The notes beneath the pieces are model-generated. The model was not told where the DNA came from. It ran no database searches and worked only from the letters and a program-made list of their open reading frames with translations. Source: an uncultured Pseudomonadales bacterium (lineage in GTDB: Bacteria > Pseudomonadota > Gammaproteobacteria > Pseudomonadales > Azotimanducaceae). Taken from it: a stretch of 64,000 nt of DNA. Made by a program: the position numbers and the translations under genes. The stretch spans positions 3,348,001 to 3,412,000 of the forward strand of contig OY282455.1 in NCBI GenBank assembly GCA_958296195.1. Reading direction: 5' to 3'. Below are positions 1 through 64,000 of this stretch, one piece after another; the stretch's first letter is position 1, and every line of letters starts with the position of its first letter.

Positions 1-240
1 GGTGGCGAGCATGCCCATTTGATCGGCCACCACCCGATTCATGCCGGCTTCCGCCAAACGGGCGCCGCGAAACAGGTTGCCGCCGCCGCAAACCAAGGCG
101 ATCTGCGCACCCAGCTCCACGGCTTCGGAAACATCTTGGCACAGCCGACCAAGAACCGCCGGGTCAATGCCGAACCCCGGCGGCCCGGCCAAGGCCTCCC
201 CGGACAGCTTCAGCAGCACTCTGGCAGGGGGCTTCGGCAA
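1..240 (-). CDS. pyrH: UMP kinase PyrH, N-terminal part (runs off the window)
   Basis: Uridylate kinase, UMP + ATP to UDP + ADP, the committed pyrimidine nucleotide step in the cytoplasm. The 80 visible residues carry the amino-acid-kinase fold signatures KLSGEAL near residue 11, GGGNLFRG near residue 53 and DQMGMLAT at the window edge. The only possible start in this frame is TTG at 240, because the codon immediately before it is the in-frame TAG stop of tsf; a GGAG-type Shine-Dalgarno lies inside the end of tsf. The gene is the third in rpsB-tsf-pyrH and is probably translationally coupled to tsf. The C-terminal two thirds lie outside the window. Confidence 0.95.
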
Positions 241-1161
241 CTAGGCCGCTCCGCCGGCCGGCGCCGCCGAGCGGCCGACTTGGGCCGCAACTTCGGCGGC
301 GAAGTCCTCCTCCGCCACCGCAATGCCCTCGCCCACTTCAAGACGGGCGAAACGCCGCGCCTGTGTACCCTTGGTGCGCAGCAATTCGCCGACTTTGAGC
401 TGCGGATCCTTGACGAACGCCTGCTCCAGCAAGCTCACCTCGGCGAAAAACTTGCGCAGCCGGCCCTCCACCCGCTTTTGCACGACCTGCGGCGGCACCG
501 ACTTGCCCTTCTCCGCCTCTTGTTCGGCCACTTCGGCGGCAGTTCGGGCGGTGACGATCTCCCGCTCCTTGGCCACGGTCGCCTCGTCTAGCTGCTCCGC
601 CCGCACCACCAGAGGGGTTGGGTCATGGGCGGTCACATGCATGGCCAAGTCCCGGCCCAACTCGCCATCGCCAGCGGACAGCTCAACCAGAGCGCCTTTG
701 CGCCGGTCATTGTGCAGATAGCTGCCGACGGTGCCGTCTTCGCTGGCTAGGTATTCGGCCCGCCGCACCTGGATGTTCTCGCCAATTTCCTGAACCAAGG
801 CATCCCGCTCCGCATCAAAGGCGGCGGCCAGCTCTGCGGCGCTCCGCCCAGTCGCCAAGGCGGTGGCGGCAACGCGATCAACAAACTCGATGAATTTCGG
901 ATTGCGGGCGGCGAAGTCCGTTTCGATGTTCACCTCGACCAATGCGGCTCGCTTGCCGTCCGCCGCCACCTGCAGCCCCAACAACCCCTGCGCGGCGGTG
1001 CGCCCGGACTTTTTGGCGGCCTTCAAGGCGCTCTTGCGGCGCAGGCCGTCCACCGCGGCATCCAAGTCGCCGCCGGCCTCCTCCAAGGCGGCCTTGCAAT
1101 CCATCATGCCGAGGCCGGTGAGTTCGCGCAGAGCCTTAACCTGCTTGGCTGAAACCGCCAT
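241..1161 (-). CDS. tsf: Translation elongation factor Ts
   Basis: Guanine-nucleotide exchange factor that recycles EF-Tu-GDP. The N-terminal UBA-like domain (AVSAKQVKALRELTGLGMMD, residues 2-21) and the core motif EVNIETDFAARN near residue 77 are diagnostic. At 306 residues it is slightly longer than E. coli EF-Ts (283), with a small extension ending in Gly/Ala. It lies 3 nt after rpsB and abuts pyrH, so the three form one operon. The ATG at 1161 gives the family-typical N-terminus. Confidence 0.98.
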   Translation of the reverse strand: MAVSAKQVKALRELTGLGMMDCKAALEEAGGDLDAAVDGLRRKSALKAAKKSGRTAAQGLLGLQVAADGKRAALVEVNIETDFAARNPKFIEFVDRVAATALATGRSAAELAAAFDAERDALVQEIGENIQVRRAEYLASEDGTVGSYLHNDRRKGALVELSAGDGELGRDLAMHVTAHDPTPLVVRAEQLDEATVAKEREIVTARTAAEVAEQEAEKGKSVPPQVVQKRVEGRLRKFFAEVSLLEQAFVKDPQLKVGELLRTKGTQARRFARLEVGEGIAVAEEDFAAEVAAQVGRSAAPAGGAA

Positions 1162-1164
1162 GAG

Positions 1165-1959
1165 CTACCTCTCCCCACCGCTGAGCGCAAGCGCTCCAGC
1201 ACCCGCTTCTTCGACGAATTCTTCTGTGCCCAGCGCGCCGGTGGCTCTTTCCTGCCCCTCTTGAACGGCGTCCGCCACTGCGGTCAAGTACAGGCGAATG
1301 GCCCGAATGGCGTCGTCGTTGCCGGGAATGACGTAGTCCACGCCGTCGGGGTCGCTGTTGGTGTCCACCACCGCGAACACGGGTATGCCGAGCTTGTTCG
1401 CTTCGGTCACGGCGATCTGCTCGTGCTGAACATCAACCACGAAGATCGCATCCGGCAGACCGCCCATGTCCTTGATGCCGCCAAGGCTGCGGTCGAGCTT
1501 GGCCATAAGGCGGCTCTTTTGCAGCTTTTCCTTCTTGGTGATGGGGAGTTTGTCCAACTTGCCCTCGGTTTGCAGGCGTTCCTGCTCCTCCAGCCGTTCG
1601 ATCTCCAGCTCCAGAGCCTTCAACCGCTCGATGGATTGGCGAATGGTCTTGTAATTGGTGAGCATGCCGCCGAGCCAGCGCTGGTCCACAAAGGGCATGC
1701 CCACCCGGGACGCCTGCTCCCGCACCACCTTGGCCGCCGCCCGCTTGGTGCCGACAAACAGTATTTTCTTGCCGAGGGCCGCCAGCGTGCGAATTTCCGC
1801 CAACGCCCGCTCAAAGGCGGGCACGGTCTTCTCTAGGTTAACGATGTGTATCTTGTTTCTGGCGCCGAAAATGAACGGCGCCATCTTTGGGTTCCAGTAA
1901 CGGGTTTGATGGCCGAAGTGTACGCCTGCGGCCAACATGTCGCGCATGTTGATGTTCAA
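1165..1959 (-). CDS. rpsB: 30S ribosomal protein S2
   Basis: Small-subunit ribosomal protein, first gene of rpsB-tsf-pyrH. Family motifs are [20 protein letters not shown] at the N-terminus, RWLGGMLTN and the C-terminal [25 protein letters not shown] region (the middle is split here by position only). The start is chosen as TTG at 1959 because a GGAGG box at 1966-1970 sits 6 nt upstream; the ATG at 1947 would have an 18 nt spacing. This gives 264 residues; the ATG would give 260. A 211-nt divergent region separates it from map. Confidence 0.97.
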
Positions 1960-2152
1960 TTGTTGCCTCCGGGTTAAGCCTCCGCAGCCCCTTAAATCCA
2001 GACCGGCATTGCGCCTGCAAAGCCCCCGCCCTTGGCTGGGGGCCTGCAACAAGCGCCGCCGGCACCCGTGGATTCGCAACGGACCGCGTGCGTTTTGTCA
2101 TTGCCAACGCCTCGCAACCCCGGCATGGCACCGTTGCTCCGAAGCGGCGGGG

Positions 2153-2181
2153 TTTATACCATAACCACCCATGTACGCCAA
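2153..2181 (-). promoter_or_regulatory. Sigma70-type promoter of rpsB-tsf-pyrH
   Basis: On the minus strand TTGGCG (2181-2176), a 17-bp spacer and TATAAA (2158-2153) form a good sigma70 promoter reading into rpsB. The -35 element lies inside the first codons of the divergent map gene. The implied 5' leader of roughly 190 nt before rpsB fits the long S2-autoregulated leader known in gammaproteobacteria; the regulation is inferred, not seen. Confidence 0.55.
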
Positions 2182-2971
2182 AGCCTCCAGCGCCACTGAC
2201 ATCGAAGGCATGCGCCGCGCCGGGCGCTTGGCCGCCGGCGTGCTCGAGATGATCGGCGAGCATGTCCGGCCGGGCGTGACCACGGACCAGCTCAACGACA
2301 TCTGCCACCGCTACATCGTCAACGAGATAGACTGCGTTCCGGCACCGCTGCACTACAGCAACAGCCCCCGCGTTCCGCCATTCCCCCGCTCGGTCTGCAC
2401 TTCGGTCAACCATGTGGTCTGCCACGGCATCCCATCGGCGAAGAAGACGCTGAAGAGCGGGGACATCCTCAACATCGACGTCACCGTCATCAAGGACGGC
2501 TACCACGGGGACACGAGCAAGATGTTTCTGGTGGGCAAGCCGACGGTGCTGGCCGAGCGGCTGGCGCGGGTGGCTCAGGAGTGCCTGTACCGGGGCATCG
2601 CCGCGATTCGCCCGGGCGCCACCCTCGGCGACATCGGCCACGCCGTTCAGTCCCATGCCGAGGGCAATCGGTTTTCCGTCGTGCGGGAGTTCTGCGGCCA
2701 CGGCATCGGCAAGGTCTTCCACGACCAGCCGCAGATTCTGCACTACGGCCGCCCCGGCACCGGAGCGGCTATCGAGCCGGGCATGACCTTCACCGTGGAG
2801 CCCATGATCAACGCCGGGAGGCCGCAAGTGAAAGTCCTGCCGGACGGCTGGACGGTGGTGACCAAGGACCACAAGCTATCCGCGCAGTGGGAGCACACCC
2901 TTCTGGTCACCACAGTCGGCGCCGAGGTTCTGACCCAGCGCCAAGAGGAGGCGCAGGCGTTCCGAAGTTGA
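2171..2971 (+). CDS. map: Methionine aminopeptidase, type I
   Basis: Removes the initiator Met from nascent proteins. It is a 266-residue type Ia enzyme with all metal ligands in order: His in VVCHGIP, the two Asp in NIDVTVIKDGYHGDTS, His in CGHGIG, Glu in TVEPMI and Glu in QWEHTLLV. It is divergent from rpsB and followed after 51 nt by glnD, the usual gammaproteobacterial neighbourhood. The ATG at 2171 gives the normal family N-terminus. Confidence 0.98.
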   Translation: MYAKASSATDIEGMRRAGRLAAGVLEMIGEHVRPGVTTDQLNDICHRYIVNEIDCVPAPLHYSNSPRVPPFPRSVCTSVNHVVCHGIPSAKKTLKSGDILNIDVTVIKDGYHGDTSKMFLVGKPTVLAERLARVAQECLYRGIAAIRPGATLGDIGHAVQSHAEGNRFSVVREFCGHGIGKVFHDQPQILHYGRPGTGAAIEPGMTFTVEPMINAGRPQVKVLPDGWTVVTKDHKLSAQWEHTLLVTTVGAEVLTQRQEEAQAFRS

Positions 2972-3022
2972 AAGCGCTGCATCCCATGCTCGCGACAAAC
3001 CGCTTGTTGATTCACCGGATCG

Positions 3023-5638
3023 GTGCAGCCGGACATGCAGGTTAGGGAACTGCGCCAACGCATCCGCGCCCAAGACGCAAAGCTGGCGGCGCGCTATTGG
3101 TCGCGAGCGCCCATTGAGGGCATCGTGACCGACCGGGTGGCTTTCTTCGACGACCTGCTGCGCGACCTTTGGCAAAGCCACTTCAGCGCCGAGGCGCGGA
3201 ACGGCCTAGTGCTGTACGCAGTGGGCGGCTACGGCCGCGGCGAGCTGCACCCGGGGTCGGACATCGATCTGTTCATACTGGCGGAGCGTCCGCGCCGGCA
3301 CCGAGCGGAGATCGAGCCCTTTGTCCGCCTCCTGTTTGACCTCAACCTCGACATCGGCCACAGCGTGCGCTCCCTCGCGGAGTGCAAGGAAGCGGTCAAG
3401 GCGGACCTCACCGCGGCCACGGCGCTGCTGGACCGGCGCTTGTTGGTCGATCTCCCTTCCGCCAAGGCGCAACGGTTGGCGACCAAGCTGGAGGCCTTGA
3501 TGACGCATCCGCGCATCTGGCCGCCGACCCGGTTCCTCCGCGCAAAAAGAGCGGAGCAGGAGCGCCGCCACAAACGTTTCGAGGATGTGGAGTACGGTTT
3601 GGAGCCGAACGTCAAGGAGTCCCCCGGGGGGCTGCGCGACCTGCAGACGGCCCTGTGGGTGTGCAAGCGGAACTACGGTTCGGCGGATCCAGCCGAACTG
3701 GAGCGCCGCGGCCTCATAACCAGCTTGGAGCGGGAATGGCTGAGCGGCGGCAAGCGCTATCTGTGGTGGGTGCGCTACGGCCTGCACTTGGTGGCCGGCC
3801 GCAAGGAGGATCGCCTGCAGTTCGAACACCAGCGAGAACTGGCGCAACGGCTCGGCTACGCGGACACCACCGCTCGGCTCGGCGTCGAACGCTTCATGCA
3901 GGAATACTACCGCTGGGTGCTCGCCCTGCGCGAAGTCAACGACATCCTGCTGCAGTTCCTCGACGAATCCTTTGCCTCGGCGAAGCCGGCGTTGGAGCGC
4001 ATCAACGAGCGCTTTCAGATCAACGGGCAATCCATTGAGGCGGCCCATGAACTGGTGTTCGCCGAGACTCCGAGCGCCCTGCTGGAGATGTTCGTCATCC
4101 TCGCCAACCGCCGCGACATCTCCGGGGTGCGCGCCGGCACCATCCGCTTGATTCGCCAGCATCTGCACTTGATTGACGACCAGTTTCGCCAAGATCCCCG
4201 CAACAACCAGCGCTTTCTGGAACTGTTGAAGGCGCCCTACACCCTAGTCACTCAACTCACGCGGATGCGGCGCTACGGCATCCTGGGGCGCTACCTACCC
4301 GAATTCGGCCAAGTCATCGGCCGGATGCAGCACGACCTGTTCCACATCTACACGGTCGATGCCCACACGATGATGGTGATCCGCAACATGCGCATGTTCC
4401 GCTACCGGGCCCGGGCCGAACAGTTTCCGGTGGCCCACTACTGCGTCAAGTCCATACCCAAGATAGAATTGCTCTACATCGCCGGGCTGCACCACGACAT
4501 CGGCAAGGGCCGCGGCGGGGACCACTCCGAACTCGGCGCTGGGTTTGCGGCCAAATTCTGCCGCCGCCTAGGCTTGGGCGACGAAGACACCGAATTGGTT
4601 GCATGGCTGGTGGCGGACCACTTGGTCATGTCCAGCACGGCCCAACGCCAAGACATCCACGATCCCAAGGTGGTGCTCAACTTCGCTAGGCGAGTGAAGT
4701 CGGAGCGGCGGCTGGACTATCTGTACGCCCTGACGGTGGCGGACATCACCGCCACCAATCCCACTCTCTGGAACAGCTGGCGGGCGACGCTCCTAAGCCA
4801 ACTCTACTTCAACGCCCGCAAGCTGCTGCGCCAAGGCCTCGAATCGCCGCTGGACCGGCAGGCGACGGTGAGCGCCCGCCGCGAACGGGCCGCCGAGGAG
4901 GCCGAGGCGCTAGGGCTTGGCGCGACGCAGGCCGACGCCCTTTGGGACCGGCTCGGCGCCGATTTCCTGTTGAGCCACCAGCCTCGGCACGCCGCCGAAA
5001 TTGCCGTCGCCATCGCCGCCCACAACCCCGCGGACGGTCCCTTGGTGCTGCTCAAGAACCTAGCCAACGAGGGCGCCGCCGACGGGGCCACGGAAATCTT
5101 CGTTCACGCGCAGGACAAGCCCAACCTGTTCGCGGCTTCCGTGATCGCCGTCAACCAGTTGCATCTGTCGATCTACGACGCCCGCATTCACACCGCCGCC
5201 GACGGCCACTGCTTCAACACCTTCATCGTCCTCGACTTGGACCGCCGGCCGCTTAGGGGCAATCGACGGGAGGTTGTCCAGCGCCTGACGCAAGCCGTCA
5301 GGGACGCCAAGATCGAACCCCCAAGCCAGCAACGCTGGCCGCGCCGCCACAAGCAACTGCACCGACCAAGCGAAGTGCGGCTAAGCCACAACCCGCCGGC
5401 GCCCTACTCCAGGTTGCGGGTACGCACCACGGACCGGCCAGGGCTGCTGGCCCGCATAGGCGTCTTGTTCTTCGAACTTGACATGGCGGTGCTGGAAGCC
5501 CGCATCGCCACCCTCGGCGAACGGGTGGAGGACCTGTTCTATGTGCAGACAAGGACCGGCGAACCCATCACCGACCCAGAAGCCATCTACCAGTTGGAGA
5601 ACACCCTGCGCCAGGCTCTGGACAGAATGCCGGCCTGA
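3023..5638 (+). CDS. glnD: Bifunctional [protein-PII] uridylyltransferase/uridylyl-removing enzyme
   Basis: Senses glutamine and adds or removes UMP on PII proteins, the top of the nitrogen regulatory cascade. Domains in order are the nucleotidyltransferase with GGYGRGELHPGSDIDLF near residues 68-84, the HD domain with AGLHHDIGKGRGGDHSE near residues 487-505, and two C-terminal ACT domains beginning near residues 712 and 797. The length of 871 residues is normal. The start is GTG at 3023 or ATG at 3035; neither has a strong Shine-Dalgarno. Confidence 0.97.
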   Translation: MQPDMQVRELRQRIRAQDAKLAARYWSRAPIEGIVTDRVAFFDDLLRDLWQSHFSAEARNGLVLYAVGGYGRGELHPGSDIDLFILAERPRRHRAEIEPFVRLLFDLNLDIGHSVRSLAECKEAVKADLTAATALLDRRLLVDLPSAKAQRLATKLEALMTHPRIWPPTRFLRAKRAEQERRHKRFEDVEYGLEPNVKESPGGLRDLQTALWVCKRNYGSADPAELERRGLITSLEREWLSGGKRYLWWVRYGLHLVAGRKEDRLQFEHQRELAQRLGYADTTARLGVERFMQEYYRWVLALREVNDILLQFLDESFASAKPALERINERFQINGQSIEAAHELVFAETPSALLEMFVILANRRDISGVRAGTIRLIRQHLHLIDDQFRQDPRNNQRFLELLKAPYTLVTQLTRMRRYGILGRYLPEFGQVIGRMQHDLFHIYTVDAHTMMVIRNMRMFRYRARAEQFPVAHYCVKSIPKIELLYIAGLHHDIGKGRGGDHSELGAGFAAKFCRRLGLGDEDTELVAWLVADHLVMSSTAQRQDIHDPKVVLNFARRVKSERRLDYLYALTVADITATNPTLWNSWRATLLSQLYFNARKLLRQGLESPLDRQATVSARRERAAEEAEALGLGATQADALWDRLGADFLLSHQPRHAAEIAVAIAAHNPADGPLVLLKNLANEGAADGATEIFVHAQDKPNLFAASVIAVNQLHLSIYDARIHTAADGHCFNTFIVLDLDRRPLRGNRREVVQRLTQAVRDAKIEPPSQQRWPRRHKQLHRPSEVRLSHNPPAPYSRLRVRTTDRPGLLARIGVLFFELDMAVLEARIATLGERVEDLFYVQTRTGEPITDPEAIYQLENTLRQALDRMPA

Positions 5639-5693
5639 AGCGCGGTCGCCGCCGATTCAGTTAAACTAACGCATCCCCAAGCTGCGCGGACTG

Positions 5694-6701
5694 ATGGAGG
5701 CAGCCTTGTCCATATTCGCATTCGCCCTCGGGTTGCCCACGCTCGATCGGCAGGGCGCCTGCATCGACTGCTTCTTTCCTGCGCCGGTGAAGTCCCCGGA
5801 CGCAGCTCTGGACCAAGCCATCCGCACCCAGTTTCGGCCCGGTGCCGCCTTGGTCCCGCCGGAGTCGGCCCGCATCTTCGTGCAGGACAGCCAACCAGCG
5901 TTGGCGCCGCTGCTGGAGGCGGACCGGAGCCTGATGGCGGTGCTGCTGCCCACCGATGCGCCCATCGCCTCCACGGCGGAAGCCTTCCTGAAGCTGCATC
6001 TGCTCTCCCACCGCTTGGCGCCGCCCAATACGATGAATCTGGAGGGCATCTTCACCCATCTGCACACCGTCGCCTGGACCACCGAAGGCGCCGTGGCGCT
6101 GCACGAACTGGCCGCCAAGCAGTTGCGCAGCCGCATCGAGGGCCGGCATTTCGAGGTTTTGGCGGTGGACAAGTTTCCGAAGATGGCGAACTACGTGGTG
6201 CCCAGCGGCGTGCGCATCGCGGACTCCAGCCGCATACGTCTGGGCGCCTACCTCGGTGAAGGCACCACCGTCATGCCCTCCGGCGCCGTCAACTTCAACG
6301 CCGCAGCCTTGGGCCCCAACATGGTGGAGGGCCGCATATCCCAAGGGGTCGTGGTGGGCGAAGGCTCAGACCTCGGCGGCGCCGCCAGCACCATGGGCAC
6401 CTTGGCCGGCGGTGGGGAGATCAAGATCAGCATCGGCCGCCACTGCCTGATCGGCGCCAACGGCGGCACCGGCATTCCCTTGGGCGACCGCTGCACCATT
6501 GAAGCCGGCCTCTACATCACGGCCGGCAGCCGGGTCGCGCTCATCAATGAGCGGGGGGAGCGCACCGAGGTGGTCAAGGCTCGGCAACTGGCCAACCGCT
6601 CCGACCTGCTCTTCATCCGCCACAGCGAAACCGGCGAAGTGCAGTGCCGCTTGAACCGCAAGGCCATCGCCCTAAACGAACAGCTGCATGCCCACAATTA
6701 G
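5694..6701 (+). CDS. dapD: Tetrahydrodipicolinate N-succinyltransferase, Pseudomonas type
   Basis: Transfers succinyl from succinyl-CoA to tetrahydrodipicolinate in the DAP/lysine pathway feeding peptidoglycan. It is a 335-residue protein of the longer DapD class found in pseudomonads and actinobacteria. The left-handed beta-helix is visible as hexapeptide-like repeats from about residue 165 (SGVRIADSSRIRLGAYLGEG, then MPSGAVNFNAAALGPNMVEG). It lies between glnD and dapE as in pseudomonads. The ATG at 5694 aligns with the family N-terminus. Confidence 0.95.
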   Translation: MEAALSIFAFALGLPTLDRQGACIDCFFPAPVKSPDAALDQAIRTQFRPGAALVPPESARIFVQDSQPALAPLLEADRSLMAVLLPTDAPIASTAEAFLKLHLLSHRLAPPNTMNLEGIFTHLHTVAWTTEGAVALHELAAKQLRSRIEGRHFEVLAVDKFPKMANYVVPSGVRIADSSRIRLGAYLGEGTTVMPSGAVNFNAAALGPNMVEGRISQGVVVGEGSDLGGAASTMGTLAGGGEIKISIGRHCLIGANGGTGIPLGDRCTIEAGLYITAGSRVALINERGERTEVVKARQLANRSDLLFIRHSETGEVQCRLNRKAIALNEQLHAHN

Positions 6702-6764
6702 CTTGGCCGAAACGAACGTCACGCCAACTTGCTTGCGCAGCTGGACCTGAGCAAACGCATTCCC

Positions 6765-7934
6765 ATGCCGAACGAGGCGCCCAAACCATTGGACCCAGAA
6801 GCCGGCGGCGAGGCGATGGAGCTTGTCCAAGCGCTGATCCGACGCCGCTCGATCAGCCCGCAGGACGACGGCTGCCAAGACCTGCTGCTGGAACGGCTGC
6901 GGCGGCTCGGCTTTAGGGCAACGCCGCTGCACACGGCCGGCGTCAGCAATTTCTACGCTGAGTTCGGCGCCGGCCAACCCAGCCTCGCCTTTGCCGGCCA
7001 CACCGATGTGGTGCCGCCCGGCGAGCTGTCCGAATGGCGCTCGCCGCCGTTTGCGCCAACCGTGCGCGACGGCTTTCTGTTCGGGCGCGGCGCCGCCGAC
7101 ATGAAGTCCAGCCTAGCGGCCATGGTCGTCGCCACCGAACGCTTCCTGGCTGACCATCCCGAACCCGCCGGCCGCCTGAGCTTCCTAGTGACCAGCGACG
7201 AGGAGGGCGAGGCCCGGTTCGGCACCCGGCGCATCGTCGAGCATCTGCGCCGCTACAAGATTCCGCTGGACTACTGCGTCATCGGCGAACCCTCCTCCGG
7301 CCACCGGCTGGGGGACACCCTGCGCCACGGACGGCGCGGCTCCCTGAACGGCGCGTTGACGGTCCAAGGCGTCCAAGGCCATGTGGCCTATCCCGAGCTG
7401 GCGCAAAACCCCATCCATTCTGCGGCGCCCTTCCTGAAGGAACTGGTCGGGGAGGTCTTCGACCAAGGCAACGCCCACTTCCCGCGAACCAGCCTGCAAA
7501 TATCCAGCATCGCCGCTGGGGCCGGGGCCGCCAATGTCATTCCCGGCCAACTCAAGATGGACTTCAACCTGCGCTACTCCAGCGAACAAACCGCCGCCGG
7601 CCTCAAGGCTAGAGTCGCCGCCCTCCTGCAGAAGCACCGCGTCGAAGGGACCCTTAGGTGGCAGCTTTCCGGTGAACCCTTCCTGACGCCGCCCGGTCGG
7701 CTCACCAAGGCAGTGCAGGCGGCGGTCGCCGCGGAACTGGGCGTTCAATGCCGCCTGTCCACAGCCGGCGGCACCTCGGACGGTCGCTTCATCGCTCCCC
7801 TCGGCGGCGAGGTGGTGGAACTCGGCCCGGTCAATTCGACCATACACAAGGTGAACGAGTGCATCGCCATCGCTGACTTGGATGGGCTGGTTCGAGTCTA
7901 TCAACGCATCCTGTCGAACCTGCTCGCCCCGTGA
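6765..7934 (+). CDS. dapE: Succinyl-diaminopimelate desuccinylase
   Basis: Zinc M20-family amidohydrolase making LL-diaminopimelate from its N-succinyl form, next in pathway after DapD. Metal and catalytic residues are in FAGHTDVVPPG, GRGAADMKSSLAAM, TSDEEGEA, STAGGTSDGRFI and the C-terminal His in STIHKVNE. The ATG at 6765 gives 389 residues, close to the usual 375-385; a TTG 36 nt upstream is possible but not needed. Its stop overlaps the GTG of gspN (GTGA). Confidence 0.96.
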   Translation: MPNEAPKPLDPEAGGEAMELVQALIRRRSISPQDDGCQDLLLERLRRLGFRATPLHTAGVSNFYAEFGAGQPSLAFAGHTDVVPPGELSEWRSPPFAPTVRDGFLFGRGAADMKSSLAAMVVATERFLADHPEPAGRLSFLVTSDEEGEARFGTRRIVEHLRRYKIPLDYCVIGEPSSGHRLGDTLRHGRRGSLNGALTVQGVQGHVAYPELAQNPIHSAAPFLKELVGEVFDQGNAHFPRTSLQISSIAAGAGAANVIPGQLKMDFNLRYSSEQTAAGLKARVAALLQKHRVEGTLRWQLSGEPFLTPPGRLTKAVQAAVAAELGVQCRLSTAGGTSDGRFIAPLGGEVVELGPVNSTIHKVNECIAIADLDGLVRVYQRILSNLLAP

Positions 7935-8668
7935 CCAAGTATTTCGCCATAGGCTTGCTGGCCTTCGTGGCCCTCTGCACGGCCTTGGCGCCGGCCGACC
8001 TGCTGCGCCCCCTGCTGGCGCAAGTTGGCCTATCGCTGTCGTTGCCCTTCGGCACCATCTGGTCCGGCGGCGGGGACCTAGGCGTCAGCGGGCGGCACTT
8101 GGGAGCGGTGGAATGGTACTTCGATCCGGCCAAGCTCACCGAGCCGGCGATCGCCTACGATTGGAAAGTGTTTGCCGAGCAAACGCACGTCCACGGAAAT
8201 TTCGCCGTTGGACCTGGACTGGCGAGGGTGGCTGCGGAAGGCGGTTTCGACGCCGCTCTGGTCAATCCGTGGCTGGACGCCTACGGTCTGCAGCTAAGCG
8301 GCCAATTCCACTTGTCCGGAGCGGAAGCGGCCTTCGCCGAGCGGAGCGTCCAAAGCGCCGCCGGGCATCTCGAATGGAGCGGCGGTCGGGTCCACTACCA
8401 GCTCGGCGGCGTTTGGCTTGGGGCGACGCTGCCACCGTTGGCCGCTCGTGTACAATTCACCTTGCCGAGCGGCGCCAAAACACCCCGCATAAACGCGCAG
8501 GTGTTGACTTCGGACGAGGCGTTGCCCCTCATCCAAGTCGAATCCACCGAAGGCGGATATGTGGAAATTGGCGTCACTAGGCGCTTGATGAAGATGGCGA
8601 ACGTGCCTTGGCTGGGAGAAGGCGCGGACGACGCGGTTGCCCTCACCTTAGAGGAAAAGCTGTTTTGA
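7931..8668 (+). CDS. gspN: Type II secretion system protein N
   Basis: 245-residue inner-membrane-anchored protein with one N-terminal hydrophobic segment (about residues 3-22) and a beta-rich periplasmic part, as in GspN. Identification rests on position just before gspC and gspD and on the WSGGGDLGVSG-type N-terminal region; sequence conservation in this family is low. The start is GTG at 7931, sharing bases with the dapE stop. Its precise role in the secreton is not settled in the family. Confidence 0.75.
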   Translation: MTKYFAIGLLAFVALCTALAPADLLRPLLAQVGLSLSLPFGTIWSGGGDLGVSGRHLGAVEWYFDPAKLTEPAIAYDWKVFAEQTHVHGNFAVGPGLARVAAEGGFDAALVNPWLDAYGLQLSGQFHLSGAEAAFAERSVQSAAGHLEWSGGRVHYQLGGVWLGATLPPLAARVQFTLPSGAKTPRINAQVLTSDEALPLIQVESTEGGYVEIGVTRRLMKMANVPWLGEGADDAVALTLEEKLF

Positions 8669-8687
8669 ACAACTCCGAGGCAAGCCC

Positions 8688-9575
8688 ATGCCGCCCCTGA
8701 CTTGGCGGGCGTTCGGGGACATCGCCAACAAGGCCGCCACGCCGCTGCAATGGGTCGTCGTCCTCGGCATCGCCTATACGCTGGCAAGCACGGTGACGTT
8801 CTTCGCGAAGGCGCCGCTTGAAGCCAAGCCGCGTCAATCCATCGAGTCCGCGCCACAAATTCCGAAGGTGCGCCAACAGAGCGCCGCAACGGACTTGGAA
8901 GCCATATTGCAAGCCAATCTGTTCGGCAAGGCGCAGCTTGAAGCCAAGCCGGCCACCGTCAGCGAACCGACCGTGGAGACGCGCCTGCCGCTCAATCTGC
9001 TGGGCGTCTTCGTCGCCGAGGAGGCGGACGGTTCGGCCGCCATCATTGCGGAGAAAGGCAAGGCCGGGCGTCTCTACAACCTCGGCGAAGCCGTGTCCGG
9101 CAACGCCACACTAGGCGCCGTGCATGCGGATCATGTGGTTCTGCTGCGCGCCGGCGCCCGCGAGACCTTGAAATTTCCCAAGCTGAAGGGATTCGAGCAT
9201 CGGAAAGCCGTGGAGATGCCGCCGGCCGAGGCCGCCGCACCGGCAAGGGCGCCACAAAAAGTTCAAGACTTCATCGCCGCCTATCAAGAACGCTCAACCG
9301 AACGGCCCGAACAGGTCGAGCAACTGCTCGACGAGCTCGCGGTCGAGGCGGCGAGCGGCGGCGGCTACCGGGTTGGCGACCTCAGCACCCTGCCCTACCT
9401 GAGCCGGACTGGGCTCGCCGCGGGAGACCTGATCCTGTCGCTCAACGGCCTTGCCGTGAGCGACCTCAATGCAGACCAACTCGCTCTGCAGGACCTGCTC
9501 GCCGCCGGGGACGTGCGCATTGAGGTGCAAAGGGGGGAGCGCCGCTTCTTTGTGACCGCTTCGCTAAATCCGTAG
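8688..9575 (+). CDS. gspC: Type II secretion system protein C
   Basis: Inner-membrane component linking the secreton platform to the GspD secretin. It has one N-terminal transmembrane helix (about residues 21-41), a linker, an HR domain beginning near TRLPLNLLGVFVAEE (about residue 103) and a C-terminal PDZ-like domain with YLSRTGLAAGDLILSLNG. It is 295 residues long. It precedes gspD by 6 nt. The remaining gsp genes are not in this window, so the system is split on the chromosome. Confidence 0.9.
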   Translation: MPPLTWRAFGDIANKAATPLQWVVVLGIAYTLASTVTFFAKAPLEAKPRQSIESAPQIPKVRQQSAATDLEAILQANLFGKAQLEAKPATVSEPTVETRLPLNLLGVFVAEEADGSAAIIAEKGKAGRLYNLGEAVSGNATLGAVHADHVVLLRAGARETLKFPKLKGFEHRKAVEMPPAEAAAPARAPQKVQDFIAAYQERSTERPEQVEQLLDELAVEAASGGGYRVGDLSTLPYLSRTGLAAGDLILSLNGLAVSDLNADQLALQDLLAAGDVRIEVQRGERRFFVTASLNP

Positions 9576-9581
9576 CCCAGG

Positions 9582-11597
9582 ATGAGAACGCAAGTCAAGC
9601 AAGCGAGGGCGTCCCAAGCCGGCGCCGTCGAGAACAGGGGGTTGCCCAAGAGCGGACCAAGCAGGCGCCTAAACCGGCGTCTGGCCGCCGGCCTGCTGGC
9701 CGCCTTGCTGCTCGCCGGCGGCACGGCTTTCCCCGCCCAAGACACTTGGATCATCAACGTCAAGAACGTTGACATCCACGAATTCGTGTTGCAGATCGCC
9801 GAGATCACCGGTCGGACGTTCGTCGTGGACCCGCGCTTGAAGGGCCAAGTGACGGTGGTTTCCAACACTCCCATGCAGGCCGAGGCGGTCTATGCGTTGT
9901 TTCTTTCGGTGCTGCGGGTGCATAACTTCACCGCCAGTCCCTCCGGTGAAATCATCCGCATTCAGACGACAGCCACCGGCAAGCAGGGCCCCGGCCCCGA
10001 CGGCCGGCTCACCGAAATCGCACCGGAGGAGCTGGTCACTCGGGTCATCGCCGCGCAAAACGTGGAATCCACCGAATTGGTCAAGATTCTGCGCCCGCTG
10101 ATTCCCCAGTACGGCCACATCGCCGCGGTGGCGCAGCCGAACGTCGTCATCGTTAGCGACCATGCCGACAACATCGCGCGCATGATGCGCCTGATCGAGC
10201 AGATCGACGTGGCCGACGAAGACGAAATCATCGTGGTGCCGCTGCGCGAAGCCTGGGTCGGAACCGTGGTGGCCCTGCTGGAGAAGCTGGCGCCGGAGCA
10301 GATCGGCCAAGGTGCCTCCGGGCCGCAACGCATTCAACTGATCGCCAACGAGCGCAACAACAGCTTGGTCGTGCGCGGCAAACCCCGGCCGACTGCGGAA
10401 ATCCTCAAGCTGGTGGAGAAGCTCGATCAACCGGCCACGGCCACTGGCGACGCCCAAGTGTTCTACCTAAAGCACGCGGACGCCGAAAAGGTGGCCGAAA
10501 TGCTCACCAACATCCTGAACCGGAACTCAGGCAGTGAGGAAAGCGGCGTACGCGATACGGTCATTCGGGCGGACGAATCCCTCAACGCCATCGTCGCGCG
10601 GGCGGACCCCGGGCCTATGGGCGAACTGCGCGACCTTCTGGAGAAGCTCGACGTGCGCCGCACCCAGGTGCTCATCGAGGCGGCGGTGGTGGAAATACGG
10701 CTCCGGGATCAACGCGAAGTGGGTGTGGAAACGGCGATTGCCGACAGCGCCGGCCAAACGACCCCCTTTGCCAGCACAACGCTGGACGGCGTGGTTTCCA
10801 GCCTGCTGGGCAGCCTGACCGGCCGAACCACGGACGCCGAAGGCAACGTGGTGGCTCAGTCCGACGAGATAGACGTTCTCGCTGGCTTGGCCGCCGCCGA
10901 GCGGCCCACCCTTGCCGCCGCTCGCATAGACCCGGACGGGATCTCCTTCGGCGCCATCGTCAGGGCGCTCGCCTCCAACGAGGACGCCAACCTGCTTTCC
11001 ACACCCAGCATCATGGCCATCGACAACCAGGAGGCCACCATCATCGTTGGCCAGCAGGTGCCCTTCCGCAGCGGCAGCTTCAGCACCACGGGAGACGGGG
11101 TCAACAATCCCTTCACCACGGTGCAGCGGGAGGACGTGGGCCTGACCTTGAAGGTCACCCCGCACATTCACGACGGCACCTCGGTGCGGATGGACGTGGA
11201 CCAGGAAATCACCAACGTCGTGCAAACGTCCATAGGCCGCCAGTCCTTCGCCGACGTCGTGACCTCCAAGCGCCAGATCACCACCACCATATTGGCCGAA
11301 GACCGGCAGATCATCGTGCTCGGCGGACTGATCCAGGAGAACGTCACCAAGACGGACAAGAAGGTGCCGCTGCTCGGCGACATTCCCGGCCTCGGCTTTC
11401 TGTTCCGCTCCACCGATGACGATCGCCAAAAAACCAACCTGCTGGTGTTCCTGCGGCCCACCGTGATCAAGACCTTGGATGACGTCGAGGCGACGGCGGA
11501 GCGCAAGTACCGGGACATCTGGGAGGTGCAGATCACCAGCCCGGTTCAGGACAAGCTGGAGGGGCTCTTCCGCGGCGAACACCAGCCTGACGACTAG
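9582..11597 (+). CDS. gspD: Type II secretion system secretin GspD
   Basis: Outer-membrane secretin pore for folded exoproteins. A hydrophobic signal sequence spans about residues 28-48 after a long basic N-region. N0-N3 periplasmic repeats follow (NVDIHEFVLQIAEITGRTFV near residue 60), then the C-terminal secretin barrel with ILAEDRQIIVLGGLIQE and VPLLGDIPGLGFLFRS. It is 671 residues, a normal size. No pilotin-type gene is visible nearby. Confidence 0.95.
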   Translation: MRTQVKQARASQAGAVENRGLPKSGPSRRLNRRLAAGLLAALLLAGGTAFPAQDTWIINVKNVDIHEFVLQIAEITGRTFVVDPRLKGQVTVVSNTPMQAEAVYALFLSVLRVHNFTASPSGEIIRIQTTATGKQGPGPDGRLTEIAPEELVTRVIAAQNVESTELVKILRPLIPQYGHIAAVAQPNVVIVSDHADNIARMMRLIEQIDVADEDEIIVVPLREAWVGTVVALLEKLAPEQIGQGASGPQRIQLIANERNNSLVVRGKPRPTAEILKLVEKLDQPATATGDAQVFYLKHADAEKVAEMLTNILNRNSGSEESGVRDTVIRADESLNAIVARADPGPMGELRDLLEKLDVRRTQVLIEAAVVEIRLRDQREVGVETAIADSAGQTTPFASTTLDGVVSSLLGSLTGRTTDAEGNVVAQSDEIDVLAGLAAAERPTLAAARIDPDGISFGAIVRALASNEDANLLSTPSIMAIDNQEATIIVGQQVPFRSGSFSTTGDGVNNPFTTVQREDVGLTLKVTPHIHDGTSVRMDVDQEITNVVQTSIGRQSFADVVTSKRQITTTILAEDRQIIVLGGLIQENVTKTDKKVPLLGDIPGLGFLFRSTDDDRQKTNLLVFLRPTVIKTLDDVEATAERKYRDIWEVQITSPVQDKLEGLFRGEHQPDD

Positions 11598-11622
11598 GAA
11601 CCAGCAGCGCTTCGGAAACCCG

Positions 11623-14088
11623 ATGACCCTTTTCGGCGCAGGCGTCAGCCAAAAGCGGAGTGGAGGCACGGTTCGTTACCGCCTGCTGCGCTGGATGGTT
11701 CGCTCCGTCGTGCGCCCGCGCATCGCCGGCGACCTGCCGCAGGGCCTTTCCGAGACCACCGTTTACGCGCTGCCCCTGCGTTCGCTGCACGATCTGATCG
11801 TGCTCGACATCGTTTGCGCCCAGCACCGCCTGCCCAACCCCTTGGGCGGCTTCCAAGTGGGCGAGCGATTCGAGGGCCGCCGCTTCGTGTTTCTGGCCCG
11901 CCCCGCCGGCTGGCGCCGCCGCAACACCATGCAAACCTATTCGGAGCGCCTGCTGCGGCTGACCGAGGACGCTGCGGCAGCGGACGTGCAGCTACTGCCG
12001 GCGCAAGTGTTCTGGGGGCGAACCGCCAATCGCCAGCGTTCCCTGATCGGCAACCTGTTCTCCGAAACTTGGGCGGCCACCTCACGCCTGCGGCGACTGT
12101 TCAATTTGTTCGTCGCCCGCCGCCACATCATGGTGGGCTTTGGCGCCTCCTTGGCTTTGGCTGAGGTCGGGGAAGGCGACGGCAACCGGCGTTTTCGGCG
12201 CTGCGCCCGGCTGCTGCGAGCGCAATTGCACGGGCAGAGAACCGCCGTCTTGGGACCCGATCTTTCCCATCGCCGCACCCTAGTGGACCTAGTGGTGGAA
12301 AGCCCCAAAGTGCAGGCGGCCGTAGAGGCGGCGGTCCAAGCGCGGCCTTCCGCACCGGAACCGGGTGCCAGCGGTTGGGGGTGGAAGCTGACAGCCAAAT
12401 TTCGCCCGCAAGCGCAAACCGACGAGGCCGCCCTCCGCAAGCGCCGACAGGCGGAGGCCCGGCAAGCAGCCTTGGAAATTGCCGCCGACATGTCCTACCC
12501 CGTCATCTTCAGCCTGGAGCGCCTGCTGGTCATTTTGTTCAAGCGCATCTACGCACGGATGCGGGTCAACGGCCTGGAGCGGATAACGGGCCTCGCCGAA
12601 ACCCACACCCTGATCTACCTGCCCTCCCACCGCAGCCACATGGACTATCTGCTCCTTTCCTTGCTGCTGCTCGACCGCGGCCTGATGATCCCCCACATCG
12701 CCGCCGGCAGCAATCTGAACTTGCCTCTGGTCGGCGGCCTTTTGCGGCGCGGCGGCGCCTTCTTCATGCGGCGCAGCTTTCGCGAAGACCCCATCTACGC
12801 CGCAGTGCTGTCCGAGTACCTTTACGAAGTCTATCGGCGCGGGCACTGCGTGGAGTTTTTTCCCGAAGGGGGGCGCAGCCGCACCGGCCGGCTGCTGCCG
12901 GCCCGGTTGGGCCTATTGAAAATGACCCTGGAGCACAGCGGCCGCAGCCTGCCGCGCCCCATCGCTCTAGTGCCCGTATATCTGGGCTACGAGAAGCTCA
13001 TGGAAGGCGCTGCCTATGTGGATGAGTTGCGGGGCGCTGCAAAGCGTCGGGAATCGTTTTGGGGCGTTTTGAGTGGATTCAAGCTGATTCGGCAGCGTTA
13101 CGGCCGGGTGGACCTGAACATCGGCAAGCCCCTGATTCTGGAGGCGTGGCGCCAAGGCCGGCCCAGTGACGACCCGCAAGCAGCCGCGGCGCTGGGCCGG
13201 GAAGTGCTGGAGCGGGTGAACCGGGCGGCGTCGGTCAATCCGGTCAATCTCGCGGCAATGACGCTCCTGTGCGCCCCGCGCTCAGCCATGGAAACGGAGC
13301 GGCTGCGGGAGCAGATCGACTGCTGCCTGGACCTGCTGCGCCGGCACTCAGCCCATCACGATTGGCGCATTACCGCCATGAACGGCGCCGAAATCATCGA
13401 CTACCTCGTGCAGTTGGGCATGTTGGTCCGGGAGCGGGAGAATTTCGGCGAAATCGTCGCCGCCAGTCCCAGAGCCGCCGTGCTCCTGACCTGGTATCGC
13501 AACAATGCGGCCCATGTGCTGGCGCTGCCCTCCTGCATCGCCTTCCTGATGGACGGGCGCAGAAGGCCCCTAGGCCGAAAGCGGCTGCAGCGGATGGTGG
13601 AGACCGTTTACCCCTACACGGCTTGGGAACTGCACACCGCCTTTGCGCCGAGTGATTTGCCCCCCTGGATCAACCGCCTGACGGACTGCGGGCTGCTCCA
13701 AGAAACGGACGCTCAGCTAAGGCCGCCGCCGGCGGACAGCCCCGCCCGCCACCGCCTGCACCTGCTCGCCAGCCTGATCCGCCCGACCTTGGAGCGCCAC
13801 TACATCGTCCTAAGCCTGCTGGTCGGCTCGGCAGCGCTCACGCGAACTGAATTGCAGGCGCGCAGCCAGCGCATCGCCCACAAGATGGCCCGCCTGCAAG
13901 GCATCAATGCGCCTGAGTTCTTTGACCCAAACCTGTTTGACGGTTTCGTGGACCAACTCATCGGCAACGGCGTCGTCACCGAAGCTGCGGATGGCCGGCT
14001 TAGCTACAGCAGCCTCCTCCAGGAGATCATGCGCGCCTCCAGCCACTTCATTGATGCGGAGTTTCGCCACGCTGTCCTGCACGGCTGA
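11623..14088 (+). CDS. plsB: Glycerol-3-phosphate 1-O-acyltransferase PlsB
   Basis: Membrane-bound first enzyme of phospholipid synthesis, acylating sn-glycerol-3-phosphate. Acyltransferase blocks are clear: block I SHRSHMDYLLL with the catalytic His-x4-Asp, block II GGAFFMRRSF, block III FFPEGGRSRTGRLLPAR. The ATG at 11623, 25 nt after gspD, gives 821 residues against 807 in E. coli; the open frame runs further upstream inside gspD but is not gene-like there. Confidence 0.95.
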   Translation: MTLFGAGVSQKRSGGTVRYRLLRWMVRSVVRPRIAGDLPQGLSETTVYALPLRSLHDLIVLDIVCAQHRLPNPLGGFQVGERFEGRRFVFLARPAGWRRRNTMQTYSERLLRLTEDAAAADVQLLPAQVFWGRTANRQRSLIGNLFSETWAATSRLRRLFNLFVARRHIMVGFGASLALAEVGEGDGNRRFRRCARLLRAQLHGQRTAVLGPDLSHRRTLVDLVVESPKVQAAVEAAVQARPSAPEPGASGWGWKLTAKFRPQAQTDEAALRKRRQAEARQAALEIAADMSYPVIFSLERLLVILFKRIYARMRVNGLERITGLAETHTLIYLPSHRSHMDYLLLSLLLLDRGLMIPHIAAGSNLNLPLVGGLLRRGGAFFMRRSFREDPIYAAVLSEYLYEVYRRGHCVEFFPEGGRSRTGRLLPARLGLLKMTLEHSGRSLPRPIALVPVYLGYEKLMEGAAYVDELRGAAKRRESFWGVLSGFKLIRQRYGRVDLNIGKPLILEAWRQGRPSDDPQAAAALGREVLERVNRAASVNPVNLAAMTLLCAPRSAMETERLREQIDCCLDLLRRHSAHHDWRITAMNGAEIIDYLVQLGMLVRERENFGEIVAASPRAAVLLTWYRNNAAHVLALPSCIAFLMDGRRRPLGRKRLQRMVETVYPYTAWELHTAFAPSDLPPWINRLTDCGLLQETDAQLRPPPADSPARHRLHLLASLIRPTLERHYIVLSLLVGSAALTRTELQARSQRIAHKMARLQGINAPEFFDPNLFDGFVDQLIGNGVVTEAADGRLSYSSLLQEIMRASSHFIDAEFRHAVLHG

Positions 14089-14106
14089 CTGCCGAAGGCG
14101 CCAAAC

Positions 14107-14853
14107 TCAGACCCGGTAAACGTCAAAGCGCAGGCGCCTGCCAAGCGCTTGCCAACTTGGGTTGGGTGCGGCGGGCGCTCCCATCCTCCGCTTGACCACC
14201 ACTCGATCCTTGGCCGCCGCCTTGCCTTGCTCGATGCATTGCCGCAAGTCCAAGCCATCATTCCAAGCCAAGGTACGCAGCAACTGCAGTGGCAGCCCAG
14301 GCAGGGCCGTTTTGCTGCGCGGTGGGAACATAGGGTCCAGATAGGCCACATCCACCGCCTTGCCGTGCGAGGCGCACCAAGCGCCGGCCTCGCCCCACAC
14401 CACCTCGGCCGGCAGGCCGTGGCGCAGGACGAATTCATCGAGCATGGCCCAAACCAAGGGCGACCGCTCCACCAAGGTGACCGCGCAGCCCTTGAGCGCC
14501 AAGCACAGGCCGTCCATGCCCCATCCCGCCATCAGATCGACCACCGCCGGGTGCCGCCCGGCGGCGCAGGCGCGGGCCAGCAGCAGCGCTTGGCCGGCGC
14601 GGGCCTTGATGGGTCCCAGTTGCAGCCTAAAACCCTGTGGCGCAGCGCCGCATATCAGCGCCATGCCAGACTCGTCATAGTAAAGATGGCGGCCGGGCAG
14701 CTCGGGCGGGCGAGCAACGGCCCGCAGTTCAAAGACATCCCGGTAGCGCTCCGCCGCCACCCGGTGGTGAAGAATCGGCCTAGATTCCAGAGAGGTCCCA
14801 GCCACCCCTTGCGGCTTGGTCACGCAATGGGAGTTCAGGCGGCGGGCCGCCAA
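14107..14853 (-). CDS. rsmJ: 16S rRNA (guanine1516-N2)-methyltransferase RsmJ
   Basis: SAM-dependent methyltransferase for m2G1516 of 16S rRNA. The SAM-binding motif is VVDLMAGWGMDGLCLA near residue 104 and the catalytic DPMFP motif is in YLDPMFPPRSKTAL near residue 170, both typical of RsmJ. TTG at 14853 is favoured because GGAGGG lies 9 nt upstream; it overlaps tsaB by 19 nt. GTG at 14823 is an alternative that would remove the overlap. Confidence 0.88.
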   Translation of the reverse strand: MAARRLNSHCVTKPQGVAGTSLESRPILHHRVAAERYRDVFELRAVARPPELPGRHLYYDESGMALICGAAPQGFRLQLGPIKARAGQALLLARACAAGRHPAVVDLMAGWGMDGLCLALKGCAVTLVERSPLVWAMLDEFVLRHGLPAEVVWGEAGAWCASHGKAVDVAYLDPMFPPRSKTALPGLPLQLLRTLAWNDGLDLRQCIEQGKAAAKDRVVVKRRMGAPAAPNPSWQALGRRLRFDVYRV

Positions 14854-15584
14854 GGCGAGTCGCCCTCCACATAGGTGGGCAGGCCGAGCTCCGGGGCCAG
14901 GCCCTTGCCGTCCGCAAAGGCCGCGGCGCCCAGTCTGGCGATGAGGCCGGCGGCAACCACAACGCCGGAAAGGACTTCAACCTCAGCCGGCAACCAAGGC
15001 GGCGGGTCGCCCGCCAAGGGCCAGCCGGCGGCGAAGTCCCGCCAATCCGGGCAGGCATCAAACAACCGATCCGATCGATGCGGAAGAAGTTTGCCCTTAT
15101 GGATGGCGAAGCTAGCCAAGTAAAAGGCGTCCCGCCGCGACCGAATGCTGGTGACCACGCCCGGTTGTTCCGAACGCCGGTTGGGATCGACGAACGCATC
15201 GGCTGCTTCGCCTGGCAATCCACCGTCCAGTTGCTTTAAGCCGCTTGCGGCCGAGCCCGGCGTCTTTTGCTCCAAGGCCGCCGCCGCCAAAGCGAAGGAC
15301 GAGGAAACGGGCAGCACCTTGGCACCCGCACCCAGCGCCGCCGCTTGGGCGACGGAAGCGGCCAAGCGAACGCCGGTGAAGGAGCCGGGGCCGCAGCCGA
15401 AGGCGATGCCGTCAAGTTGCCCAGAACGCAATCCGGCGGCGGCGACCACCTCATCGATCAGCGCGAGGAGGTGCTCGTTGTGTACCCGCTCCATTCGGCG
15501 CGTGTTCTCATGCACGGCGCCGTCCAGATACAGCGCCGCGGAGCAAAGCCCCGGCCCGGTCTCTATGCCCAGAATGCGCACCAT
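14835..15584 (-). CDS. tsaB: tRNA threonylcarbamoyladenosine biosynthesis protein TsaB
   Basis: Partner of TsaD and TsaE in t6A37 modification of tRNA. The N-terminus MVRILGIETGPGLCSAALY and the motif GIAFGCGPGSFTGVRLAAS near residue 60 identify the YeaZ/TsaB actin-like ATPase-fold family. It is 249 residues long. Two-gene operon with rsmJ, which starts inside its last codons. Confidence 0.93.
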   Translation of the reverse strand: MVRILGIETGPGLCSAALYLDGAVHENTRRMERVHNEHLLALIDEVVAAAGLRSGQLDGIAFGCGPGSFTGVRLAASVAQAAALGAGAKVLPVSSSFALAAAALEQKTPGSAASGLKQLDGGLPGEAADAFVDPNRRSEQPGVVTSIRSRRDAFYLASFAIHKGKLLPHRSDRLFDACPDWRDFAAGWPLAGDPPPWLPAEVEVLSGVVVAAGLIARLGAAAFADGKGLAPELGLPTYVEGDSPWRPAA

Positions 15585-15759
15585 GCGGCCATGTTATCAC
15601 CCAGAAATCACCACCAAAGACCATGCCGCAAAGCACCCCGCCCGCAATCCGGCCCCTTGAATGCGCCCCCAGCGAATGCGAGAATGACGGAACCAACGCA
15701 ATCGGCATTCCGGTACTCCGTGAGCCCGCGAATCGCCCAAGGCTAGGAGGATGGCAACG

Positions 15760-16278
15760 ATGGTTACCCAGCAAACTCGAACCGACATTTGGATGTGCAT
15801 CTTCGACCTCAAACGCACAATCCGCTACTATGAGGCGCTTGCCATGCGCTTGCGTCGGCGGCACTCACTTACTTTGCTGTTTCTGGCCGGCGGCGTTGGC
15901 GGTTCTTTGGCGACGGCTCTAACGGACTTGATTCCAACTGATTTTGTCCCCGCCGTGCAATCAACCGCCGCGGCCCTCGCCGCCGTGGGGACGGCTTGGG
16001 TCTTCATTGCCGACTACGCCGCCAAAGCCGCGGTCGCAAACATGATCAATTATCAGTGCATCAAGGTGGAGGCCGATTTGTCGAACCTGTGGGCTGTTGT
16101 CGTGGATCCGAGTGCGGCGGATGAAGCTGAGGTGAGGCGGAAATTCAATGCCTTACAAACTCGGTTTAACGCCGTGACCAGCCGTGCTGGGGACGCAAAA
16201 CTGCAAATCGATCAAAAACTCAACGAGAAGTGCGAGATCGTCGCCAAGAGAATCATGGAGCAGGCATATGCCCACTAA
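15760..16278 (+). CDS. Small membrane protein with two hydrophobic segments, SLATT-like
   Basis: Unrecognised 172-residue protein. Two hydrophobic stretches (LTLLFLAGGVGGSLATAL and VPAVQSTAAALAAVGTAWVF) are followed by a long charged helical tail. That layout resembles the SLATT two-transmembrane effector domain found with nucleotide-signalling defence genes, but no diagnostic motif confirms it. AGGAGG at 15745-15750 touches the ATG at 15751 and is 9 nt from the ATG at 15760, so the second Met is the likely start. The next ORF overlaps its end and has its own Shine-Dalgarno. Confidence 0.7.
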   Translation: MVTQQTRTDIWMCIFDLKRTIRYYEALAMRLRRRHSLTLLFLAGGVGGSLATALTDLIPTDFVPAVQSTAAALAAVGTAWVFIADYAAKAAVANMINYQCIKVEADLSNLWAVVVDPSAADEAEVRRKFNALQTRFNAVTSRAGDAKLQIDQKLNEKCEIVAKRIMEQAYAH

Positions 16279-16375
16279 GCAATCGTCACCGACACCAGTT
16301 CAGGAACAATCAACGCCCGCCCGTCCAGGCAAGGTGCCGCCTCCGCCACCCCCTCCTCCGCCATCAAAACCTTAG
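16268..16375 (+). CDS. 35-residue proline-rich microprotein
   Basis: A short ORF whose ATG lies inside the last codons of the preceding gene. GGAG at 16257-16260 with a 7-nt spacing supports translation. The product is hydrophilic and ends in a run of nine prolines followed by SKP. No family is assigned. Overlap and its own ribosome-binding site suggest it is made together with the two-TM protein, perhaps as a partner peptide; this is inference. Confidence 0.5.
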   Translation: MPTKQSSPTPVQEQSTPARPGKVPPPPPPPPPSKP

Positions 16376-16437
16376 CGGCGTCTATCCTGAGGTTCGCCGA
16401 AAATCTGTTGGTTTGATGCCACGAAGAAATTTGCGCC

Positions 16438-17652
16438 ATGACGCTTTCGGCAGCGCCGCTTGACCTTGACGCCGCGCTCAAGCGCATCCTTGACGAGATT
16501 CCCGCGCCGGCGGCTTGCGAACGGGTCGATGTCGAGCGGGCGCTGGGCCGGGTGGCGGCGGAGGACTGTCGCGCCGCCACCGATCTGCCGCCGTTTCCGG
16601 CCTCCGCCATGGATGGCTACGCCTTTAGGTGGCGCAACAGCATCGCGGATCTGCGCATCGTCGGGGCCAGTTTGGCCGGCCATCCGTTCAGCGGTCCGGT
16701 CGGCGCAGCGGATGCGGTGCGCATCACCACCGGCGCCGCCCTGCCGGAGGGCTGCGACACCGTAGCCGTGCAGGAGGACTGCACGGTTGCGGATGGCGTC
16801 CTGCAAATCCAAGGCCCTGTCCGCCACGCTGACAACGTGCGGCAAATGGGCCAAGACCTAAGGTGCGGCGACGTTCTGGCCGAACGCGGCCGGCGGCTCA
16901 ACCCCTTTGACATCGGCACACTGGCGGCGGCGGGGGTGGCGGAGGCGCCCGTCTTCGTGCGCCCGCGCATCGCCGTCCTCTCCAGCGGCGACGAGCTGCA
17001 GCAGCCCGGCACGGCCCTCGCCTACGGCAACATCTACGACTCCAACCGCTACGCCGTCGCCAGCCTGCTTCGGCAACTGCCGGTGGAGACGATCAACCTA
17101 GGCGTGCTTGCCGATGATGAAGCGGCCATCGCCGAGGCGTTGCGACAGGCCAGCCGCGACTGCCGGATGATCCTCACCAGCGGCGGGGTTTCGGTGGGAG
17201 AGGCGGACTTAGTGAAGTCAGTCATCGAGTCCCTAGGGCGCTTGAGCTTCTGGCGCCTGAACCTCAAGCCCGGCAAGCCCTTGGCTTTTGGACGCATCGG
17301 CGACGCCCTGCTGCTCGGCTTGCCAGGCAACCCGGTCTCCACCATCGTCACCTACCTGCTGCTGGCCCGCCCCGCGATTCAAGCGCTGTGCGGCATGAGG
17401 CCGCAGCCGCCCTTCAGCGTCCGCTGCGAACTGGCTGAACCGGTGCGCCACAAGCCAGGCCGGGAGGAATACCAGCGCGGCGTTCTCGCCACAACGGAGG
17501 GACAGGCCCTAGTGCGCACCACCGGCGACCAAAGCTCCAACCGCATGAGCACCTTCGCCGCCGCCAACTGCCTGATCCGCATCCCCAAGGCGGCAGGGGA
17601 CCTAGCGCAGGGGAGTGCGGTGGACGTCCTGCCGTTTTGGGGCCTGCTGTAG
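16438..17652 (+). CDS. moeA: Molybdopterin molybdotransferase MoeA
   Basis: Inserts molybdenum into adenylated molybdopterin, the last step of Moco synthesis. Motifs: PPFPASAMDGYAFR near residue 50, VLSSGDEL near 181, TSGGVSVGEADLVKS near 249, GLPGNPVSTIVTYLL near 294. It is 404 residues, a normal length. It is convergent with adk and near a moeB/thiF-like gene that could supply sulfur-carrier activation for the same pathway. Confidence 0.95.
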   Translation: MTLSAAPLDLDAALKRILDEIPAPAACERVDVERALGRVAAEDCRAATDLPPFPASAMDGYAFRWRNSIADLRIVGASLAGHPFSGPVGAADAVRITTGAALPEGCDTVAVQEDCTVADGVLQIQGPVRHADNVRQMGQDLRCGDVLAERGRRLNPFDIGTLAAAGVAEAPVFVRPRIAVLSSGDELQQPGTALAYGNIYDSNRYAVASLLRQLPVETINLGVLADDEAAIAEALRQASRDCRMILTSGGVSVGEADLVKSVIESLGRLSFWRLNLKPGKPLAFGRIGDALLLGLPGNPVSTIVTYLLLARPAIQALCGMRPQPPFSVRCELAEPVRHKPGREEYQRGVLATTEGQALVRTTGDQSSNRMSTFAAANCLIRIPKAAGDLAQGSAVDVLPFWGLL

Positions 17653-17732
17653 ATTGGGCGGTTAGATCACGAAGGGTTGGCATCGCACCCAGCCGGCCCG
17701 GTGCGCAGCCTGAGCAATTCCGCTCTGGACGT

Positions 17733-18377
17733 TCAACCTAGGGCCGCGGCCAGTTCGCTCTGCACGGTCTTGACGTCCCGACCGCCATCCACCGCCAAGT
17801 AGCGCAAGCCGCCACGCTGCGTCCGACCCTTGTAGAAGGCGATCAAGGGTTCCGTCTGCCGCCGGTAAACCGCCAAACGCTCGCGCACGGTGGCTTCCCG
17901 ATCATCTTTGCGCTGCAGCAGTGGTTCGCCGGTCTCGTCATCCACGCCAGGCACCCGGGGCGGGTTGTGCAGCAGGTGATAGACACGCCCACTGCCGGGA
18001 TGGATGCGCCGGCCGCTCATGCGCTCGATGATCTCTTCGTCGTCCACGCCAATCTCCACCACGGCGTCCAGCTGCACCCCTACGGCCTCCAGAGCTTCCG
18101 CTTGCGGAATGGTGCGGGGAAAGCCGTCGAACAGAAACCCGGCTTGGCAGTCAGGTTCGGCAATGCGCTCCCGCACCAAGGCGATGATGATGTCGTCCGA
18201 CACCAAGGCGCCGCTGTCCATGACCTGCCGCACCCGCCGCCCCAACGCATTGCCTGACTGCACCGCCGCCCGCAGCATGTCGCCAGTGGAAATCTGCGGA
18301 ATGCCGTAAGTCCCGCAGATGAACTGCGCTTGGGTGCCCTTGCCGGCGCCCGGCGGGCCAAGCAAAACCATCTTCAC
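17733..18377 (-). CDS. adk: Adenylate kinase
   Basis: Interconverts ATP + AMP and 2 ADP. The P-loop is [12 protein letters not shown], the AMP site includes [11 protein letters not shown] and [15 protein letters not shown], and the long LID domain ([19 protein letters not shown]) is present. GTG at 18377 is chosen because its product begins [16 protein letters not shown] and aligns with E. coli Adk at exactly 214 residues; ATG at 18371 would trim two residues. It lies 13 nt after the moeB-like gene on the same strand. Confidence 0.96.
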
Positions 18378-18390
18378 AACGAGATAGCGA

Positions 18391-19158
18391 TCAGCGACTT
18401 TGGAGAAGGCGGCAGCAGGTCCGGCATCCGCGGCGCTTTGGCAGTTTGAAGGTGCGCCATTCGGCCCGCTTGCCGTCATAGTGGAGCACCCGACCAACCA
18501 AGGACTCGCCAACGCCGGAGATGAGCTTAACCGCTTCCATGGCCTGCAGGGCGCCGATGACGCCAACCAAAGGCGCGATGACCCCGTTCTCCGCGCAATT
18601 CAGGGCCTCTTCGGCACCCTCCGCGTGGAGGCACCGGTAGCATGGCGAAGCGGCGTCCCGAGGGTTGAACACCGCCACCTGCCCTTCCCAGCGGATGGCG
18701 GCACCGGACACCAAGGGCGTTCCCGCCCGCCAACAGGCGTCGTTGAGGGCGAAGCGGGTGGCCTGATTGTCACTGGCGTCCAAGGCGAGGTCCACCCGAC
18801 CGAGCACTGCGCCCAAGCTGGTTTCGTCCATGCGCTCCACGACGGCCTCCACCTCGATGCGCGGGTTGATGGCGGCTGCGGCGGCCTTGGCGGAAGACGC
18901 CTTGGCTTTGCCGATGGAGGCGTTGCCGTGGGCGATCTGCCGCTGCAGGTTGGATAGCTCCACTTGGTCATCGTCAGCCAAAATCAGCTTGCCGACGCCG
19001 GCCGCCGCCAAGTACAACGCGATGGGCGAGCCCAGGCCTCCCAAGCCCACCACCAACACGACAGCCCGGCGCAGCCTTTCCTGCCCCGCCACATCCACTT
19101 CCGGCAGCATGATCTGGCGGCTGTAGCGGAGAAGTTCGTCGTCGTCGATGGGAGGCAT
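18391..19158 (-). CDS. moeB: ThiF/MoeB/HesA family sulfur-carrier adenylyltransferase
   Basis: E1-like enzyme that adenylates the C-terminal Gly-Gly of a sulfur carrier (MoaD or ThiS). Seen: nucleotide loop [19 protein letters not shown] near residue 39, [12 protein letters not shown], Asp in [13 protein letters not shown], and two zinc Cys pairs CYRC and CRTC. It is 255 residues. MoeB is suggested by the neighbouring moeA, but ThiF or HesA cannot be excluded from sequence alone. Confidence 0.85.
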
Positions 19159-19188
19159 GGGTTCCCGCCCTGAGAACGCTGCCCCATT

Positions 19189-19683
19189 CTAGCCCGCAGA
19201 TCGCACTACGCCACTTTCCGAATGGATGAAATGCTCTGTGGATTCCGATGCCTCGTCCTTGCACTGGTAAATTCGAATGCGCTCCCTGCCGGTGCCTTGG
19301 TTGTAGAACAAACGGTGGTGGTCCGCAAGAAGGCTGCGCAGCGCATCCACTAAGCAACGGATGGGAAGTTCGCCCCACCCCCCTCCTCCCCCAACCCCCA
19401 CTCAAAACCAGATAAGTGGGGCGGAGGTCGAGGATTCTCCGCAGCTCGTTCGCCGCAATTAAGCCGTAGCGCCGACAAGGAAGAGGAAGACCGGCGGCGG
19501 CTTGTTGTCGAACAGCTTGATGTAGGGCAAATTGCCGTCCAGGACATGGGCGGCCATTAGGGTCCACACGTTTTCGTCTCGAGTCGTTTTAGCCGTCTCT
19601 TCGGCCAAGTGCCCTATTTGCGTTGCAAAGATCGCCAAAGCAAAGGCGATAATCCAAAAGGCGTCAGCGCGGGACCACTTCAT
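19189..19683 (-). pseudogene. Internally deleted remnant of a GT-C membrane glycosyltransferase
   Basis: The first 74 codons (19683-19459) match the N-terminus of the intact neighbour at 19680-21404, including LDGNLPYIKLFDNKPP, then end at TAA. Straight afterwards, in another frame, comes a piece of the C-terminal domain (ELRRILDLRPTYLV) and, after a further shift, LLADHHRLFYNQGTGRERIR, which matches the end of the paralogues. Some 400 middle codons are missing. The ATG overlaps the stop of the intact gene (ATGA), so the two were once an operon. A G-rich insertion near 19376-19402 adds to the damage. Confidence 0.85.
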
Positions 19684-21404
19684 GCGGGCAGCCCCTGCCC
19701 TCCCAGGCGTCTGTAGATCCTGATGCCTTGAGCCGCTGCCCCTCCTTCATGGAAGACCCGGTATTCGTTGGCGAGGAGGCGCCGCAGGAGGTCGGCGTTG
19801 CGGCCGTCGAAATAACGAGGGACAACGGCCCCCGCTTCCGGCGCCGCCCTCACGACCAGCCAAGTGGGGCGAAGCGCCAAGATTCGCCCCACTTCGTCCG
19901 CGCCGACGCGGCCGGCCTCGGCGAGCGGCGCCATGATCCCTGGGTTTCCCAAATTGGAGGGATGCACAACCACCGAAACCGGCATCATGCCAAGATACCA
20001 ATAGATGAGTTGGCCGGCAAACGCATAGATGGTGTCGTTGCGTCCCCGCTCCTCGTCGATGGCCAGTGCTGCGGCCCGGATTCCATGCTGTGCGGACAGA
20101 TGCCCCGGAGTGGTGGCCAGCCTGGCAGTCGCCGGCGCCGCCTTCGCAAGCGCACCGGCTAGGGCGACTGCCGGGAGCAGATACCCCACCCAACGCAGAA
20201 CAGCCCTAGAACGCATCCAGTCAATGCCGTATGCGCAAAAGACGGCGCATATCGGGTAGAGCTGAAGCCAATAGTGGAGATAGGCGGCGCCGCTGATCAA
20301 CACGGCCAGAAGAGTCGCCAACAGCGCCAGCCAGAGTAGTTCCTGCTCCGCTGGGTCTGTCGAGCGCCCGACGCTAGGGGCTTCGGCACCTTCCGCCGTC
20401 CGATGCGCCGGCCAGAACGGAGCGAAGCGGCGCCGAACGGGCGGCAGCCGCAGGGCGGCAGCCGCTAGGCCGGCGGCGAATGCCGCGGCAAAGGGCAGGA
20501 ACAGTTGCGGCGCCGCCCAAATTTGGAAACGCATGTATTCCAAGAGCCCCGACAAGACCTGCGCCATGCCCATTGAGGATGAAAAGGAAAGCGGGACGAC
20601 CACATTGGCCAGGTAGAGCGCCTCCAAGGCGTCCGCCCACCCATAGACCAGCCCCAGAAAGCCAAGTGGCGCCAGCCCGGCGACGGCGAAGACCGGCACG
20701 GCCCGCCATCGCACACCCAAGGAGGGACGCAAGGGTGCGACGCCGAGCCAAGCGCCGCAGGCCAGCGCCAGGAAGCCCAGGTTGGTGCGCGTCAGGGTCG
20801 CTAGGGACAGCAGCAACCCGGCCGCGGCGACGGCCCACAAGCGCTCCCGCCGCGCCAGCAGTAGCCATAGGGCCGCCAGCGCCAGCGCCGTCGCCGGCAA
20901 GGCCGCCATGGTCGCCGTTCCAGGCCCCTTCGCATGTATGGCGATGAGCAGCAGGGCGCCGAGCCCCGCCGATGCGGGGCTGGTGCGGCGGCGGGCGATG
21001 GCGAAGACAGCGACGGCCGACATCAACAGAAAGAGGTCGCCCAGCGCCCGCACGACCAGTAGGGACTCCCCGAACAGAGCCATGGCGCCGGCAAGGAGCA
21101 GGAAGATCATCGGCGGCTTGTTGTCGAACAGCTTGACGTAGGGCAGGTTGCCGTCAAGCAGATGCCCCGCCATCACCGTGGCGGTGCTTTCGTCGTTAAA
21201 GTATTCCTGCTCCAGGCTCCTGATTTGCGTTGCGCCGACCGCGAGGACCAGCGCCATGAACCAGAGTGCGCCGCTGCGCCGGTGAAAACAGGAGCGGACG
21301 CCCGGCGCGGCGGCCTCGTTGCACACCGGCTTCGCCGAACCCCCGCCGGCCGCAAACGCCTTGGCGGAACCCGCTGCAATGGTTTGCTGATGAGCCGGCT
21401 TCAT
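19680..21404 (-). CDS. GT-C family (PMT/ArnT-like) membrane glycosyltransferase
   Basis: 574-residue polytopic inner-membrane protein with roughly ten hydrophobic segments. The first extracytoplasmic loop carries EQEYFNDESTATVMAG, the acidic site expected of lipid-linked-sugar glycosyltransferases of the GT39/PMT fold, followed by DGNLPYVKLFDNKPP. A soluble C-terminal tail contains GRILALRPTWLVVR. Paralogous to 29591-31255 and to the adjacent remnant. ATG at 21404 is preferred; the frame is open further upstream but unlike protein. Acceptor and donor are unknown; it is divergent from a sugar nucleotidyltransferase. Confidence 0.8.
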   Translation of the reverse strand: MKPAHQQTIAAGSAKAFAAGGGSAKPVCNEAAAPGVRSCFHRRSGALWFMALVLAVGATQIRSLEQEYFNDESTATVMAGHLLDGNLPYVKLFDNKPPMIFLLLAGAMALFGESLLVVRALGDLFLLMSAVAVFAIARRRTSPASAGLGALLLIAIHAKGPGTATMAALPATALALAALWLLLARRERLWAVAAAGLLLSLATLTRTNLGFLALACGAWLGVAPLRPSLGVRWRAVPVFAVAGLAPLGFLGLVYGWADALEALYLANVVVPLSFSSSMGMAQVLSGLLEYMRFQIWAAPQLFLPFAAAFAAGLAAAALRLPPVRRRFAPFWPAHRTAEGAEAPSVGRSTDPAEQELLWLALLATLLAVLISGAAYLHYWLQLYPICAVFCAYGIDWMRSRAVLRWVGYLLPAVALAGALAKAAPATARLATTPGHLSAQHGIRAAALAIDEERGRNDTIYAFAGQLIYWYLGMMPVSVVVHPSNLGNPGIMAPLAEAGRVGADEVGRILALRPTWLVVRAAPEAGAVVPRYFDGRNADLLRRLLANEYRVFHEGGAAAQGIRIYRRLGGQGLPA

Positions 21405-21500
21405 GTAGGCTATTCTACATTCGGCAGTCCCCGTCGGCTCCGCTCGAACGCTCAGTTGCGCCAAGCTGGGGCTATTCCAACGGATCAGACACAGTGGCAA

Positions 21501-22229
21501 ATGGCCTCTCCCGCCCGCTCGCCTAGGTTCCTCGTGCTGGCCGCCGGCGTCGGCGTCCGGCTGCGTCCGCTGACCTACACAACGCCCAAGGCGCTGGTCG
21601 AGGTTGACGGGGCGCCGCTTTTGGATCGCTGGTTTCGCTGCATTGAAAACTTTTGCGCCCGACCCGCCGAAGTCCTCGTCAACTCGCACCACTTGCATGA
21701 CCAGCTCGCCGACTGGGTGGCCGCCTACGCCCGAAGGTCCAAGTCACATTGGACCGTAGCCCACGAACCCTCGCTGCTCGGCACGGGGGGAACGCTGCGC
21801 AAGCATGCGGAGTGGCTCAACGGCGCAACCGCCAGCATGGTGATCTACGCCGACAACTATTCGAGCATTGATTTGCGGCGCTTCTGGGCCGCTCATGTCG
21901 CTGGGGGAGCGGCGGCAACGATGGCGCTGTTTCGCACCGCAACGCCCCAGACCTGCGGAATCGTGGTTCTGAACGACGCAAACCGAGTGGTTGATTTCCA
22001 GGAGAAACCGAAGGCGCCGGCGGGCAACTTGGCGAACGCCGGCGTGTTGGCCTTCCGAGCGGGAGTTCTCAAATCCCTGCTCAGAGAGGGAGACCGAGAC
22101 TTGGGATACGACGTGCTGCCGCGTTTGGCGGCGGCCGGCTGGCCAATCGACAGTTTTCACTACGACATAGGAACCCATCAGGACCTTGCCTTGGTCAGGC
22201 GCAGGGTGCGCACCGGGGAGATAGGATGA
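21501..22229 (+). CDS. Sugar-1-phosphate nucleotidyltransferase (RmlA/HddC-like)
   Basis: NTP-transferase fold enzyme making an NDP-sugar. The signature AAGVGVRLRPLTYTTPKALVEV is at residues 12-33, followed by PLLDRWF and an Asp in MVIYADNYSSID. It is 242 residues, the size of mannose-1-phosphate or heptose-1-phosphate guanylyltransferases. ATG at 21501 is the first Met before the signature. It overlaps the sulfotransferase start by 4 nt. A decayed paralogue lies at 33976-34130. The exact sugar cannot be read from the sequence. Confidence 0.82.
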   Translation: MASPARSPRFLVLAAGVGVRLRPLTYTTPKALVEVDGAPLLDRWFRCIENFCARPAEVLVNSHHLHDQLADWVAAYARRSKSHWTVAHEPSLLGTGGTLRKHAEWLNGATASMVIYADNYSSIDLRRFWAAHVAGGAAATMALFRTATPQTCGIVVLNDANRVVDFQEKPKAPAGNLANAGVLAFRAGVLKSLLREGDRDLGYDVLPRLAAAGWPIDSFHYDIGTHQDLALVRRRVRTGEIG

Positions 22230-23089
22230 GGTCGTCCGCCGCCGACCCCGCACCGGCCCCGGACCTCGTGTACGGCGCCAACCGGGATTTGACCAGCAAG
22301 ATCAGTACGCATCTGTTTTGCATTGCCCCGAACAATAGCGGCTCGACCTTTTTGAGCCGGGCGCTGGCGACCTGCCGAGCCGCTTGGAGCCTTCCCGACG
22401 AGGGCCAAAAAATCCCCGGCTATGTCGGCCCCGTCACAACGCGGGGCGCGGAGCTCGCAATTTGGGCGGCAGAGCGGCGAGCCATGCAGCTGTTCGCAGA
22501 CCCGCAGCGCCACAATTGGCCGCGCACCCGCAAGGCTTGGTATTTTCACGCTAGGGCGCAGAGCCCGGAAGCGTCCGTTTTCGTCGCCAAGTCGTCGCAA
22601 CAGGTTCTGCAAGTGGGCCAGTTGGCGGAGCATTTCCACAACGCCAAGTTTCTGTTCATGGTGCGCAATCCCTACGCCCTGTGCGAGGGGATCTGCCGCA
22701 ACCACCGCCGTCGCTTCGGACGGCAATCCCAGCGGCAGGCGGTGTCCAAACGGAGCTTGGAGGCGGCCGCCGCGGCCCATGCCGTCAACTGCCTCCGCCA
22801 GCAGCGCAACAACATTGAGGTTTTCGGCGCCCGCGGGGTTTTCTTCACCTACGAAGCCATGTGCGCAGCGCCGGAGCAGGTGGCCAAACAGGTGTACTCA
22901 CTGGTGCCGGAGCTCGCCGACCTCAACCTGCGCCAGCGCCTGCCGGTCAAGGGCCGGTACTTTGAGATGCTCACGGACATGAACGCCAGGCAGGTCGCCC
23001 GCCTGACCGCGGAGCAGCTAGCCGCCTTCAACCAAGTGTTTCAGGAGCACCAAGACGTTTTGGACTACTTCGGCTACGGAAGGCGGTGA
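22226..23089 (+). CDS. Sulfotransferase-like protein (copy 1)
   Basis: 287 residues. The PAPS-binding 5' loop is visible as LFCIAPNNSGSTFLSRAL near residue 31 and the 3'-phosphate motif as KFLFMVRNPYALCEG near residue 142. It is closely related to the protein at 32844-33791 along its whole length. ATGA overlap with the nucleotidyltransferase indicates an operon. It would transfer sulfate from PAPS to a glycan or a peptide; the acceptor is not known. Confidence 0.75.
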   Translation: MRSSAADPAPAPDLVYGANRDLTSKISTHLFCIAPNNSGSTFLSRALATCRAAWSLPDEGQKIPGYVGPVTTRGAELAIWAAERRAMQLFADPQRHNWPRTRKAWYFHARAQSPEASVFVAKSSQQVLQVGQLAEHFHNAKFLFMVRNPYALCEGICRNHRRRFGRQSQRQAVSKRSLEAAAAAHAVNCLRQQRNNIEVFGARGVFFTYEAMCAAPEQVAKQVYSLVPELADLNLRQRLPVKGRYFEMLTDMNARQVARLTAEQLAAFNQVFQEHQDVLDYFGYGRR

Positions 23090-23136
23090 CCCCTAGATGC
23101 CTTGCGCTCTGGCCGGCGGGTGGCTAGACTTCCGAA

Positions 23137-23769
23137 ATGACTCTGAAGCGGGCACCAACAAAGGAGGAATCCGAACAAGCAGCTGTCCGCCCGTCCTCGT
23201 GGCTGCGCAGCCTAAGCGAATCCTTGGAGCGCACCACCTGCCTGCAGCGGGGCGACTCGGCCTCGCTGGAGGCTGGCTTGGAGGCGCTGGTGGGCATCTG
23301 GTCCCGGCTGCGGGCCAGCGGCCGTTGCGTGTTTTGGGCCGGGAACGGCGGCAGCGCGGCGATAGCCTCCCACCTGTCGCAGGACTTGCTCAACAAGTGC
23401 GGCCTCAAGTCCCTGACCTTCAACGACCCCGCGCTGATCACCTGCATGGCCAACGACTACGGCTATCAAGAGACGTTCAAGCGGCCGCTGGCCGCCCTTG
23501 CCCAAGAGGGGGACCTGCTGGTGGCGGTGTCCAGCTCCGGCATGTCGGACAACATCGTCAAGGCCGCGGAAGCGGCTTTGGAAATGGGTTTGGAGGTGGC
23601 GGCCCTTTCCGCCTTCTCCGCCAACAACCGCCTGCAGCGGTTGCCGGCAACACTCTCGTTCCATGTGCCGACGCACAGCTACGGGCAGGCCGAACTGGCC
23701 CACGGCGCCCTGCTGCACGCGGCGCTGGATTGCCTTGAGCGGGAATTGCAGGACCAGCCTGGCGCCTAG
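23137..23769 (+). CDS. gmhA: Phosphoheptose isomerase-like SIS-domain protein
   Basis: SIS-fold sugar isomerase, most similar to sedoheptulose-7-phosphate isomerase GmhA. Key stretches are FWAGNGGSAAIASHLSQDL near residue 65, AVSSSGMSDNIVKAAEAALE near 130 and a conserved C-terminal GQAELAHGALLHAALD. At 210 residues it is slightly longer than GmhA (about 192). With the upstream nucleotidyltransferase it could supply an activated heptose for a surface glycan; the heptose kinase is not in this window. Confidence 0.8.
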   Translation: MTLKRAPTKEESEQAAVRPSSWLRSLSESLERTTCLQRGDSASLEAGLEALVGIWSRLRASGRCVFWAGNGGSAAIASHLSQDLLNKCGLKSLTFNDPALITCMANDYGYQETFKRPLAALAQEGDLLVAVSSSGMSDNIVKAAEAALEMGLEVAALSAFSANNRLQRLPATLSFHVPTHSYGQAELAHGALLHAALDCLERELQDQPGA

Positions 23770-23802
23770 GACGAGGGCAACTAGCCGCAGTCCACGACGG
23801 CC

Positions 23803-25863
23803 ATGCCGCTAAGCTTTCCTTTTGCGCAAGCGCGGGACCGGCCAAACGCCCCGCGCTGGCAGGCGGCCTGCAACTTCCCAGCAAACCGAGGCGCCTTGGT
23901 CCTGTGCGCTTTGTTTCTGGCCGTGGGCGTGGCGGTGGTGGATGACTACGGCGCGTCCTTGGACGAGAAGGACCAGCGACTCCTGGCCGTCAACGTCGCC
24001 GACTATGTGGCAAGGTGGGCGCGCGACCGGGAGGCCCTTGAGCAGGGCTATACGGACGGCGTCGCCAAATACTTCGGCGTCGCCTTTGAGCTGCCGCTGC
24101 TGCTCGTCGAACGCGCCCTGGGGCTCACCGACAGCCGCAGCATCCACCTAACCCGCCACATCCTCACCCACGCCTTCTTTCTGTTCGGCGGATTCTGCTG
24201 CTGGCTGCTGGCGCACCGCCTGTTCAACAGCCGCCTCCTGGCGACCTTCGCCATGCTGTTGTTCCTGCTGCACCCGCGCCTGTACGCCCACTCCTTCTTC
24301 AACTCCAAGGACATCCCCTTCGCCAGCATGTTCATGATCGCCCTGCTGCTCGCACACCGAGCGTTCGACAGAGACACCTTAAGGGCCTTCCTAGCCTGCG
24401 GCGCCGGCGTCGGCGTCCTAATAAACCTCCGCATCATGGGCATCATGCTCTTCGTCGCCGTGCTGGCCATGCGGGCACTTGATTTCATGCAGGCATCCAG
24501 TCGAGAGGAGCGCAAGCACGCGCTGCAGACCGGCAGTGCTTTCGCCTTGGCCGCGATCCTCTCGCTACACGCCATTTCGCCTTACCTTTGGGCCGACCCG
24601 CTGGCTTTTTTTGAAGGCATCGCAACGCTCGCACGCCATCCCCTCCGTGCAATCGAACTGTTCCAAGGCGAATTCTGGGCCGGGTGGGACCTGCCCATGC
24701 GCTATGTGCCCGTTTGGTTCTCCATCAGCACCCCGCCAATCGCCCTGCTGCTGGGCTTGGTTGGAGCGGCCTGGATTCTTCGCCAGGGCGCAAAACGCCC
24801 CATAGAGGTTCTCCGCAACGGGCCGCTGCGCTTCGCGTTCCTGCTGGCGGCCTGCGTTGCGGCACCCGTTGCCGCCGTTGCCGGGCTGGGCGCCACCCTG
24901 TACAACGGCTGGCGCCAAATGTACTTCATCCACGCGCCCTTTTGCCTGTTGGCGACGTTCGGCCTGCACTGGCTCGCAGCCGCCCCAAGGAGCGCCCGCC
25001 AGCGGGCCGGCGCTTACGGCCTAACGGCCCTAGGGTTAGCCACCGTGGTCGCCTCCCTGGTGGCCATCCATCCCTATCAGCACCTCTACTTCAACATTCT
25101 GGTGGATCGAACGACCCCGGAGCGTCTGCGCACCCAATACCAAATGGACTATTGGGGCATCGCAGTGCGCGACGGGCTGGAGCACCTGCTTGAAAGATAT
25201 CCGTCGTCCCCCATTCATGTGGTCGGTGCCTACGGCAACATAGGTCGGTCGGCCGCAATGCTGCCGGAGGCGGACCGGCGAAGAATCTTGAAAAGCCCGG
25301 CGCCGTCCGGCTTTTACAGCTTCTACATTGGCGGCTACCCTTGGCGCCAAGGGCGCGGGAATCCAGCGCAAGGGAGCTTCGCCCCCTCCCTATACGACCG
25401 CAGGATCTACAACAGCACCATCCTAACGGTGGCGGCAGTCGATCCACGCTTGGCCGGGAAGGCGGCGGTTGGCGCCTATCGAAAAATCCTCTCAGCCGCC
25501 AAGGCGGGCGAGGCCGTAGTGCAAGCAAACTTTCAGGTGTACCTGCACGACGGCAACTTGATCTACGTCAACGAAGCCTGCAAGCCGGACGATTTTCTGA
25601 GCCCCTTTTTCCTGCATGTGGTCCCCTTAAGCGTGGACGCGCTGCCGCTGTGGCGCCGGCGGCAAGGCTTCGAACGGCTGGACTTCAGCTTCGTGCAGCA
25701 CGGCCTGAGGTTCGACGGGACGTGCCTAGCGTCCGTTCCCCTGCCCGACTACGGCGTCGCCCGCATCAGCACCGGCCAGACCGCGAGGGACGGCCGCGAA
25801 CTGTGGCGCGGGGAGTTCGTTCCTGCACATTCCGGCCAGCCCGAGAGACTTGCGCTGTTCTGA
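23803..25863 (+). CDS. Large polytopic membrane protein, GT-C glycosyltransferase-like
   Basis: 686 residues with about ten hydrophobic segments in the first 430 residues and a soluble C-terminal region. An acidic loop DDYGASLDEKDQR near residue 48 follows the first helix, as in GT-C enzymes; LHPRLYAHSFFNSKDIPF is a further conserved-looking stretch. It is not closely related to the other GT-C genes here. Its last six codons (from 25844) and its stop fall inside the terminal repeat of the transposon remnant, so the natural C-terminus was replaced by insertion. Confidence 0.65.
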   Translation: MPLSFPFAQARDRPNAPRWQAACNFPANRGALVLCALFLAVGVAVVDDYGASLDEKDQRLLAVNVADYVARWARDREALEQGYTDGVAKYFGVAFELPLLLVERALGLTDSRSIHLTRHILTHAFFLFGGFCCWLLAHRLFNSRLLATFAMLLFLLHPRLYAHSFFNSKDIPFASMFMIALLLAHRAFDRDTLRAFLACGAGVGVLINLRIMGIMLFVAVLAMRALDFMQASSREERKHALQTGSAFALAAILSLHAISPYLWADPLAFFEGIATLARHPLRAIELFQGEFWAGWDLPMRYVPVWFSISTPPIALLLGLVGAAWILRQGAKRPIEVLRNGPLRFAFLLAACVAAPVAAVAGLGATLYNGWRQMYFIHAPFCLLATFGLHWLAAAPRSARQRAGAYGLTALGLATVVASLVAIHPYQHLYFNILVDRTTPERLRTQYQMDYWGIAVRDGLEHLLERYPSSPIHVVGAYGNIGRSAAMLPEADRRRILKSPAPSGFYSFYIGGYPWRQGRGNPAQGSFAPSLYDRRIYNSTILTVAAVDPRLAGKAAVGAYRKILSAAKAGEAVVQANFQVYLHDGNLIYVNEACKPDDFLSPFFLHVVPLSVDALPLWRRRQGFERLDFSFVQHGLRFDGTCLASVPLPDYGVARISTGQTARDGRELWRGEFVPAHSGQPERLALF

Positions 25864-26544
25864 AACCCGCCTCCCGCAAGGCTTCCGAAGCACCTGAGAT
25901 TATTTTTCAACCCACTTTTCGACGATGGCATGCGGGTTTGCGGGGCGTTGGGGGGTCGGATTCGGGCATTTCCAACCCATTTGCCGGGCTGGGATTTGGA
26001 GAAAGGCGTGGCTGTGGGATGCGCACCGCATCCGCCCGCTGCTGGACACGCGGGAGCTGTGGCGCGAGGACTGGGACGCCCTGCCCGCGCAGCCTGGCTT
26101 GCCGAAGCTGCGTCCGCTTCATCCCGATCGGGTGGACAATGTGCTCCACAGCGGGAGGGGGGAGGTCTTTTGCCGGTGTCCGGCGACGGGGGAGATGCGT
26201 CCCATGGCGTTCCAGGGCCACGAGGAGAGGCGCGCCGCGCTGAAGTACCTCTGTCCGGCCGTCGCCTACGGGCTGCAGTGCGCCGGACGTGCGCAGTGCT
26301 GCCGTGATGCGGGGATCCCCGAGTCCAGCTGCGAGGCGACCTACGGAGCAACGCTCCGGGACGGCGCTCGCCCAGACGGCGGGAAACGCCCCCAAAACAC
26401 GCCCAAGCCCCGCCAAGAACTGAAAAACACACCCGAAACGACCCGAACCAGGCCGTTCCGCAGCGCTCCGAGGACGCCAGTGGGCACCGGCGGGGGAAAG
26501 CCTGCGGCAAAAAGGGGCTGGAAAAGGCTACAGCGCAAGTCCCT
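25844..26544 (+). mobile_element. IS remnant with terminal inverted repeats and a transposase fragment
   Basis: Left end AGAGACTTGCGCTGT (25844-25858) and right end ACAGCGCAAGTCCCT (26530-26544) are inverted repeats with one mismatch. Between them the plus frame around 26010-26320 encodes a cysteine-bearing fragment (VFCRCPATGEMRPMAF, then ALKYLCPAVAYGLQCAGRAQ) typical of the middle of DDE transposases. Both the start and the catalytic C-terminal part are missing, so it cannot move by itself. The ends match the MITE at 42845-42982. The IS family is not assigned. Confidence 0.75.
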
Positions 26545-26608
26545 CTTTATGGCGCTGAACAGAAATGGCTGTTATGCTTCCGTTTCCCATTCATGGAGGA
26601 GAATGAAG

Positions 26609-26789
26609 ATGGATCCTGTTGCTGACAACCATAACCCCCCCCCCCCCCCCGGAGGCTGAAGGCGCCGCCCGGAAGCCTTGGAGCAAGCCCGAGCTGCGGC
26701 TTGTGGACTTCTCCCTGAGACCGACCGGAAGCGGCCCCAATCGTGGGGTCAATGAAGAACCTACCCACAGCTACGCTCCCATTTCCTGA
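26609..26789 (+). CDS. Putative lasso-peptide precursor, frame-shifted at a C16 tract
   Basis: ATG at 26609 has GGAGG 9 nt upstream. Reading from it enters 16 consecutive C (26635-26650) and ends at TGA 26657; with one C fewer, or two more, it would continue as a 59-residue peptide to TGA 26787. That peptide has the leader motif WSKPELRLVDFSLRPT followed by G and the core SGPNRGVNEEPTHSYAPIS. Relative to core Ser1, W is -17, P -14, L -12 and T -2, the lasso leader spacing; Glu9 could close a nine-residue ring. TTG at 26619 would give an in-frame 56-residue version without slippage. An asparagine-synthetase-like cyclase candidate lies 0.85 kb downstream. Confidence 0.65.
26635..26650 (+). repeat. 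Homopolymeric C16 tract inside the precursor gene
   Basis: Sixteen consecutive C residues, by far the longest homopolymer I noticed in the window. It separates the best start codon from the leader-core frame by one base. Such tracts change length by polymerase slippage and switch genes on and off in several bacteria; they are also a common site of sequencing and assembly error. Confidence 0.95.
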
Positions 26790-26801
26790 CCGGCCAAGCC
26801 A

Positions 26802-26830
26802 CCCCGCAAGCCGTAGATGGGCTTGTGGGG
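26802..26830 (+). terminator. Hairpin downstream of the precursor
   Basis: CCCCGCAAGCC (26802-26812) and GGCTTGTGGGG (26820-26830) can pair over 11 bp with one G-U and a 7-nt loop, starting 12 nt after the precursor stop. A short T run follows about 15 nt later, so it may be a terminator or a stabilising 3' hairpin. Confidence 0.5.
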
Positions 26831-26884
26831 CATTTCGGTGCTTTTTGGCGGGTAACCCCCTAATCGGTTCAATGCGGCTCTACT

Positions 26885-27019
26885 AGGGGCACTTGGCGCA
26901 AACCCGAACTGCGGCGGGTGGATTTCTCCCTAGGATAGACCGAAGCCGGCGTCAGGGCGGGCTTCACTGAAGCCGAGGGGAGTCCTCATTGACCCGCATA
27001 CACTCCCCACCTTTCCTGA
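26885..27019 (+). pseudogene. Decayed second copy of the lasso-type precursor
   Basis: The DNA aligns with the first precursor from the leader through the stop and beyond (TTTCCTGACCGGCCAAGC is shared at both). The leader reads TWRKPELRRVDFSLG and then hits TAG at the point where the first copy has RPTG. The frame opens at 26864 without a usable start codon, and the core region has several indels. A hairpin (GAGGCC 27034-27039 / GGCCTC 27050-27055) follows the stop, as in copy one. This is a non-functional tandem duplicate. Confidence 0.65.
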
Positions 27020-27234
27020 CCGGCCAAGCGCCCAGAGGCCAACTCCAGGCGGCCTCCTCCCGACCCGCCCAGGCCGGCGACAAAACCTCAGTGTTCGCTG
27101 AAACACCCGCCAACGCACTAGGCATTCGGGGAAACCGCCGCACAAAACCCAGGGTGCAAGTCCCTCGGGAACGGAATGCTGGACGTGCGGTCGCCCTTCC
27201 GTCAAAATAGAAATCGATTTCTGTTTTGCATGGA
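27020..27234. other. Spacer between precursor remnant and ATPase remnant
   Basis: Contains the GAGGCC/GGCCTC hairpin at 27034-27055 and a perfect 14-bp palindrome AGAAATCGATTTCT at 27209-27222, 13 nt before the ATPase remnant start, a possible operator. I see no gene in the rest. A stretch around 27146-27170 looks structured but I could not match it to an RNA family. Confidence 0.4.
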
Positions 27235-27557
27235 ATGCCCATGTTGCCCAGAAAAATCGCGCCCGTGCTGCGCAGCCGCCTGGCCCAATTCCCGGCCGCC
27301 GCTGGCGGGCCCATCACTTGCGCACCGCTGACCAACGGGAGATCGATTTGTTGCTGGAGGTGGATTCGGAGCTTTGGGCGCTGGAAATCAAGCTAACCGC
27401 CCAGCCTGGCCCGCAAGACCTCGCACGATTGAACGCCAACGCCGACCTGGTCCGCGCCGACCGGCGCTTCCTAGTGTGTCAGCGCAGCGAACGCATGGAG
27501 AATGGAACGCAAGTCGTCTGCGACCTAGCCGGGCTGGTGGAATGCATCGACCGATGA
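27235..27557 (+). pseudogene. Internally deleted AAA ATPase with DUF4143 domain
   Basis: The first codons (ATG 27235 or 27241) read PRKIAPVLRSRLAQFPAAA, the usual N-terminus before the P-loop of this family. At about 27315 the sequence jumps, in another frame, to the family C-terminus: LRTADQREIDLLLEVDSELW, then LEIKLTAQPGPQDLARLNAN, ending near 27557. The P-loop, the rest of the ATPase and most of DUF4143 are absent. These proteins are about 400 residues when intact. Confidence 0.8.
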
Positions 27558-27633
27558 AAACCTTGCCCACGACTGATGGAGGCCGGGGCAGCCAAGTGAA
27601 AAGGCAGCATGGTTGCGCCTCAACTGGCGTCTT

Positions 27634-29514
27634 TCAGCGGCCCCGCTGCTGGAAGTCCAAAAAGCTGATCGCATTTGAAATTTCCAAAAACGGAATCCTT
27701 CCTTCTCCAAACCGGGATAGGTCCAAGCACTCCAAAAGGCGCTGCACGTCAATGTAACGGGCCCGACTCGGCGGCGGCGAAGCGGCAATTTCCTGACGAA
27801 TCGACAGTAACGCCTCGGTGAAGGACCTGTTAAGGGCTTCAGAGAGCGTCGGCTCGACCTTAGACCGGCGCCAACACACCTGCGGCGGCAGCACGGAGGG
27901 GGCTTGGACGCCTGCGGACAGCGCATGGCGCATCAGCCAACGGGTCGCCGCCGGGCGCTTGAACTGCTCCGGCGGCAGGCCCAAGGCGAACTCCAGCAGG
28001 CGGCGGTCCAGCAGTGGATAACGATACTCCAAGCCGTAGTGGGCGCCACGCGCCGCCCAGCCCTCCAGACGCATGAGCAACAAGCCCATGCGCCACCTCG
28101 CCAACTGGCTGCGCCGAACGCCCACACGAAACCAAGACCTCCGCGGCAGGGGACGCACCCTTTGCGCAAACTCGGGGTGGAGGACGACTCGCTGCGGCAT
28201 GATCGGCTTGCCGCGCAAACGCTTGCCCAACCGGCGCGTGGCCAAGCTCAAATTGAAGCCGTACGGAAAAACCTCCCACAGCGCTTTGGCCGCCTCCCGA
28301 AGAGGACTCTCCCCAACGGCCCGCGTCTCGGCGAAAAACCTAAGCCAACATCCTCTGAGCAGCAGGGCGGCGTAGCGTCCCTGACCAAAGTAGGACATGC
28401 CGTCGTCGCCTCCCCAACCTGAAAGCAGCACCTTCACCCCCTGCGCGGCGGCTTGGCGCCGCACTATGTCCTCGGAACCGCCCGCTCCGAAAGCCTGCGG
28501 AAAGGCGGCGTCCATCCCTAGGTCGGCGACAATGTCCACCGCGTTCGGGCACCCGTAGAACACCTGCAGATCCTCCTGCGCAGCCACGGCGGCAATGGCT
28601 GCGTACTCATCCCCTGGCCGCCTGTCCGGCGGCGCTTCGCCCAAGGGGGGCAGCCAACTGAAGGCGAGCGGCGGCGGGCGCCCTTGGCGCCGCAGTTCTC
28701 GGGCGGTCAGCACAGAGATGCTCGACGAGTCCAGCCCGCCGCTCAGATGGGTTCCCACCGGGTCGGGGCCGTGCAGGCAGTCCCGCACCGCTTGGTGGTA
28801 AAAGTGCAAAAACTGCGCTGCATAGTCGTCGTCCGAGGCCGGCGGCAACCGCGGCAGCTCCTCCGGCCGCCACCAGCGCCGCAGCCGCACGACGCCGCCC
28901 TTGACAACCATGCTGTGGCCCGGCGGCAGCTTGCGCACCGCCCGAAAGAAAGTGCGGGTGGTCGTATGCACGTTCCCCCGGAGAAAGGTGCTCACTATGG
29001 TCTCGTCGAGTTCGTCAGGAACCCCCGGCGCGGCCAGAACGCCCTCCACGGCGCTGGCGAAGGCGAAGCCCCGCGATGTTTCGGCGTAGTAAAACGGCTG
29101 CACGCCGATGTGGTCCCGGGCGCAGAACAAAAGGCCCCGCCCGCTGTCCCAAATGGCGAAGGCGTAGTCCCCAAGCAGGCGGTCGGGGCACTCCCGCCCC
29201 CAACGCCGGTAGGCCGCCAAGATCAAGTCCTGGTCCGCCAGGGCCGAACCGGCGGCAAGCGGCAAGCCGAGTGCGTCGCCAAGCTCGTCCCGATTGTCCA
29301 GCCGGGCGGCGGCCACGACGGCGAGGCCGCCGGTACGCCAGGAGGCTTGCTTGGGCGGGAGCTGCGCCGCGGCCCCGTGGCGCAGCCCAAGGCTCCAGCC
29401 GGTGCCCGACCATGCCGTGCTCTCGGCGCCGTAGTCCGCCATGGCCGCAAGCATGGGGTCCATTTGGCCGGCGCCGCCCCCGCGGCCGGAAACCCAGCCG
29501 CATATCCCTGCCAT
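27634..29514 (-). CDS. Asparagine-synthetase-like enzyme, candidate lasso cyclase
   Basis: 626 residues with an N-terminal class II amidotransferase-like domain and a C-terminal ATP pyrophosphatase domain (THLSGGLDSSSISVLTAREL near residue 260, then VLLSGWGGDDGMSYFG). A true glutamine-dependent asparagine synthetase starts Met-Cys-Gly-Ile; here the start is MAGICGWVSG, so the glutaminase Cys is replaced by Ala, as in lasso macrolactam synthetases that need no ammonia. ATG at 29514 fits the family; ATG at 29538 has a better Shine-Dalgarno (GGAG, 6 nt). It is convergent with the precursor side and divergent from a GT-C gene. Surface-glycan amidotransferase homologues are the alternative. Confidence 0.72.
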   Translation of the reverse strand: MAGICGWVSGRGGGAGQMDPMLAAMADYGAESTAWSGTGWSLGLRHGAAAQLPPKQASWRTGGLAVVAAARLDNRDELGDALGLPLAAGSALADQDLILAAYRRWGRECPDRLLGDYAFAIWDSGRGLLFCARDHIGVQPFYYAETSRGFAFASAVEGVLAAPGVPDELDETIVSTFLRGNVHTTTRTFFRAVRKLPPGHSMVVKGGVVRLRRWWRPEELPRLPPASDDDYAAQFLHFYHQAVRDCLHGPDPVGTHLSGGLDSSSISVLTARELRRQGRPPPLAFSWLPPLGEAPPDRRPGDEYAAIAAVAAQEDLQVFYGCPNAVDIVADLGMDAAFPQAFGAGGSEDIVRRQAAAQGVKVLLSGWGGDDGMSYFGQGRYAALLLRGCWLRFFAETRAVGESPLREAAKALWEVFPYGFNLSLATRRLGKRLRGKPIMPQRVVLHPEFAQRVRPLPRRSWFRVGVRRSQLARWRMGLLLMRLEGWAARGAHYGLEYRYPLLDRRLLEFALGLPPEQFKRPAATRWLMRHALSAGVQAPSVLPPQVCWRRSKVEPTLSEALNRSFTEALLSIRQEIAASPPPSRARYIDVQRLLECLDLSRFGEGRIPFLEISNAISFLDFQQRGR

Positions 29515-29590
29515 CAAGGTTCGGACTCCAAGGTCCATTGGCAACTCCAAGGAAAGCAGAATACCATTCACATGGACAATCACACCTAGT

Positions 29591-31255
29591 GTGCTGCCGC
29601 GCCAAAGACGACCGGAGTGGAACCTGAGCAAGTGCGCAATCCCAGCCGGCGCCGCCGCTTGGACCTTGGTGTTCGCCTTGGCGGTCGGCGCCACGCAAGT
29701 CGGCAGCTTGGAGCGGGAGTCCTTCAACGACGAAAGCACGTTCACGGTGATCGCGGCGAGGGTGCTCGACGGCGAGCTGCCCTATGTCAAGCTCTTTGAC
29801 ATCAAGCCGCCGATGATCTTTCTCCTCCTAGCCGGCGCCATGGCGGCGTTCGGCGAATCCCTGTTCGTGGTTCGGGCCGTGGGCGACCTTTGCCTGCTGA
29901 TGTCCTGCATCGCCGTCTTCGCCATCGCCCGCCGCCGCACCGACTTGGTGTCGGCGGGGCTTGGCGGCCTGGCGCTCATCGCGGTCCACGCGGTGGAATA
30001 TGCATTCGAGACCCGCACCGAACTGCCGGCCATGGCGATGCTCATGGCGGCTCTGTGGCTGCTGCTCGCCCGGCGGGACCAGTGGTGGGCAATTGCCGCG
30101 GCCGGCTTGCTGCTGTCCTTGTCGGTTCTGACGCGCTCCAATCTGGGCCTCGTGGCTGCGGCGCTCTTCGCTTGGCTTCTCACCGCCGCTTTGCGCCCGT
30201 CCCTAGGCGTTCACCGCTGGGCGGCCGCGCTCTTCGCCGGCGCTGGGCTGCTGCCGGCCGCCGGCCTGATTCTGCTTTACGCGAGCGCGGACGCCCTGGC
30301 CGAACTGCGCCTTGCCAACATTGAGGCCGCCCTCGCCTATTCGGGGCAGATCGGCATGTGGCGAGCCTTGCTGCTGCACGGGCGCACTTTCCTGAACGAG
30401 GCGTTGGTGACGCCGCTGTTGCTCCTGCCCTTCTCGGCAACGCTGGTCATCGGCATGGCTGTCTCCCTCCGCAATGGAGGGAGGGAGGAGGGAGGGAGTA
30501 GGGAGGGAGGGAGGAGGGATCGACCCAAGGCGCCAGATTCCCCAACATCCGAGCAAGCGGCGCAAACCGGAGCGCCAGCGGATGGAGGAGCGGCAAGCCG
30601 GGCGGAGCTGGAGTTGCTGTGGCTCACTTTCGCAGCCACTTTTCTGGCCGTTTTGGCAACCGGCAGCGTCTGGCGGCACTACTGGCTGCAGCTGTATCCC
30701 ATAGGTGCGGTTTTCGGCGCATACGGAATCGCTTGGCTGCGTTCCAAGGCGCGTTTGCGCTGGGCTGGATACCTGCTTCCCGCCATCGCGGTCGGCGGCG
30801 CATTGGCGCAAACCGCACCCTCCGCCTTCCGCTTGGCCACGGTTCCGGACCATTTAGCTGAGCGGCATACCGTCAAGGCCGCCGCGGCGGCCATCAAGGC
30901 GGAGCAGCGGCCGGGCGACACCATCCATGCATTCAATCACCAACTTATTTACTGGTATCTGGACATGGCGCCGGTTTCGGCAATCGTCCATCCCTCCAAT
31001 CTAGCCAAGAGCGAGCTCCTGCGGCCGTTGGCCGAAGCCGGCTATGTGGCGGAGGACGAGTTCGGGCGCATCCTAAACCTTCGTCCCACTTATCTGGTCA
31101 CGGTGGTGCAGCCGACGAGCAGGGGACCCATTCCCAACTACCTTCACGGAGAAGACGCGGAGGCTTTTAGCAACCTGCTGAGCGACCACTACCGGGTTTT
31201 CCATGACGACGGCACCGAGCCGAAGGCCCTGAGGGTTTACAAGCTGCGACGCTGA
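29591..31255 (+). CDS. GT-C family (PMT/ArnT-like) membrane glycosyltransferase, second full copy
   Basis: 554 residues from GTG 29591, the start that matches the N-terminal length of its paralogue at 19680-21404. It shares GATQVGSLERESFNDESTFT in the first loop, LPYVKLFDIKPPMIFLLLAG and the C-terminal FGRILNLRPTYLVTVV. About ten hydrophobic segments are visible. A cytoplasmic loop near residues 295-312 is encoded by a GGGA-rich tract (30476-30519) and is not shared with the paralogue. It is 76 bp from the divergent cyclase-like gene. Confidence 0.8.
   Translation: MLPRQRRPEWNLSKCAIPAGAAAWTLVFALAVGATQVGSLERESFNDESTFTVIAARVLDGELPYVKLFDIKPPMIFLLLAGAMAAFGESLFVVRAVGDLCLLMSCIAVFAIARRRTDLVSAGLGGLALIAVHAVEYAFETRTELPAMAMLMAALWLLLARRDQWWAIAAAGLLLSLSVLTRSNLGLVAAALFAWLLTAALRPSLGVHRWAAALFAGAGLLPAAGLILLYASADALAELRLANIEAALAYSGQIGMWRALLLHGRTFLNEALVTPLLLLPFSATLVIGMAVSLRNGGREEGGSREGGRRDRPKAPDSPTSEQAAQTGAPADGGAASRAELELLWLTFAATFLAVLATGSVWRHYWLQLYPIGAVFGAYGIAWLRSKARLRWAGYLLPAIAVGGALAQTAPSAFRLATVPDHLAERHTVKAAAAAIKAEQRPGDTIHAFNHQLIYWYLDMAPVSAIVHPSNLAKSELLRPLAEAGYVAEDEFGRILNLRPTYLVTVVQPTSRGPIPNYLHGEDAEAFSNLLSDHYRVFHDDGTEPKALRVYKLRR
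30476..30519 (+). repeat. GGGA/GGAG purine tract inside a coding region
   Basis: An almost uninterrupted series of GGGAGGGAGG-type repeats, in frame, encoding a Gly/Arg/Glu/Ser-rich loop. It has enough G runs to form a G-quadruplex on the coding strand and looks like an expansion specific to this paralogue. Confidence 0.75.
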
Positions 31256-31306
31256 CGCATCAAGCTGTGCCGTCCGTGCGCAAAGTGCCGATGGTCCGGC
31301 GCCTGA

Positions 31307-32233
31307 TCAATCACCGGGCCGCACCAGCCAGCCATCGGAGCGTTTGGCGGAGCGCAGATGCGCCAAGGATAGGGACTCCATCCAGGCGTCGTACCAAAAC
31401 CTGAACTCGGCGACCGGCCTTTCATGGTCAATCCAGCGCAGCATGGTCGATGGCGTCCAAGGCTTGACGCTGAAGTTGAAGTGCAGCACCTTGGCGTCCG
31501 CCGCCGCCAAGCCCTCCCGCGCCTGGATCTGGGCTGCGGCCAGCAGAATATAGTTGTAGGTGGAGCTGACCAGCGTTTGCCGCCCCGCGAAATATCTGTT
31601 GTGCAAGAACTGCTTGAAGTGCCGCGTTTCGGTGCCGCGCCAAGTTTCCGGCACCGCCAAAGCTAGCAAGTCCGCATAGGTTTGCTCCCCCAAGAGGCCA
31701 CCATCAAGCACTAGGAATCCGTCATTGAAGGTTTGCCGCAAGGCGCCGGCGCTGCCGGCGGCGGCAGCGTCGTCGAGGGGAGCGAAGGTTGCGGCGTCCC
31801 GGCACCCCCCGCCCAGGGAAACCCAGTCCCGGCAGCACAGCAAATTGCCGGCAGCGCCGAACAACTCGTCTATCGGCTGCAGGAAGAGCAGATCGCCATC
31901 GCAAAGCAGCAACTTTCGATACTCAGCCAACCGATAGGCTTCAAACGCATGCAAATGCGACAAAATGGGAACGAAGCGGGGATGCGCGGCGCCCAGGCGC
32001 TCCAGCCGCTCCTTCAGGCCGGCGGAAACGGGAATGAACCGCACCCGGTCGAACAGCGTTTGCAGGCGCCGCCGCGACTTCTCGGAAAGCCCGTCGTGAA
32101 TCACCGCCACATCCCCCGCAAAGCCGGGATGCACCTTGAGGAAGGACGCGATCATCACCAACGTGCCAGGCAGGTAGCTGTCCGTAGTCACCGTGGCGAG
32201 GCAAACGTCTCGAGTCGATTGTTCCTGCGTCAC
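31307..32233 (-). CDS. GT8-like glycosyltransferase, single domain
   Basis: 308 residues from GTG 32233. Features: N-terminal CLATVTTDSYLPGTLVMI, acidic metal/sugar-nucleotide motif LLLCDGDLLFLQPIDEL near residue 105, FNDGFLVLDGGLL near 180, RYFAGRQTLVSSTYNYIL near 230 and a C-terminal KVLHFNFSVKPWTPSTMLRW. This is the layout of glycogenin/GT8 enzymes using nucleotide sugars. Its start lies 7 nt after the stop of the DUF3604 fragment. It is paralogous to each half of 34135-36177. Confidence 0.78.
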   Translation of the reverse strand: MTQEQSTRDVCLATVTTDSYLPGTLVMIASFLKVHPGFAGDVAVIHDGLSEKSRRRLQTLFDRVRFIPVSAGLKERLERLGAAHPRFVPILSHLHAFEAYRLAEYRKLLLCDGDLLFLQPIDELFGAAGNLLCCRDWVSLGGGCRDAATFAPLDDAAAAGSAGALRQTFNDGFLVLDGGLLGEQTYADLLALAVPETWRGTETRHFKQFLHNRYFAGRQTLVSSTYNYILLAAAQIQAREGLAAADAKVLHFNFSVKPWTPSTMLRWIDHERPVAEFRFWYDAWMESLSLAHLRSAKRSDGWLVRPGD

Positions 32234-32240
32234 TGTCTGG

Positions 32241-32819
32241 TCAATCCTCCAAATGCGTTTCCTGCAGCTCCCCAGCAGTGGTGCCGGTACCCGCCACCGC
32301 GGTTGGCGCATACCAGATGGGGGAGTTCCAAGCCCGCTCCTGAATGGTGGGCGGCAGCGCCGGATTGGGTTCAACGCCAACGCGGACAGCGTCCCAAGTG
32401 GACCAGCGGCAACTGGGATTCTCCAGCACCCGCGCATAGTAGTAGCTCCGCTCGGCGGCGTTGAAGTCCGGGTCTGTCCACAGGACACTGAGCTCCACAT
32501 CGCCCTTGTCGCGGGTCGTGGAGCAGTCGGACAGATTGACCCTTGCGCCGTTGTCGGGGCAACGGTGGTCCATTGGGTCGGGCGTAAGGCCATTCGAGCA
32601 GGCGATGTCGAAGACCCACTCCCGCACCTCGCCGCCGCGCAGCCACCCCTTGACGATCTGGGCACGTTGCAGCCGGCCGGACAGCGGGTCGCGCAGGGCC
32701 CAAAGAAAGAAACTGGGCGCCTGGCGGCTCTTCCCGGCCAGCACACCGCCCATGGGTACGCTCTGGGCATAACCGGCGGCGCAGCCCAGCCATGCAAACC
32801 GGCCCCTAAGTCCGCCCAT
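32241..32819 (-). pseudogene. C-terminal fragment of a DUF3604 protein
   Basis: 192 codons matching the last third of DUF3604 proteins: YAQSVPMGGVLAGKSRQAPS, RLQRAQIVKGWL, LSVLWTDPDFNAAERSYYYA and IQERAWNSPIWYAP. Intact members are about 600-700 residues, so the larger N-terminal part is missing; the upstream sulfotransferase ends at 32844, leaving no room for it. The frame is clean, so a short product could still be made. Confidence 0.75.
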
Positions 32820-32843
32820 AGCGGCGTCGGATTGATTGCCAGC

Positions 32844-33791
32844 TCACGGCAGCCCGCCGCAACGGTTTTCGCCCGGCGCATCCATGAGGTCGTAGCCGAA
32901 GTGATCGAGCAAGTCACGCTGCGGCCGAAACACGGCGTTCATGGCGGCAAGCTGGCCAATATCCAAGCGCATGATTTGCCGCGTATTCATGTCGGTCAGC
33001 ATTTCGTTGTAAGCGCCCTTCACCGGCAGGCGCAGTCGCAACTTAAGATTATCGAGCTCCGGCACAAGCGCTTGGATGCTCCGCACCACCCGCTCCGGGT
33101 CGGCGCACATCGCCTCGTAGGTGAAGAAAACGCCGCGGTCTCCGAAGTCCTCCAAATTGCGGCGCTGCTGGGCCAGGCAGTTGGCAATGTGCGTTGCGGC
33201 CCACTCCTCCAAGCTGCCGCGACCTTGGCTGGTGTACAGGTCCTCGTCCGGGTACTTGCTTCGGTACGCCCGGCAGATGCCTTCGCAGGCGGCGTAGGGG
33301 TTGCGCACCATGAACAGGAACTTGGCGTTGCGGAAGTGGCGGGTCAGCATGTCCAGTTGAAAGAGGTTGCGCGGGGACTTGACCACGAACACCGAGGCGT
33401 CCAGGCTGCGGGCGTAGGCTTGAAAGTACCACGCCTTGCGGGTGCGCGGCCAGTCATAAAGGCTGGGGTCGGTCAAGCGGTTCAGGCGGCGCGGCGCCAA
33501 GGCCCAAAATTTGTTGGGCCGCGGCAAACCCGGAATCAACAACGGGCGCGGCCCGGCGAAGCCGAGCACCTCCTGCCCTTCCCGGCGCAGGTTCCAAGTT
33601 GCCCGGCAAGCGGCGAGCGCCTGCTGCACGAAGGTCGAACCGCTGTGGTTCGGGGAGATGCAGAACAAATGCGTCCGGACCCTTCCCTCCAGGTCGCGGC
33701 CGGCGCCAAACACCAACTTCACTTGGTCGGCATGGGCGCCTTTCCCGTCCTCAGCGAGGGCCACGTCCAAGGTGCGCCGTTGCGGCTTCAA
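32844..33791 (-). CDS. Sulfotransferase-like protein (copy 2)
   Basis: 315 residues from TTG 33791; the exact start is uncertain. 5' PAPS loop LFCISPNHSGSTFVQQAL near residue 43, 3'-phosphate motif KFLFMVRNPYAACEGICRAY near residue 164, and GVFFTYEAMCADPERV shared with copy 1 at 22226-23089. The high similarity of the two copies and their placement at both ends of the island suggest duplication of a sulfation module. Confidence 0.75.
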   Translation of the reverse strand: MKPQRRTLDVALAEDGKGAHADQVKLVFGAGRDLEGRVRTHLFCISPNHSGSTFVQQALAACRATWNLRREGQEVLGFAGPRPLLIPGLPRPNKFWALAPRRLNRLTDPSLYDWPRTRKAWYFQAYARSLDASVFVVKSPRNLFQLDMLTRHFRNAKFLFMVRNPYAACEGICRAYRSKYPDEDLYTSQGRGSLEEWAATHIANCLAQQRRNLEDFGDRGVFFTYEAMCADPERVVRSIQALVPELDNLKLRLRLPVKGAYNEMLTDMNTRQIMRLDIGQLAAMNAVFRPQRDLLDHFGYDLMDAPGENRCGGLP

Positions 33792-33975
33792 CGGCTCGCG
33801 TTGGGTTCATTGTCCAACCCTTCCAGAAGGAGGAGCGATTGGTCTGAATGACAAATTTTCCGCGCATCGGCAATCTGACTTAGGCGATGGCTGACAGCAC
33901 CCAACTTGTTCTCGCCGCATTATAGCCTCCTCCCGGCGCCTGCCCCCGCAGTGTGGAGCGGCGGTGCCTTCGTTG

Positions 33976-34130
33976 CAGCCGCCGAAGTTCTGCTAAACTC
34001 ACACCACCGCTTGCAGCGCACATCTAGGTCGGCCGCACGCCTTAGGGAGGCTGGCTGGCGCATGGATGGACTGCACCGCCAATTGGGAACCAAACAGAAT
34101 TTCGGAACTATCAAGGGTTGCGGCGCCTAA
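33976..34130 (+). pseudogene. Internally deleted sugar nucleotidyltransferase remnant
   Basis: The frame reads AAEVLLNSHHRLQ and then, after a few codons, LREAGWRMDGLHRQLGTKQN. The first piece matches PAEVLVNSHHLHDQ near residue 54 of the intact enzyme at 21501-22229, and the second matches its C-terminal AAAGWPIDSFHYDIGTHQD. About 140 codons between them are missing, as is the catalytic N-terminus. The remaining 185 bp back to 33791 hold no gene that I can see. Confidence 0.7.
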
Positions 34131-34134
34131 GCCG

Positions 34135-36177
34135 ATGCCGATACGGCCGGCGCAATGGAACGCTTGCCTGCTCACGGCGACGACCGACGACTTCCTGCCC
34201 GGCACGTTCACGATGCTGCACAGCTTTCTGCAGCAACATCCCGACTTCGACGGGGACATCGTCGTCATCGAAGACGGCCTGTCCGACGCATCGCGTGAAA
34301 TGCTAGCGGCCTCGTTCCGGCAACTGCGGTTCGAGCCGGTCTCATTGGAACTGAAGGAGCGGGTCGCCCGTTTGTGCGCCTTGCACCCAGAACTCACCAC
34401 CCGCAAGGCAAGTTTCCACTTTCTCGAAGCCTTTCGCCTAAGCGGCTATGGCAAGCTGTTCTACTGCGATGGGGACCTGCTGTTTCGAGACTCCATCAAG
34501 GAGCTGCTTGACTCCTCCGCAGCGCTGCTCTGCTGCGCCGACCAATTCGCCCTGCGCGGCGAGCGGCGGGACGCCCTCACCTACCTGCCCGTCAAGGAAG
34601 CAGCAGGGGGCGGCAACGGCGCACCCCCTAGGCCGACTTTAGCGGATACGTTCAACTGCGGGTTCTTAGTTCTAGACGAACGCCTCATGAACTCGGCCGT
34701 GTACGCCGACTTGCTGCGCATGGTGGCGGCGGAGACATGGCGCGGCGTCAAGGCCGTCAGCACCGATCAGCTGGTCCTGAACCGATACTTCGCGGGACGG
34801 CAGACCTTGGTAAGTTCCACCTACAACTACTTGGTTCCCTGCGCGGCCGACATCCGCGCTCGCCAAGGCATCGACGTCGAAGGCGCCAAGGCGCTGCACT
34901 TCAAGCTGCCCATCAAGCCCTGGTCGCCCCAGGCCATGCTGCATTGGGCGCGGCCAAATCCGACCTATGCAATCGCGCCGGGCTTCAAGCTGTGGTACGA
35001 AGCCTATGTGCAATGCTTGGCGGGCGTGAATTTGCGGCACAGGCTGCGCCTCGGGGCCACGGCAACGCCGCGCCCGGGCAACGCGCCGCAACGGCCAGAC
35101 GACGAACCACGCCGGCAACGACGGCCGGCATCGCCAACCCCAATCGCCCCGGCGCGGGACGGAGCGCCTTCCGGCAATCCACGCCTTGCGAAGATCTGCC
35201 TAGCTACGGCGACTTCGGACGACTTCGTACCGGGCACACTGGCCATGCTGGGCACCTTCCTGAAATGCCACCCAAGGTTCGATGGGGACATCCTTGTCCT
35301 GCATGACGGCCTGTCCGACGCGTCTCGAAGGGCGCTGGCCGCGTTGTTCGAGCATCTGCGTTTCGAAGCCATAGCGCCGGAACTCAAGCAGCGCCTAGCC
35401 AGCCTGTCCGCCGCCGAGCCTAAGCTGCGCGACCGTCTGGCGCACTTTTACTCCATTGAGGCGTTTCGGCTGAGCGGCTACCGCAAGGTCCTGTTTTGCG
35501 ACAGCGATCTGCTGTTCCGTGCTTCCGTGGAGGAATTGCTGGATGCGGAGGACGCGCTGATCTGCTGTGGAGACTCTCCCCAGGTGCGTGGCTTGGCCCG
35601 GGACGCCGTGACCTATCTGCCGGCGGCAAAACCAACCGACGCCGCAAGCCGCAAGCAGACTTTGCAGCAGACCTTCAACAGCGGCCTGCTCGTCATTGAC
35701 GCACAGCTAACACGGCCGGCTGTTTACGCCGACCTGCTGGCGATGTTGACGGCCGAGACTTGGGCCAACGTGCAGGTCAGCATCTCGGACCAATTGCTTC
35801 TCAACCGCTACTTCGCCGGCCGTCAGACCTTGGTGAGCTCCACCTACAACTACTTGATCGTGCAAGCCGCCCGCATTCAAGCGAACGAGGGCATCGATCT
35901 CCTCGGCGCGAAGGTGCTGCACTTCCAAACCCCCCACAAACCTTGGCGACCGCAGGCCATGCTGAAGTGGGCGCAAAAGGGGGCGGCGGCCGACATGCTG
36001 CCGAGTTTCAAGCTTTGGTACAACGCCTACATGGACTGCTTGGCGAACGCCTACCTGCAGAACCGCCTTCGACACTCCGGCGCACCAAGGCTGCTTGGAA
36101 AGTTGTCGTGGACGGCAGGGTCAAACAAGGCGTCAGCCCTACCCGGCGACCTCTCTCCAACCCTTGGCGTCCGTTAA
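34135..36177 (+). CDS. Tandem GT8-like glycosyltransferase (two catalytic domains fused)
   Basis: 680 residues from ATG 34135. Two homologous halves, about residues 8-290 and 350-625, each carry the full set of GT8-like motifs: TATTDDFLPGTFTMLHSFLQ and ATATSDDFVPGTLAML; YCDGDLLFRDSI and FCDSDLLFRASV; RYFAGRQTLVSSTYNYL in both; and a C-terminal KPWSPQAMLHW or KPWRPQAMLKW. A Pro/Arg-rich linker joins them. Both halves keep their acidic DxD-type motif, so both may be active. It is convergent with the HPr-kinase-like gene, overlapping it by 39 nt. Confidence 0.8.
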   Translation: MPIRPAQWNACLLTATTDDFLPGTFTMLHSFLQQHPDFDGDIVVIEDGLSDASREMLAASFRQLRFEPVSLELKERVARLCALHPELTTRKASFHFLEAFRLSGYGKLFYCDGDLLFRDSIKELLDSSAALLCCADQFALRGERRDALTYLPVKEAAGGGNGAPPRPTLADTFNCGFLVLDERLMNSAVYADLLRMVAAETWRGVKAVSTDQLVLNRYFAGRQTLVSSTYNYLVPCAADIRARQGIDVEGAKALHFKLPIKPWSPQAMLHWARPNPTYAIAPGFKLWYEAYVQCLAGVNLRHRLRLGATATPRPGNAPQRPDDEPRRQRRPASPTPIAPARDGAPSGNPRLAKICLATATSDDFVPGTLAMLGTFLKCHPRFDGDILVLHDGLSDASRRALAALFEHLRFEAIAPELKQRLASLSAAEPKLRDRLAHFYSIEAFRLSGYRKVLFCDSDLLFRASVEELLDAEDALICCGDSPQVRGLARDAVTYLPAAKPTDAASRKQTLQQTFNSGLLVIDAQLTRPAVYADLLAMLTAETWANVQVSISDQLLLNRYFAGRQTLVSSTYNYLIVQAARIQANEGIDLLGAKVLHFQTPHKPWRPQAMLKWAQKGAAADMLPSFKLWYNAYMDCLANAYLQNRLRHSGAPRLLGKLSWTAGSNKASALPGDLSPTLGVR

Positions 36178-36861
36178 CTGCAGGGCGGCTGAACAAGCGC
36201 CTTGGCCTTGCAAAGGCCCGTCAATTTGTTCCGCCAGCGAACCGAGCTGAAACGAGTGCGCCGGCCGCCTTGCACGGTAAACGGGCACACGTCCGACAAC
36301 GGTGGAAATCGTGCGAAATTGATTGCCGGCCTGCCCCAAGCCGACTAGGTACTTCTTGCGGTAGGCGTACTTGCTCAACCACAGGAACGCATCGCTAGGC
36401 GCAGTCGTACTAAGTTCGATGTCGCCCGAGCCACCGACAGTCAGCACAAAGCAGGCGCGCAGGGCCAGCGGGAAGGCGTAGAACTCATCTATGGGCGCCA
36501 GGTGCTTGTCCATGTCCTCCCGCACTCGCCGGCCGACCCGCGGCCACCAAGCCAGATGATCCAACGCATCGGCCCACAGCCGTGTGCAGGGAAACGCGGG
36601 AAGCACCGTGGGAACAGCGTCGTCCAGAACCACTCCGGCAACGTCGTCAGCCATCATTGGGTAGCCGCGCTTGATCAGCGCGGCGAGCAGCGAGGACTTG
36701 CCGGCCCCGGACTTGCCCAGAAACAGCACCGCGCCGGCGTTCGTCTGCACGGCGCTGGCGTGCAAGGTCGCCACGTCCCGCTGCTGGGCTGATCGGCAAT
36801 TGGGGAGACGCGGGACTGCCCGCCCTGCAAGCGCGTGTAGAGGATCAACGCCACCATGCAA
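36139..36861 (-). CDS. HPr-kinase-like P-loop protein, N-terminally shortened
   Basis: 240 residues. LHASAVQTNAGAVLFLGKSGAGKSSLLAALIKRGYPMMADD (split: His near residue 33, P-loop GKSGAGKS near 49, DD near 68) is the core of HPr kinase/phosphorylase homologues found in lasso-peptide clusters, where they phosphorylate the peptide's C-terminal Ser. Intact relatives have another 80-100 residues in front. Here the frame begins right after the oadB stop, with only TTG 36861 as a plausible start, so the gene is probably 5'-truncated. Its C-terminal end overlaps the convergent GT8 gene. Confidence 0.65.
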   Translation of the reverse strand: MHGGVDPLHALAGRAVPRLPNCRSAQQRDVATLHASAVQTNAGAVLFLGKSGAGKSSLLAALIKRGYPMMADDVAGVVLDDAVPTVLPAFPCTRLWADALDHLAWWPRVGRRVREDMDKHLAPIDEFYAFPLALRACFVLTVGGSGDIELSTTAPSDAFLWLSKYAYRKKYLVGLGQAGNQFRTISTVVGRVPVYRARRPAHSFQLGSLAEQIDGPLQGQGACSAALQLTDAKGWREVAG

Positions 36862-36903
36862 ATCTCCAATGCAATTCCCTCGGCCTCCAACAATTTGGAC
36901 GCA

Positions 36904-38034
36904 TCAACCCACCAACAGAATCATCACTCCGGCGGCGGTGGCGGAGCCGATGACGCCGGCCACGTTGGGGCCCATGGCGTGCATCAGCAGGTGGTTGCGG
37001 CTGTTGGCCTCCAAGCCGATGCGGTTGGCCACCCGTGCCGCCATAGGCACGGCGGAGACGCCGGCCGCGCCGATCACGGGGTTGATGCGGGTGGTGGAAA
37101 GCGCGTTCATCAGCTTGGCCATCACTACGCCGCTGGCGGTGCCCACTGCAAAGGCGGCAAGGCCGAGCAGCAGAATGCCCAGAGTGCTCGGCGCCAGGAA
37201 CTGATCGGCCTGCAGCTTGGTGCCAATGGCCAGGCCCAAGAAGATGGTGACCGTGTTGATCAGGGCGTTTTGGGTGGTGTCGGACAGTCGATCCACCACG
37301 CCGCATTCGCGCATTAGGTTGCCGAAGCAGAACATGCCGAGCAGCGGCGCCGCGGTAGGCAGCAGCATGGCGACCAACAGCAGCAGCAGCAAGGGAAAAA
37401 GGATGCGCTCGGCCTTACTGACCACCCGCAACTGCGCCATCTCTATGGCCCGCTCCCGCTCGCTGGTCAGGGCGCGGACGATGGGCGGCTGAATCAGGGG
37501 CACCAACGCCATATAGGAATAGGCCGCCACGGCGACGGCGCCCAGCAGATCTGGCGCCAGTCGCCCAGCCACATAGATGGCCGTGGGACCGTCGGCGCCG
37601 CCGATGATGGCGATGGCGGCGGCCTCCCGAAGGTCGAAGTCCATGACTCCCAAGGCGGTCAGGCCCAGAGCGCCCAGCAGGGTGCCGAAGATGCCGAACT
37701 GGGCCGCCGCGCCCAGCAGCAGCGTTTTCGGGTTGGCCAGCATGGGTCGAAAGTCCGTCAAGGCACCCACACCCATGAAGATGATGAGGGGAAAGGCGGC
37801 GGTCTCGATGCCGACCTTGTAGATCAGCCGCAACAGGCCGTCGCCCGTGGCGATCTCCGCTCCCGGAATGTTGGCGAGGATGCCGCCGAAGCCGATGGTC
37901 ACCAGGAGCAGAGGCTCGAACTTGCGGACGATGCCCAGGTAGAGCAACAGGCAGCCGACGGCGATCATCACCAATTGCCCCCAAGCGGCTTGGTGGATGC
38001 CGGACGCCTGCCAAAGCTGCCCGATCAACTCCAC
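36904..38034 (-). CDS. oadB: Oxaloacetate decarboxylase beta subunit (sodium pump)
   Basis: Membrane subunit that decarboxylates carboxybiotin and exports Na+. It is 376 residues with nine or so membrane segments. The family signature [20 protein letters not shown] near residue 142 contains the Na+-binding Asp, and [32 protein letters not shown] marks the C-terminus (motif around residue 345). The start is GTG 38034. It is the last gene of oadG-oadA-oadB; the HPr-kinase-like remnant follows. Confidence 0.93.
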
Positions 38035-38113
38035 TGCAAGCCCCCGCCGGCACGGTTCATACGGCGCAATTGCTGGCGTTGCATCGTACGCAAGGGGGCG
38101 GGTGGTTACCCGC

Positions 38114-39883
38114 TCAGACTAGGGAAACAAGTGGGTCGCCGATCTCCACCGCGTCCCCCTCGCTGACATGGATGGCCTCCACTCGACCGGCCTCGGGCGC
38201 CGCCACCTCGGTCTCCATTTTCATGGCCTCCAGCACCAGCACCGGCTGACCGGCCTGCACGGCGTCCCCAGGCTTGACCAGCACCTTGAACACTGTGCCG
38301 GCCAACATGGCGGCAAGGACGCCCGGAGCGGCCGCTGCCGGCTTCGCCACCGGCACCGGGGCGACGCTGGTGACGGCGCCGTCCACCGTCACCTCCACCC
38401 GGAAGGTCTTGCCGCCCACCCGCACCGAATAGGTCTCCGCAGTGGCTGCGGAGGGCGGATTCGCCGCCGGGCGCGGCGCCGGCGACGGCGCGTCCACTGC
38501 CGGTTCAAATGCGTTGGGGTCGCCGCGGTGCTTCAGAAAGCGCTGGCCGACTTGCGGAAAGAGCGCATAGGTCAGCACGTCGTCGATGAAGTCCGCCGCC
38601 AAGTCGATGCCTTGCCGCGCCGCCTGCTCCTTGAGGTCTCTAGTCAAGGCGTCCAGCTCCGGCGCCATGCGGTCGGCGGGACGCTCGACCAGAGGAGTGG
38701 CCCCGCCCAGAACCCGCTCCTGCAGGGTGCGATTCAGCGGCCCGGGCGTGACTCCGTACTCGCCCTTCAGCACCCCGGCGGATTCCTTGGTGATGGTCTT
38801 GTAGCGTTCGCCGGCAAGCACGTTGAACACGGCCTGAACGCCTACGATCTGCGAGGTGGGAGTGACCAAGGGAATCATGCCCAAATCCTCCCGCACACTC
38901 GGGATTTCAGCCAAGACCTCATCCAAGCGGTGCAGCGCGTTCTGCTCGCGCAACTGATTCTCCAAGCTGGTCAGCATGCCACCCGGTACCTGGGCAGCCA
39001 GAATGCGGGAGTCCACCCCGCGCAAGGTGCCCTCGAATTTGGCGTACTTCAGCCGCACCTTGCGGAAGTAGGCGGAAATCTCCTCCAGCAGCGCCAAGTC
39101 CAAGCCGGTGCTGCGCTCCGTGTCCGCCAAGATCGCCACCAAGGACTCCGTGGCGGAGTGGCCGTAAGTCATGCTCATGGAGGAGATGGCCGTGTCCAAG
39201 TTGTCAATGCCCGCCTCCACCGCCTTCAGGTAGGTGGCGGTGGACATGCCGGTGGTGGCGTGGCACTGCATGTGGATGGGAATGGCCACTGTCTCCTTGA
39301 GGCGGCTGATGAGCTCGAACGCGGCGTAGGGCTTGAGCAGGCCGGCCATGTCCTTGATGCAGATGGAGTCCGCCCCCATGGCCTCGATGCGCTTGCCGAG
39401 GTCTACCCAAAGGTCCTGCGTATGGACTGGGCTTAGGGTGTAAGCCATGGTGCCTTGGGCGTGTTTGCCCGCCTTGCGCACGGCCGCCACGGCCCGCTCG
39501 ATGTTGCGCAGGTCGTTCAGGGCGTCGAAAACTCTGAACACGTCGATGCCGTTCACCGCCGCCCGTTCGACGAACCGGTCCACCACATCGTCAGCGTAGT
39601 GCCGATAGCCGAGCAGATTTTGGCCGCGCAGCAGCATCTGCTGGCGGGTGTTGGGCATGGCCGCCTTCAGCTTGCGCAGCCGCTCCCAAGGGTCTTCGCC
39701 CAAATAGCGAATGCAGGCGTCAAAGGTGGCGCCGCCCCAGCTCTCCATGGACCAGTAGCCCGCTTGGTCGAGCTTGGCGGCGATCGGCAGCATGTCCTCC
39801 ATGCGCAGCCGGGTCGCCAGCAGGCTTTGCTGCCCGTCCCGCAGCACCAATTCGGTCAGGCCGAGAGGTTGTGGATTGTCCAA
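38114..39883 (-). CDS. oadA: Oxaloacetate decarboxylase alpha subunit
   Basis: Carboxyltransferase plus biotin carrier. 589 residues from TTG 39883, which has GGAGG 5 nt upstream and follows oadG by 11 nt. The N-terminal domain shows [20 protein letters not shown] and the metal site [11 protein letters not shown]. The C-terminal biotinyl domain ends with [14 protein letters not shown], Lys being the biotin site. An Ala/Pro linker separates the two. Together with OadB and OadG it couples decarboxylation to Na+ export. Confidence 0.93.
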
Positions 39884-39894
39884 GGCGGCCTCCG

Positions 39895-40104
39895 TCAGCG
39901 GTTGGAGGAATGGCGGTGCCGATGCACGGCGGCGGCGATGGCGGCAAGCTCCTCCAGTGTGGGGGCCTCCTGCTTGCCGGTGACTCGCTCCACCAACCAA
40001 TGCAGTACGAGCACGGCCACCACCAACAGCGCGAGCAACGCAAAAACCGCGCCCATGCCCACCAGCATGAGCACCAAGCCTTCAGCCAACAAACCGCCTT
40101 GCAT
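39895..40104 (-). CDS. oadG: Oxaloacetate decarboxylase gamma subunit
   Basis: 69-residue single-span membrane protein ([20 protein letters not shown] near residues 8-27) that assembles the alpha and beta subunits. ATG 40104 gives the usual OadG layout; a longer frame upstream is not protein-like. The tail ending in HRHRHSSNR is His/basic-rich, as OadG tails that bind the metal often are. Confidence 0.8.
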
Positions 40105-40289
40105 CACGGAGGCCGCCACTAGAACGGCCACCTCCCCCACCCGTGCGCAAGGAGATGCGCCGTCCGACTGCCAACCCGGCGATTCGCAAGGGTGGCGTAG
40201 CCAACCCAACTTGGACTCGGAATCATTTGCCGCCGTTGCACCGCGCCACAAACTGGAACGCACTCGCCAATGACAGGCGCACGAAAAAT

Positions 40290-40366
40290 TGGCGCACCCG
40301 GCTGGATTCGAACCAGCAATCCCCAGTTTCGTAGACTGGTGCCTTATCCAATTTGGCCACGGGTGC
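40290..40366 (-). tRNA. tRNA-Arg(ACG)
   Basis: 77 nt reading GCACCCG...CGGGTGC with discriminator G and encoded CCA. The anticodon arm CCAGT-CTACGAA-ACTGG places ACG at positions 34-36, and the T arm contains GGTTCGAATCC. The 7-bp acceptor stem pairs perfectly. It reads CGU/CGC/CGA through inosine. Confidence 0.96.
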
Positions 40367-40492
40367 GGATGGTGCGAATAGTACGCCTATTGCGGACCGG
40401 ATGGAACGCCTTGCGGAAAAACTGCGCAAGGGGTGAGTGGATCAATCAGCCGCGATGGGTTCAGCGTCGGTTCAGACTGCGCCTTCTAGTGT

Positions 40493-42154
40493 ATGGTTGA
40501 CGATGAACCAAGACAGGGCCGGATGATGAAGGCACTCCACAAGGGCAACGCAAAAAACGAGCGGCGCAGCGGACGAATGAGGGCTTGGCGCTCAGCACCC
40601 AATCCACGGCCCAGAGGACCTTGCCTCGGCCGGCTGGCGGACCCGCTGCGGCAAGCGGCAGGGCCAGCGGCGTTGCTGACGGCCTTCTGCCTGGCAAGCG
40701 CCACGCAAGCGCTGGCGGCCGGCGCCGAACCAAACGCCGCGCAGGCTGTCGAGCGAAGCGCCGAGGAGCTTGAAGCCCTGGTGGCGCCGGTGGCGCTCTA
40801 CCCCGATGACCTGCTGGCCGTGGTGCTGCCGGCCGCCACCTATCCCCTGCAGGTGGTGCAGGCCACGCGGTTCCTGGAGGCCCGCAAGAAGGATGCGCAA
40901 GCCAAGCCGGATGAGGCCTGGAACGAAGCGGTCGTCGCGCTGTTGAACTACCCGGAGGCATTGGAGCTGCTGAACGATGATCTGGACTGGACTTGGCGGC
41001 TTGGCGAGGCGGTGCTGGCCCAGGAGGAGGCCGTCATCGCCGCGGTCGGCGCCTTCCGCGAAAAAGCGCAGTCGGCCGGCAACCTGGAAAGCGACCGCAA
41101 GCAGGAAGTGGCGCTCGAAGAAGGCGCCATACGCATCAAATCGACCAGCCCAACCAGAATTCATGTGCCTTACTACGAGCCGGCGGAGGTGGTCGTGCAG
41201 CAACCCTATCGGGTGTACCACTACTACCCTAGAGCCTATCCGGTGTACTACTACCCCTATCGTCGGCACCACCCCTTCCATGACGACCGGTTCTGGGGCG
41301 TGACCTCCGCATTCAGCATCGGCTGGAGCACGGGGCGGCTGCACTGGTACCACTATGGCTTCCACGACCATCCCTACTTCGGCTACCGCTACTACGACCC
41401 GTTCTACTACCGCCGCCCACACATGTATCTGAGCCTCCGTGAGCGAAACCACCGGCACCGCAACGAGCGCCATCATGACCGCAACCGCTGGCGTCCCGAT
41501 GGCCGTCGCCACGGCGCCAGGCCCCATCGCCCCCATCGCCAGGACCGCTGGGCCAGGGCGCATGACCCCGACCGGCGCCGCCCCGACAACCATCGGCACC
41601 GCGACAGGAGGGCGGAAAACCAGCAGCCTGGCCACCGGCGCGACGCGGACCGCTACGACCGCTCAGAGCCGGCAGGGCGCCCTGTTGCGAGAACTGTGCA
41701 TCCCTCGCCATACGCTCGGGCGAATGGCGGAAGGCCCACAATCCATGCCCCGACCGAGGTAAGGACCCTGCCGAGGGAGACCATCCAACGGCCGCATCCA
41801 CTCGGCCGGGGCGGTGGAGCAACCAACGCTGGGTTGGTTCGGCAGCGCTCGGCAAGCGCCCCGTCCCGCCCCGCCGTTCGGCCAACGCAGCGGCAACGCC
41901 CCCCAAGCCAAGCGCCCCGCGCTGGGATGCGTCCGGCTGCAGGAGACCTCCGCAGGGCCCCTCCAGCCCAGGTTCAGCGGCGGCCAAGCACCGTAAATCC
42001 ACCTGTGGCGCAGCCCATCCCTAGGCCGAATCCCGCTTGGCGAGTTAAGCCCGGAACAGGTGCGTCGTCACCAGAGGCGCTCAGCAAGCAAATCCAAAGA
42101 CCGTCGCCGCCCGTCCAAGCCAAGCGAACGCGCAAGGACGTTGACCATCAATAG
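40493..42154 (+). CDS. DUF3300 family exported protein
   Basis: 553 residues. A hydrophobic export signal ends at ATQALAAGAE near residue 76. The DUF3300 core follows: ELEALVAPVALYPDDLLAVV, FLEARKKDAQAKPDEAWNEA, YPEALELLNDDLDW. After it come Tyr-rich and then Arg/His/Pro-rich low-complexity stretches to the end. Because the signal sits 50 residues in, a start at ATG 40577 is as likely as ATG 40493. Function of the family is unknown; an envelope location is inferred. Confidence 0.8.
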   Translation: MVDDEPRQGRMMKALHKGNAKNERRSGRMRAWRSAPNPRPRGPCLGRLADPLRQAAGPAALLTAFCLASATQALAAGAEPNAAQAVERSAEELEALVAPVALYPDDLLAVVLPAATYPLQVVQATRFLEARKKDAQAKPDEAWNEAVVALLNYPEALELLNDDLDWTWRLGEAVLAQEEAVIAAVGAFREKAQSAGNLESDRKQEVALEEGAIRIKSTSPTRIHVPYYEPAEVVVQQPYRVYHYYPRAYPVYYYPYRRHHPFHDDRFWGVTSAFSIGWSTGRLHWYHYGFHDHPYFGYRYYDPFYYRRPHMYLSLRERNHRHRNERHHDRNRWRPDGRRHGARPHRPHRQDRWARAHDPDRRRPDNHRHRDRRAENQQPGHRRDADRYDRSEPAGRPVARTVHPSPYARANGGRPTIHAPTEVRTLPRETIQRPHPLGRGGGATNAGLVRQRSASAPSRPAVRPTQRQRPPSQAPRAGMRPAAGDLRRAPPAQVQRRPSTVNPPVAQPIPRPNPAWRVKPGTGASSPEALSKQIQRPSPPVQAKRTRKDVDHQ

Positions 42155-42222
42155 CAACACATGGCCCGACCGCCTTCCAAAAAAACCGACCGCCCCCGCC
42201 GGATGGTTGCAAAGAGGTGCTT

Positions 42223-42690
42223 TCAGCTTGGTTTGGCGGGGCGGGCGAGCTGCGCGACGCCTTGGTTGCGAATCTCGTAGAGTTCGATGATGTTGCCGAA
42301 CGGGTCCTTGCCGTAGATGGCGGAGGTGCCGCCAAAATCCACCGGCGGGCCGGCGAAGCGCATTCCAGCGGCGCAAAGCCGATCGTACTCTTCCTGAATG
42401 CCGTCCACCTGCAGGCAAAAGTGCGGATAGCCGTAGTCGCAGGGGCGTTGCCGATGGTCCGCCGGTTCAGGATTTTTGTACTCCCAAAGCTCGATGAAGG
42501 CGTTGGGCGCCTTCAGCATGGCCATGCGGGCGGCGGTCTCGTTTAGGCCAACCGCCCTGTCGGCCAAGGGGAAATCCCGATCCCAAGCGCCTTCCTGCAC
42601 CACTGCAAAACCCAGCAGGTCCCTGTAGAAGGCTAGCCCCCGCTCAAAGTCCGGTACGCCAACTGCGATGTGATGAATGCCGACAATCAT
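42223..42690 (-). CDS. VOC (glyoxalase/bleomycin-resistance fold) family protein
   Basis: 155-residue metal-dependent vicinal-oxygen-chelate protein. The metal ligands are seen as His in MIVGIHHIAVGVPDFERGLA, Glu in AFIELWEY, His in GYPHFCLQVDG and Glu in GNIIELYEIR. The substrate is unknown; methylmalonyl-CoA epimerase and glyoxalase I share the fold. It is a single gene with no operon partner. Confidence 0.85.
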   Translation of the reverse strand: MIVGIHHIAVGVPDFERGLAFYRDLLGFAVVQEGAWDRDFPLADRAVGLNETAARMAMLKAPNAFIELWEYKNPEPADHRQRPCDYGYPHFCLQVDGIQEEYDRLCAAGMRFAGPPVDFGGTSAIYGKDPFGNIIELYEIRNQGVAQLARPAKPS

Positions 42691-42844
42691 GTTCCTCTCC
42701 TAGTTGCTCCACTTAGCGGCGCTCGTGGCAAAACGGCCCACACCCACCGAGCCAAAGCGCAACGGAGTGGCGAATGTTCTCAGGGTCGACGCGAATGTTG
42801 CAAACAGCGCCTCCACTAAGCTCCTGAGTTTCGGCTATGCGCTG

Positions 42845-42982
42845 AGAGACTTGCGCTTTGAGGTAAAGCTGCATCCCGTAGGGCTTTCAAGGCATCCCGA
42901 ATCGTTTTCAACCACTTTCCAACGAAGGAATGCGGGTTTGCTGGCCAAAGGAACCGCCAAAAAGCCTACAGCGCAAGTCTCT
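42845..42982. mobile_element. MITE with the same ends as the IS remnant at 25844
   Basis: 13-bp perfect terminal inverted repeats AGAGACTTGCGCT (42845-42857) and AGCGCAAGTCTCT (42970-42982). The first 100 bp align with the left end of the IS remnant (for example AATGCGGGTTTGC against CATGCGGGTTTGC) and the right end with its right end, but no transposase sequence lies between. This is a 138-bp deletion derivative. The rest of the 42691-43033 gap holds nothing I recognise. Confidence 0.78.
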
Positions 42983-43033
42983 TTTCTCTTGGCCCCCAGC
43001 GACAAGCGGTTCAAGCTACAATAATCGCAACCC

Positions 43034-44803
43034 ATGTCCGTATTGAAGTCCCTGCTGCGCCTTGGGCCGTTCGTGCGGCCCTATCGGGTGCGCCTTGCCG
43101 CCGGCGTTGCCGGCTTCGGCTTTGCGCGGGTGTTTGAAGGGCTGGTGCCCTTCTTTCTGGCGCAGGGCATCGACCGGATCAGCAGCGGCAGCGGGGACGT
43201 GGGTGGTCCCGTGCTGGGCATAGTGCTTGCCGTCACCGCCCGCTATCTGGTGGTCACCCAAGCTCGCTACGCGGTGCGCAGCGCCGGGCAGCTAGTGGCC
43301 TTTGACCTGCGCCAACGCCTGTACGACGGCTTGCAGGGGCAGGGTGTGAAGTTCTTCGCCAACCACAGCATTGGCGACATGATGACCCGTGCCGTCACGG
43401 ACATCAGCCTGATTCAGCGGTTAATCGCCATGGGCACCATTTTGGTGATCATCCTGGTCTATGCCACGCTGGTGGGCTTCGGCTTCATGCTCTACTTCTC
43501 CCCGGCGCTGACCCTGCTGCTGTTGCCGCCCCTGCCGTTCATCTACTACCACGCGCAACGCTCCGCTAGGCAGATGGGAACGGCCTCTCTGCAGGTGCAG
43601 GAACGGTTGTCGGATTTGGCGGCGCTGACCCAGGAGAACCTGGCCGGCATCCGCACCATTCAGGCCATGGCACAGGAGGACAACGAGATCCAGCGCTTCG
43701 ACCGCACCAACTTAAGCTACGCCAACGCCTTCTACCGCCAAGCCCAAGTCAACTCGCGGATGATGGCCTGGATGCCCAGCCTGGCCGCCGTCTGCTCCAT
43801 CACCATCCTCGGCTACGGCGGCCATCTGGTGCTGGCTGGGGAGATGACCGCCGGGGCGCTGGTGGCCTTCTTCATGTACGTCAACATGGTGGTGCAGCCG
43901 TTTCGAGTGGCCGGCTTCATCGTCAACTTGGTGCAGCGGGCCGGGGTGGCCTGCGAGCGGCTGTTCGAGGTGTTTGATCTGCCGCCGGAAATACCCGACC
44001 TGCCGCAAACTGTGTCGGCGAGCAAGGTGCGCCGCCGCATTCAAGGCGCCATCGACTTTCGGGGCCTAAGCCACCGTTATGCGCCCGACCGCGCCCTCGC
44101 CTTGGATGACGTCCAGTTGCGCATTGGGCGCGGGGAGATGGTGGCCATCATGGGGCGGGTGGGCTCCGGCAAAACCACCCTGCTGCAACTGCTGGCGCGG
44201 TTGTTGGACCCGCCGCCGGGGACCTTGTTCATTGACGGCGCGGATGTGCGGGAATATCCCTTGGCGCAACTGCGGGCGCAGGTGGCTCTGGTGCCGCAGG
44301 ACGCCTTTTTGTTCGGCCAGCCGCTCAAGGCCAACCTGACCTATGATGATCCGGAGCGGCCCTTGGAGCGCATTTGGGCCGCCGCCGCAGCGGCCGACCT
44401 GAAAGACACCATCAAGGGTTTTCCCGAAGGGTTGGACACCATCGTGGGGGAGCGGGGCGTCACCCTGTCCGGCGGGCAAAAGCAGCGAGCGGCGTTGGCT
44501 AGGGGGCTGATCCGGGAGGCGCCCGTGTTGGCCTTGGACGACTGCTTCTCCAGCGTGGATACGGAAACCGAGGAGAGGATCCTCACCGGCCTTCGCCGGG
44601 ACCGGGTGGGACGCACCACCTTGCTGGTCTCCCATCGGGTCTCGACCGCCCGCCACGCGGACCGCATCATCGTGCTGGAGGCCGGCCGGGTGGCGGAAAG
44701 CGGCACCCATCAGGAACTAGCCCAGCACGGCCATCTGTACGCCGAACTGGAGCGGCGGCAACGCAATGGGGAGCACCCAATTCCAGTAGCGACGGCGCTC
44801 TAA
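43034..44803 (+). CDS. ABC exporter half-transporter 1 (MdlA-like)
   Basis: 589 residues, a six-helix type I exporter membrane domain followed by a nucleotide-binding domain: Walker A GRVGSGKTTLLQLL near residue 375, signature LSGGQKQRAALA, Walker B LALDDCFSSVD. The residue after the Walker B Asp is Asp, not the catalytic Glu, so this is the degenerate half of a heterodimer, as in MdlA. The partner gene starts on the next base after its stop. The substrate is unknown. Confidence 0.88.
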   Translation: MSVLKSLLRLGPFVRPYRVRLAAGVAGFGFARVFEGLVPFFLAQGIDRISSGSGDVGGPVLGIVLAVTARYLVVTQARYAVRSAGQLVAFDLRQRLYDGLQGQGVKFFANHSIGDMMTRAVTDISLIQRLIAMGTILVIILVYATLVGFGFMLYFSPALTLLLLPPLPFIYYHAQRSARQMGTASLQVQERLSDLAALTQENLAGIRTIQAMAQEDNEIQRFDRTNLSYANAFYRQAQVNSRMMAWMPSLAAVCSITILGYGGHLVLAGEMTAGALVAFFMYVNMVVQPFRVAGFIVNLVQRAGVACERLFEVFDLPPEIPDLPQTVSASKVRRRIQGAIDFRGLSHRYAPDRALALDDVQLRIGRGEMVAIMGRVGSGKTTLLQLLARLLDPPPGTLFIDGADVREYPLAQLRAQVALVPQDAFLFGQPLKANLTYDDPERPLERIWAAAAAADLKDTIKGFPEGLDTIVGERGVTLSGGQKQRAALARGLIREAPVLALDDCFSSVDTETEERILTGLRRDRVGRTTLLVSHRVSTARHADRIIVLEAGRVAESGTHQELAQHGHLYAELERRQRNGEHPIPVATAL

Positions 44804-46675
44804 ATGACCGCGACCACCACCAAGCGCGACTACGCTCTGTTCGAAGCGGACCTTTCCGGCGCCGTGCTCAACCTGCGCCTGCTGCGGCGGCTGCTGCGCT
44901 GGCTGAAGCCCTATCGCGCCACCTTCGCCGTCAGCGGGCTGTTGGTGGTGGCCGCCTCCACCCTGCAGGTGCTGCTGCCGGTCATCATCTCCATCGTCGT
45001 CATCGACGGCATCATTCAAGGCGGCACCGACCAGCAGGTGCCGGACTTCGGCATGGTGGATGCCGTGGAGTGGCTTTCCGCCACCTTCAGCGCCCATCCC
45101 CTGGCGGCGGCCTGCGTCCTCTACGCCGCCCTGCAGATCGCCTGGGCGGTCCTTGGCCACGCCCATCGCATGACCTTGACCAGTTCCGTCATCAAGGGGC
45201 TAAGGGACCTGCGCCTGGATCTGTTCCGCCATTTGGAGACCCGCCCCGCGGCCTTCTACGACCGGGTGGCCGTGGGCCGGGTGATGACCCGGGTAACCAA
45301 CGACATCGAGGCCCTCTACGATCTGCTGAGTGGCATCGGCGCCCTGATCGGCGAGTTCGTGCCCTTCTTCGTGGCGCTGATCATCATGCTGTCCATCGAC
45401 GCTGAGCTGACCGGCATTCTGCTGCTGGCCATGCCGATCATGGGCGCGGCCACCTTCGCCTTTCGCCGCGCCACCCGGCAGTTGTTTCGGCAGTCCCGGC
45501 AAGCGGTGTCCGCCCTGAACCAAAATCTCCAGGAGAACTTGGCCGGCCTGCAGGTGGTGCAGCTTTCCGGGCGGGAGGGGCGCAACCTAGATGAGTACCA
45601 GCGCATCAACCGCCGCAACCTGGGCTACGAAATGCGGACCGCCCGCTGGGAGACCCTGTACGGCGCCTTCAACGACAGCGTGGCGCACGTCGCCATCGGC
45701 CTGATCCTCTACTACGGCGCCGGGCCGGTGCTGCAGGAGCAGCTATCCTTGGGCAGCGTGGTGCTGTTCACCCGGTTTGTGGAAATGCTGCTGCATCCCA
45801 TCGTGGTGCTGGGGGAGCAAACCAACGTGCTGTTCCGGGCCATGGCCAGCGGCGAGCGCATCTTCCAGGCCTTGGATTGGGATGAGGCGGTGCATGAGCC
45901 GGCCGCGCCGGTCACACTGCCAAAGCGTCTCAAGGGTGCGGTGGAGTTCCGGCATCTGACCTTCGCCTACGGCCAGGACGGGCCGGCGCTTGAGGACGTC
46001 TCCCTGCACATCGCGCCGGGAGAGAAACTGGCCATCGTCGGCCCTACCGGGGCCGGCAAGAGCACCCTGATTCGGCTGCTGGGGCGGTTCTACGACTTTG
46101 CGGACGGTTGCATCCTTCTGGACGGCATCGACCTCAACCGCATCCACAGTCGGGACCTGCGGCGGCGCATCGGCGTGGTGCTGCAGGACTTCCACATCTT
46201 CTCCGGCAGCGTGGCGGACAACATCGCCCTGGGCGACCCCGCCGTCACCCGGCGGCAAGTCGAGGCGGCGGCGCAGGCGGTCAATGCCAAGAGCTTCATA
46301 GAGGCTCTGCCGGAAGGCTTTGACACCCAGTTGGCGGAGCGCGGCCAGAACCTCTCCCAAGGGCAGCGGCAACTGCTGGCCTTTGCCAGGGTGCTGGCGG
46401 CGGACCCGGAAATTCTGGTGCTCGACGAAGCCACCGCCTCCATCGACACGGAAACCGAGCAACTCATTCAGGACGCCTTGGACAGGCTGACCACCGGACG
46501 CACCTCCATCCTCATCGCCCATCGGCTGCAAACCGTGCAAAAGGCGGACCGGGTGCTGGTGATGGACCAAGGCCGCGTCGCCGAACTGGGCGCCCACGCG
46601 GAACTGCTGGCCAAGGGCGGCCTTTACCACCGCCTGCATACCTTGCAGTTTCAAGACGCACAAGCGTTGTCCTAG
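44804..46675 (+). CDS. ABC exporter half-transporter 2 (MdlB-like)
   Basis: 623 residues with six membrane helices and an NBD: Walker [18 protein letters not shown] near residue 412, signature [15 protein letters not shown] and a canonical Walker [12 protein letters not shown]. This is the catalytically competent half. TAA of the first gene is followed directly by this ATG, so the two are translated together and should form a 1:1 heterodimer. Confidence 0.88.
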
Positions 46676-46683
46676 TGCGCTGT

Positions 46684-46770
46684 TCTTTCCCCCTTCCCCT
46701 TCCCCTTCCACCTCACCCCTTCCCCTTCGCCCCTTCCCCTTCGCCCCTTCCCTTGCCTCCTCCCCCAAAT
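46684..46770. repeat. CCCCTT-rich microsatellite between the ABC operon and lipA
   Basis: About 85 bp of CCCCTTCCCCTTCG-type repeats on the plus strand. The complement has many G4 runs and could form a G-quadruplex. It may act in termination or simply be an expansion; no gene is encoded. Confidence 0.7.
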
Positions 46771-46880
46771 GCATGGGATTCGGGGAACAGGCTTCCTTTG
46801 CCGGGAACGATCGCAGGCAACTCCCCGCCTTCCGGTGTTTCGGACCTCATAGCGAACGCCCTTGGGGGTACAATCCGAGC

Positions 46881-47873
46881 ATGGCGCAAACGCAAATTGC
46901 GAAAAGCGGGCAAAAGTACCGCACCGTCCAGGGCTTCAACGCCATCAAGGACGGCGTGAAGACGCAGCTCGGCGGCGTCCCCACAACCGGGCGCAAACCG
47001 CCTTGGCTGCGGGTGCGGCTGGGCGGCGGCGCCCGCTTCCAAGCGGTGCGGGAAACCGTGCGCAGCCATCGGTTGGCCACGGTCTGCGAGGAGTCCCATT
47101 GCCCCAACATAGGCGAGTGCTGGGACAACGGCACGGCCACCATCATGCTCATGGGCAGCGTCTGCACCCGCGCCTGCCGCTTCTGCTCGGTGGATACCGG
47201 CAACCCCGGGGGCTGGCTGGACGCCGGCGAACCGGCGGCGGCGGCGGAGTCCGTGCGGCTGATGAAGCTGCGCTACGTCGTGCTTACCTCAGTAGATCGG
47301 GACGACCTAGCCGACGGCGGCGCCGGCCACTACGCCGCCTGCGTCCGCGCCATCAAGCAGCGGAACCCAGGGACGGCGGTGGAGGCGCTGACACCGGACT
47401 TCGGCGGCGACGACGCAGCGGTGGCGAAAGTCGCCCTGTCCGGCCTTGACGTCTTCGCGCAGAATCTGGAAACCGTGCGCCGCCTGACCGCACGGGTGCG
47501 CGACCCAAGGGCCGGCTACGAACAGACCTTGAACGTCCTCGCCGCCGCTAAGCGACACCTGCCAAGCCTCCTGACCAAATCCAGCCTCATGGTCGGCTTG
47601 GGGGAAACCCGAGAGGAAATTCGCCAAGCCATGATGGATTTGCGGCAGCGCCAAGTGGATTTTCTGACCATCGGCCAGTACCTTCGGCCAACGGCCAACC
47701 ATCTGCCGGTGGAGCGCTGGGTGCCCCCCGAAGAGTTCGAGGAATACCGCCAACTCGGCCTGTCACTGGGCTTCACTGAGGTGGCGTCTGGACCCCTCGT
47801 GCGCTCCAGCTACCGAGCCGACCGACTGGTGGACGGGAACAACCTCGGCTTGGCGCCCGTGTACATGGTTTGA
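46881..47873 (+). CDS. lipA: Lipoyl synthase
   Basis: Radical-SAM enzyme inserting two sulfurs into protein-bound octanoyl groups, needed by the 2-oxoacid dehydrogenases such as the one encoded at the window end. The auxiliary cluster motif is [12 protein letters not shown] and the radical-SAM motif CTRACRFC, near residues 65 and 95. The closing SSYRAD is present. ATG 46881 gives 330 residues; the frame is open upstream into the C-rich repeat but that part is not LipA-like. No lipB is visible nearby. Confidence 0.96.
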
Positions 47874-47893
47874 ACAGCGAGGAAGGGGAAAGC

Positions 47894-48388
47894 ATGGCGG
47901 CTATGGAGCAAAGAGACATGGACACGGACCAAAGAACCGACGCGCAGGTGCGCTCTGAACTCACCCGCAAGGGCCATCTGGCCTTTAATTGGGAGGACTT
48001 GGACGAACTGACGCTGCCCAGCGGCATCAGGACCCGCATGTACCGGGTGGGGATGCCCGACGAGGACGGTTCGCCCACCGTCTTCAAGGTCTATTACCCG
48101 CCGAACTGCAAGGTGGAGGCCCATACCCACGAGTGCAACTACACGGAAATCCTCTTGGAGGGCAGCCAACGGGTCGGAGCCACCTGGCACCGCGCTGGGG
48201 ACGTGCGCATCGGCCTAGCCAACCGCGGCTACGGCCCCTTAGTGGCCGGGCCGGAGGGCGCCACGGTGCTGTTCATGTTCGCCGACGGGCGCTGGCCGGC
48301 CGTCACCATCGGCAACAACGACGGCAGCACCCTAGGCAGCGAGGTGATCTCCGAACACTTCGCAAGGAAGAACCGCCAATCCGCCTAG
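47894..48388 (+). CDS. Cupin-domain protein
   Basis: 164 residues. The single metal-binding cupin motif is VEAHTHECNYTEILLEGSQR near residue 78, followed by a second strand pair ending LFMFADGRW. ATG 47894 is preceded by GAGGAAGGGGAAAGC, a good Shine-Dalgarno, 20 nt after lipA, so it may be cotranscribed. The role is unknown; small cupins include dioxygenases and sugar isomerases. Confidence 0.75.
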   Translation: MAAMEQRDMDTDQRTDAQVRSELTRKGHLAFNWEDLDELTLPSGIRTRMYRVGMPDEDGSPTVFKVYYPPNCKVEAHTHECNYTEILLEGSQRVGATWHRAGDVRIGLANRGYGPLVAGPEGATVLFMFADGRWPAVTIGNNDGSTLGSEVISEHFARKNRQSA

Positions 48389-48684
48389 CTGCACTCTCGC
48401 GATTTTGCCAAGGCGCAGCACGAGGATAGCCATCCGCAGATTGCGCACGGGAAAAGCGCCACGAGGCACGGATGCGCCCTGTATGGGGCAGCCACGGAAC
48501 GCAGGGATGATCAGGCATAGCCAGCGCGGGCGGCAGTTCACTCCCATTGGCGCAATCGACCAAGTCCCCACCTCGGCGAGACGGTCAGGTTCGTCAATGC
48601 CCTTGATCGGCACCAACAGCGGCGCTTGCACTTCCTTTGGCCATCATGGACCATGCCGGGACTTCCTCTGTTGAAACTTAAGCG
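48389..48684. other. Intergenic region without a recognisable gene
   Basis: 296 bp between the cupin and the aminopeptidase. A minus-strand ORF (48332-48631, 99 codons) covers it but has no recognisable motif and overlaps the cupin end; I cannot support it as a gene. A decayed gene is possible. Confidence 0.4.
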
Positions 48685-50043
48685 ATGATCGATGCATACA
48701 CCCGCGAGGCGGAAAACGCCATTCCGATTGAACTGGTGCGCAACGGCGATTTCGACGCTTGGCTCAAGGCGCAGCCGCCGGCGGACCAGGAGCGGGTGCG
48801 GCAGCAACGTTTCCAAGCCAAGCCGAAGCAGGTTTGCTGGCTGGGTGGACTGCGGGGGCAGTCGCGGGTGGCCACCGGTTGGGACGGCGCATCCTCCATC
48901 GCCACCCTCGGCGGCCTGCCGATGGCCTTGGGCGAAGGCGTCTATCGGCTGACGCAGCCGGCCGATGAGGTGCAGTTGCTGGGCTGGGGCCTCGGCAGCT
49001 ACGAATTCACCCACTATCGCAGCCAAGCCAAAACTCCGGCGCAGTTGCTCCTGCCGTCAGGCGCAAGCCTTGGCCGCCTGAACAACTTGGTGGCCGCCGT
49101 GGGCTTGGTCCGGGACCTCATCAACACCCCCGCCGGGGATTTGCCGCCGAGCGCCTTGGCCGAACAAGCGGCGGCAGTCGCCAAGGCCCAAGGGGCCGCC
49201 TGCCGCATCATCGCCGGCGACGACCTGCTTGCCCAAGGTTTCCCCGCCATTCACGCCGTGGGCCGCGCCGCCGCCGACGCCCCGCGCCTGATCGACATCG
49301 AATGGGGAGAAGCGGATCGCCCCCTGATCGTATTGGTGGGCAAGGGCGTGTGCTTCGACAGCGGCGGCCTCAACCTCAAGCCAACCAAGGGCATGCGGCT
49401 GATGAAGAAGGACATGGGCGGCGCCGCCGCAGCCTTGGGGCTGGCGCAGCTCATCATGGCGGAGGCGCTGCCGGTGCGCTTGCGCCTTTTGATCCCGGCG
49501 GTGGAGAACGCCGTGGCCGGCAACGCCTACCGGCCCGGCGACGTCTTGAACACCTACGCCGGCCTCAAGGTGGAGATCGACAACACCGACGCCGAAGGCC
49601 GCCTGATTCTGTGCGACGCCTTGGCCTTGGGCGCTCAGGACAAACCCGATCTGATGGTGGATTTCGCCACCCTCACCGGCGCCGCCCGCACCGCGGTGGG
49701 CGCGGAGCTGGCCGCCATGTTCTGCAATGACGACAGCTTGGCCGAAGACTTGCTGACCGCCGGCGCCGCCGTGGATGACCCTCTCTGGCGCCTGCCCCTG
49801 CACCACGCCTACGGCTACCTGCTGGAAAGCAAGGTGGCGGACACCCTCAACTCCGCCGCCTCTCCGTACGGCGGCGCCATCACCGCCGCCCTGTTCCTCG
49901 CCAAGTTCACGGGCGACGCGCCCTGGGCGCACTTCGACATCATGGGCTACAACATCCGCCAACGGCCAGGCCGGCCGGAGGGCGGCGAGGCCATGGCCTT
50001 GCGGGCGGTGTTCCATTACCTCGAACGGAAATACGGTCGCTAG
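48685..50043 (+). CDS. Leucyl aminopeptidase family protein (M17)
   Basis: 452-residue two-metal cytosolic aminopeptidase. Metal-binding and catalytic segments: GKGVCFDSGGLNLKPTKGM near residue 222, MKKDMGGAAAALG with the catalytic Lys, and NTDAEGRLILCDALALG near residue 303 with the catalytic Arg. It is shorter than E. coli PepA (503) and closer to PepB-like members in size. It precedes hisI. Confidence 0.92.
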   Translation: MIDAYTREAENAIPIELVRNGDFDAWLKAQPPADQERVRQQRFQAKPKQVCWLGGLRGQSRVATGWDGASSIATLGGLPMALGEGVYRLTQPADEVQLLGWGLGSYEFTHYRSQAKTPAQLLLPSGASLGRLNNLVAAVGLVRDLINTPAGDLPPSALAEQAAAVAKAQGAACRIIAGDDLLAQGFPAIHAVGRAAADAPRLIDIEWGEADRPLIVLVGKGVCFDSGGLNLKPTKGMRLMKKDMGGAAAALGLAQLIMAEALPVRLRLLIPAVENAVAGNAYRPGDVLNTYAGLKVEIDNTDAEGRLILCDALALGAQDKPDLMVDFATLTGAARTAVGAELAAMFCNDDSLAEDLLTAGAAVDDPLWRLPLHHAYGYLLESKVADTLNSAASPYGGAITAALFLAKFTGDAPWAHFDIMGYNIRQRPGRPEGGEAMALRAVFHYLERKYGR

Positions 50044-50061
50044 TGGGTGGAGGCGAGGACG

Positions 50062-50472
50062 ATGTTCAAGGAGCTTGAGGGCGCCGCCATTGGGTCCAGC
50101 CGCCCCCTTGCCGCCGTATTGGACGCCCTAGCCTTCAACGCCGATGGCTTGGCCCCAGCCATCGCGCAAGACGCCGACAGCGGCACCGTGCTGATGTTGG
50201 CCTGGATGGACCGCACCGCCATCGAACGCACCTTGGCCAGCGGCCTCGCCTGGTACTACTCGCGCAGCCGCAAGCGCCATTGGCAAAAGGGCGAAAGCTC
50301 CGGCCATGTCCAGCGCTTGGTGGAAATGCGCTTCGACTGCGACGGTGACGCCATCCTGCTGCGGGTGCGGCAGCAAGGCCCCGCCTGCCACACCAACCGG
50401 GCAAACTGCTTCTACCTGCTGGTGAACGGAAAGCAGGCGCGGGTGACCAGCGAACGCATCGCCGAGCGCTGA
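50062..50472 (+). CDS. hisI: Phosphoribosyl-AMP cyclohydrolase
   Basis: Third step of histidine synthesis. It has the family block VLMLAWMDRTAIERTLASG near residue 49, YYSRSRKRHWQKGESSGH and the zinc-site CHTNRANCFYL at the end. 136 residues from ATG 50062, which has GGAGG 8 nt upstream; GTG 50047 is the alternative. It stands alone, without hisE fused or the rest of the his operon, and is followed by cysS. Confidence 0.94.
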   Translation: MFKELEGAAIGSSRPLAAVLDALAFNADGLAPAIAQDADSGTVLMLAWMDRTAIERTLASGLAWYYSRSRKRHWQKGESSGHVQRLVEMRFDCDGDAILLRVRQQGPACHTNRANCFYLLVNGKQARVTSERIAER

Positions 50473-50497
50473 TTTTCGCCGCCCCGCCCGCAAGCAC

Positions 50498-51910
50498 ATG
50501 GAACTGCAACTGCACAACACGCTATCCGGGCGCAAGGAGGTTTTTCGGCCTCGGAACCCGGAGCGGGTAACCATGTACGTCTGCGGGCCGACGGTTTACG
50601 GCCATGTGCATATCGGCAATGGGCGCCCGGCGGTGGTCTTCGACGTGCTGCACCGCTTGTTGAAAACCCTGTACCCGCAGGTGGCTTACGTCTCCAACAT
50701 CACCGACGTGGACGACAAGATCAACCGGCAGGCGGCCGCCAACGGCGAACCCATTGAGGCGCTGACCCGCCGCTTCAGCGCCGCCTACAACGAGGACATC
50801 CAAGCCCTCGGCGTTCTGGGCGCGGATGCACAGCCAAAGGCCACCGAACACATCAGCGAGATCATCCGCATGATCGAGGCCCTGATCGACAAGGGCTTCG
50901 CCTATGCGGCCGAGGATCACATCCTGTTCCACGTTCCGGCTGACCCCAACTATGGCGACCTCTCCCACCGCTCCCTGGAGGACATGCTGGACGGCGCCCG
51001 GGTGGAGGTTGCCCCCTACAAGAAGGACCCCAAGGACTTCGTGCTCTGGAAACCCTCCGCGTCGGACTTGCCTGGCTGGGAAAGTCCTTGGGGGCGGGGA
51101 CGCCCCGGCTGGCACATTGAATGCTCGGCGATGATTCACGCCCATCTTGGCGCCGCCATCGACATCCACGGCGGCGGCGCGGACCTCTGCTTTCCCCACC
51201 ATGAAAACGAGGCGGCCCAATCCCGGGCCGCCCTCGGCGAAGCCCTGCCGGTGCGCTACTGGCTGCACAACGGCATGTTGACCTTAGGGCAGGAGAAGAT
51301 GTCCAAGTCCCTCGGCAACATCGTCACCATTCGTGAGCTGCGGCGGCGTCACGCCGGGGAAACCCTGCGCTACGCGCTGCTGTCGGGCCAGTACCGCTCC
51401 CCCCTAGCTTGGTCGGACGCCCTGCTGCGACAGTCCCGCCGCAGCCTGGATAGCCTTTACCAAGCGCTGCGCAAAAACCCTCCGGACGCAGACCGCCCTG
51501 CCCCGCTTGACCAAGAGTTTCCAGACTCCGTGCGAGACGCCTTGCAGGATGACCTAAACACCCCTCAAGCCTTGGCCGCCCTGCACGCCATCGCCGCCGA
51601 ATTGAACCGCACTGCGGGTGCCGCCGAAGCCGAGCGCCTAGGTTCGCAACTATTGGCCGGCGGCTGGTTGCTGGGCTTGCTGGGCAGGACGCCGGATGAG
51701 CATTTCCACGGGCAGCCGACGCCCAGCCAAGGCGAGCAAGGCGCTGCCGCCCCCCTAACCAATGCCAACATCGAAGCCCTGGTCGAAAGACGCAACCAAG
51801 CCCGTCGGGAAAGGGATTTTCAGCAGGCTGACGCCATTCGCGATCAACTCGCCGCCGCCGGCGTGGAGCTCGAGGACAGCAGAGCCGGAACCCGCTGGAG
51901 ACGGGGCTAG
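50498..51910 (+). CDS. cysS: Cysteinyl-tRNA synthetase
   Basis: Class I aminoacyl-tRNA synthetase, 470 residues. Seen: zinc Cys in MYVCGPTVYGH, the HIGH-like motif HIGNGRP, the KMSKS loop EKMSKSLGN near residue 266, and zinc ligands in the WHIECSAM and PHHENEAAQS stretches. ATG 50498 is the start. It lies 25 nt after hisI. Confidence 0.97.
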   Translation: MELQLHNTLSGRKEVFRPRNPERVTMYVCGPTVYGHVHIGNGRPAVVFDVLHRLLKTLYPQVAYVSNITDVDDKINRQAAANGEPIEALTRRFSAAYNEDIQALGVLGADAQPKATEHISEIIRMIEALIDKGFAYAAEDHILFHVPADPNYGDLSHRSLEDMLDGARVEVAPYKKDPKDFVLWKPSASDLPGWESPWGRGRPGWHIECSAMIHAHLGAAIDIHGGGADLCFPHHENEAAQSRAALGEALPVRYWLHNGMLTLGQEKMSKSLGNIVTIRELRRRHAGETLRYALLSGQYRSPLAWSDALLRQSRRSLDSLYQALRKNPPDADRPAPLDQEFPDSVRDALQDDLNTPQALAALHAIAAELNRTAGAAEAERLGSQLLAGGWLLGLLGRTPDEHFHGQPTPSQGEQGAAAPLTNANIEALVERRNQARRERDFQQADAIRDQLAAAGVELEDSRAGTRWRRG

Positions 51911-52202
51911 TCCAGACATTTGGCTGCGCCGCCTCGGTGCATGGTATAACCGTCTTCCTTAACAAAAAATTCAATATTTTCAATAAACTAATTGTAAGAA
52001 CTGAACTGTTTTCACGCAGCAAGGCACATCGACCACACCCTCATTTGCCCTCTTGCCGATAGCCGATTCAAACAGCTTGGTCGGGGCAAACACCTACAAA
52101 TTGCAAGGCGTTTTTCCGCCGTAAATCCCCGCCGAATCCCCTATTTTGTTGTGGAAGCCTCCGTGCATAGTGGCCTCAATCCCACTTTGCTATAGTTGAG
52201 GC
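51911..52202. other. AT-richer intergenic region
   Basis: 292 bp, noticeably more AT-rich around 51960-52010 than the surroundings. I see no gene. TATAGT at 52191-52196 just before the repeat-protein gene could be a -10 element but I do not find a convincing -35. Confidence 0.4.
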
Positions 52203-52898
52203 ATGAACATTATGACTTTTGACACTTTGGCTTTTTGCAAGCGTTTGCAGGATGGGGGAGTTCCGACCGACCAAGCGGAAGCTCATGCACGGGCGCAGGC
52301 GGATTTTCTGGCCGACTATCCGCTTTCCGAAATGACCGTCAAGAAGGACCTGGAGCGGTTCGCCACCAAGGACGACTTCGAGCGGTTCGCCACCAAGGAG
52401 GACCTCAAGCAGTTCGCCACCAAGGACGACTTCGAACGGTTCGCGACCAAGGAGGACCTCAAGCAGTTCGCCACTAAGGACGACCTCGAGCGGTTCGCCA
52501 CTAAGGACGATCTCGAGCGGTTCGCCACCAAGGACGATCTCGAGCGGTTCGCCACCAAGGAGGACTTGGGCAAGCTCCCCACCATGGAGTATCTCGAGCG
52601 GTTCGCCACAAAGGAGGACCTGGGCAAGCTCCCCACCATGGAGTATCTCGAGCGGTTCGCCACAAAGGAGGACCTGGGCAAGCTCCCCACCATGGAGTAT
52701 CTCGAGCGGTTCGCCACAAAGGAGGACCTGGGCAAGCTCCCCACCATGGAGTATCTCGAGCGGTTCGCCACAAAGGAGGACTTGGGCAAGCTCCCCACCA
52801 TGAAAGACCTGGAACTGTTGGGCAAAACGCTCACCATTCGCTTGGGTGGAATGATCTTCCTAGGCATTGGCGCTTTGGCGGCATTGACGCAGTTCTAG
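52203..52898 (+). CDS. Coiled-coil membrane protein with 9-residue tandem repeats
   Basis: 231 residues. The N-terminal domain (TFDTLAFCKRLQDGGVPTDQ and AEAHARAQADFL) resembles DUF1640/CCDC90-type proteins. Residues about 48-120 are eight copies of a nonapeptide like DLERFATKD, residues about 120-200 are an 18-residue higher-order repeat (DLGKLPTMEYLERFATKE) four times plus a partial copy, and the C-terminus is a single membrane anchor (GGMIFLGIGALAALTQF). Function is unknown; such proteins are thought to be membrane-tethered coiled coils. Confidence 0.8.
   Translation: MNIMTFDTLAFCKRLQDGGVPTDQAEAHARAQADFLADYPLSEMTVKKDLERFATKDDFERFATKEDLKQFATKDDFERFATKEDLKQFATKDDLERFATKDDLERFATKDDLERFATKEDLGKLPTMEYLERFATKEDLGKLPTMEYLERFATKEDLGKLPTMEYLERFATKEDLGKLPTMEYLERFATKEDLGKLPTMKDLELLGKTLTIRLGGMIFLGIGALAALTQF
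52346..52805 (+). repeat. Tandem 27-bp and 54-bp coding repeats
   Basis: Eight 27-bp units followed by 54-bp units in the 52203-52898 gene. The 54-bp units are nearly identical in DNA sequence, which indicates recent expansion or homogenisation; copy number is likely to vary between strains. Confidence 0.9.
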
Positions 52899-52920
52899 CC
52901 TTGACCGCAGCACCCCGGGT

Positions 52921-55900
52921 TCAATGGAAGTTGCGCACGGCCAAGGAGACGGGTTCTCCCCCAGCGGTCAGTTTGTCGAGCAGCCAAGTGGCGTCTTGGA
53001 CCCGGCCGGCCATGACGTGGATGACCTCCCGCTCCCGTTGCGCCACCCCTCTGACGCACAGCAATTGACCTTGCAGGATGGCTGCCCGGTAGCGCTCCAG
53101 CACGTTGCTCCACACCACCACGTTGATGTTGCCGGTTTCGTCCTCCAGGGTCAGAAAGACCACGCCGGTGGCGGTGCCGGGCCGTTGCCGGCAGGTGACC
53201 AACCCGGCCACCCGCACCAATTGCCCGGAGCGGCACAGCTCCAGATCCGCCGCCGTGCAGTGGCGGCGCAGCGCCGCCGCCCCGCGCAGCAGGGACAGGG
53301 GATGGGGGCCTAGGGACAAACCCAAGTAACGGTAGTCCTGCTGCATGTCCTCACCCACGGTAGGGGCCGCCAAGCCCACCTCGGTGCGGTACGGGGCCGG
53401 CGCCTCGGCGATGCGCCAGACGGCCGCCGGCTGTTCCACCCCGGCGGCGTCCCAATGGGCTTGGTGGCGATGGCCGGACAGCACCGCCAAGGCGCCGGCC
53501 CTAGCTAGGAAGCCAAGTTCACGGCTGTTCAGTTCGGCGCGGGCGCACAGCTCATCCACATCACGGAAGGGTTGGGCGGCGGCGATGCGCCGTCCGGCCT
53601 CTTCCGAAAGGCCCTTGACACGGCGCAGGCCCACCCGCAAGGCGCCTTGGGCCAGTTTGCCGCGCTGCGCCTTGGTCGGGCCGCGGCGGTTGGCGGGATT
53701 CATTCGCAAAGGGGCGCTCTGAGCCGATTTGCCCCGTTGGGCTTCGACGCCTGCTTCAAGGCGGAAATCCCAACCGCTGGCCTGCACGTCCGCAGGAAGC
53801 ACCTCAACGCCGTGGCGAACTGCATCCTGCACTAGCTGCGAGGGCGAGTAAAAGCCCATGGGCTGGCTGTTCAGCAGGCCGGCGTAGAAGGCGGCCGGCT
53901 CGTTGCGCTTCAGCCATGCGGAGACATAGACCAGCAGCGCAAAGCTGGCGGCGTGGGATTCCGGAAAGCCGTACTCGCCAAAGCCCTTGATCTGCTGGAA
54001 CAGGCGGCGGGCGAAGTCCTCCCCATGCCCTCGGGCCAGCATGCCGTCGATCAGCTTGCGCTCAAACTTCTCAAGGCCGCCGCGCCTTTGCCAAGCGGCC
54101 ATGGCGCGGCGCAGCTCATCGGCTTCGCCGGCGCTGAAGCCGGCCGCGACCATTGCCAGTTCGATCACCTGCTCCTGAAAGATGGGCACCCCCAGAGTGC
54201 GCTCAAGCACCTTGCGCACCGCCTCGTCGGGATAGGTGACCGGCTCCTCCCCATGCCGGCGGCGCAGATAGGGGTGCACCATGTCCCCCTGAATTGGACC
54301 GGGCCGGACGATGGCCACTTCAATGACAAGATCGTAGAAGCATTCGGGACGCAGGCGCGGCAGCATGGCCATCTGCGCCCGGGACTCCACTTGGAAGACG
54401 CCGATGCTGTCGCCCTTCTGCAGCAACTGGTAGGTGCTGGCCTCCTCCGGCGGAATCCGGCCCAGAGTCAGCGCCGCCGGCCCTTGCCAACCGCGAAAGT
54501 CATTGATCAAGTCCAAGGCTTTGCGGATGGCGGTGAGCATGCCGAGGCCAAGCACATCGACCTTGAGCAGGCCCAGGGCCTCCAGATCATTCTTGTCCCA
54601 CTGAATGACGGTGCGCTGCTGCATGGCGGCGTTCTCCACGGGCACTAGCTGCGCCAGCGGCCCGGAAGAGATCACAAAGCCGCCCACATGCTGCGAGAGA
54701 TGCCGGGGAAAGCCCAGAATTTGCTCGACCAGCTCCACATAGAGACGCACGGTCGGGTTGTCCAGCCGGGCGCCCGCCACCGCCATGCGCTGGCCCATGT
54801 CCTCCCGGCGGTCCCACCAAGCCATGGACTTGGCCAGCAGATCGACGAAGCCGGCATCCAAGCCCAGCGCCTTGCCGACGTCGCGCAAGGCGCTACGGCG
54901 GCGGTAGGTGATGACCGTGGCGGCCAAGGCGGTGCGATCGCGGCCGTATTTGCCGTAGATGTACTGAATGACCTCCTCCCGGCGCTCATGCTCGAAGTCA
55001 ACGTCGATGTCCGGCGGCTCCCGCCGCTCCCGGGAGATGAAGCGCTCGAAGAGCACATGCTGGCGCGACGGGTCCACCTCGGTGATGCCCAAGCAATAGC
55101 AGACGGCGGAGTTGGCGGCCGAGCCGCGGCCTTGGCAGAGAATGCCGCGGCGGCGAGCGAAGCGGACAATGTCCTCAATGGTCAAAAAAAAGTGCTCGTA
55201 GCCGAGTTCGGAGATGAGCGAAAGCTCATGTTCAATCAAGGCCCGCACCCTGGCCGGAACCCGCCGCAAGCCTTGGGGACCGTCGAGGCGTTCTTCCGGC
55301 GTTCCGTCAGCGACGGCCGGCGCAGCGACGTCCGATGGCGAACCCTCGCTGTTGCCGGGCCAGCGCTTGGCGGCGCCGGCATAGGCAAGCTGGCGCAGCC
55401 TGGCGGCCGGCGTCATCCCGACGGGCACGATTTCAGGAGGGTATTCGTAGCTCAGTTCCGCCAAGGAGAAGCGGCAGGCATCGGCGATGCACACGCTTTC
55501 GGCCAGCATTTCCTCCGGATACAGACGCTCCAGGCTTTCGATGCGGCGCAAATGCCGCTCCGCGTTCGGCAGCAAGTCGGCGCCGAGTTCATTGACTGGC
55601 TGCTTAAGGCGAATGGCCGTGAGCACATCCTGCAGCGGCTTGCGCCCGACGCAGTGCATGACCACGTCATTGGCGGCGGTGACCGGCAGGCCGAGGCGCA
55701 GCGACAAGCTTAAGGCATCGGCCATGCGCTGGGCGTCCCAGCCGTCAAGGAACTGCCCAAGGGCAATCCACAGCCGGCCGCAGCACTCCTGAATCCTGCG
55801 CCCGGCAAGCAACAGTTCATCCACAGCGCCCCGCCCCGGTGTCCAAAGCGCAAAGCAAGCGTCAACGCACCCGGCAAGATCGTCCAGGCGCAGCCGGTAT

Positions 55901-56322
55901 TCGCCCTTGGAAGCACGGCGGCGGGCCAAGGTGATGATTTGCGCAAGCTGGCCGTAAGCGCGGCGGTTCGGCGCTAGCAGCACCAATTGCATGAAGGCGC
56001 CGTTTTCCCCGGCAACGCGAAACTCGGCGCCGACGATGAGCTTGACGCCAAGGCCGCGAGCAGCGGCATGGGCGCGGACGACCCCGGCAAGCGAGCATTC
56101 ATCGGTGATGGCGATGGCCGCATAGCCGAGAGCATGGGCTTGGCGCACCAGCTCCTCCGCATGGGAGGCGCCCTGCAGGAACGAGAAGTTGCTCTTGCAG
56201 TGCAGTTCCGCAAACTGCGCCCTTGCCGGCGCCAGACGCTTGGGAGATTGCGCACCGCTAGGCTCCGCCACATCGCCCTTGCGGTCCATCTCGGCGGAAC
56301 AGGCCCTAAGCGAAGTAGCCAT
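52921..56322 (-). CDS. dnaE2: Error-prone DNA polymerase DnaE2 (ImuC)
   Basis: Translesion C-family polymerase of the SOS mutasome. The N-terminal PHP domain begins FAELHCKSNFSFLQGASH. Catalytic carboxylates are in PPDIDVDFEHERRE and LKVDVLGLGML, and an OB-fold lies near the end. ATG 56322 overlaps the upstream gene by 17 nt; ATG 56289 is an alternative. At 1133 residues it is longer than typical DnaE2 (about 1030-1080) because of loop insertions, one near residue 325 and one near residue 865 that contains a short duplicated AQRGK segment. Confidence 0.93.
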   Translation of the reverse strand: MATSLRACSAEMDRKGDVAEPSGAQSPKRLAPARAQFAELHCKSNFSFLQGASHAEELVRQAHALGYAAIAITDECSLAGVVRAHAAARGLGVKLIVGAEFRVAGENGAFMQLVLLAPNRRAYGQLAQIITLARRRASKGEYRLRLDDLAGCVDACFALWTPGRGAVDELLLAGRRIQECCGRLWIALGQFLDGWDAQRMADALSLSLRLGLPVTAANDVVMHCVGRKPLQDVLTAIRLKQPVNELGADLLPNAERHLRRIESLERLYPEEMLAESVCIADACRFSLAELSYEYPPEIVPVGMTPAARLRQLAYAGAAKRWPGNSEGSPSDVAAPAVADGTPEERLDGPQGLRRVPARVRALIEHELSLISELGYEHFFLTIEDIVRFARRRGILCQGRGSAANSAVCYCLGITEVDPSRQHVLFERFISRERREPPDIDVDFEHERREEVIQYIYGKYGRDRTALAATVITYRRRSALRDVGKALGLDAGFVDLLAKSMAWWDRREDMGQRMAVAGARLDNPTVRLYVELVEQILGFPRHLSQHVGGFVISSGPLAQLVPVENAAMQQRTVIQWDKNDLEALGLLKVDVLGLGMLTAIRKALDLINDFRGWQGPAALTLGRIPPEEASTYQLLQKGDSIGVFQVESRAQMAMLPRLRPECFYDLVIEVAIVRPGPIQGDMVHPYLRRRHGEEPVTYPDEAVRKVLERTLGVPIFQEQVIELAMVAAGFSAGEADELRRAMAAWQRRGGLEKFERKLIDGMLARGHGEDFARRLFQQIKGFGEYGFPESHAASFALLVYVSAWLKRNEPAAFYAGLLNSQPMGFYSPSQLVQDAVRHGVEVLPADVQASGWDFRLEAGVEAQRGKSAQSAPLRMNPANRRGPTKAQRGKLAQGALRVGLRRVKGLSEEAGRRIAAAQPFRDVDELCARAELNSRELGFLARAGALAVLSGHRHQAHWDAAGVEQPAAVWRIAEAPAPYRTEVGLAAPTVGEDMQQDYRYLGLSLGPHPLSLLRGAAALRRHCTAADLELCRSGQLVRVAGLVTCRQRPGTATGVVFLTLEDETGNINVVVWSNVLERYRAAILQGQLLCVRGVAQREREVIHVMAGRVQDATWLLDKLTAGGEPVSLAVRNFH

Positions 56323-58216
56323 GCAGGAACCACGCCTCAGCAGCGCCGCCGGGTTCATTGGCCGGCCAACCGCCAGCGCCACAGTTCAAGCCGAGGGGCT
56401 TATGGCGACGAAACAGCCAGCAGCGAGCGCCATCGCCGCGCTGGGCCACGAAGTAATCCCGGCTGAGGCTGCGCCGCCCCCACCAGCCGCTGGCGATGCG
56501 CTCGGGGCCGCTCAGGATTCGATAGTCCTTAAGACGCACTGGCTGAGGCGATTCAAGCAGCCACAGGGGCCGAGCGGGGCGCTCCCCGGAACCCACCGGA
56601 GAGCCAAGCACGGAGGCGACCTTGGCCCCGCGCCGGCCGGCAAGCGAAACCGGCCCCGACGCAGTTGATTGCACGCAGTGCGCAGCGCGTTCCGGGCGAT
56701 GATCGTCAACCGAGCGCAACAGGCGCAAGGAATCCCCACCGAGTCGGGCGGCAAGGCGATCAACAAAATCGGCCGGCGCTTCGGCAGCCGCAGCGGCATT
56801 GGGCAGCAGACCACGCCCGCTGTGGGCGGATTGGGAGACCGGCGCCAATCTATCCGCCGTCAACGCCACCGTCATGACCTCGGCTGGAAGATCCGCCCTC
56901 TCCAGCGCCAGGTCGCTGATGTCCAGAAAAGCCGGGGCCTGCAACCGAGGCTTGGCGAAACGCACCGGCAGCGCCAGGGAACCGCCCGCCAGCGGCTTGA
57001 AGCGCCAAATTAGGGCACCGGCACCGAGTTGCCGCGCACTGAGCCAGGCTTCAAGCCGCGCCGCCAAGCAGGCCATGGGCGGGCGCAGAGCTTGCTTGCT
57101 GGAAGCCGATTCCAGCAAATGCAGGGAGGCGCGGAAGCGCTCCTTGGGTGGTTCCGGCCTTTGCGGGTCCGCCAAGTCACCCATCAGTTTGCCTAAAGTC
57201 TCGAGCAAGTCGGCGCCGAAGCGCTTGCCAAGCTCGTGACGGGGCAACTCGGCCAACGGGCCGACTCGAAAAATACCCATGTCAGCCAAACGTTCAATGC
57301 TGCGGGCGTCAATTTCGGTGCAGGGGAGAGGCACGGCAGCCATAGCCTGGAGCGTCCGCCGCCGCAATTCGGCCTGGTCCGGAAAATCGGCCAGGGGCGT
57401 GGCCAGCCCAGCTTTAGCCAAGGCCAAGGCCGGGGCGGAGGTATGCGCAGCCGCCAAGGAGACCCTGTGGCCGAGGCGTCGAATGGCTTGGCTTAGGCGG
57501 CGCAGCAACGGACCAAGGCCTTCAAAGAGGCGCAGGCTGCCGCGAACTTCAAGCAACAAGGCCGTCGGCGGGCACCAAGCCTGCTCCACCGCCCAAAGTG
57601 GCTCGCTGGCGGCGCCCGGCCGCCTTGCCGACGCACCCTGCAGGCGCTCTGGGCGGCCGCGGTTCGATGCGCTCCGGCTAGGCTCAGACCCGTGTGCAAC
57701 GCGCATTCGGCCGCATTGGCCGGGTGCGTTCCCGTCCGCAGCACTCCCGGCGCGATGGGCCGCCGACGCCGGGCGATCGAAACCGTCCGTGCGGATCAGC
57801 AAAACCTTGCCGACCTCAATGCCGGCTTCGGCCAAGGCCGGCGCATAGGGCGGGAACGGCGGGTTGACCCAAGCAATCCAACGGGGCTGCTCTCGGCTTA
57901 AACGGGCCAAGCCGGGCGCCAGCAGCCGCAGTTCGCCGACGCCCACGGCATCGGCGAGCACTTCGGTCAGCCCAGCACGGGGCCACCCCCGGTCGGGAAG
58001 CAGCCGGTCCAATTGCTCGAACCCAGTGGGCAAACCCGTGGGCGTTTGCGCACCGGCCGCATCGGCGAGGTCTTGGGCGCACCAGAGTTCATGGCTGGAT
58101 AGAAGCTCTCGAATGACGCTGGCCGCCGCTCCTGTCACCGCCCGAACAGGTTCGTTTTGGGCCAAAGGCCCACCAAGGCCCGGCTGCCCCAAGGCTCTTG
58201 CATGGAGTGCGGGCAT
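56306..58216 (-). CDS. ImuA-ImuB hybrid (accessory mutasome protein)
   Basis: 636 residues. Residues about 33-142 are ImuA-like (PTGFEQLDRLLPDRGWPRAG, LTEVLADAVGVGELRLLAPG), a Pro/Arg-rich insertion follows, then LWAVEQA, still ImuA-like, at residues 207-213. Directly after it, CPPTALLLEVRGSLRLFEGL begins the middle of ImuB, a Y-family polymerase homologue, which runs to the end. The tail of ImuA and the first 100 or so residues of ImuB are missing. ATG 58216 follows GGAA by 7 nt; GTG 58141 is an alternative. It is the first gene of the dnaE2 operon, behind two LexA boxes. Confidence 0.78.
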   Translation of the reverse strand: MPALHARALGQPGLGGPLAQNEPVRAVTGAAASVIRELLSSHELWCAQDLADAAGAQTPTGLPTGFEQLDRLLPDRGWPRAGLTEVLADAVGVGELRLLAPGLARLSREQPRWIAWVNPPFPPYAPALAEAGIEVGKVLLIRTDGFDRPASAAHRAGSAADGNAPGQCGRMRVAHGSEPSRSASNRGRPERLQGASARRPGAASEPLWAVEQAWCPPTALLLEVRGSLRLFEGLGPLLRRLSQAIRRLGHRVSLAAAHTSAPALALAKAGLATPLADFPDQAELRRRTLQAMAAVPLPCTEIDARSIERLADMGIFRVGPLAELPRHELGKRFGADLLETLGKLMGDLADPQRPEPPKERFRASLHLLESASSKQALRPPMACLAARLEAWLSARQLGAGALIWRFKPLAGGSLALPVRFAKPRLQAPAFLDISDLALERADLPAEVMTVALTADRLAPVSQSAHSGRGLLPNAAAAAEAPADFVDRLAARLGGDSLRLLRSVDDHRPERAAHCVQSTASGPVSLAGRRGAKVASVLGSPVGSGERPARPLWLLESPQPVRLKDYRILSGPERIASGWWGRRSLSRDYFVAQRGDGARCWLFRRHKPLGLNCGAGGWPANEPGGAAEAWFLHGYFA

Positions 58217-58217
58217 A

Positions 58218-58233
58218 CTGTTTCCAAATACAG
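58218..58233 (-). promoter_or_regulatory. LexA box 1 (SOS operator)
   Basis: CTGT-N8-ACAG with the N8 TTCCAAAT, a perfect match to the gammaproteobacterial LexA consensus. It lies immediately upstream of ATG 58216. Confidence 0.85.
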
Positions 58234-58248
58234 TTTTCTCCAGAATAA

Positions 58249-58264
58249 CTGTATTTATAAACAG
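58249..58264 (-). promoter_or_regulatory. LexA box 2 (SOS operator)
   Basis: CTGT-N8-ACAG with N8 ATTTATAA, a second perfect match 31 bp (about three helical turns) from the first. The TATAAA on the minus strand within it can serve as a -10 element, so LexA would cover the promoter. Confidence 0.85.
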
Positions 58265-58346
58265 ATTCCAGAAAATACCCGAAAATTCATGCGGCTGGCA
58301 AAAGGCGCAGTTGTCGAATGCGGGCGCGGCCTTGGTGGCCGGGGCA

Positions 58347-59411
58347 TCAGGCCATGTTGATCAGCCAGCCGAGCAGGACCACTTGCGGCAAGGTGACCAA
58401 GGGCAAAAAGAGCGCGAATTTCCAAGACGCCGTGGCCTCCCGCAACACCATGATCTCCGTGTAGTCGGTGGCGGCGCCGGCCATCAGGAAGGCGAAGCCG
58501 TTGCCGGGGGCGTTGGCGCGGGTCACCAAGTCCGCAGCGATGGGGGCGGAGCCCTCGGAGCAGACCTCAATGATCGTCGCCGCAACGATCGTCATGCCCA
58601 GCCCAAGAAGCGTGGGCCCGAACCAGGCCGCAAAGACGTCGCCATCCATAAACGCCCGCACCACGCTCGCCAAGACGATGCCGAACAACAGCCAGCGCAT
58701 CACGATGCGCGACTCCTTGACGCCGTCAACGAGCGCCTCCGCGAAAAAGGCGCGGTTAAAGGAGCAGGTGCGCAGCCCGGCCCGCGCCGCCGGCCAGAAA
58801 TCAAAATCCCGGGACGACTCAACTCGGTTGGGATTGGCCGGCAAGGCGCCGCGAGCCGTCAAGTGTTCATAAACCAAGCCGGTGACGATGGCCACCACAA
58901 AGGAAAGCAAGGTGAACAGCAGGGTCAGCGGCAAGCCGATGAGGGCGACGAGAATGAGGGTCAGCGACAGGGAGTTCCAAGGGCTGGCCACCAAAAAGGC
59001 AACCACCTGCCCGCCGCCGACGCCGCGCTCGTAGAGCCGGGCGCCGACCATAAGCACCCCGTGGTTGCACAGATCGAGCAGGAGGCCGTACAGGGTCGCC
59101 CGCAACAGGCCGCGCAGCCCGCCCTGCGAACCCAAGGCGGCGATGACGAACTCCCGCGGAACCTTGCCGAGCAACCCGATGAACACCACGGCGAGGGCGA
59201 CGCCCCACCACATTCGATGCACCAGCTCCACCACCGACGCCGACAGTTCCGCCACTGCGCCGCCCAGCGACCCAGCACCAGCGTAGTGCAGGGCGTAGAA
59301 AACGGCGACTACCGCCAAGGACACCCAGAGCAGATAGTCGAAGCGCCTGGGCGCCGGAGCGTGGCAGGCGGCCGAGGTCTCCGGCGCCGCCTTGTCGGTC
59401 AGTTCGGCCAT
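58347..59411 (-). CDS. ArsP/DUF318-family permease
   Basis: 354-residue polytopic membrane protein with two repeated halves. The conserved stretch IEVCSEGSAPIAADLVTRAN near residue 285 and the matching loop with SPWNSLSLTL in the first half are typical of the YraQ/ArsP permease family, some of which export organoarsenicals. The function here is unproven. It starts 17 nt after the acyl-CoA ligase gene on the same strand. Confidence 0.75.
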   Translation of the reverse strand: MAELTDKAAPETSAACHAPAPRRFDYLLWVSLAVVAVFYALHYAGAGSLGGAVAELSASVVELVHRMWWGVALAVVFIGLLGKVPREFVIAALGSQGGLRGLLRATLYGLLLDLCNHGVLMVGARLYERGVGGGQVVAFLVASPWNSLSLTLILVALIGLPLTLLFTLLSFVVAIVTGLVYEHLTARGALPANPNRVESSRDFDFWPAARAGLRTCSFNRAFFAEALVDGVKESRIVMRWLLFGIVLASVVRAFMDGDVFAAWFGPTLLGLGMTIVAATIIEVCSEGSAPIAADLVTRANAPGNGFAFLMAGAATDYTEIMVLREATASWKFALFLPLVTLPQVVLLGWLINMA

Positions 59412-59427
59412 GCTGAAGGAGCGTCCT

Positions 59428-60954
59428 TCAAGTTTGCTGCTCCCAATAAGGAGCGCGCAGCTTGCGTTTGTTGATCTTGCCCATGGTGTTGCGGCCTAAG
59501 GTCTCCACCCATTCCAAGGTGCGCGGACACTTGTAGTGGGAAAGCCGCTCCCGACACCAAGCGATGACGGCTTCAGGCACAGGGGGGTCCAACGGCTCCC
59601 GGGCAATCGCCAGAGCCTTCAGCTCCTCGCCCATTTCCGCATGGGGGACGCCAATGCAGGCCACGTCAAGAAGGGCCTCGTGTTCGATCAGCACCTGCTC
59701 CGCCTCAGCCGGATAGATGTTGACCCCGCCGGACACCACCATGTCGCTGAAGCGGTCCGTGATATAGACGTAGCCGTCCTCGTCCATGTAGGCGATCTCC
59801 CCCAAGGTGAACACGCCGGGGGCGATGTGGGCGGCGGCGGACTTCTCCGAGTCGTTGTGGTAGATGACGCCGCGCCCGGTTTCGTCCTTGAAGAACAGGC
59901 GCCCTTCGCGGTTGGGCGGCAGCGGCTTGTCGTCGTCATCGAGAATCATCGCCTCAAAGGGCGGCACCGCCCGGCCCACGGAGCCGGGATGCTCCAGCCA
60001 TTCCTCCGAAGTGATCATGCAGGTGGTGCCCACCTCGCTGGCGCCATAGGCATCTACAAACACCGGCCCCCACCACTCGATCATCGCCCGCTTCACCTCC
60101 ACCGGGCACTTGGCGCCGGTGTGGGCGACGCGCTTCAGGGCGCTGAGGTCGTAGCGGGCCTTGACATCCTCCGGCAGCGCCAACAGGCGCACGAAATGGG
60201 TGGGCACCATGACGGTGTTGCCTATGGCGTAGTCCTGCATGGCCTGGAGCGTTTTTTCCGCGTCAAACCGGCCGAGAATGACGCAGGGAACGCCGGCCGC
60301 CAGCGTCCGAGCACCGGACAGCGGCCCGGTGTGGTACATCGGGCCGACCACAAGATGGGCACCCCACTCCGCCGCCGGGCTTGCCGCCAAGTTGGCCAAG
60401 TGCTCCGCCACGGTGTCGCCGCCGGCGAACATGGTCGGCGGCAGTTCGGTGCCCTTGGGACGGCCGGTGGTGCCCGAGGTGTAGAGCAGGTTTGGCCGCG
60501 GCCGCAAGTCACCCGGCGGCTCGGCGCCGAGCTGGTCCGCCAACCACTGCTTCCAAGGCCGAACGCCGACCTCCATGCACCAGCCAATGACCGTATGCAC
60601 ACCGCTGCTCCGCGCCGCGGCCACGCCCCGCTCCGCCGTATGCGGCCCCACAAACAACACTCGAGCACCGGAGTCATTGAGGATGTAGGCCACTTCGTCG
60701 GCGGTCAGATGGAAGTTGACCGGCACGACGGAGGCGCCGCCGATGAGCCCACCCAAGTTGGCCATGGCCGTTTCGACGGCGTTTTCGGCAAAGACCGCGA
60801 TGCGGCGCTCCGGCCCCAAGTCCAATTGCTGCAGGCCGTTCGCCATCCGATTCAGGCAATCATCGACCTCAGCCCAACCTAGGATCTTTGCTTCGTCCCG
60901 AAGTGCTGTCTCATCAGGACGTTCCCGCGCCAACTTTGCGGCAAATGTAGTCAC
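59428..60954 (-). CDS. AMP-forming acyl-CoA synthetase
   Basis: 508-residue ANL-superfamily ligase. Motifs: LLYTSGTTGRPKGTEL (P-loop) near residue 159, VFVDAYGASEVG, ITDRFSDMVVSGGVNIYPAE and the catalytic Lys in GRNTMGKINKRKL at the end. GTG 60954 gives a typical N-terminus; the frame remains open far upstream opposite the E1-alpha gene, which is coincidental. It is divergent from the dehydrogenase operon. The substrate cannot be read. Confidence 0.87.
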   Translation of the reverse strand: MTTFAAKLARERPDETALRDEAKILGWAEVDDCLNRMANGLQQLDLGPERRIAVFAENAVETAMANLGGLIGGASVVPVNFHLTADEVAYILNDSGARVLFVGPHTAERGVAAARSSGVHTVIGWCMEVGVRPWKQWLADQLGAEPPGDLRPRPNLLYTSGTTGRPKGTELPPTMFAGGDTVAEHLANLAASPAAEWGAHLVVGPMYHTGPLSGARTLAAGVPCVILGRFDAEKTLQAMQDYAIGNTVMVPTHFVRLLALPEDVKARYDLSALKRVAHTGAKCPVEVKRAMIEWWGPVFVDAYGASEVGTTCMITSEEWLEHPGSVGRAVPPFEAMILDDDDKPLPPNREGRLFFKDETGRGVIYHNDSEKSAAAHIAPGVFTLGEIAYMDEDGYVYITDRFSDMVVSGGVNIYPAEAEQVLIEHEALLDVACIGVPHAEMGEELKALAIAREPLDPPVPEAVIAWCRERLSHYKCPRTLEWVETLGRNTMGKINKRKLRAPYWEQQT

Positions 60955-61011
60955 TGAGGCTGCCTTCCGCTTAAAATGCGCATTCTGCCAAAAAAACATA
61001 GGGGAAGGGCA

Positions 61012-61983
61012 TTGAGCACCGAAATCACCAACGACGTTTTGTTGGACATGCACCGTCGCATGGTGCGCATCCGCATCTTTGAGGAAACCGCCGGCAAGAT
61101 GATGGAGAACGGCAAGATTCCCGGCGCCCTGCATCTGTACGTGGGCCAGGAGGCCATCGCCGCTGGGGTCATGGTGCATCTGTCCAACGAGGACTACATC
61201 ACCAGCACCCATCGCGGGCACGGGCACCTGATCGCCAAGGGCGGCGAATTCAACTACATGTTCGCCGAGCTCTACGGCAAGGCCACCGGCTATTGCAAGG
61301 GCAAGGGCGGCAGCATGCACATCTCCAACCTGGAGCTTGGCATGTTGGGGGCCAACGGCATCGTCGGCGGCGGCCCGCCCATCGCCATGGGCGCAGCCTT
61401 CTCCTGCCGGTTCCGCAAAACCAAAAACGTCGCCGTCGCCTTCTTCGGCGATGGGGCCAGCAACGAAGGAGCCTTCCACGAAGCCGCCAACATGGCCGGC
61501 CTGTACAAGCTGCCCTGCGTCTTCGTTTGCGAGAACAACGGCTACGGCGAGTACACCCCCCAAGCCAACCACCAAGCCATTGTCGATGTGGCGGACCGGG
61601 CGCCGGGCTACGGCATGCCCGGCGTCATCGTTGACGGCATGGACGCGGTCGCCGTCTATGAGGCCGCCGGAGAGGCCATAAAGCGGGCGCGGGACGGCGG
61701 CGGCCCGACCTTGCTGGAATGCAAGACCTACCGCTACTACGACCATGTCGGGGTTCGGGGCATGGGCTTGAGCTACCGCACCGACGAGGAGGTCGAGCAA
61801 TGGAAGCAAAAGGACCCCATCATGAACTTCGAGGCGCATCTTGCCGAACAGGGTGTGCTGTCCGCCGATGCAGCCGCAGCCGTTCACTCTGAAGTGCGCC
61901 AAGAGGTGGACGAAGGCATCACCTTCGCCGAGTCCAGCCCGCCGCCGGAGCCGGCGGCGGTCACCGAAGACGTTTACGCCTGA
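61012..61983 (+). CDS. acoA: TPP-dependent dehydrogenase E1 alpha (acetoin/pyruvate type)
   Basis: 323 residues. Thiamine diphosphate motif FFGDGASNEGAFHEAANMAG with the closing NN in FVCENNGYGEYTP near residue 180. The TTG start at 61012 is preferred over ATG 60976 because GGGGAAGG precedes it and the product then begins like AcoA. Followed after 11 nt by the beta subunit and then an AcoX-like gene, which favours acetoin or a related 2-oxo compound over pyruvate; E2 and E3 are not in the window. Confidence 0.85.
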   Translation: MSTEITNDVLLDMHRRMVRIRIFEETAGKMMENGKIPGALHLYVGQEAIAAGVMVHLSNEDYITSTHRGHGHLIAKGGEFNYMFAELYGKATGYCKGKGGSMHISNLELGMLGANGIVGGGPPIAMGAAFSCRFRKTKNVAVAFFGDGASNEGAFHEAANMAGLYKLPCVFVCENNGYGEYTPQANHQAIVDVADRAPGYGMPGVIVDGMDAVAVYEAAGEAIKRARDGGGPTLLECKTYRYYDHVGVRGMGLSYRTDEEVEQWKQKDPIMNFEAHLAEQGVLSADAAAAVHSEVRQEVDEGITFAESSPPPEPAAVTEDVYA

Positions 61984-61994
61984 AGGAGCGCAGC

Positions 61995-62993
61995 ATGGCT
62001 GAACCACAAACCAAACCCAGGGAGCTGTCCTATGTGGCGGCCATCGCCGAAGCGGTGCGCACCGTGATGGCCGAGCAGCCGGAAGCCTTCGTCGCCGGCG
62101 AGGACGTCGCCGATGCGGGCGGCGTGTACGGTTACTACCACGGCATTTTGCAGGAGTTCGGCGCCGACCGGGTGTTCGACACGCCGATTTCGGAGGAAGG
62201 CATCGTCGGCCTAGGAGTCGGCGCCGCCGCCACCGGCTGCCGCCCCATCATCGACGTCATGTTCATGGACTTCATGGGGGAGTGCATGGACGAAATCGCC
62301 AACCAGCTCGCCAAGATGCGCTACATGTTCGGCGGCCGGGCAACGCTGCCGGTGACCATTCTGAGCATGGCTGGCGCCGGCGCCAGCCTGGCGGCCCAGC
62401 ACAGCCAGAGCCTGGAGGCCTGGATCTGCCACCTGCCGGGGCTCAAGGTGGTGATGGCGTCAACGCCTTACGACGCCAAGGGGCTCATCATCAGCGCCGC
62501 CCGGGACGACAATCCCGTCATTGTGGTGCTGAACAAGATGTCCCTCGCCATGACCGGCGAGGTGCCGGAGGAGCCCTACACCATTCCCATTGGCGAAGCC
62601 AACATTCTGCGTTCCGGGTCGAACTACACCATCATCGCCTTTGGGCGCATGGTGCATGAAGCCTTGGCGGCGGCCAAGCAACTTGAGCCGCTGGGGGTGG
62701 ACGCGGAAGTCATTGATCTGCGCAGCCTGCAGCCCTTCGACGGCGCAGCGGTGATGAGGTCCGTCAAGAAGACCCACCGAGCGCTCATCGTCCATGAGGC
62801 GGTGCGCTTCGGCGGCTTTGGCGGCGAGATCGCGGCGCAGATTCAGGAGCTGGCCTTCGACTATCTGGACGCGCCGGTAGCCCGAGTCGGCGCTCCCTTC
62901 AGCCCCGTGCCCTTCAGCCCGGCGCTGGAGATGCACTATGTGCCGAACGCGGAGCGCATCGTTGCCGAGGCCAAGCAGCAGCTTGGGTTGTAG
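61995..62993 (+). CDS. acoB: TPP-dependent dehydrogenase E1 beta (acetoin/pyruvate type)
   Basis: 332 residues, transketolase central and C-terminal domains. Conserved stretches: RVFDTPISEEGIVGLGVGAA near residue 60, MFMDFMGECMDEIANQLAKM and a C-terminal VIDLRSLQPFDGAAVMRSVK. It forms the alpha2-beta2 E1 with the preceding gene. ATG 61995 has AAGGAGCGCAGC upstream. Confidence 0.9.
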   Translation: MAEPQTKPRELSYVAAIAEAVRTVMAEQPEAFVAGEDVADAGGVYGYYHGILQEFGADRVFDTPISEEGIVGLGVGAAATGCRPIIDVMFMDFMGECMDEIANQLAKMRYMFGGRATLPVTILSMAGAGASLAAQHSQSLEAWICHLPGLKVVMASTPYDAKGLIISAARDDNPVIVVLNKMSLAMTGEVPEEPYTIPIGEANILRSGSNYTIIAFGRMVHEALAAAKQLEPLGVDAEVIDLRSLQPFDGAAVMRSVKKTHRALIVHEAVRFGGFGGEIAAQIQELAFDYLDAPVARVGAPFSPVPFSPALEMHYVPNAERIVAEAKQQLGL

Positions 62994-63007
62994 TCGTCCG
63001 CCGCAGC

Positions 63008-63034
63008 GGCGGGCCGCCATTCAGTTGGCCCGCC
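63008..63034. terminator. GC hairpin between acoB and acoX
   Basis: GGCGGGCC (63008-63015) and GGCCCGCC (63027-63034) pair perfectly around an 11-nt loop, 15 nt after the beta-subunit stop. There is no T run, so it may attenuate or stabilise rather than end transcription. Confidence 0.45.
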
Positions 63035-63121
63035 ATGCAACGGAGGCTGCTCGTAGGGGATCTAAGTGCATTCGGCTGCTCGGTTAGGCATGGTTTTTCG
63101 CAACAGCTTCAAGGCGTTTAG

Positions 63122-64000
63122 TTGAGCATTTTCGGCATCGTCGCCAACCCGGCGTCGGGCAAGGACGTGCGTCGCTTGGTGGCCCGGGCCTCGGTGTTCG
63201 ACAACCAGGAGAAGCAGGCCATCGTCGAGCGGGCGATCACCGGCGCCGCCGCGGCCGGCGCTCTGGAGTTCGCCTATCTGGATGACGCCAACGGCATCGT
63301 CGCCAACGCCGTGCGGGAGAACCCGCGCTTGCGCGCCCGCCCTCTGGACACGACACGCACACGCACGGCGCTGGACACCATCACCGCCGCCCGGGCCCTA
63401 AAGGAAGCCGGCTGCGCCGCCGTCATCACGCTCGGCGGCGACGGCACCAATCGCGCCTTCGCCATTGGCTGGCCGGATGCGCCGCTCATTCCCATTTCCA
63501 CCGGCACCAACAACATCTTCCCCAGCCTATTGGAGGCCACGGTCGCCGGCGCCGCGGCCGGGCTGCTCGCCAGCGGCCAAATCGAGCTGCATGAAGTGGC
63601 TGTTCGGCAGAAGGCCATCCATGTGCAGGTGCAGGGTGCGCACCCGGACAAGGCGCTGATCGACGCGGTGCTGAGCCGGGAGCGCTTCGTCGGCGCCCGG
63701 GCGCTCATGCAACCGGAATTGTGGGATGTGGCGCTGCTGAGCTGTGCGGAGCCGGCGGCGGTGGGCGTCACCGCCATCGGCGGGTTGCTGCGGCCGCTTT
63801 CAAGAACTGAAGACGCCGGCTTGCGGCTGAAGTTCGGCCCCGGCGGCCAAGTCGTCCAAGCGCCCGTCGCGCCAGGGCTGTACAAGCCGGTCGCCGTGGC
63901 CGAATGCGTCCTAACGGGTTTCGGCGAGGAAATCGAAGCGGTTGGGCCAGGTGTGCTCGCCTTTGACGGGGAGCGGGAGCAGGTGCTGCGCCCCGGCCAA
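63122..64000 (+). CDS. acoX: AcoX-like NAD-kinase-fold protein (runs off the window)
   Basis: 293 residues visible without a stop. It begins SIFGIVANPASGKDVRRLVA and has the diacylglycerol/NAD-kinase-type motif ITLGGDGTNRAFAIGWP near residue 101, with STGTNNIF following. AcoX genes accompany acoA and acoB in acetoin operons; the activity of AcoX is not established. The start is TTG 63122 with a weak Shine-Dalgarno; no other start is closer to the family N-terminus. Confidence 0.8.
   Translation, partial: MSIFGIVANPASGKDVRRLVARASVFDNQEKQAIVERAITGAAAAGALEFAYLDDANGIVANAVRENPRLRARPLDTTRTRTALDTITAARALKEAGCAAVITLGGDGTNRAFAIGWPDAPLIPISTGTNNIFPSLLEATVAGAAAGLLASGQIELHEVAVRQKAIHVQVQGAHPDKALIDAVLSRERFVGARALMQPELWDVALLSCAEPAAVGVTAIGGLLRPLSRTEDAGLRLKFGPGGQVVQAPVAPGLYKPVAVAECVLTGFGEEIEAVGPGVLAFDGEREQVLRPGQ

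Follow-up and report, generated by a model that had tools for sequence, protein, structure and literature searches.

A shared, probably phase-variable repertoire of predicted, putatively decorated lasso peptides in an uncultured Pseudomonadales bacterium

The window analysed here comprises 64,000 nucleotides (positions 3348001-3412000) of the single 4.31 Mb contig that makes up the genome of its host, an uncultured Pseudomonadales bacterium, and its features are collected in Table 1. The frame ending at 26787 translates directly into a leader closing with KPWSKPELRLVDFSLRPTG, followed by the core SGPNRGVNEEPTHSYAPIS. On re-reading, Trp, Pro, Leu, Asp and Thr were found at -17, -14, -12, -8 and -2 of the leader, the places given to them in the first-pass annotation, and re-translation also returned the core as described there, with its length of 19 residues, its Glu at position 9 and its terminal Ser. 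The ORF therefore carries the leader motif Y/W-x-x-P-x-L with Thr at -2, and a core with residue 1 and an Asp or Glu at 7-9. No NCBIfam or Pfam model matched it at the limits used, and no promoter was found in a scan of 25850-27700. A decayed second copy lies shortly downstream.

The ORF had also been described as shorter than 60 codons and cut off from its best start, and so it is, having 56 codons from a TTG while the best ATGs are out of frame. The break is a homopolymer: a run of 16 C separates the Shine-Dalgarno sequence and the two ATGs from the WSKPEL leader. Both ATGs read into the run and through a poly-Pro stretch before their frame ends at 26659. The sole start from which the leader frame stays open is the TTG, which has no Shine-Dalgarno sequence and might give leaky expression of this copy. 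The frame break is likely a regulatory feature rather than a nuisance to gene callers.

Table 1. Features of the precursor locus and its surroundings (positions in the window).
Feature	Position	Strand	Basis or remark
Sugar nucleotidyltransferase-like protein	21516..22229	+	Linked to the peptide by position only
Sulfotransferase (Sulfotransfer_3), possibly in the tailoring set	22226..23089	+	Domain match, tblastn
Shine-Dalgarno GGAGG and start codons ATG 26603 / ATG 26609	26595..26611 (SD 26595-26599)	+	Sequence; SD spacing 9 nt to ATG 26609
Lasso precursor open frame with poly-Pro, leader WSKPEL and core	26619..26789	+	In-frame TTG 26619 without SD; 56 codons; stop 26787-26789
C16 homopolymer, proposed slipped-strand (phase-variation) tract	26635..26650	+	Sequence
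Predicted core SGPNRGVNEEPTHSYAPIS, ring Ser1-Glu9	26730..26786	+	19 residues, Glu at 9, C-terminal Ser; family pattern conserved
Decayed second precursor copy	26873..26986 (about)	+	In-frame TAG; about 85 nt downstream of the window precursor
Lasso-type cyclase (Asn-synthetase homologue), SGGLDSS motif	27634..29514	-	626 aa from likely ATG 29514; NF033535 341 bits
GT8 glycosyltransferase domain of the 31307-32917 ORF	31307..32230	-	Domain match, tblastn
Sulfotransferase (Sulfotransfer_3)	32844..33791	-	Domain match
Tandem GT8-like protein, two domains	34066..36177	+	tblastn, domain match
HprK-related kinase, candidate kinase of the C-terminal Ser	36139..36861	-	GKSGAGKS motif; matches weak or below curated cut-offs

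The best NCBIfam match of the neighbouring cyclase is NF033535, at 341 bits against 163 for asparagine synthase and with a curated cut-off of 525. As NF033535 also matches below its cut-off in 9 of 14 control genomes, this match alone proves little. Among solved structures the cyclase matched amidotransferase/asparagine synthetase chains and no lasso cyclase. The whole genome contains nine or ten cyclases of this type, ten scoring at 225-303 bits in the genome-wide search and two more distant ones at 132-165; by tblastn against the window cyclase, identity is 45-54% for eight of the other nine and 29% for the one at locus L031. Of the leader-binding and leader-cutting partners, PqqD (B1/RRE) has five matches over the Pfam cut-off (PqqD matches 3 of 14 controls). 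One of them, encoded at L023 directly upstream of the cyclase there, resembles the solved lasso RRE TbiB1 (E 6e-12) and reaches 55 bits with NF033536, whose cut-off is 80. B2 is represented by one strong Transglut_core3 protein (this domain is over its cut-off in 1 of 14 controls), which passes NF033537 at 71 bits with a cut-off of 33, and by one weak match below cut-off. The strong B2 comes after an NTP_transf_5 protein, and in one of the related records described below (G059) B2 and the nucleotidyltransferase are fused, an adjacency or fusion reported for Firmicutes lasso clusters in the accessible part of PMC8498205. Since one B2 and few B1 stand against two dozen precursors, maturation would take place in trans.

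The precursor belongs to a family. A search of the genome with the ORF as query returned 17 matches up to E 10, and in the 15 aligned paralogues Trp, Lys, Pro and one Glu are invariant. The profile built from these 15 sequences (A1) gave 24 matches in the genome at E 0.01, a number that may be too low because 120 of the 169 first-look candidates were scored with it. Nothing strong was found with the same profile in 57 relatives, one of them a same-genus genome in a single contig; there were five weak single matches (G034, G037, G040, G043 and G052, E 2e-4 to 0.008). With 24 matches against five weak singles, the family is more than chance. A pattern combining poly-C with W-x-K-P was present in the host genome alone among the 58, its narrow gap range catching just four loci there. 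A pattern search of wider genome contigs, which may exclude records of the host genome itself, gave 67 stretches. Fifteen of them lie in three related records, 14 with a precursor-like leader (the exception being L226), and the remaining 52 were rejected by eye as chance matches. The three records are OY282519 (G058, uncultured Pseudomonadales), OY282353 (G059, uncultured Gammaproteobacteria) and OY282460 (G060, uncultured Pseudomonadales), with 18, 21 and 4 profile matches at E 0.001 (43 in all). Lasso-type cyclases were matched several times in each of them, and in one of eight same-genus genomes (G003). Together with the 24 of the host (G000), the set comprises 67 rows from four genomes, 4 with an internal stop and 63 stop-free, the latter giving 59 distinct peptides.

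Among these 59 precursors, a small residue ([STAGC], 14 to 18 places after the leader Trp) with Glu at position 9 was identified in 45 and is absent in 14 (shuffle mean 9.1; none of 1000 shuffles reached 45). The stricter form [STAGC][GA]x6E occurs in 33 (shuffle mean 1.5, none of 1000 reaching 33). A spacing of 8 was found in 30 (shuffle mean 9.1), partly because neighbouring residues can each act as residue 1. With residue 1 set at the first [STAG]G, Glu is at position 9 in 24, at 10 in 12 and at 11 in 7, lies elsewhere or nowhere in 6, and the motif is missing from 10. For some members, then, the precise point of cleavage is uncertain. The C-terminal residue is Ser in 50 of the 59, and Tyr or Phe occurs within the last ten residues of 58. 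Conservation of the Trp, Pro, Leu and Thr positions and of the core Glu in related genomes had been set as the test of the first-pass reading: Trp, Lys, Pro and the core Glu are conserved, and Thr at -2 is not strictly so, occurring in some members. Genes for the RRE and the protease had been looked for as well, and both are encoded elsewhere in the genome. With these conserved residues, a cyclase next door and B1 and B2 at hand, the proposal of a Ser1-Glu9 lasso precursor is supported, and the window ORF very probably is one. The earlier reading was incomplete, the ORF being one member of a probably phase-variable, tailored and horizontally shared family.

Tblastn of the window proteins revealed recurring modules around the precursors. 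In the 59 of 67 neighbourhoods of 9 kb or more, with matches counted from 60 bits upwards, the precursor has a sulfotransferase no more than 5 kb away in 41, a GT8 protein in 36, a cyclase in 36 and an HprK-related kinase in 22, counts that are biased upwards because the regions were partly chosen around cyclases. Six have none of the four gene types within that distance: G000 133719, 456808 and 2888064, G058 2648973, and G059 687191 and 809758. The kinase of the window reaches 35.5 bits with TIGR04352, whose cut-off is 200, and its matches to solved HPr-kinase structures are weak (E 0.005 at best). In clusters of the paeninodin type, HprK-like kinases attach a phosphate to the C-terminal Ser, as described in the accessible part of PMC8498205, and by analogy the same modification may be expected in this family.

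Other genes were identified near the precursors. Three PMT_2-type membrane glycosyltransferases flank the window locus (19680-21698, 23803-25863 and 29441-31255), one of them with a 95% identical copy at L107 4414-6024, and an SIS/GmhA-like isomerase lies at 23137-23769. A 1.6-kb gene stands beside many lasso modules (L028 13106-14692, with copies at L025, L029, L260, L270, L274 and L275 of 81-90% DNA identity); by eye it encodes an AAA-ATPase/PD-(D/E)XK-like protein.

Close to the start, 43 of the 67 members carry 9 or more consecutive C: 17 of 24 in the host genome, 17 of 18 in G058, 8 of 21 in G059 and 1 of 4 in G060, the other 24 lacking such a run. The 17 tracts of the host range from 13 to 33 C (that of L023, listed as 24, is C12-T-C11). 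Its 4.31 Mb contain 43 runs of at least 9 C in total, and the binomial probability of 17 of these falling inside precursors is about 1e-37 if the 24 genes cover about 6 kb, an extent resting on an assumed gene size of 250 bp. Start codons were picked by a fixed scoring rule (other starts are possible in several genes). In this way a start with at least four bases matching the Shine-Dalgarno sequence was identified in 41 of the 43 tract-bearing copies, in frame with the leader in 12 and out of frame in 13 and 16. This split is as chance would give (chi-square p 0.73). The best start of the other two is likewise out of frame. Among the copies without a run of 9 C, 18 of 24 have a Shine-Dalgarno start and 15 of these are in frame, the exceptions being G059 4238729, 5627993 and 809758; the in-frame share differs between the two classes (Fisher p 1.7e-4).

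Tract length also varies between copies. Two pairs in the host genome, with identical flanks (100 nt upstream, 200 nt downstream), differ in the assemblies in run length alone, C25 against C33 and C13 against C19; one G058 pair keeps C9 in both copies. Orthologues in different genomes, matched by eye, carry from C7 to C33 or no run in their assemblies. The spread of frames and lengths is the pattern expected of hypermutable tracts, to be read with the proviso that these are assembled sequences and that homopolymer miscounts could widen the spread or randomise the frames. Two marks of a contingency locus were found, a long 5' homopolymer whose length decides the frame and, in the assembled sequences, a tract length that varies between otherwise identical copies.

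A protein which we take to be GlnD-like, encoded at 3023-5638 of the window, served for comparison between genomes. Its identity to the host copy is 76% in the same-genus genome G001, where the family is missing, and 55%, 53% and 44% in G058, G060 and G059, where it is present. Blocks including the precursor are 94.4% identical in DNA over 2397 bp (L033 and L262 of G058), 92.9% over 2129 bp (L110 and L261 of G058) and 93.9% over 2259 bp (L025 and L270 of G059). A further block of 5432 bp (L028 and L273 of G059) starts immediately after the precursor, carries cyclase, sulfotransferase and GT8 genes and is 96.6% identical. Set against 44-55% identity of the GlnD-like protein, such near-identical DNA indicates recent horizontal movement, and the comparison provides strong evidence that blocks of lasso genes have passed between distant gammaproteobacteria.

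These observations could be accounted for in other ways. The C runs may be neutral expansions, or errors of homopolymer length in the assemblies, in otherwise ordinary lasso precursors whose true genes are in frame and constitutively expressed. Miscounted homopolymers would give random frames too, and some orthologues with short or no runs are in frame. This explanation is nevertheless unlikely: 43 of 67 genes, from four genomes, have their run at the same place, flank-identical copies differ by 6 and 8 C, and known phase-variable genes contain long G/C runs that are hypermutable, according to the accessible part of PMC8355987. Length error accounts for neither the position of the runs nor their recurrence. 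A programmed site is a different matter, since a C run could let the ribosome or the polymerase slip so that every cell makes some in-frame product, and in the window copy the leader frame is indeed open from a TTG upstream of the run. Programmed slippage should prefer one frame offset, but the frames are divided 12/13/16, and the length of the tract differs between flank-identical copies and between orthologues, making this the least credible of the alternatives and highly improbable.

The window copy might also be a dying pseudogene in which the C run is incidental, like its neighbour at 26873. That decayed copy and the out-of-frame best start suit such a fate, yet no stop interrupts leader or core of the window copy and every motif position is retained. 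An out-of-frame best start is shared by 29 of the 41 tract-bearing members, and no tract-bearing row has a stop inside leader and core; we give the pseudogene reading a small chance. The nature of the product can be questioned as well: enzymes like those of lasso pathways could close an unthreaded macrolactam, which the kinase, GT8 and sulfotransferase proteins then decorate. The cyclases score below the curated lasso cut-off, the lasso topology is a prediction, and in the literature searched, mostly without subscription papers and preprints, no paper from 2019 on joined glycosyltransferase, sulfotransferase and kinase with a lasso precursor peptide. Against an unthreaded ring stand the spacing from residue 1 to Glu9, a B1 like the lasso RRE TbiB1, a B2 above its cut-off and the B2-nucleotidyltransferase fusion of G059, which parallels the Firmicutes lasso clusters in what is accessible of PMC8498205. 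It seems to us rather improbable.

The explanation preferred here, probable on the sequences compared, is a shared, phase-variable repertoire of decorated lasso peptides in which the length of the poly-C tract between the Shine-Dalgarno/ATG and the leader sets translation of the precursor. Replication slippage in the tract of the living cell would change the frame, so leader and core would be made only when the tract aligns the frames of ATG and leader; the sequenced window copy is out of frame with its best ATG. An in-frame precursor would be bound by B1/RRE and cut after the leader by the single strong B2, and one of the nine or ten cyclases would then join residue 1 (Ser in the window copy) to Glu9 in a predicted lasso. 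The HprK-related kinase may phosphorylate the C-terminal Ser, and GT8 and sulfotransferase proteins may add further groups, the order and identity of these modifications being putative. With many precursors, most of them with their own tract, the lasso peptides of a population would form a changing mixture, whose ecological role can be conjectured. Blocks of the genes move between distant gammaproteobacteria. We lean, with less assurance, towards a broader proposal, a contingency library exchanged by horizontal transfer. With up to about two dozen precursors per cell, most independently switched by their own poly-C and served in trans by shared B1/B2 and several cyclases, a clonal population would show random combinations of phospho-, glyco- and sulfo-lasso peptides, perhaps of use in outpacing neighbours, phages or a host.

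The usual view has lasso peptides made by single, fixed gene clusters. If these precursors are contingency genes, natural-product chemistry would come under random on/off switching. Because 29 of 41 tract-bearing genes are out of frame in the assemblies, gene callers and cluster finders are likely to overlook or shorten them, and out-of-frame precursors could be sought anew in related records. The near-identical blocks in distant bacteria make function testable by comparison.

Several known systems share parts of this arrangement, each compared here through the accessible portion of its source. The tailored lasso peptides of the paeninodin/pseudomycoidin type (Firmicutes; kinase, nucleotidyltransferase and sulfotransferase; PMC8498205) have in common the HprK-like kinase, the C-terminal Ser, the sulfotransferase, split B1/B2 and an NTP_transf_5 adjoining or fused to B2. 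The present family differs in belonging to Gammaproteobacteria, in having precursors and cyclases scattered genome-wide with one strong B2, and in its GT8 genes near precursors, W-x-K-P leaders and N-terminal poly-C/poly-Pro tract. The proteobacterial kinase lasso peptides of the S. yanoikuyae type (PMC8498205) share cyclase, kinase and C-terminal Ser; poly-C tracts, present here, and multi-gene switching are not mentioned in that portion. Contingency loci of Campylobacter (PMC8355987, PMC8437040) and Neisseria (PMC5084427) likewise switch genes by hypermutable G/C homopolymers or short repeats, those of Campylobacter being surface-structure genes whereas here the tracts lie in RiPP precursors. 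The nearest case seen is napR/napC of Neisseria gonorrhoeae (PMC11798529), small bacteriocin-like peptide genes with a 5' poly-G (napR) and poly-T (napC) for which the authors infer phase variation; they form one island of two genes, and are not presented as a lasso family or repertoire in the accessible text. Among the literature matches listed, from a search with subscription papers and preprints mostly outside it, none described poly-C control of RiPP precursors, lasso or otherwise. Each element is already known by itself, be it lasso peptides, kinase tailoring or poly-G/C phase variation, and their joining here appears new.

C runs were also identified elsewhere in these genomes. Runs of at least 12 C number 38 in the host, from 0 to 43 in eight same-genus genomes (G002 43, G005 27, the one-contig G001 6 and G003 0), where some of the draft-genome counts may be assembly effects, being clustered or near contig ends, and none in four wider relatives (G009, G013, G039 and G041). 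In the host, runs of 11-31 C lie in or beside other frames at seven loci, which may be further phase-variable genes. Judged by eye, we take these to be a family-2-type glycosyltransferase (L077), the end of a flippase-like protein (L079), an acyl-CoA-dehydrogenase-like start (L085), large repeat proteins (L086, L093 and L106) and a leucine-rich-repeat-like protein (L101). Finally, L032 contains two modules separated by about 6 kb, with tracts of C20 and C22 (7156-7175 and 13107-13128) just upstream of a kinase-like frame. The two copies closely resemble each other over the next 500 nt and are accompanied by PqqD matches and distant Asn-synthetase homologues; these are possibly a second RiPP system with switching tracts.
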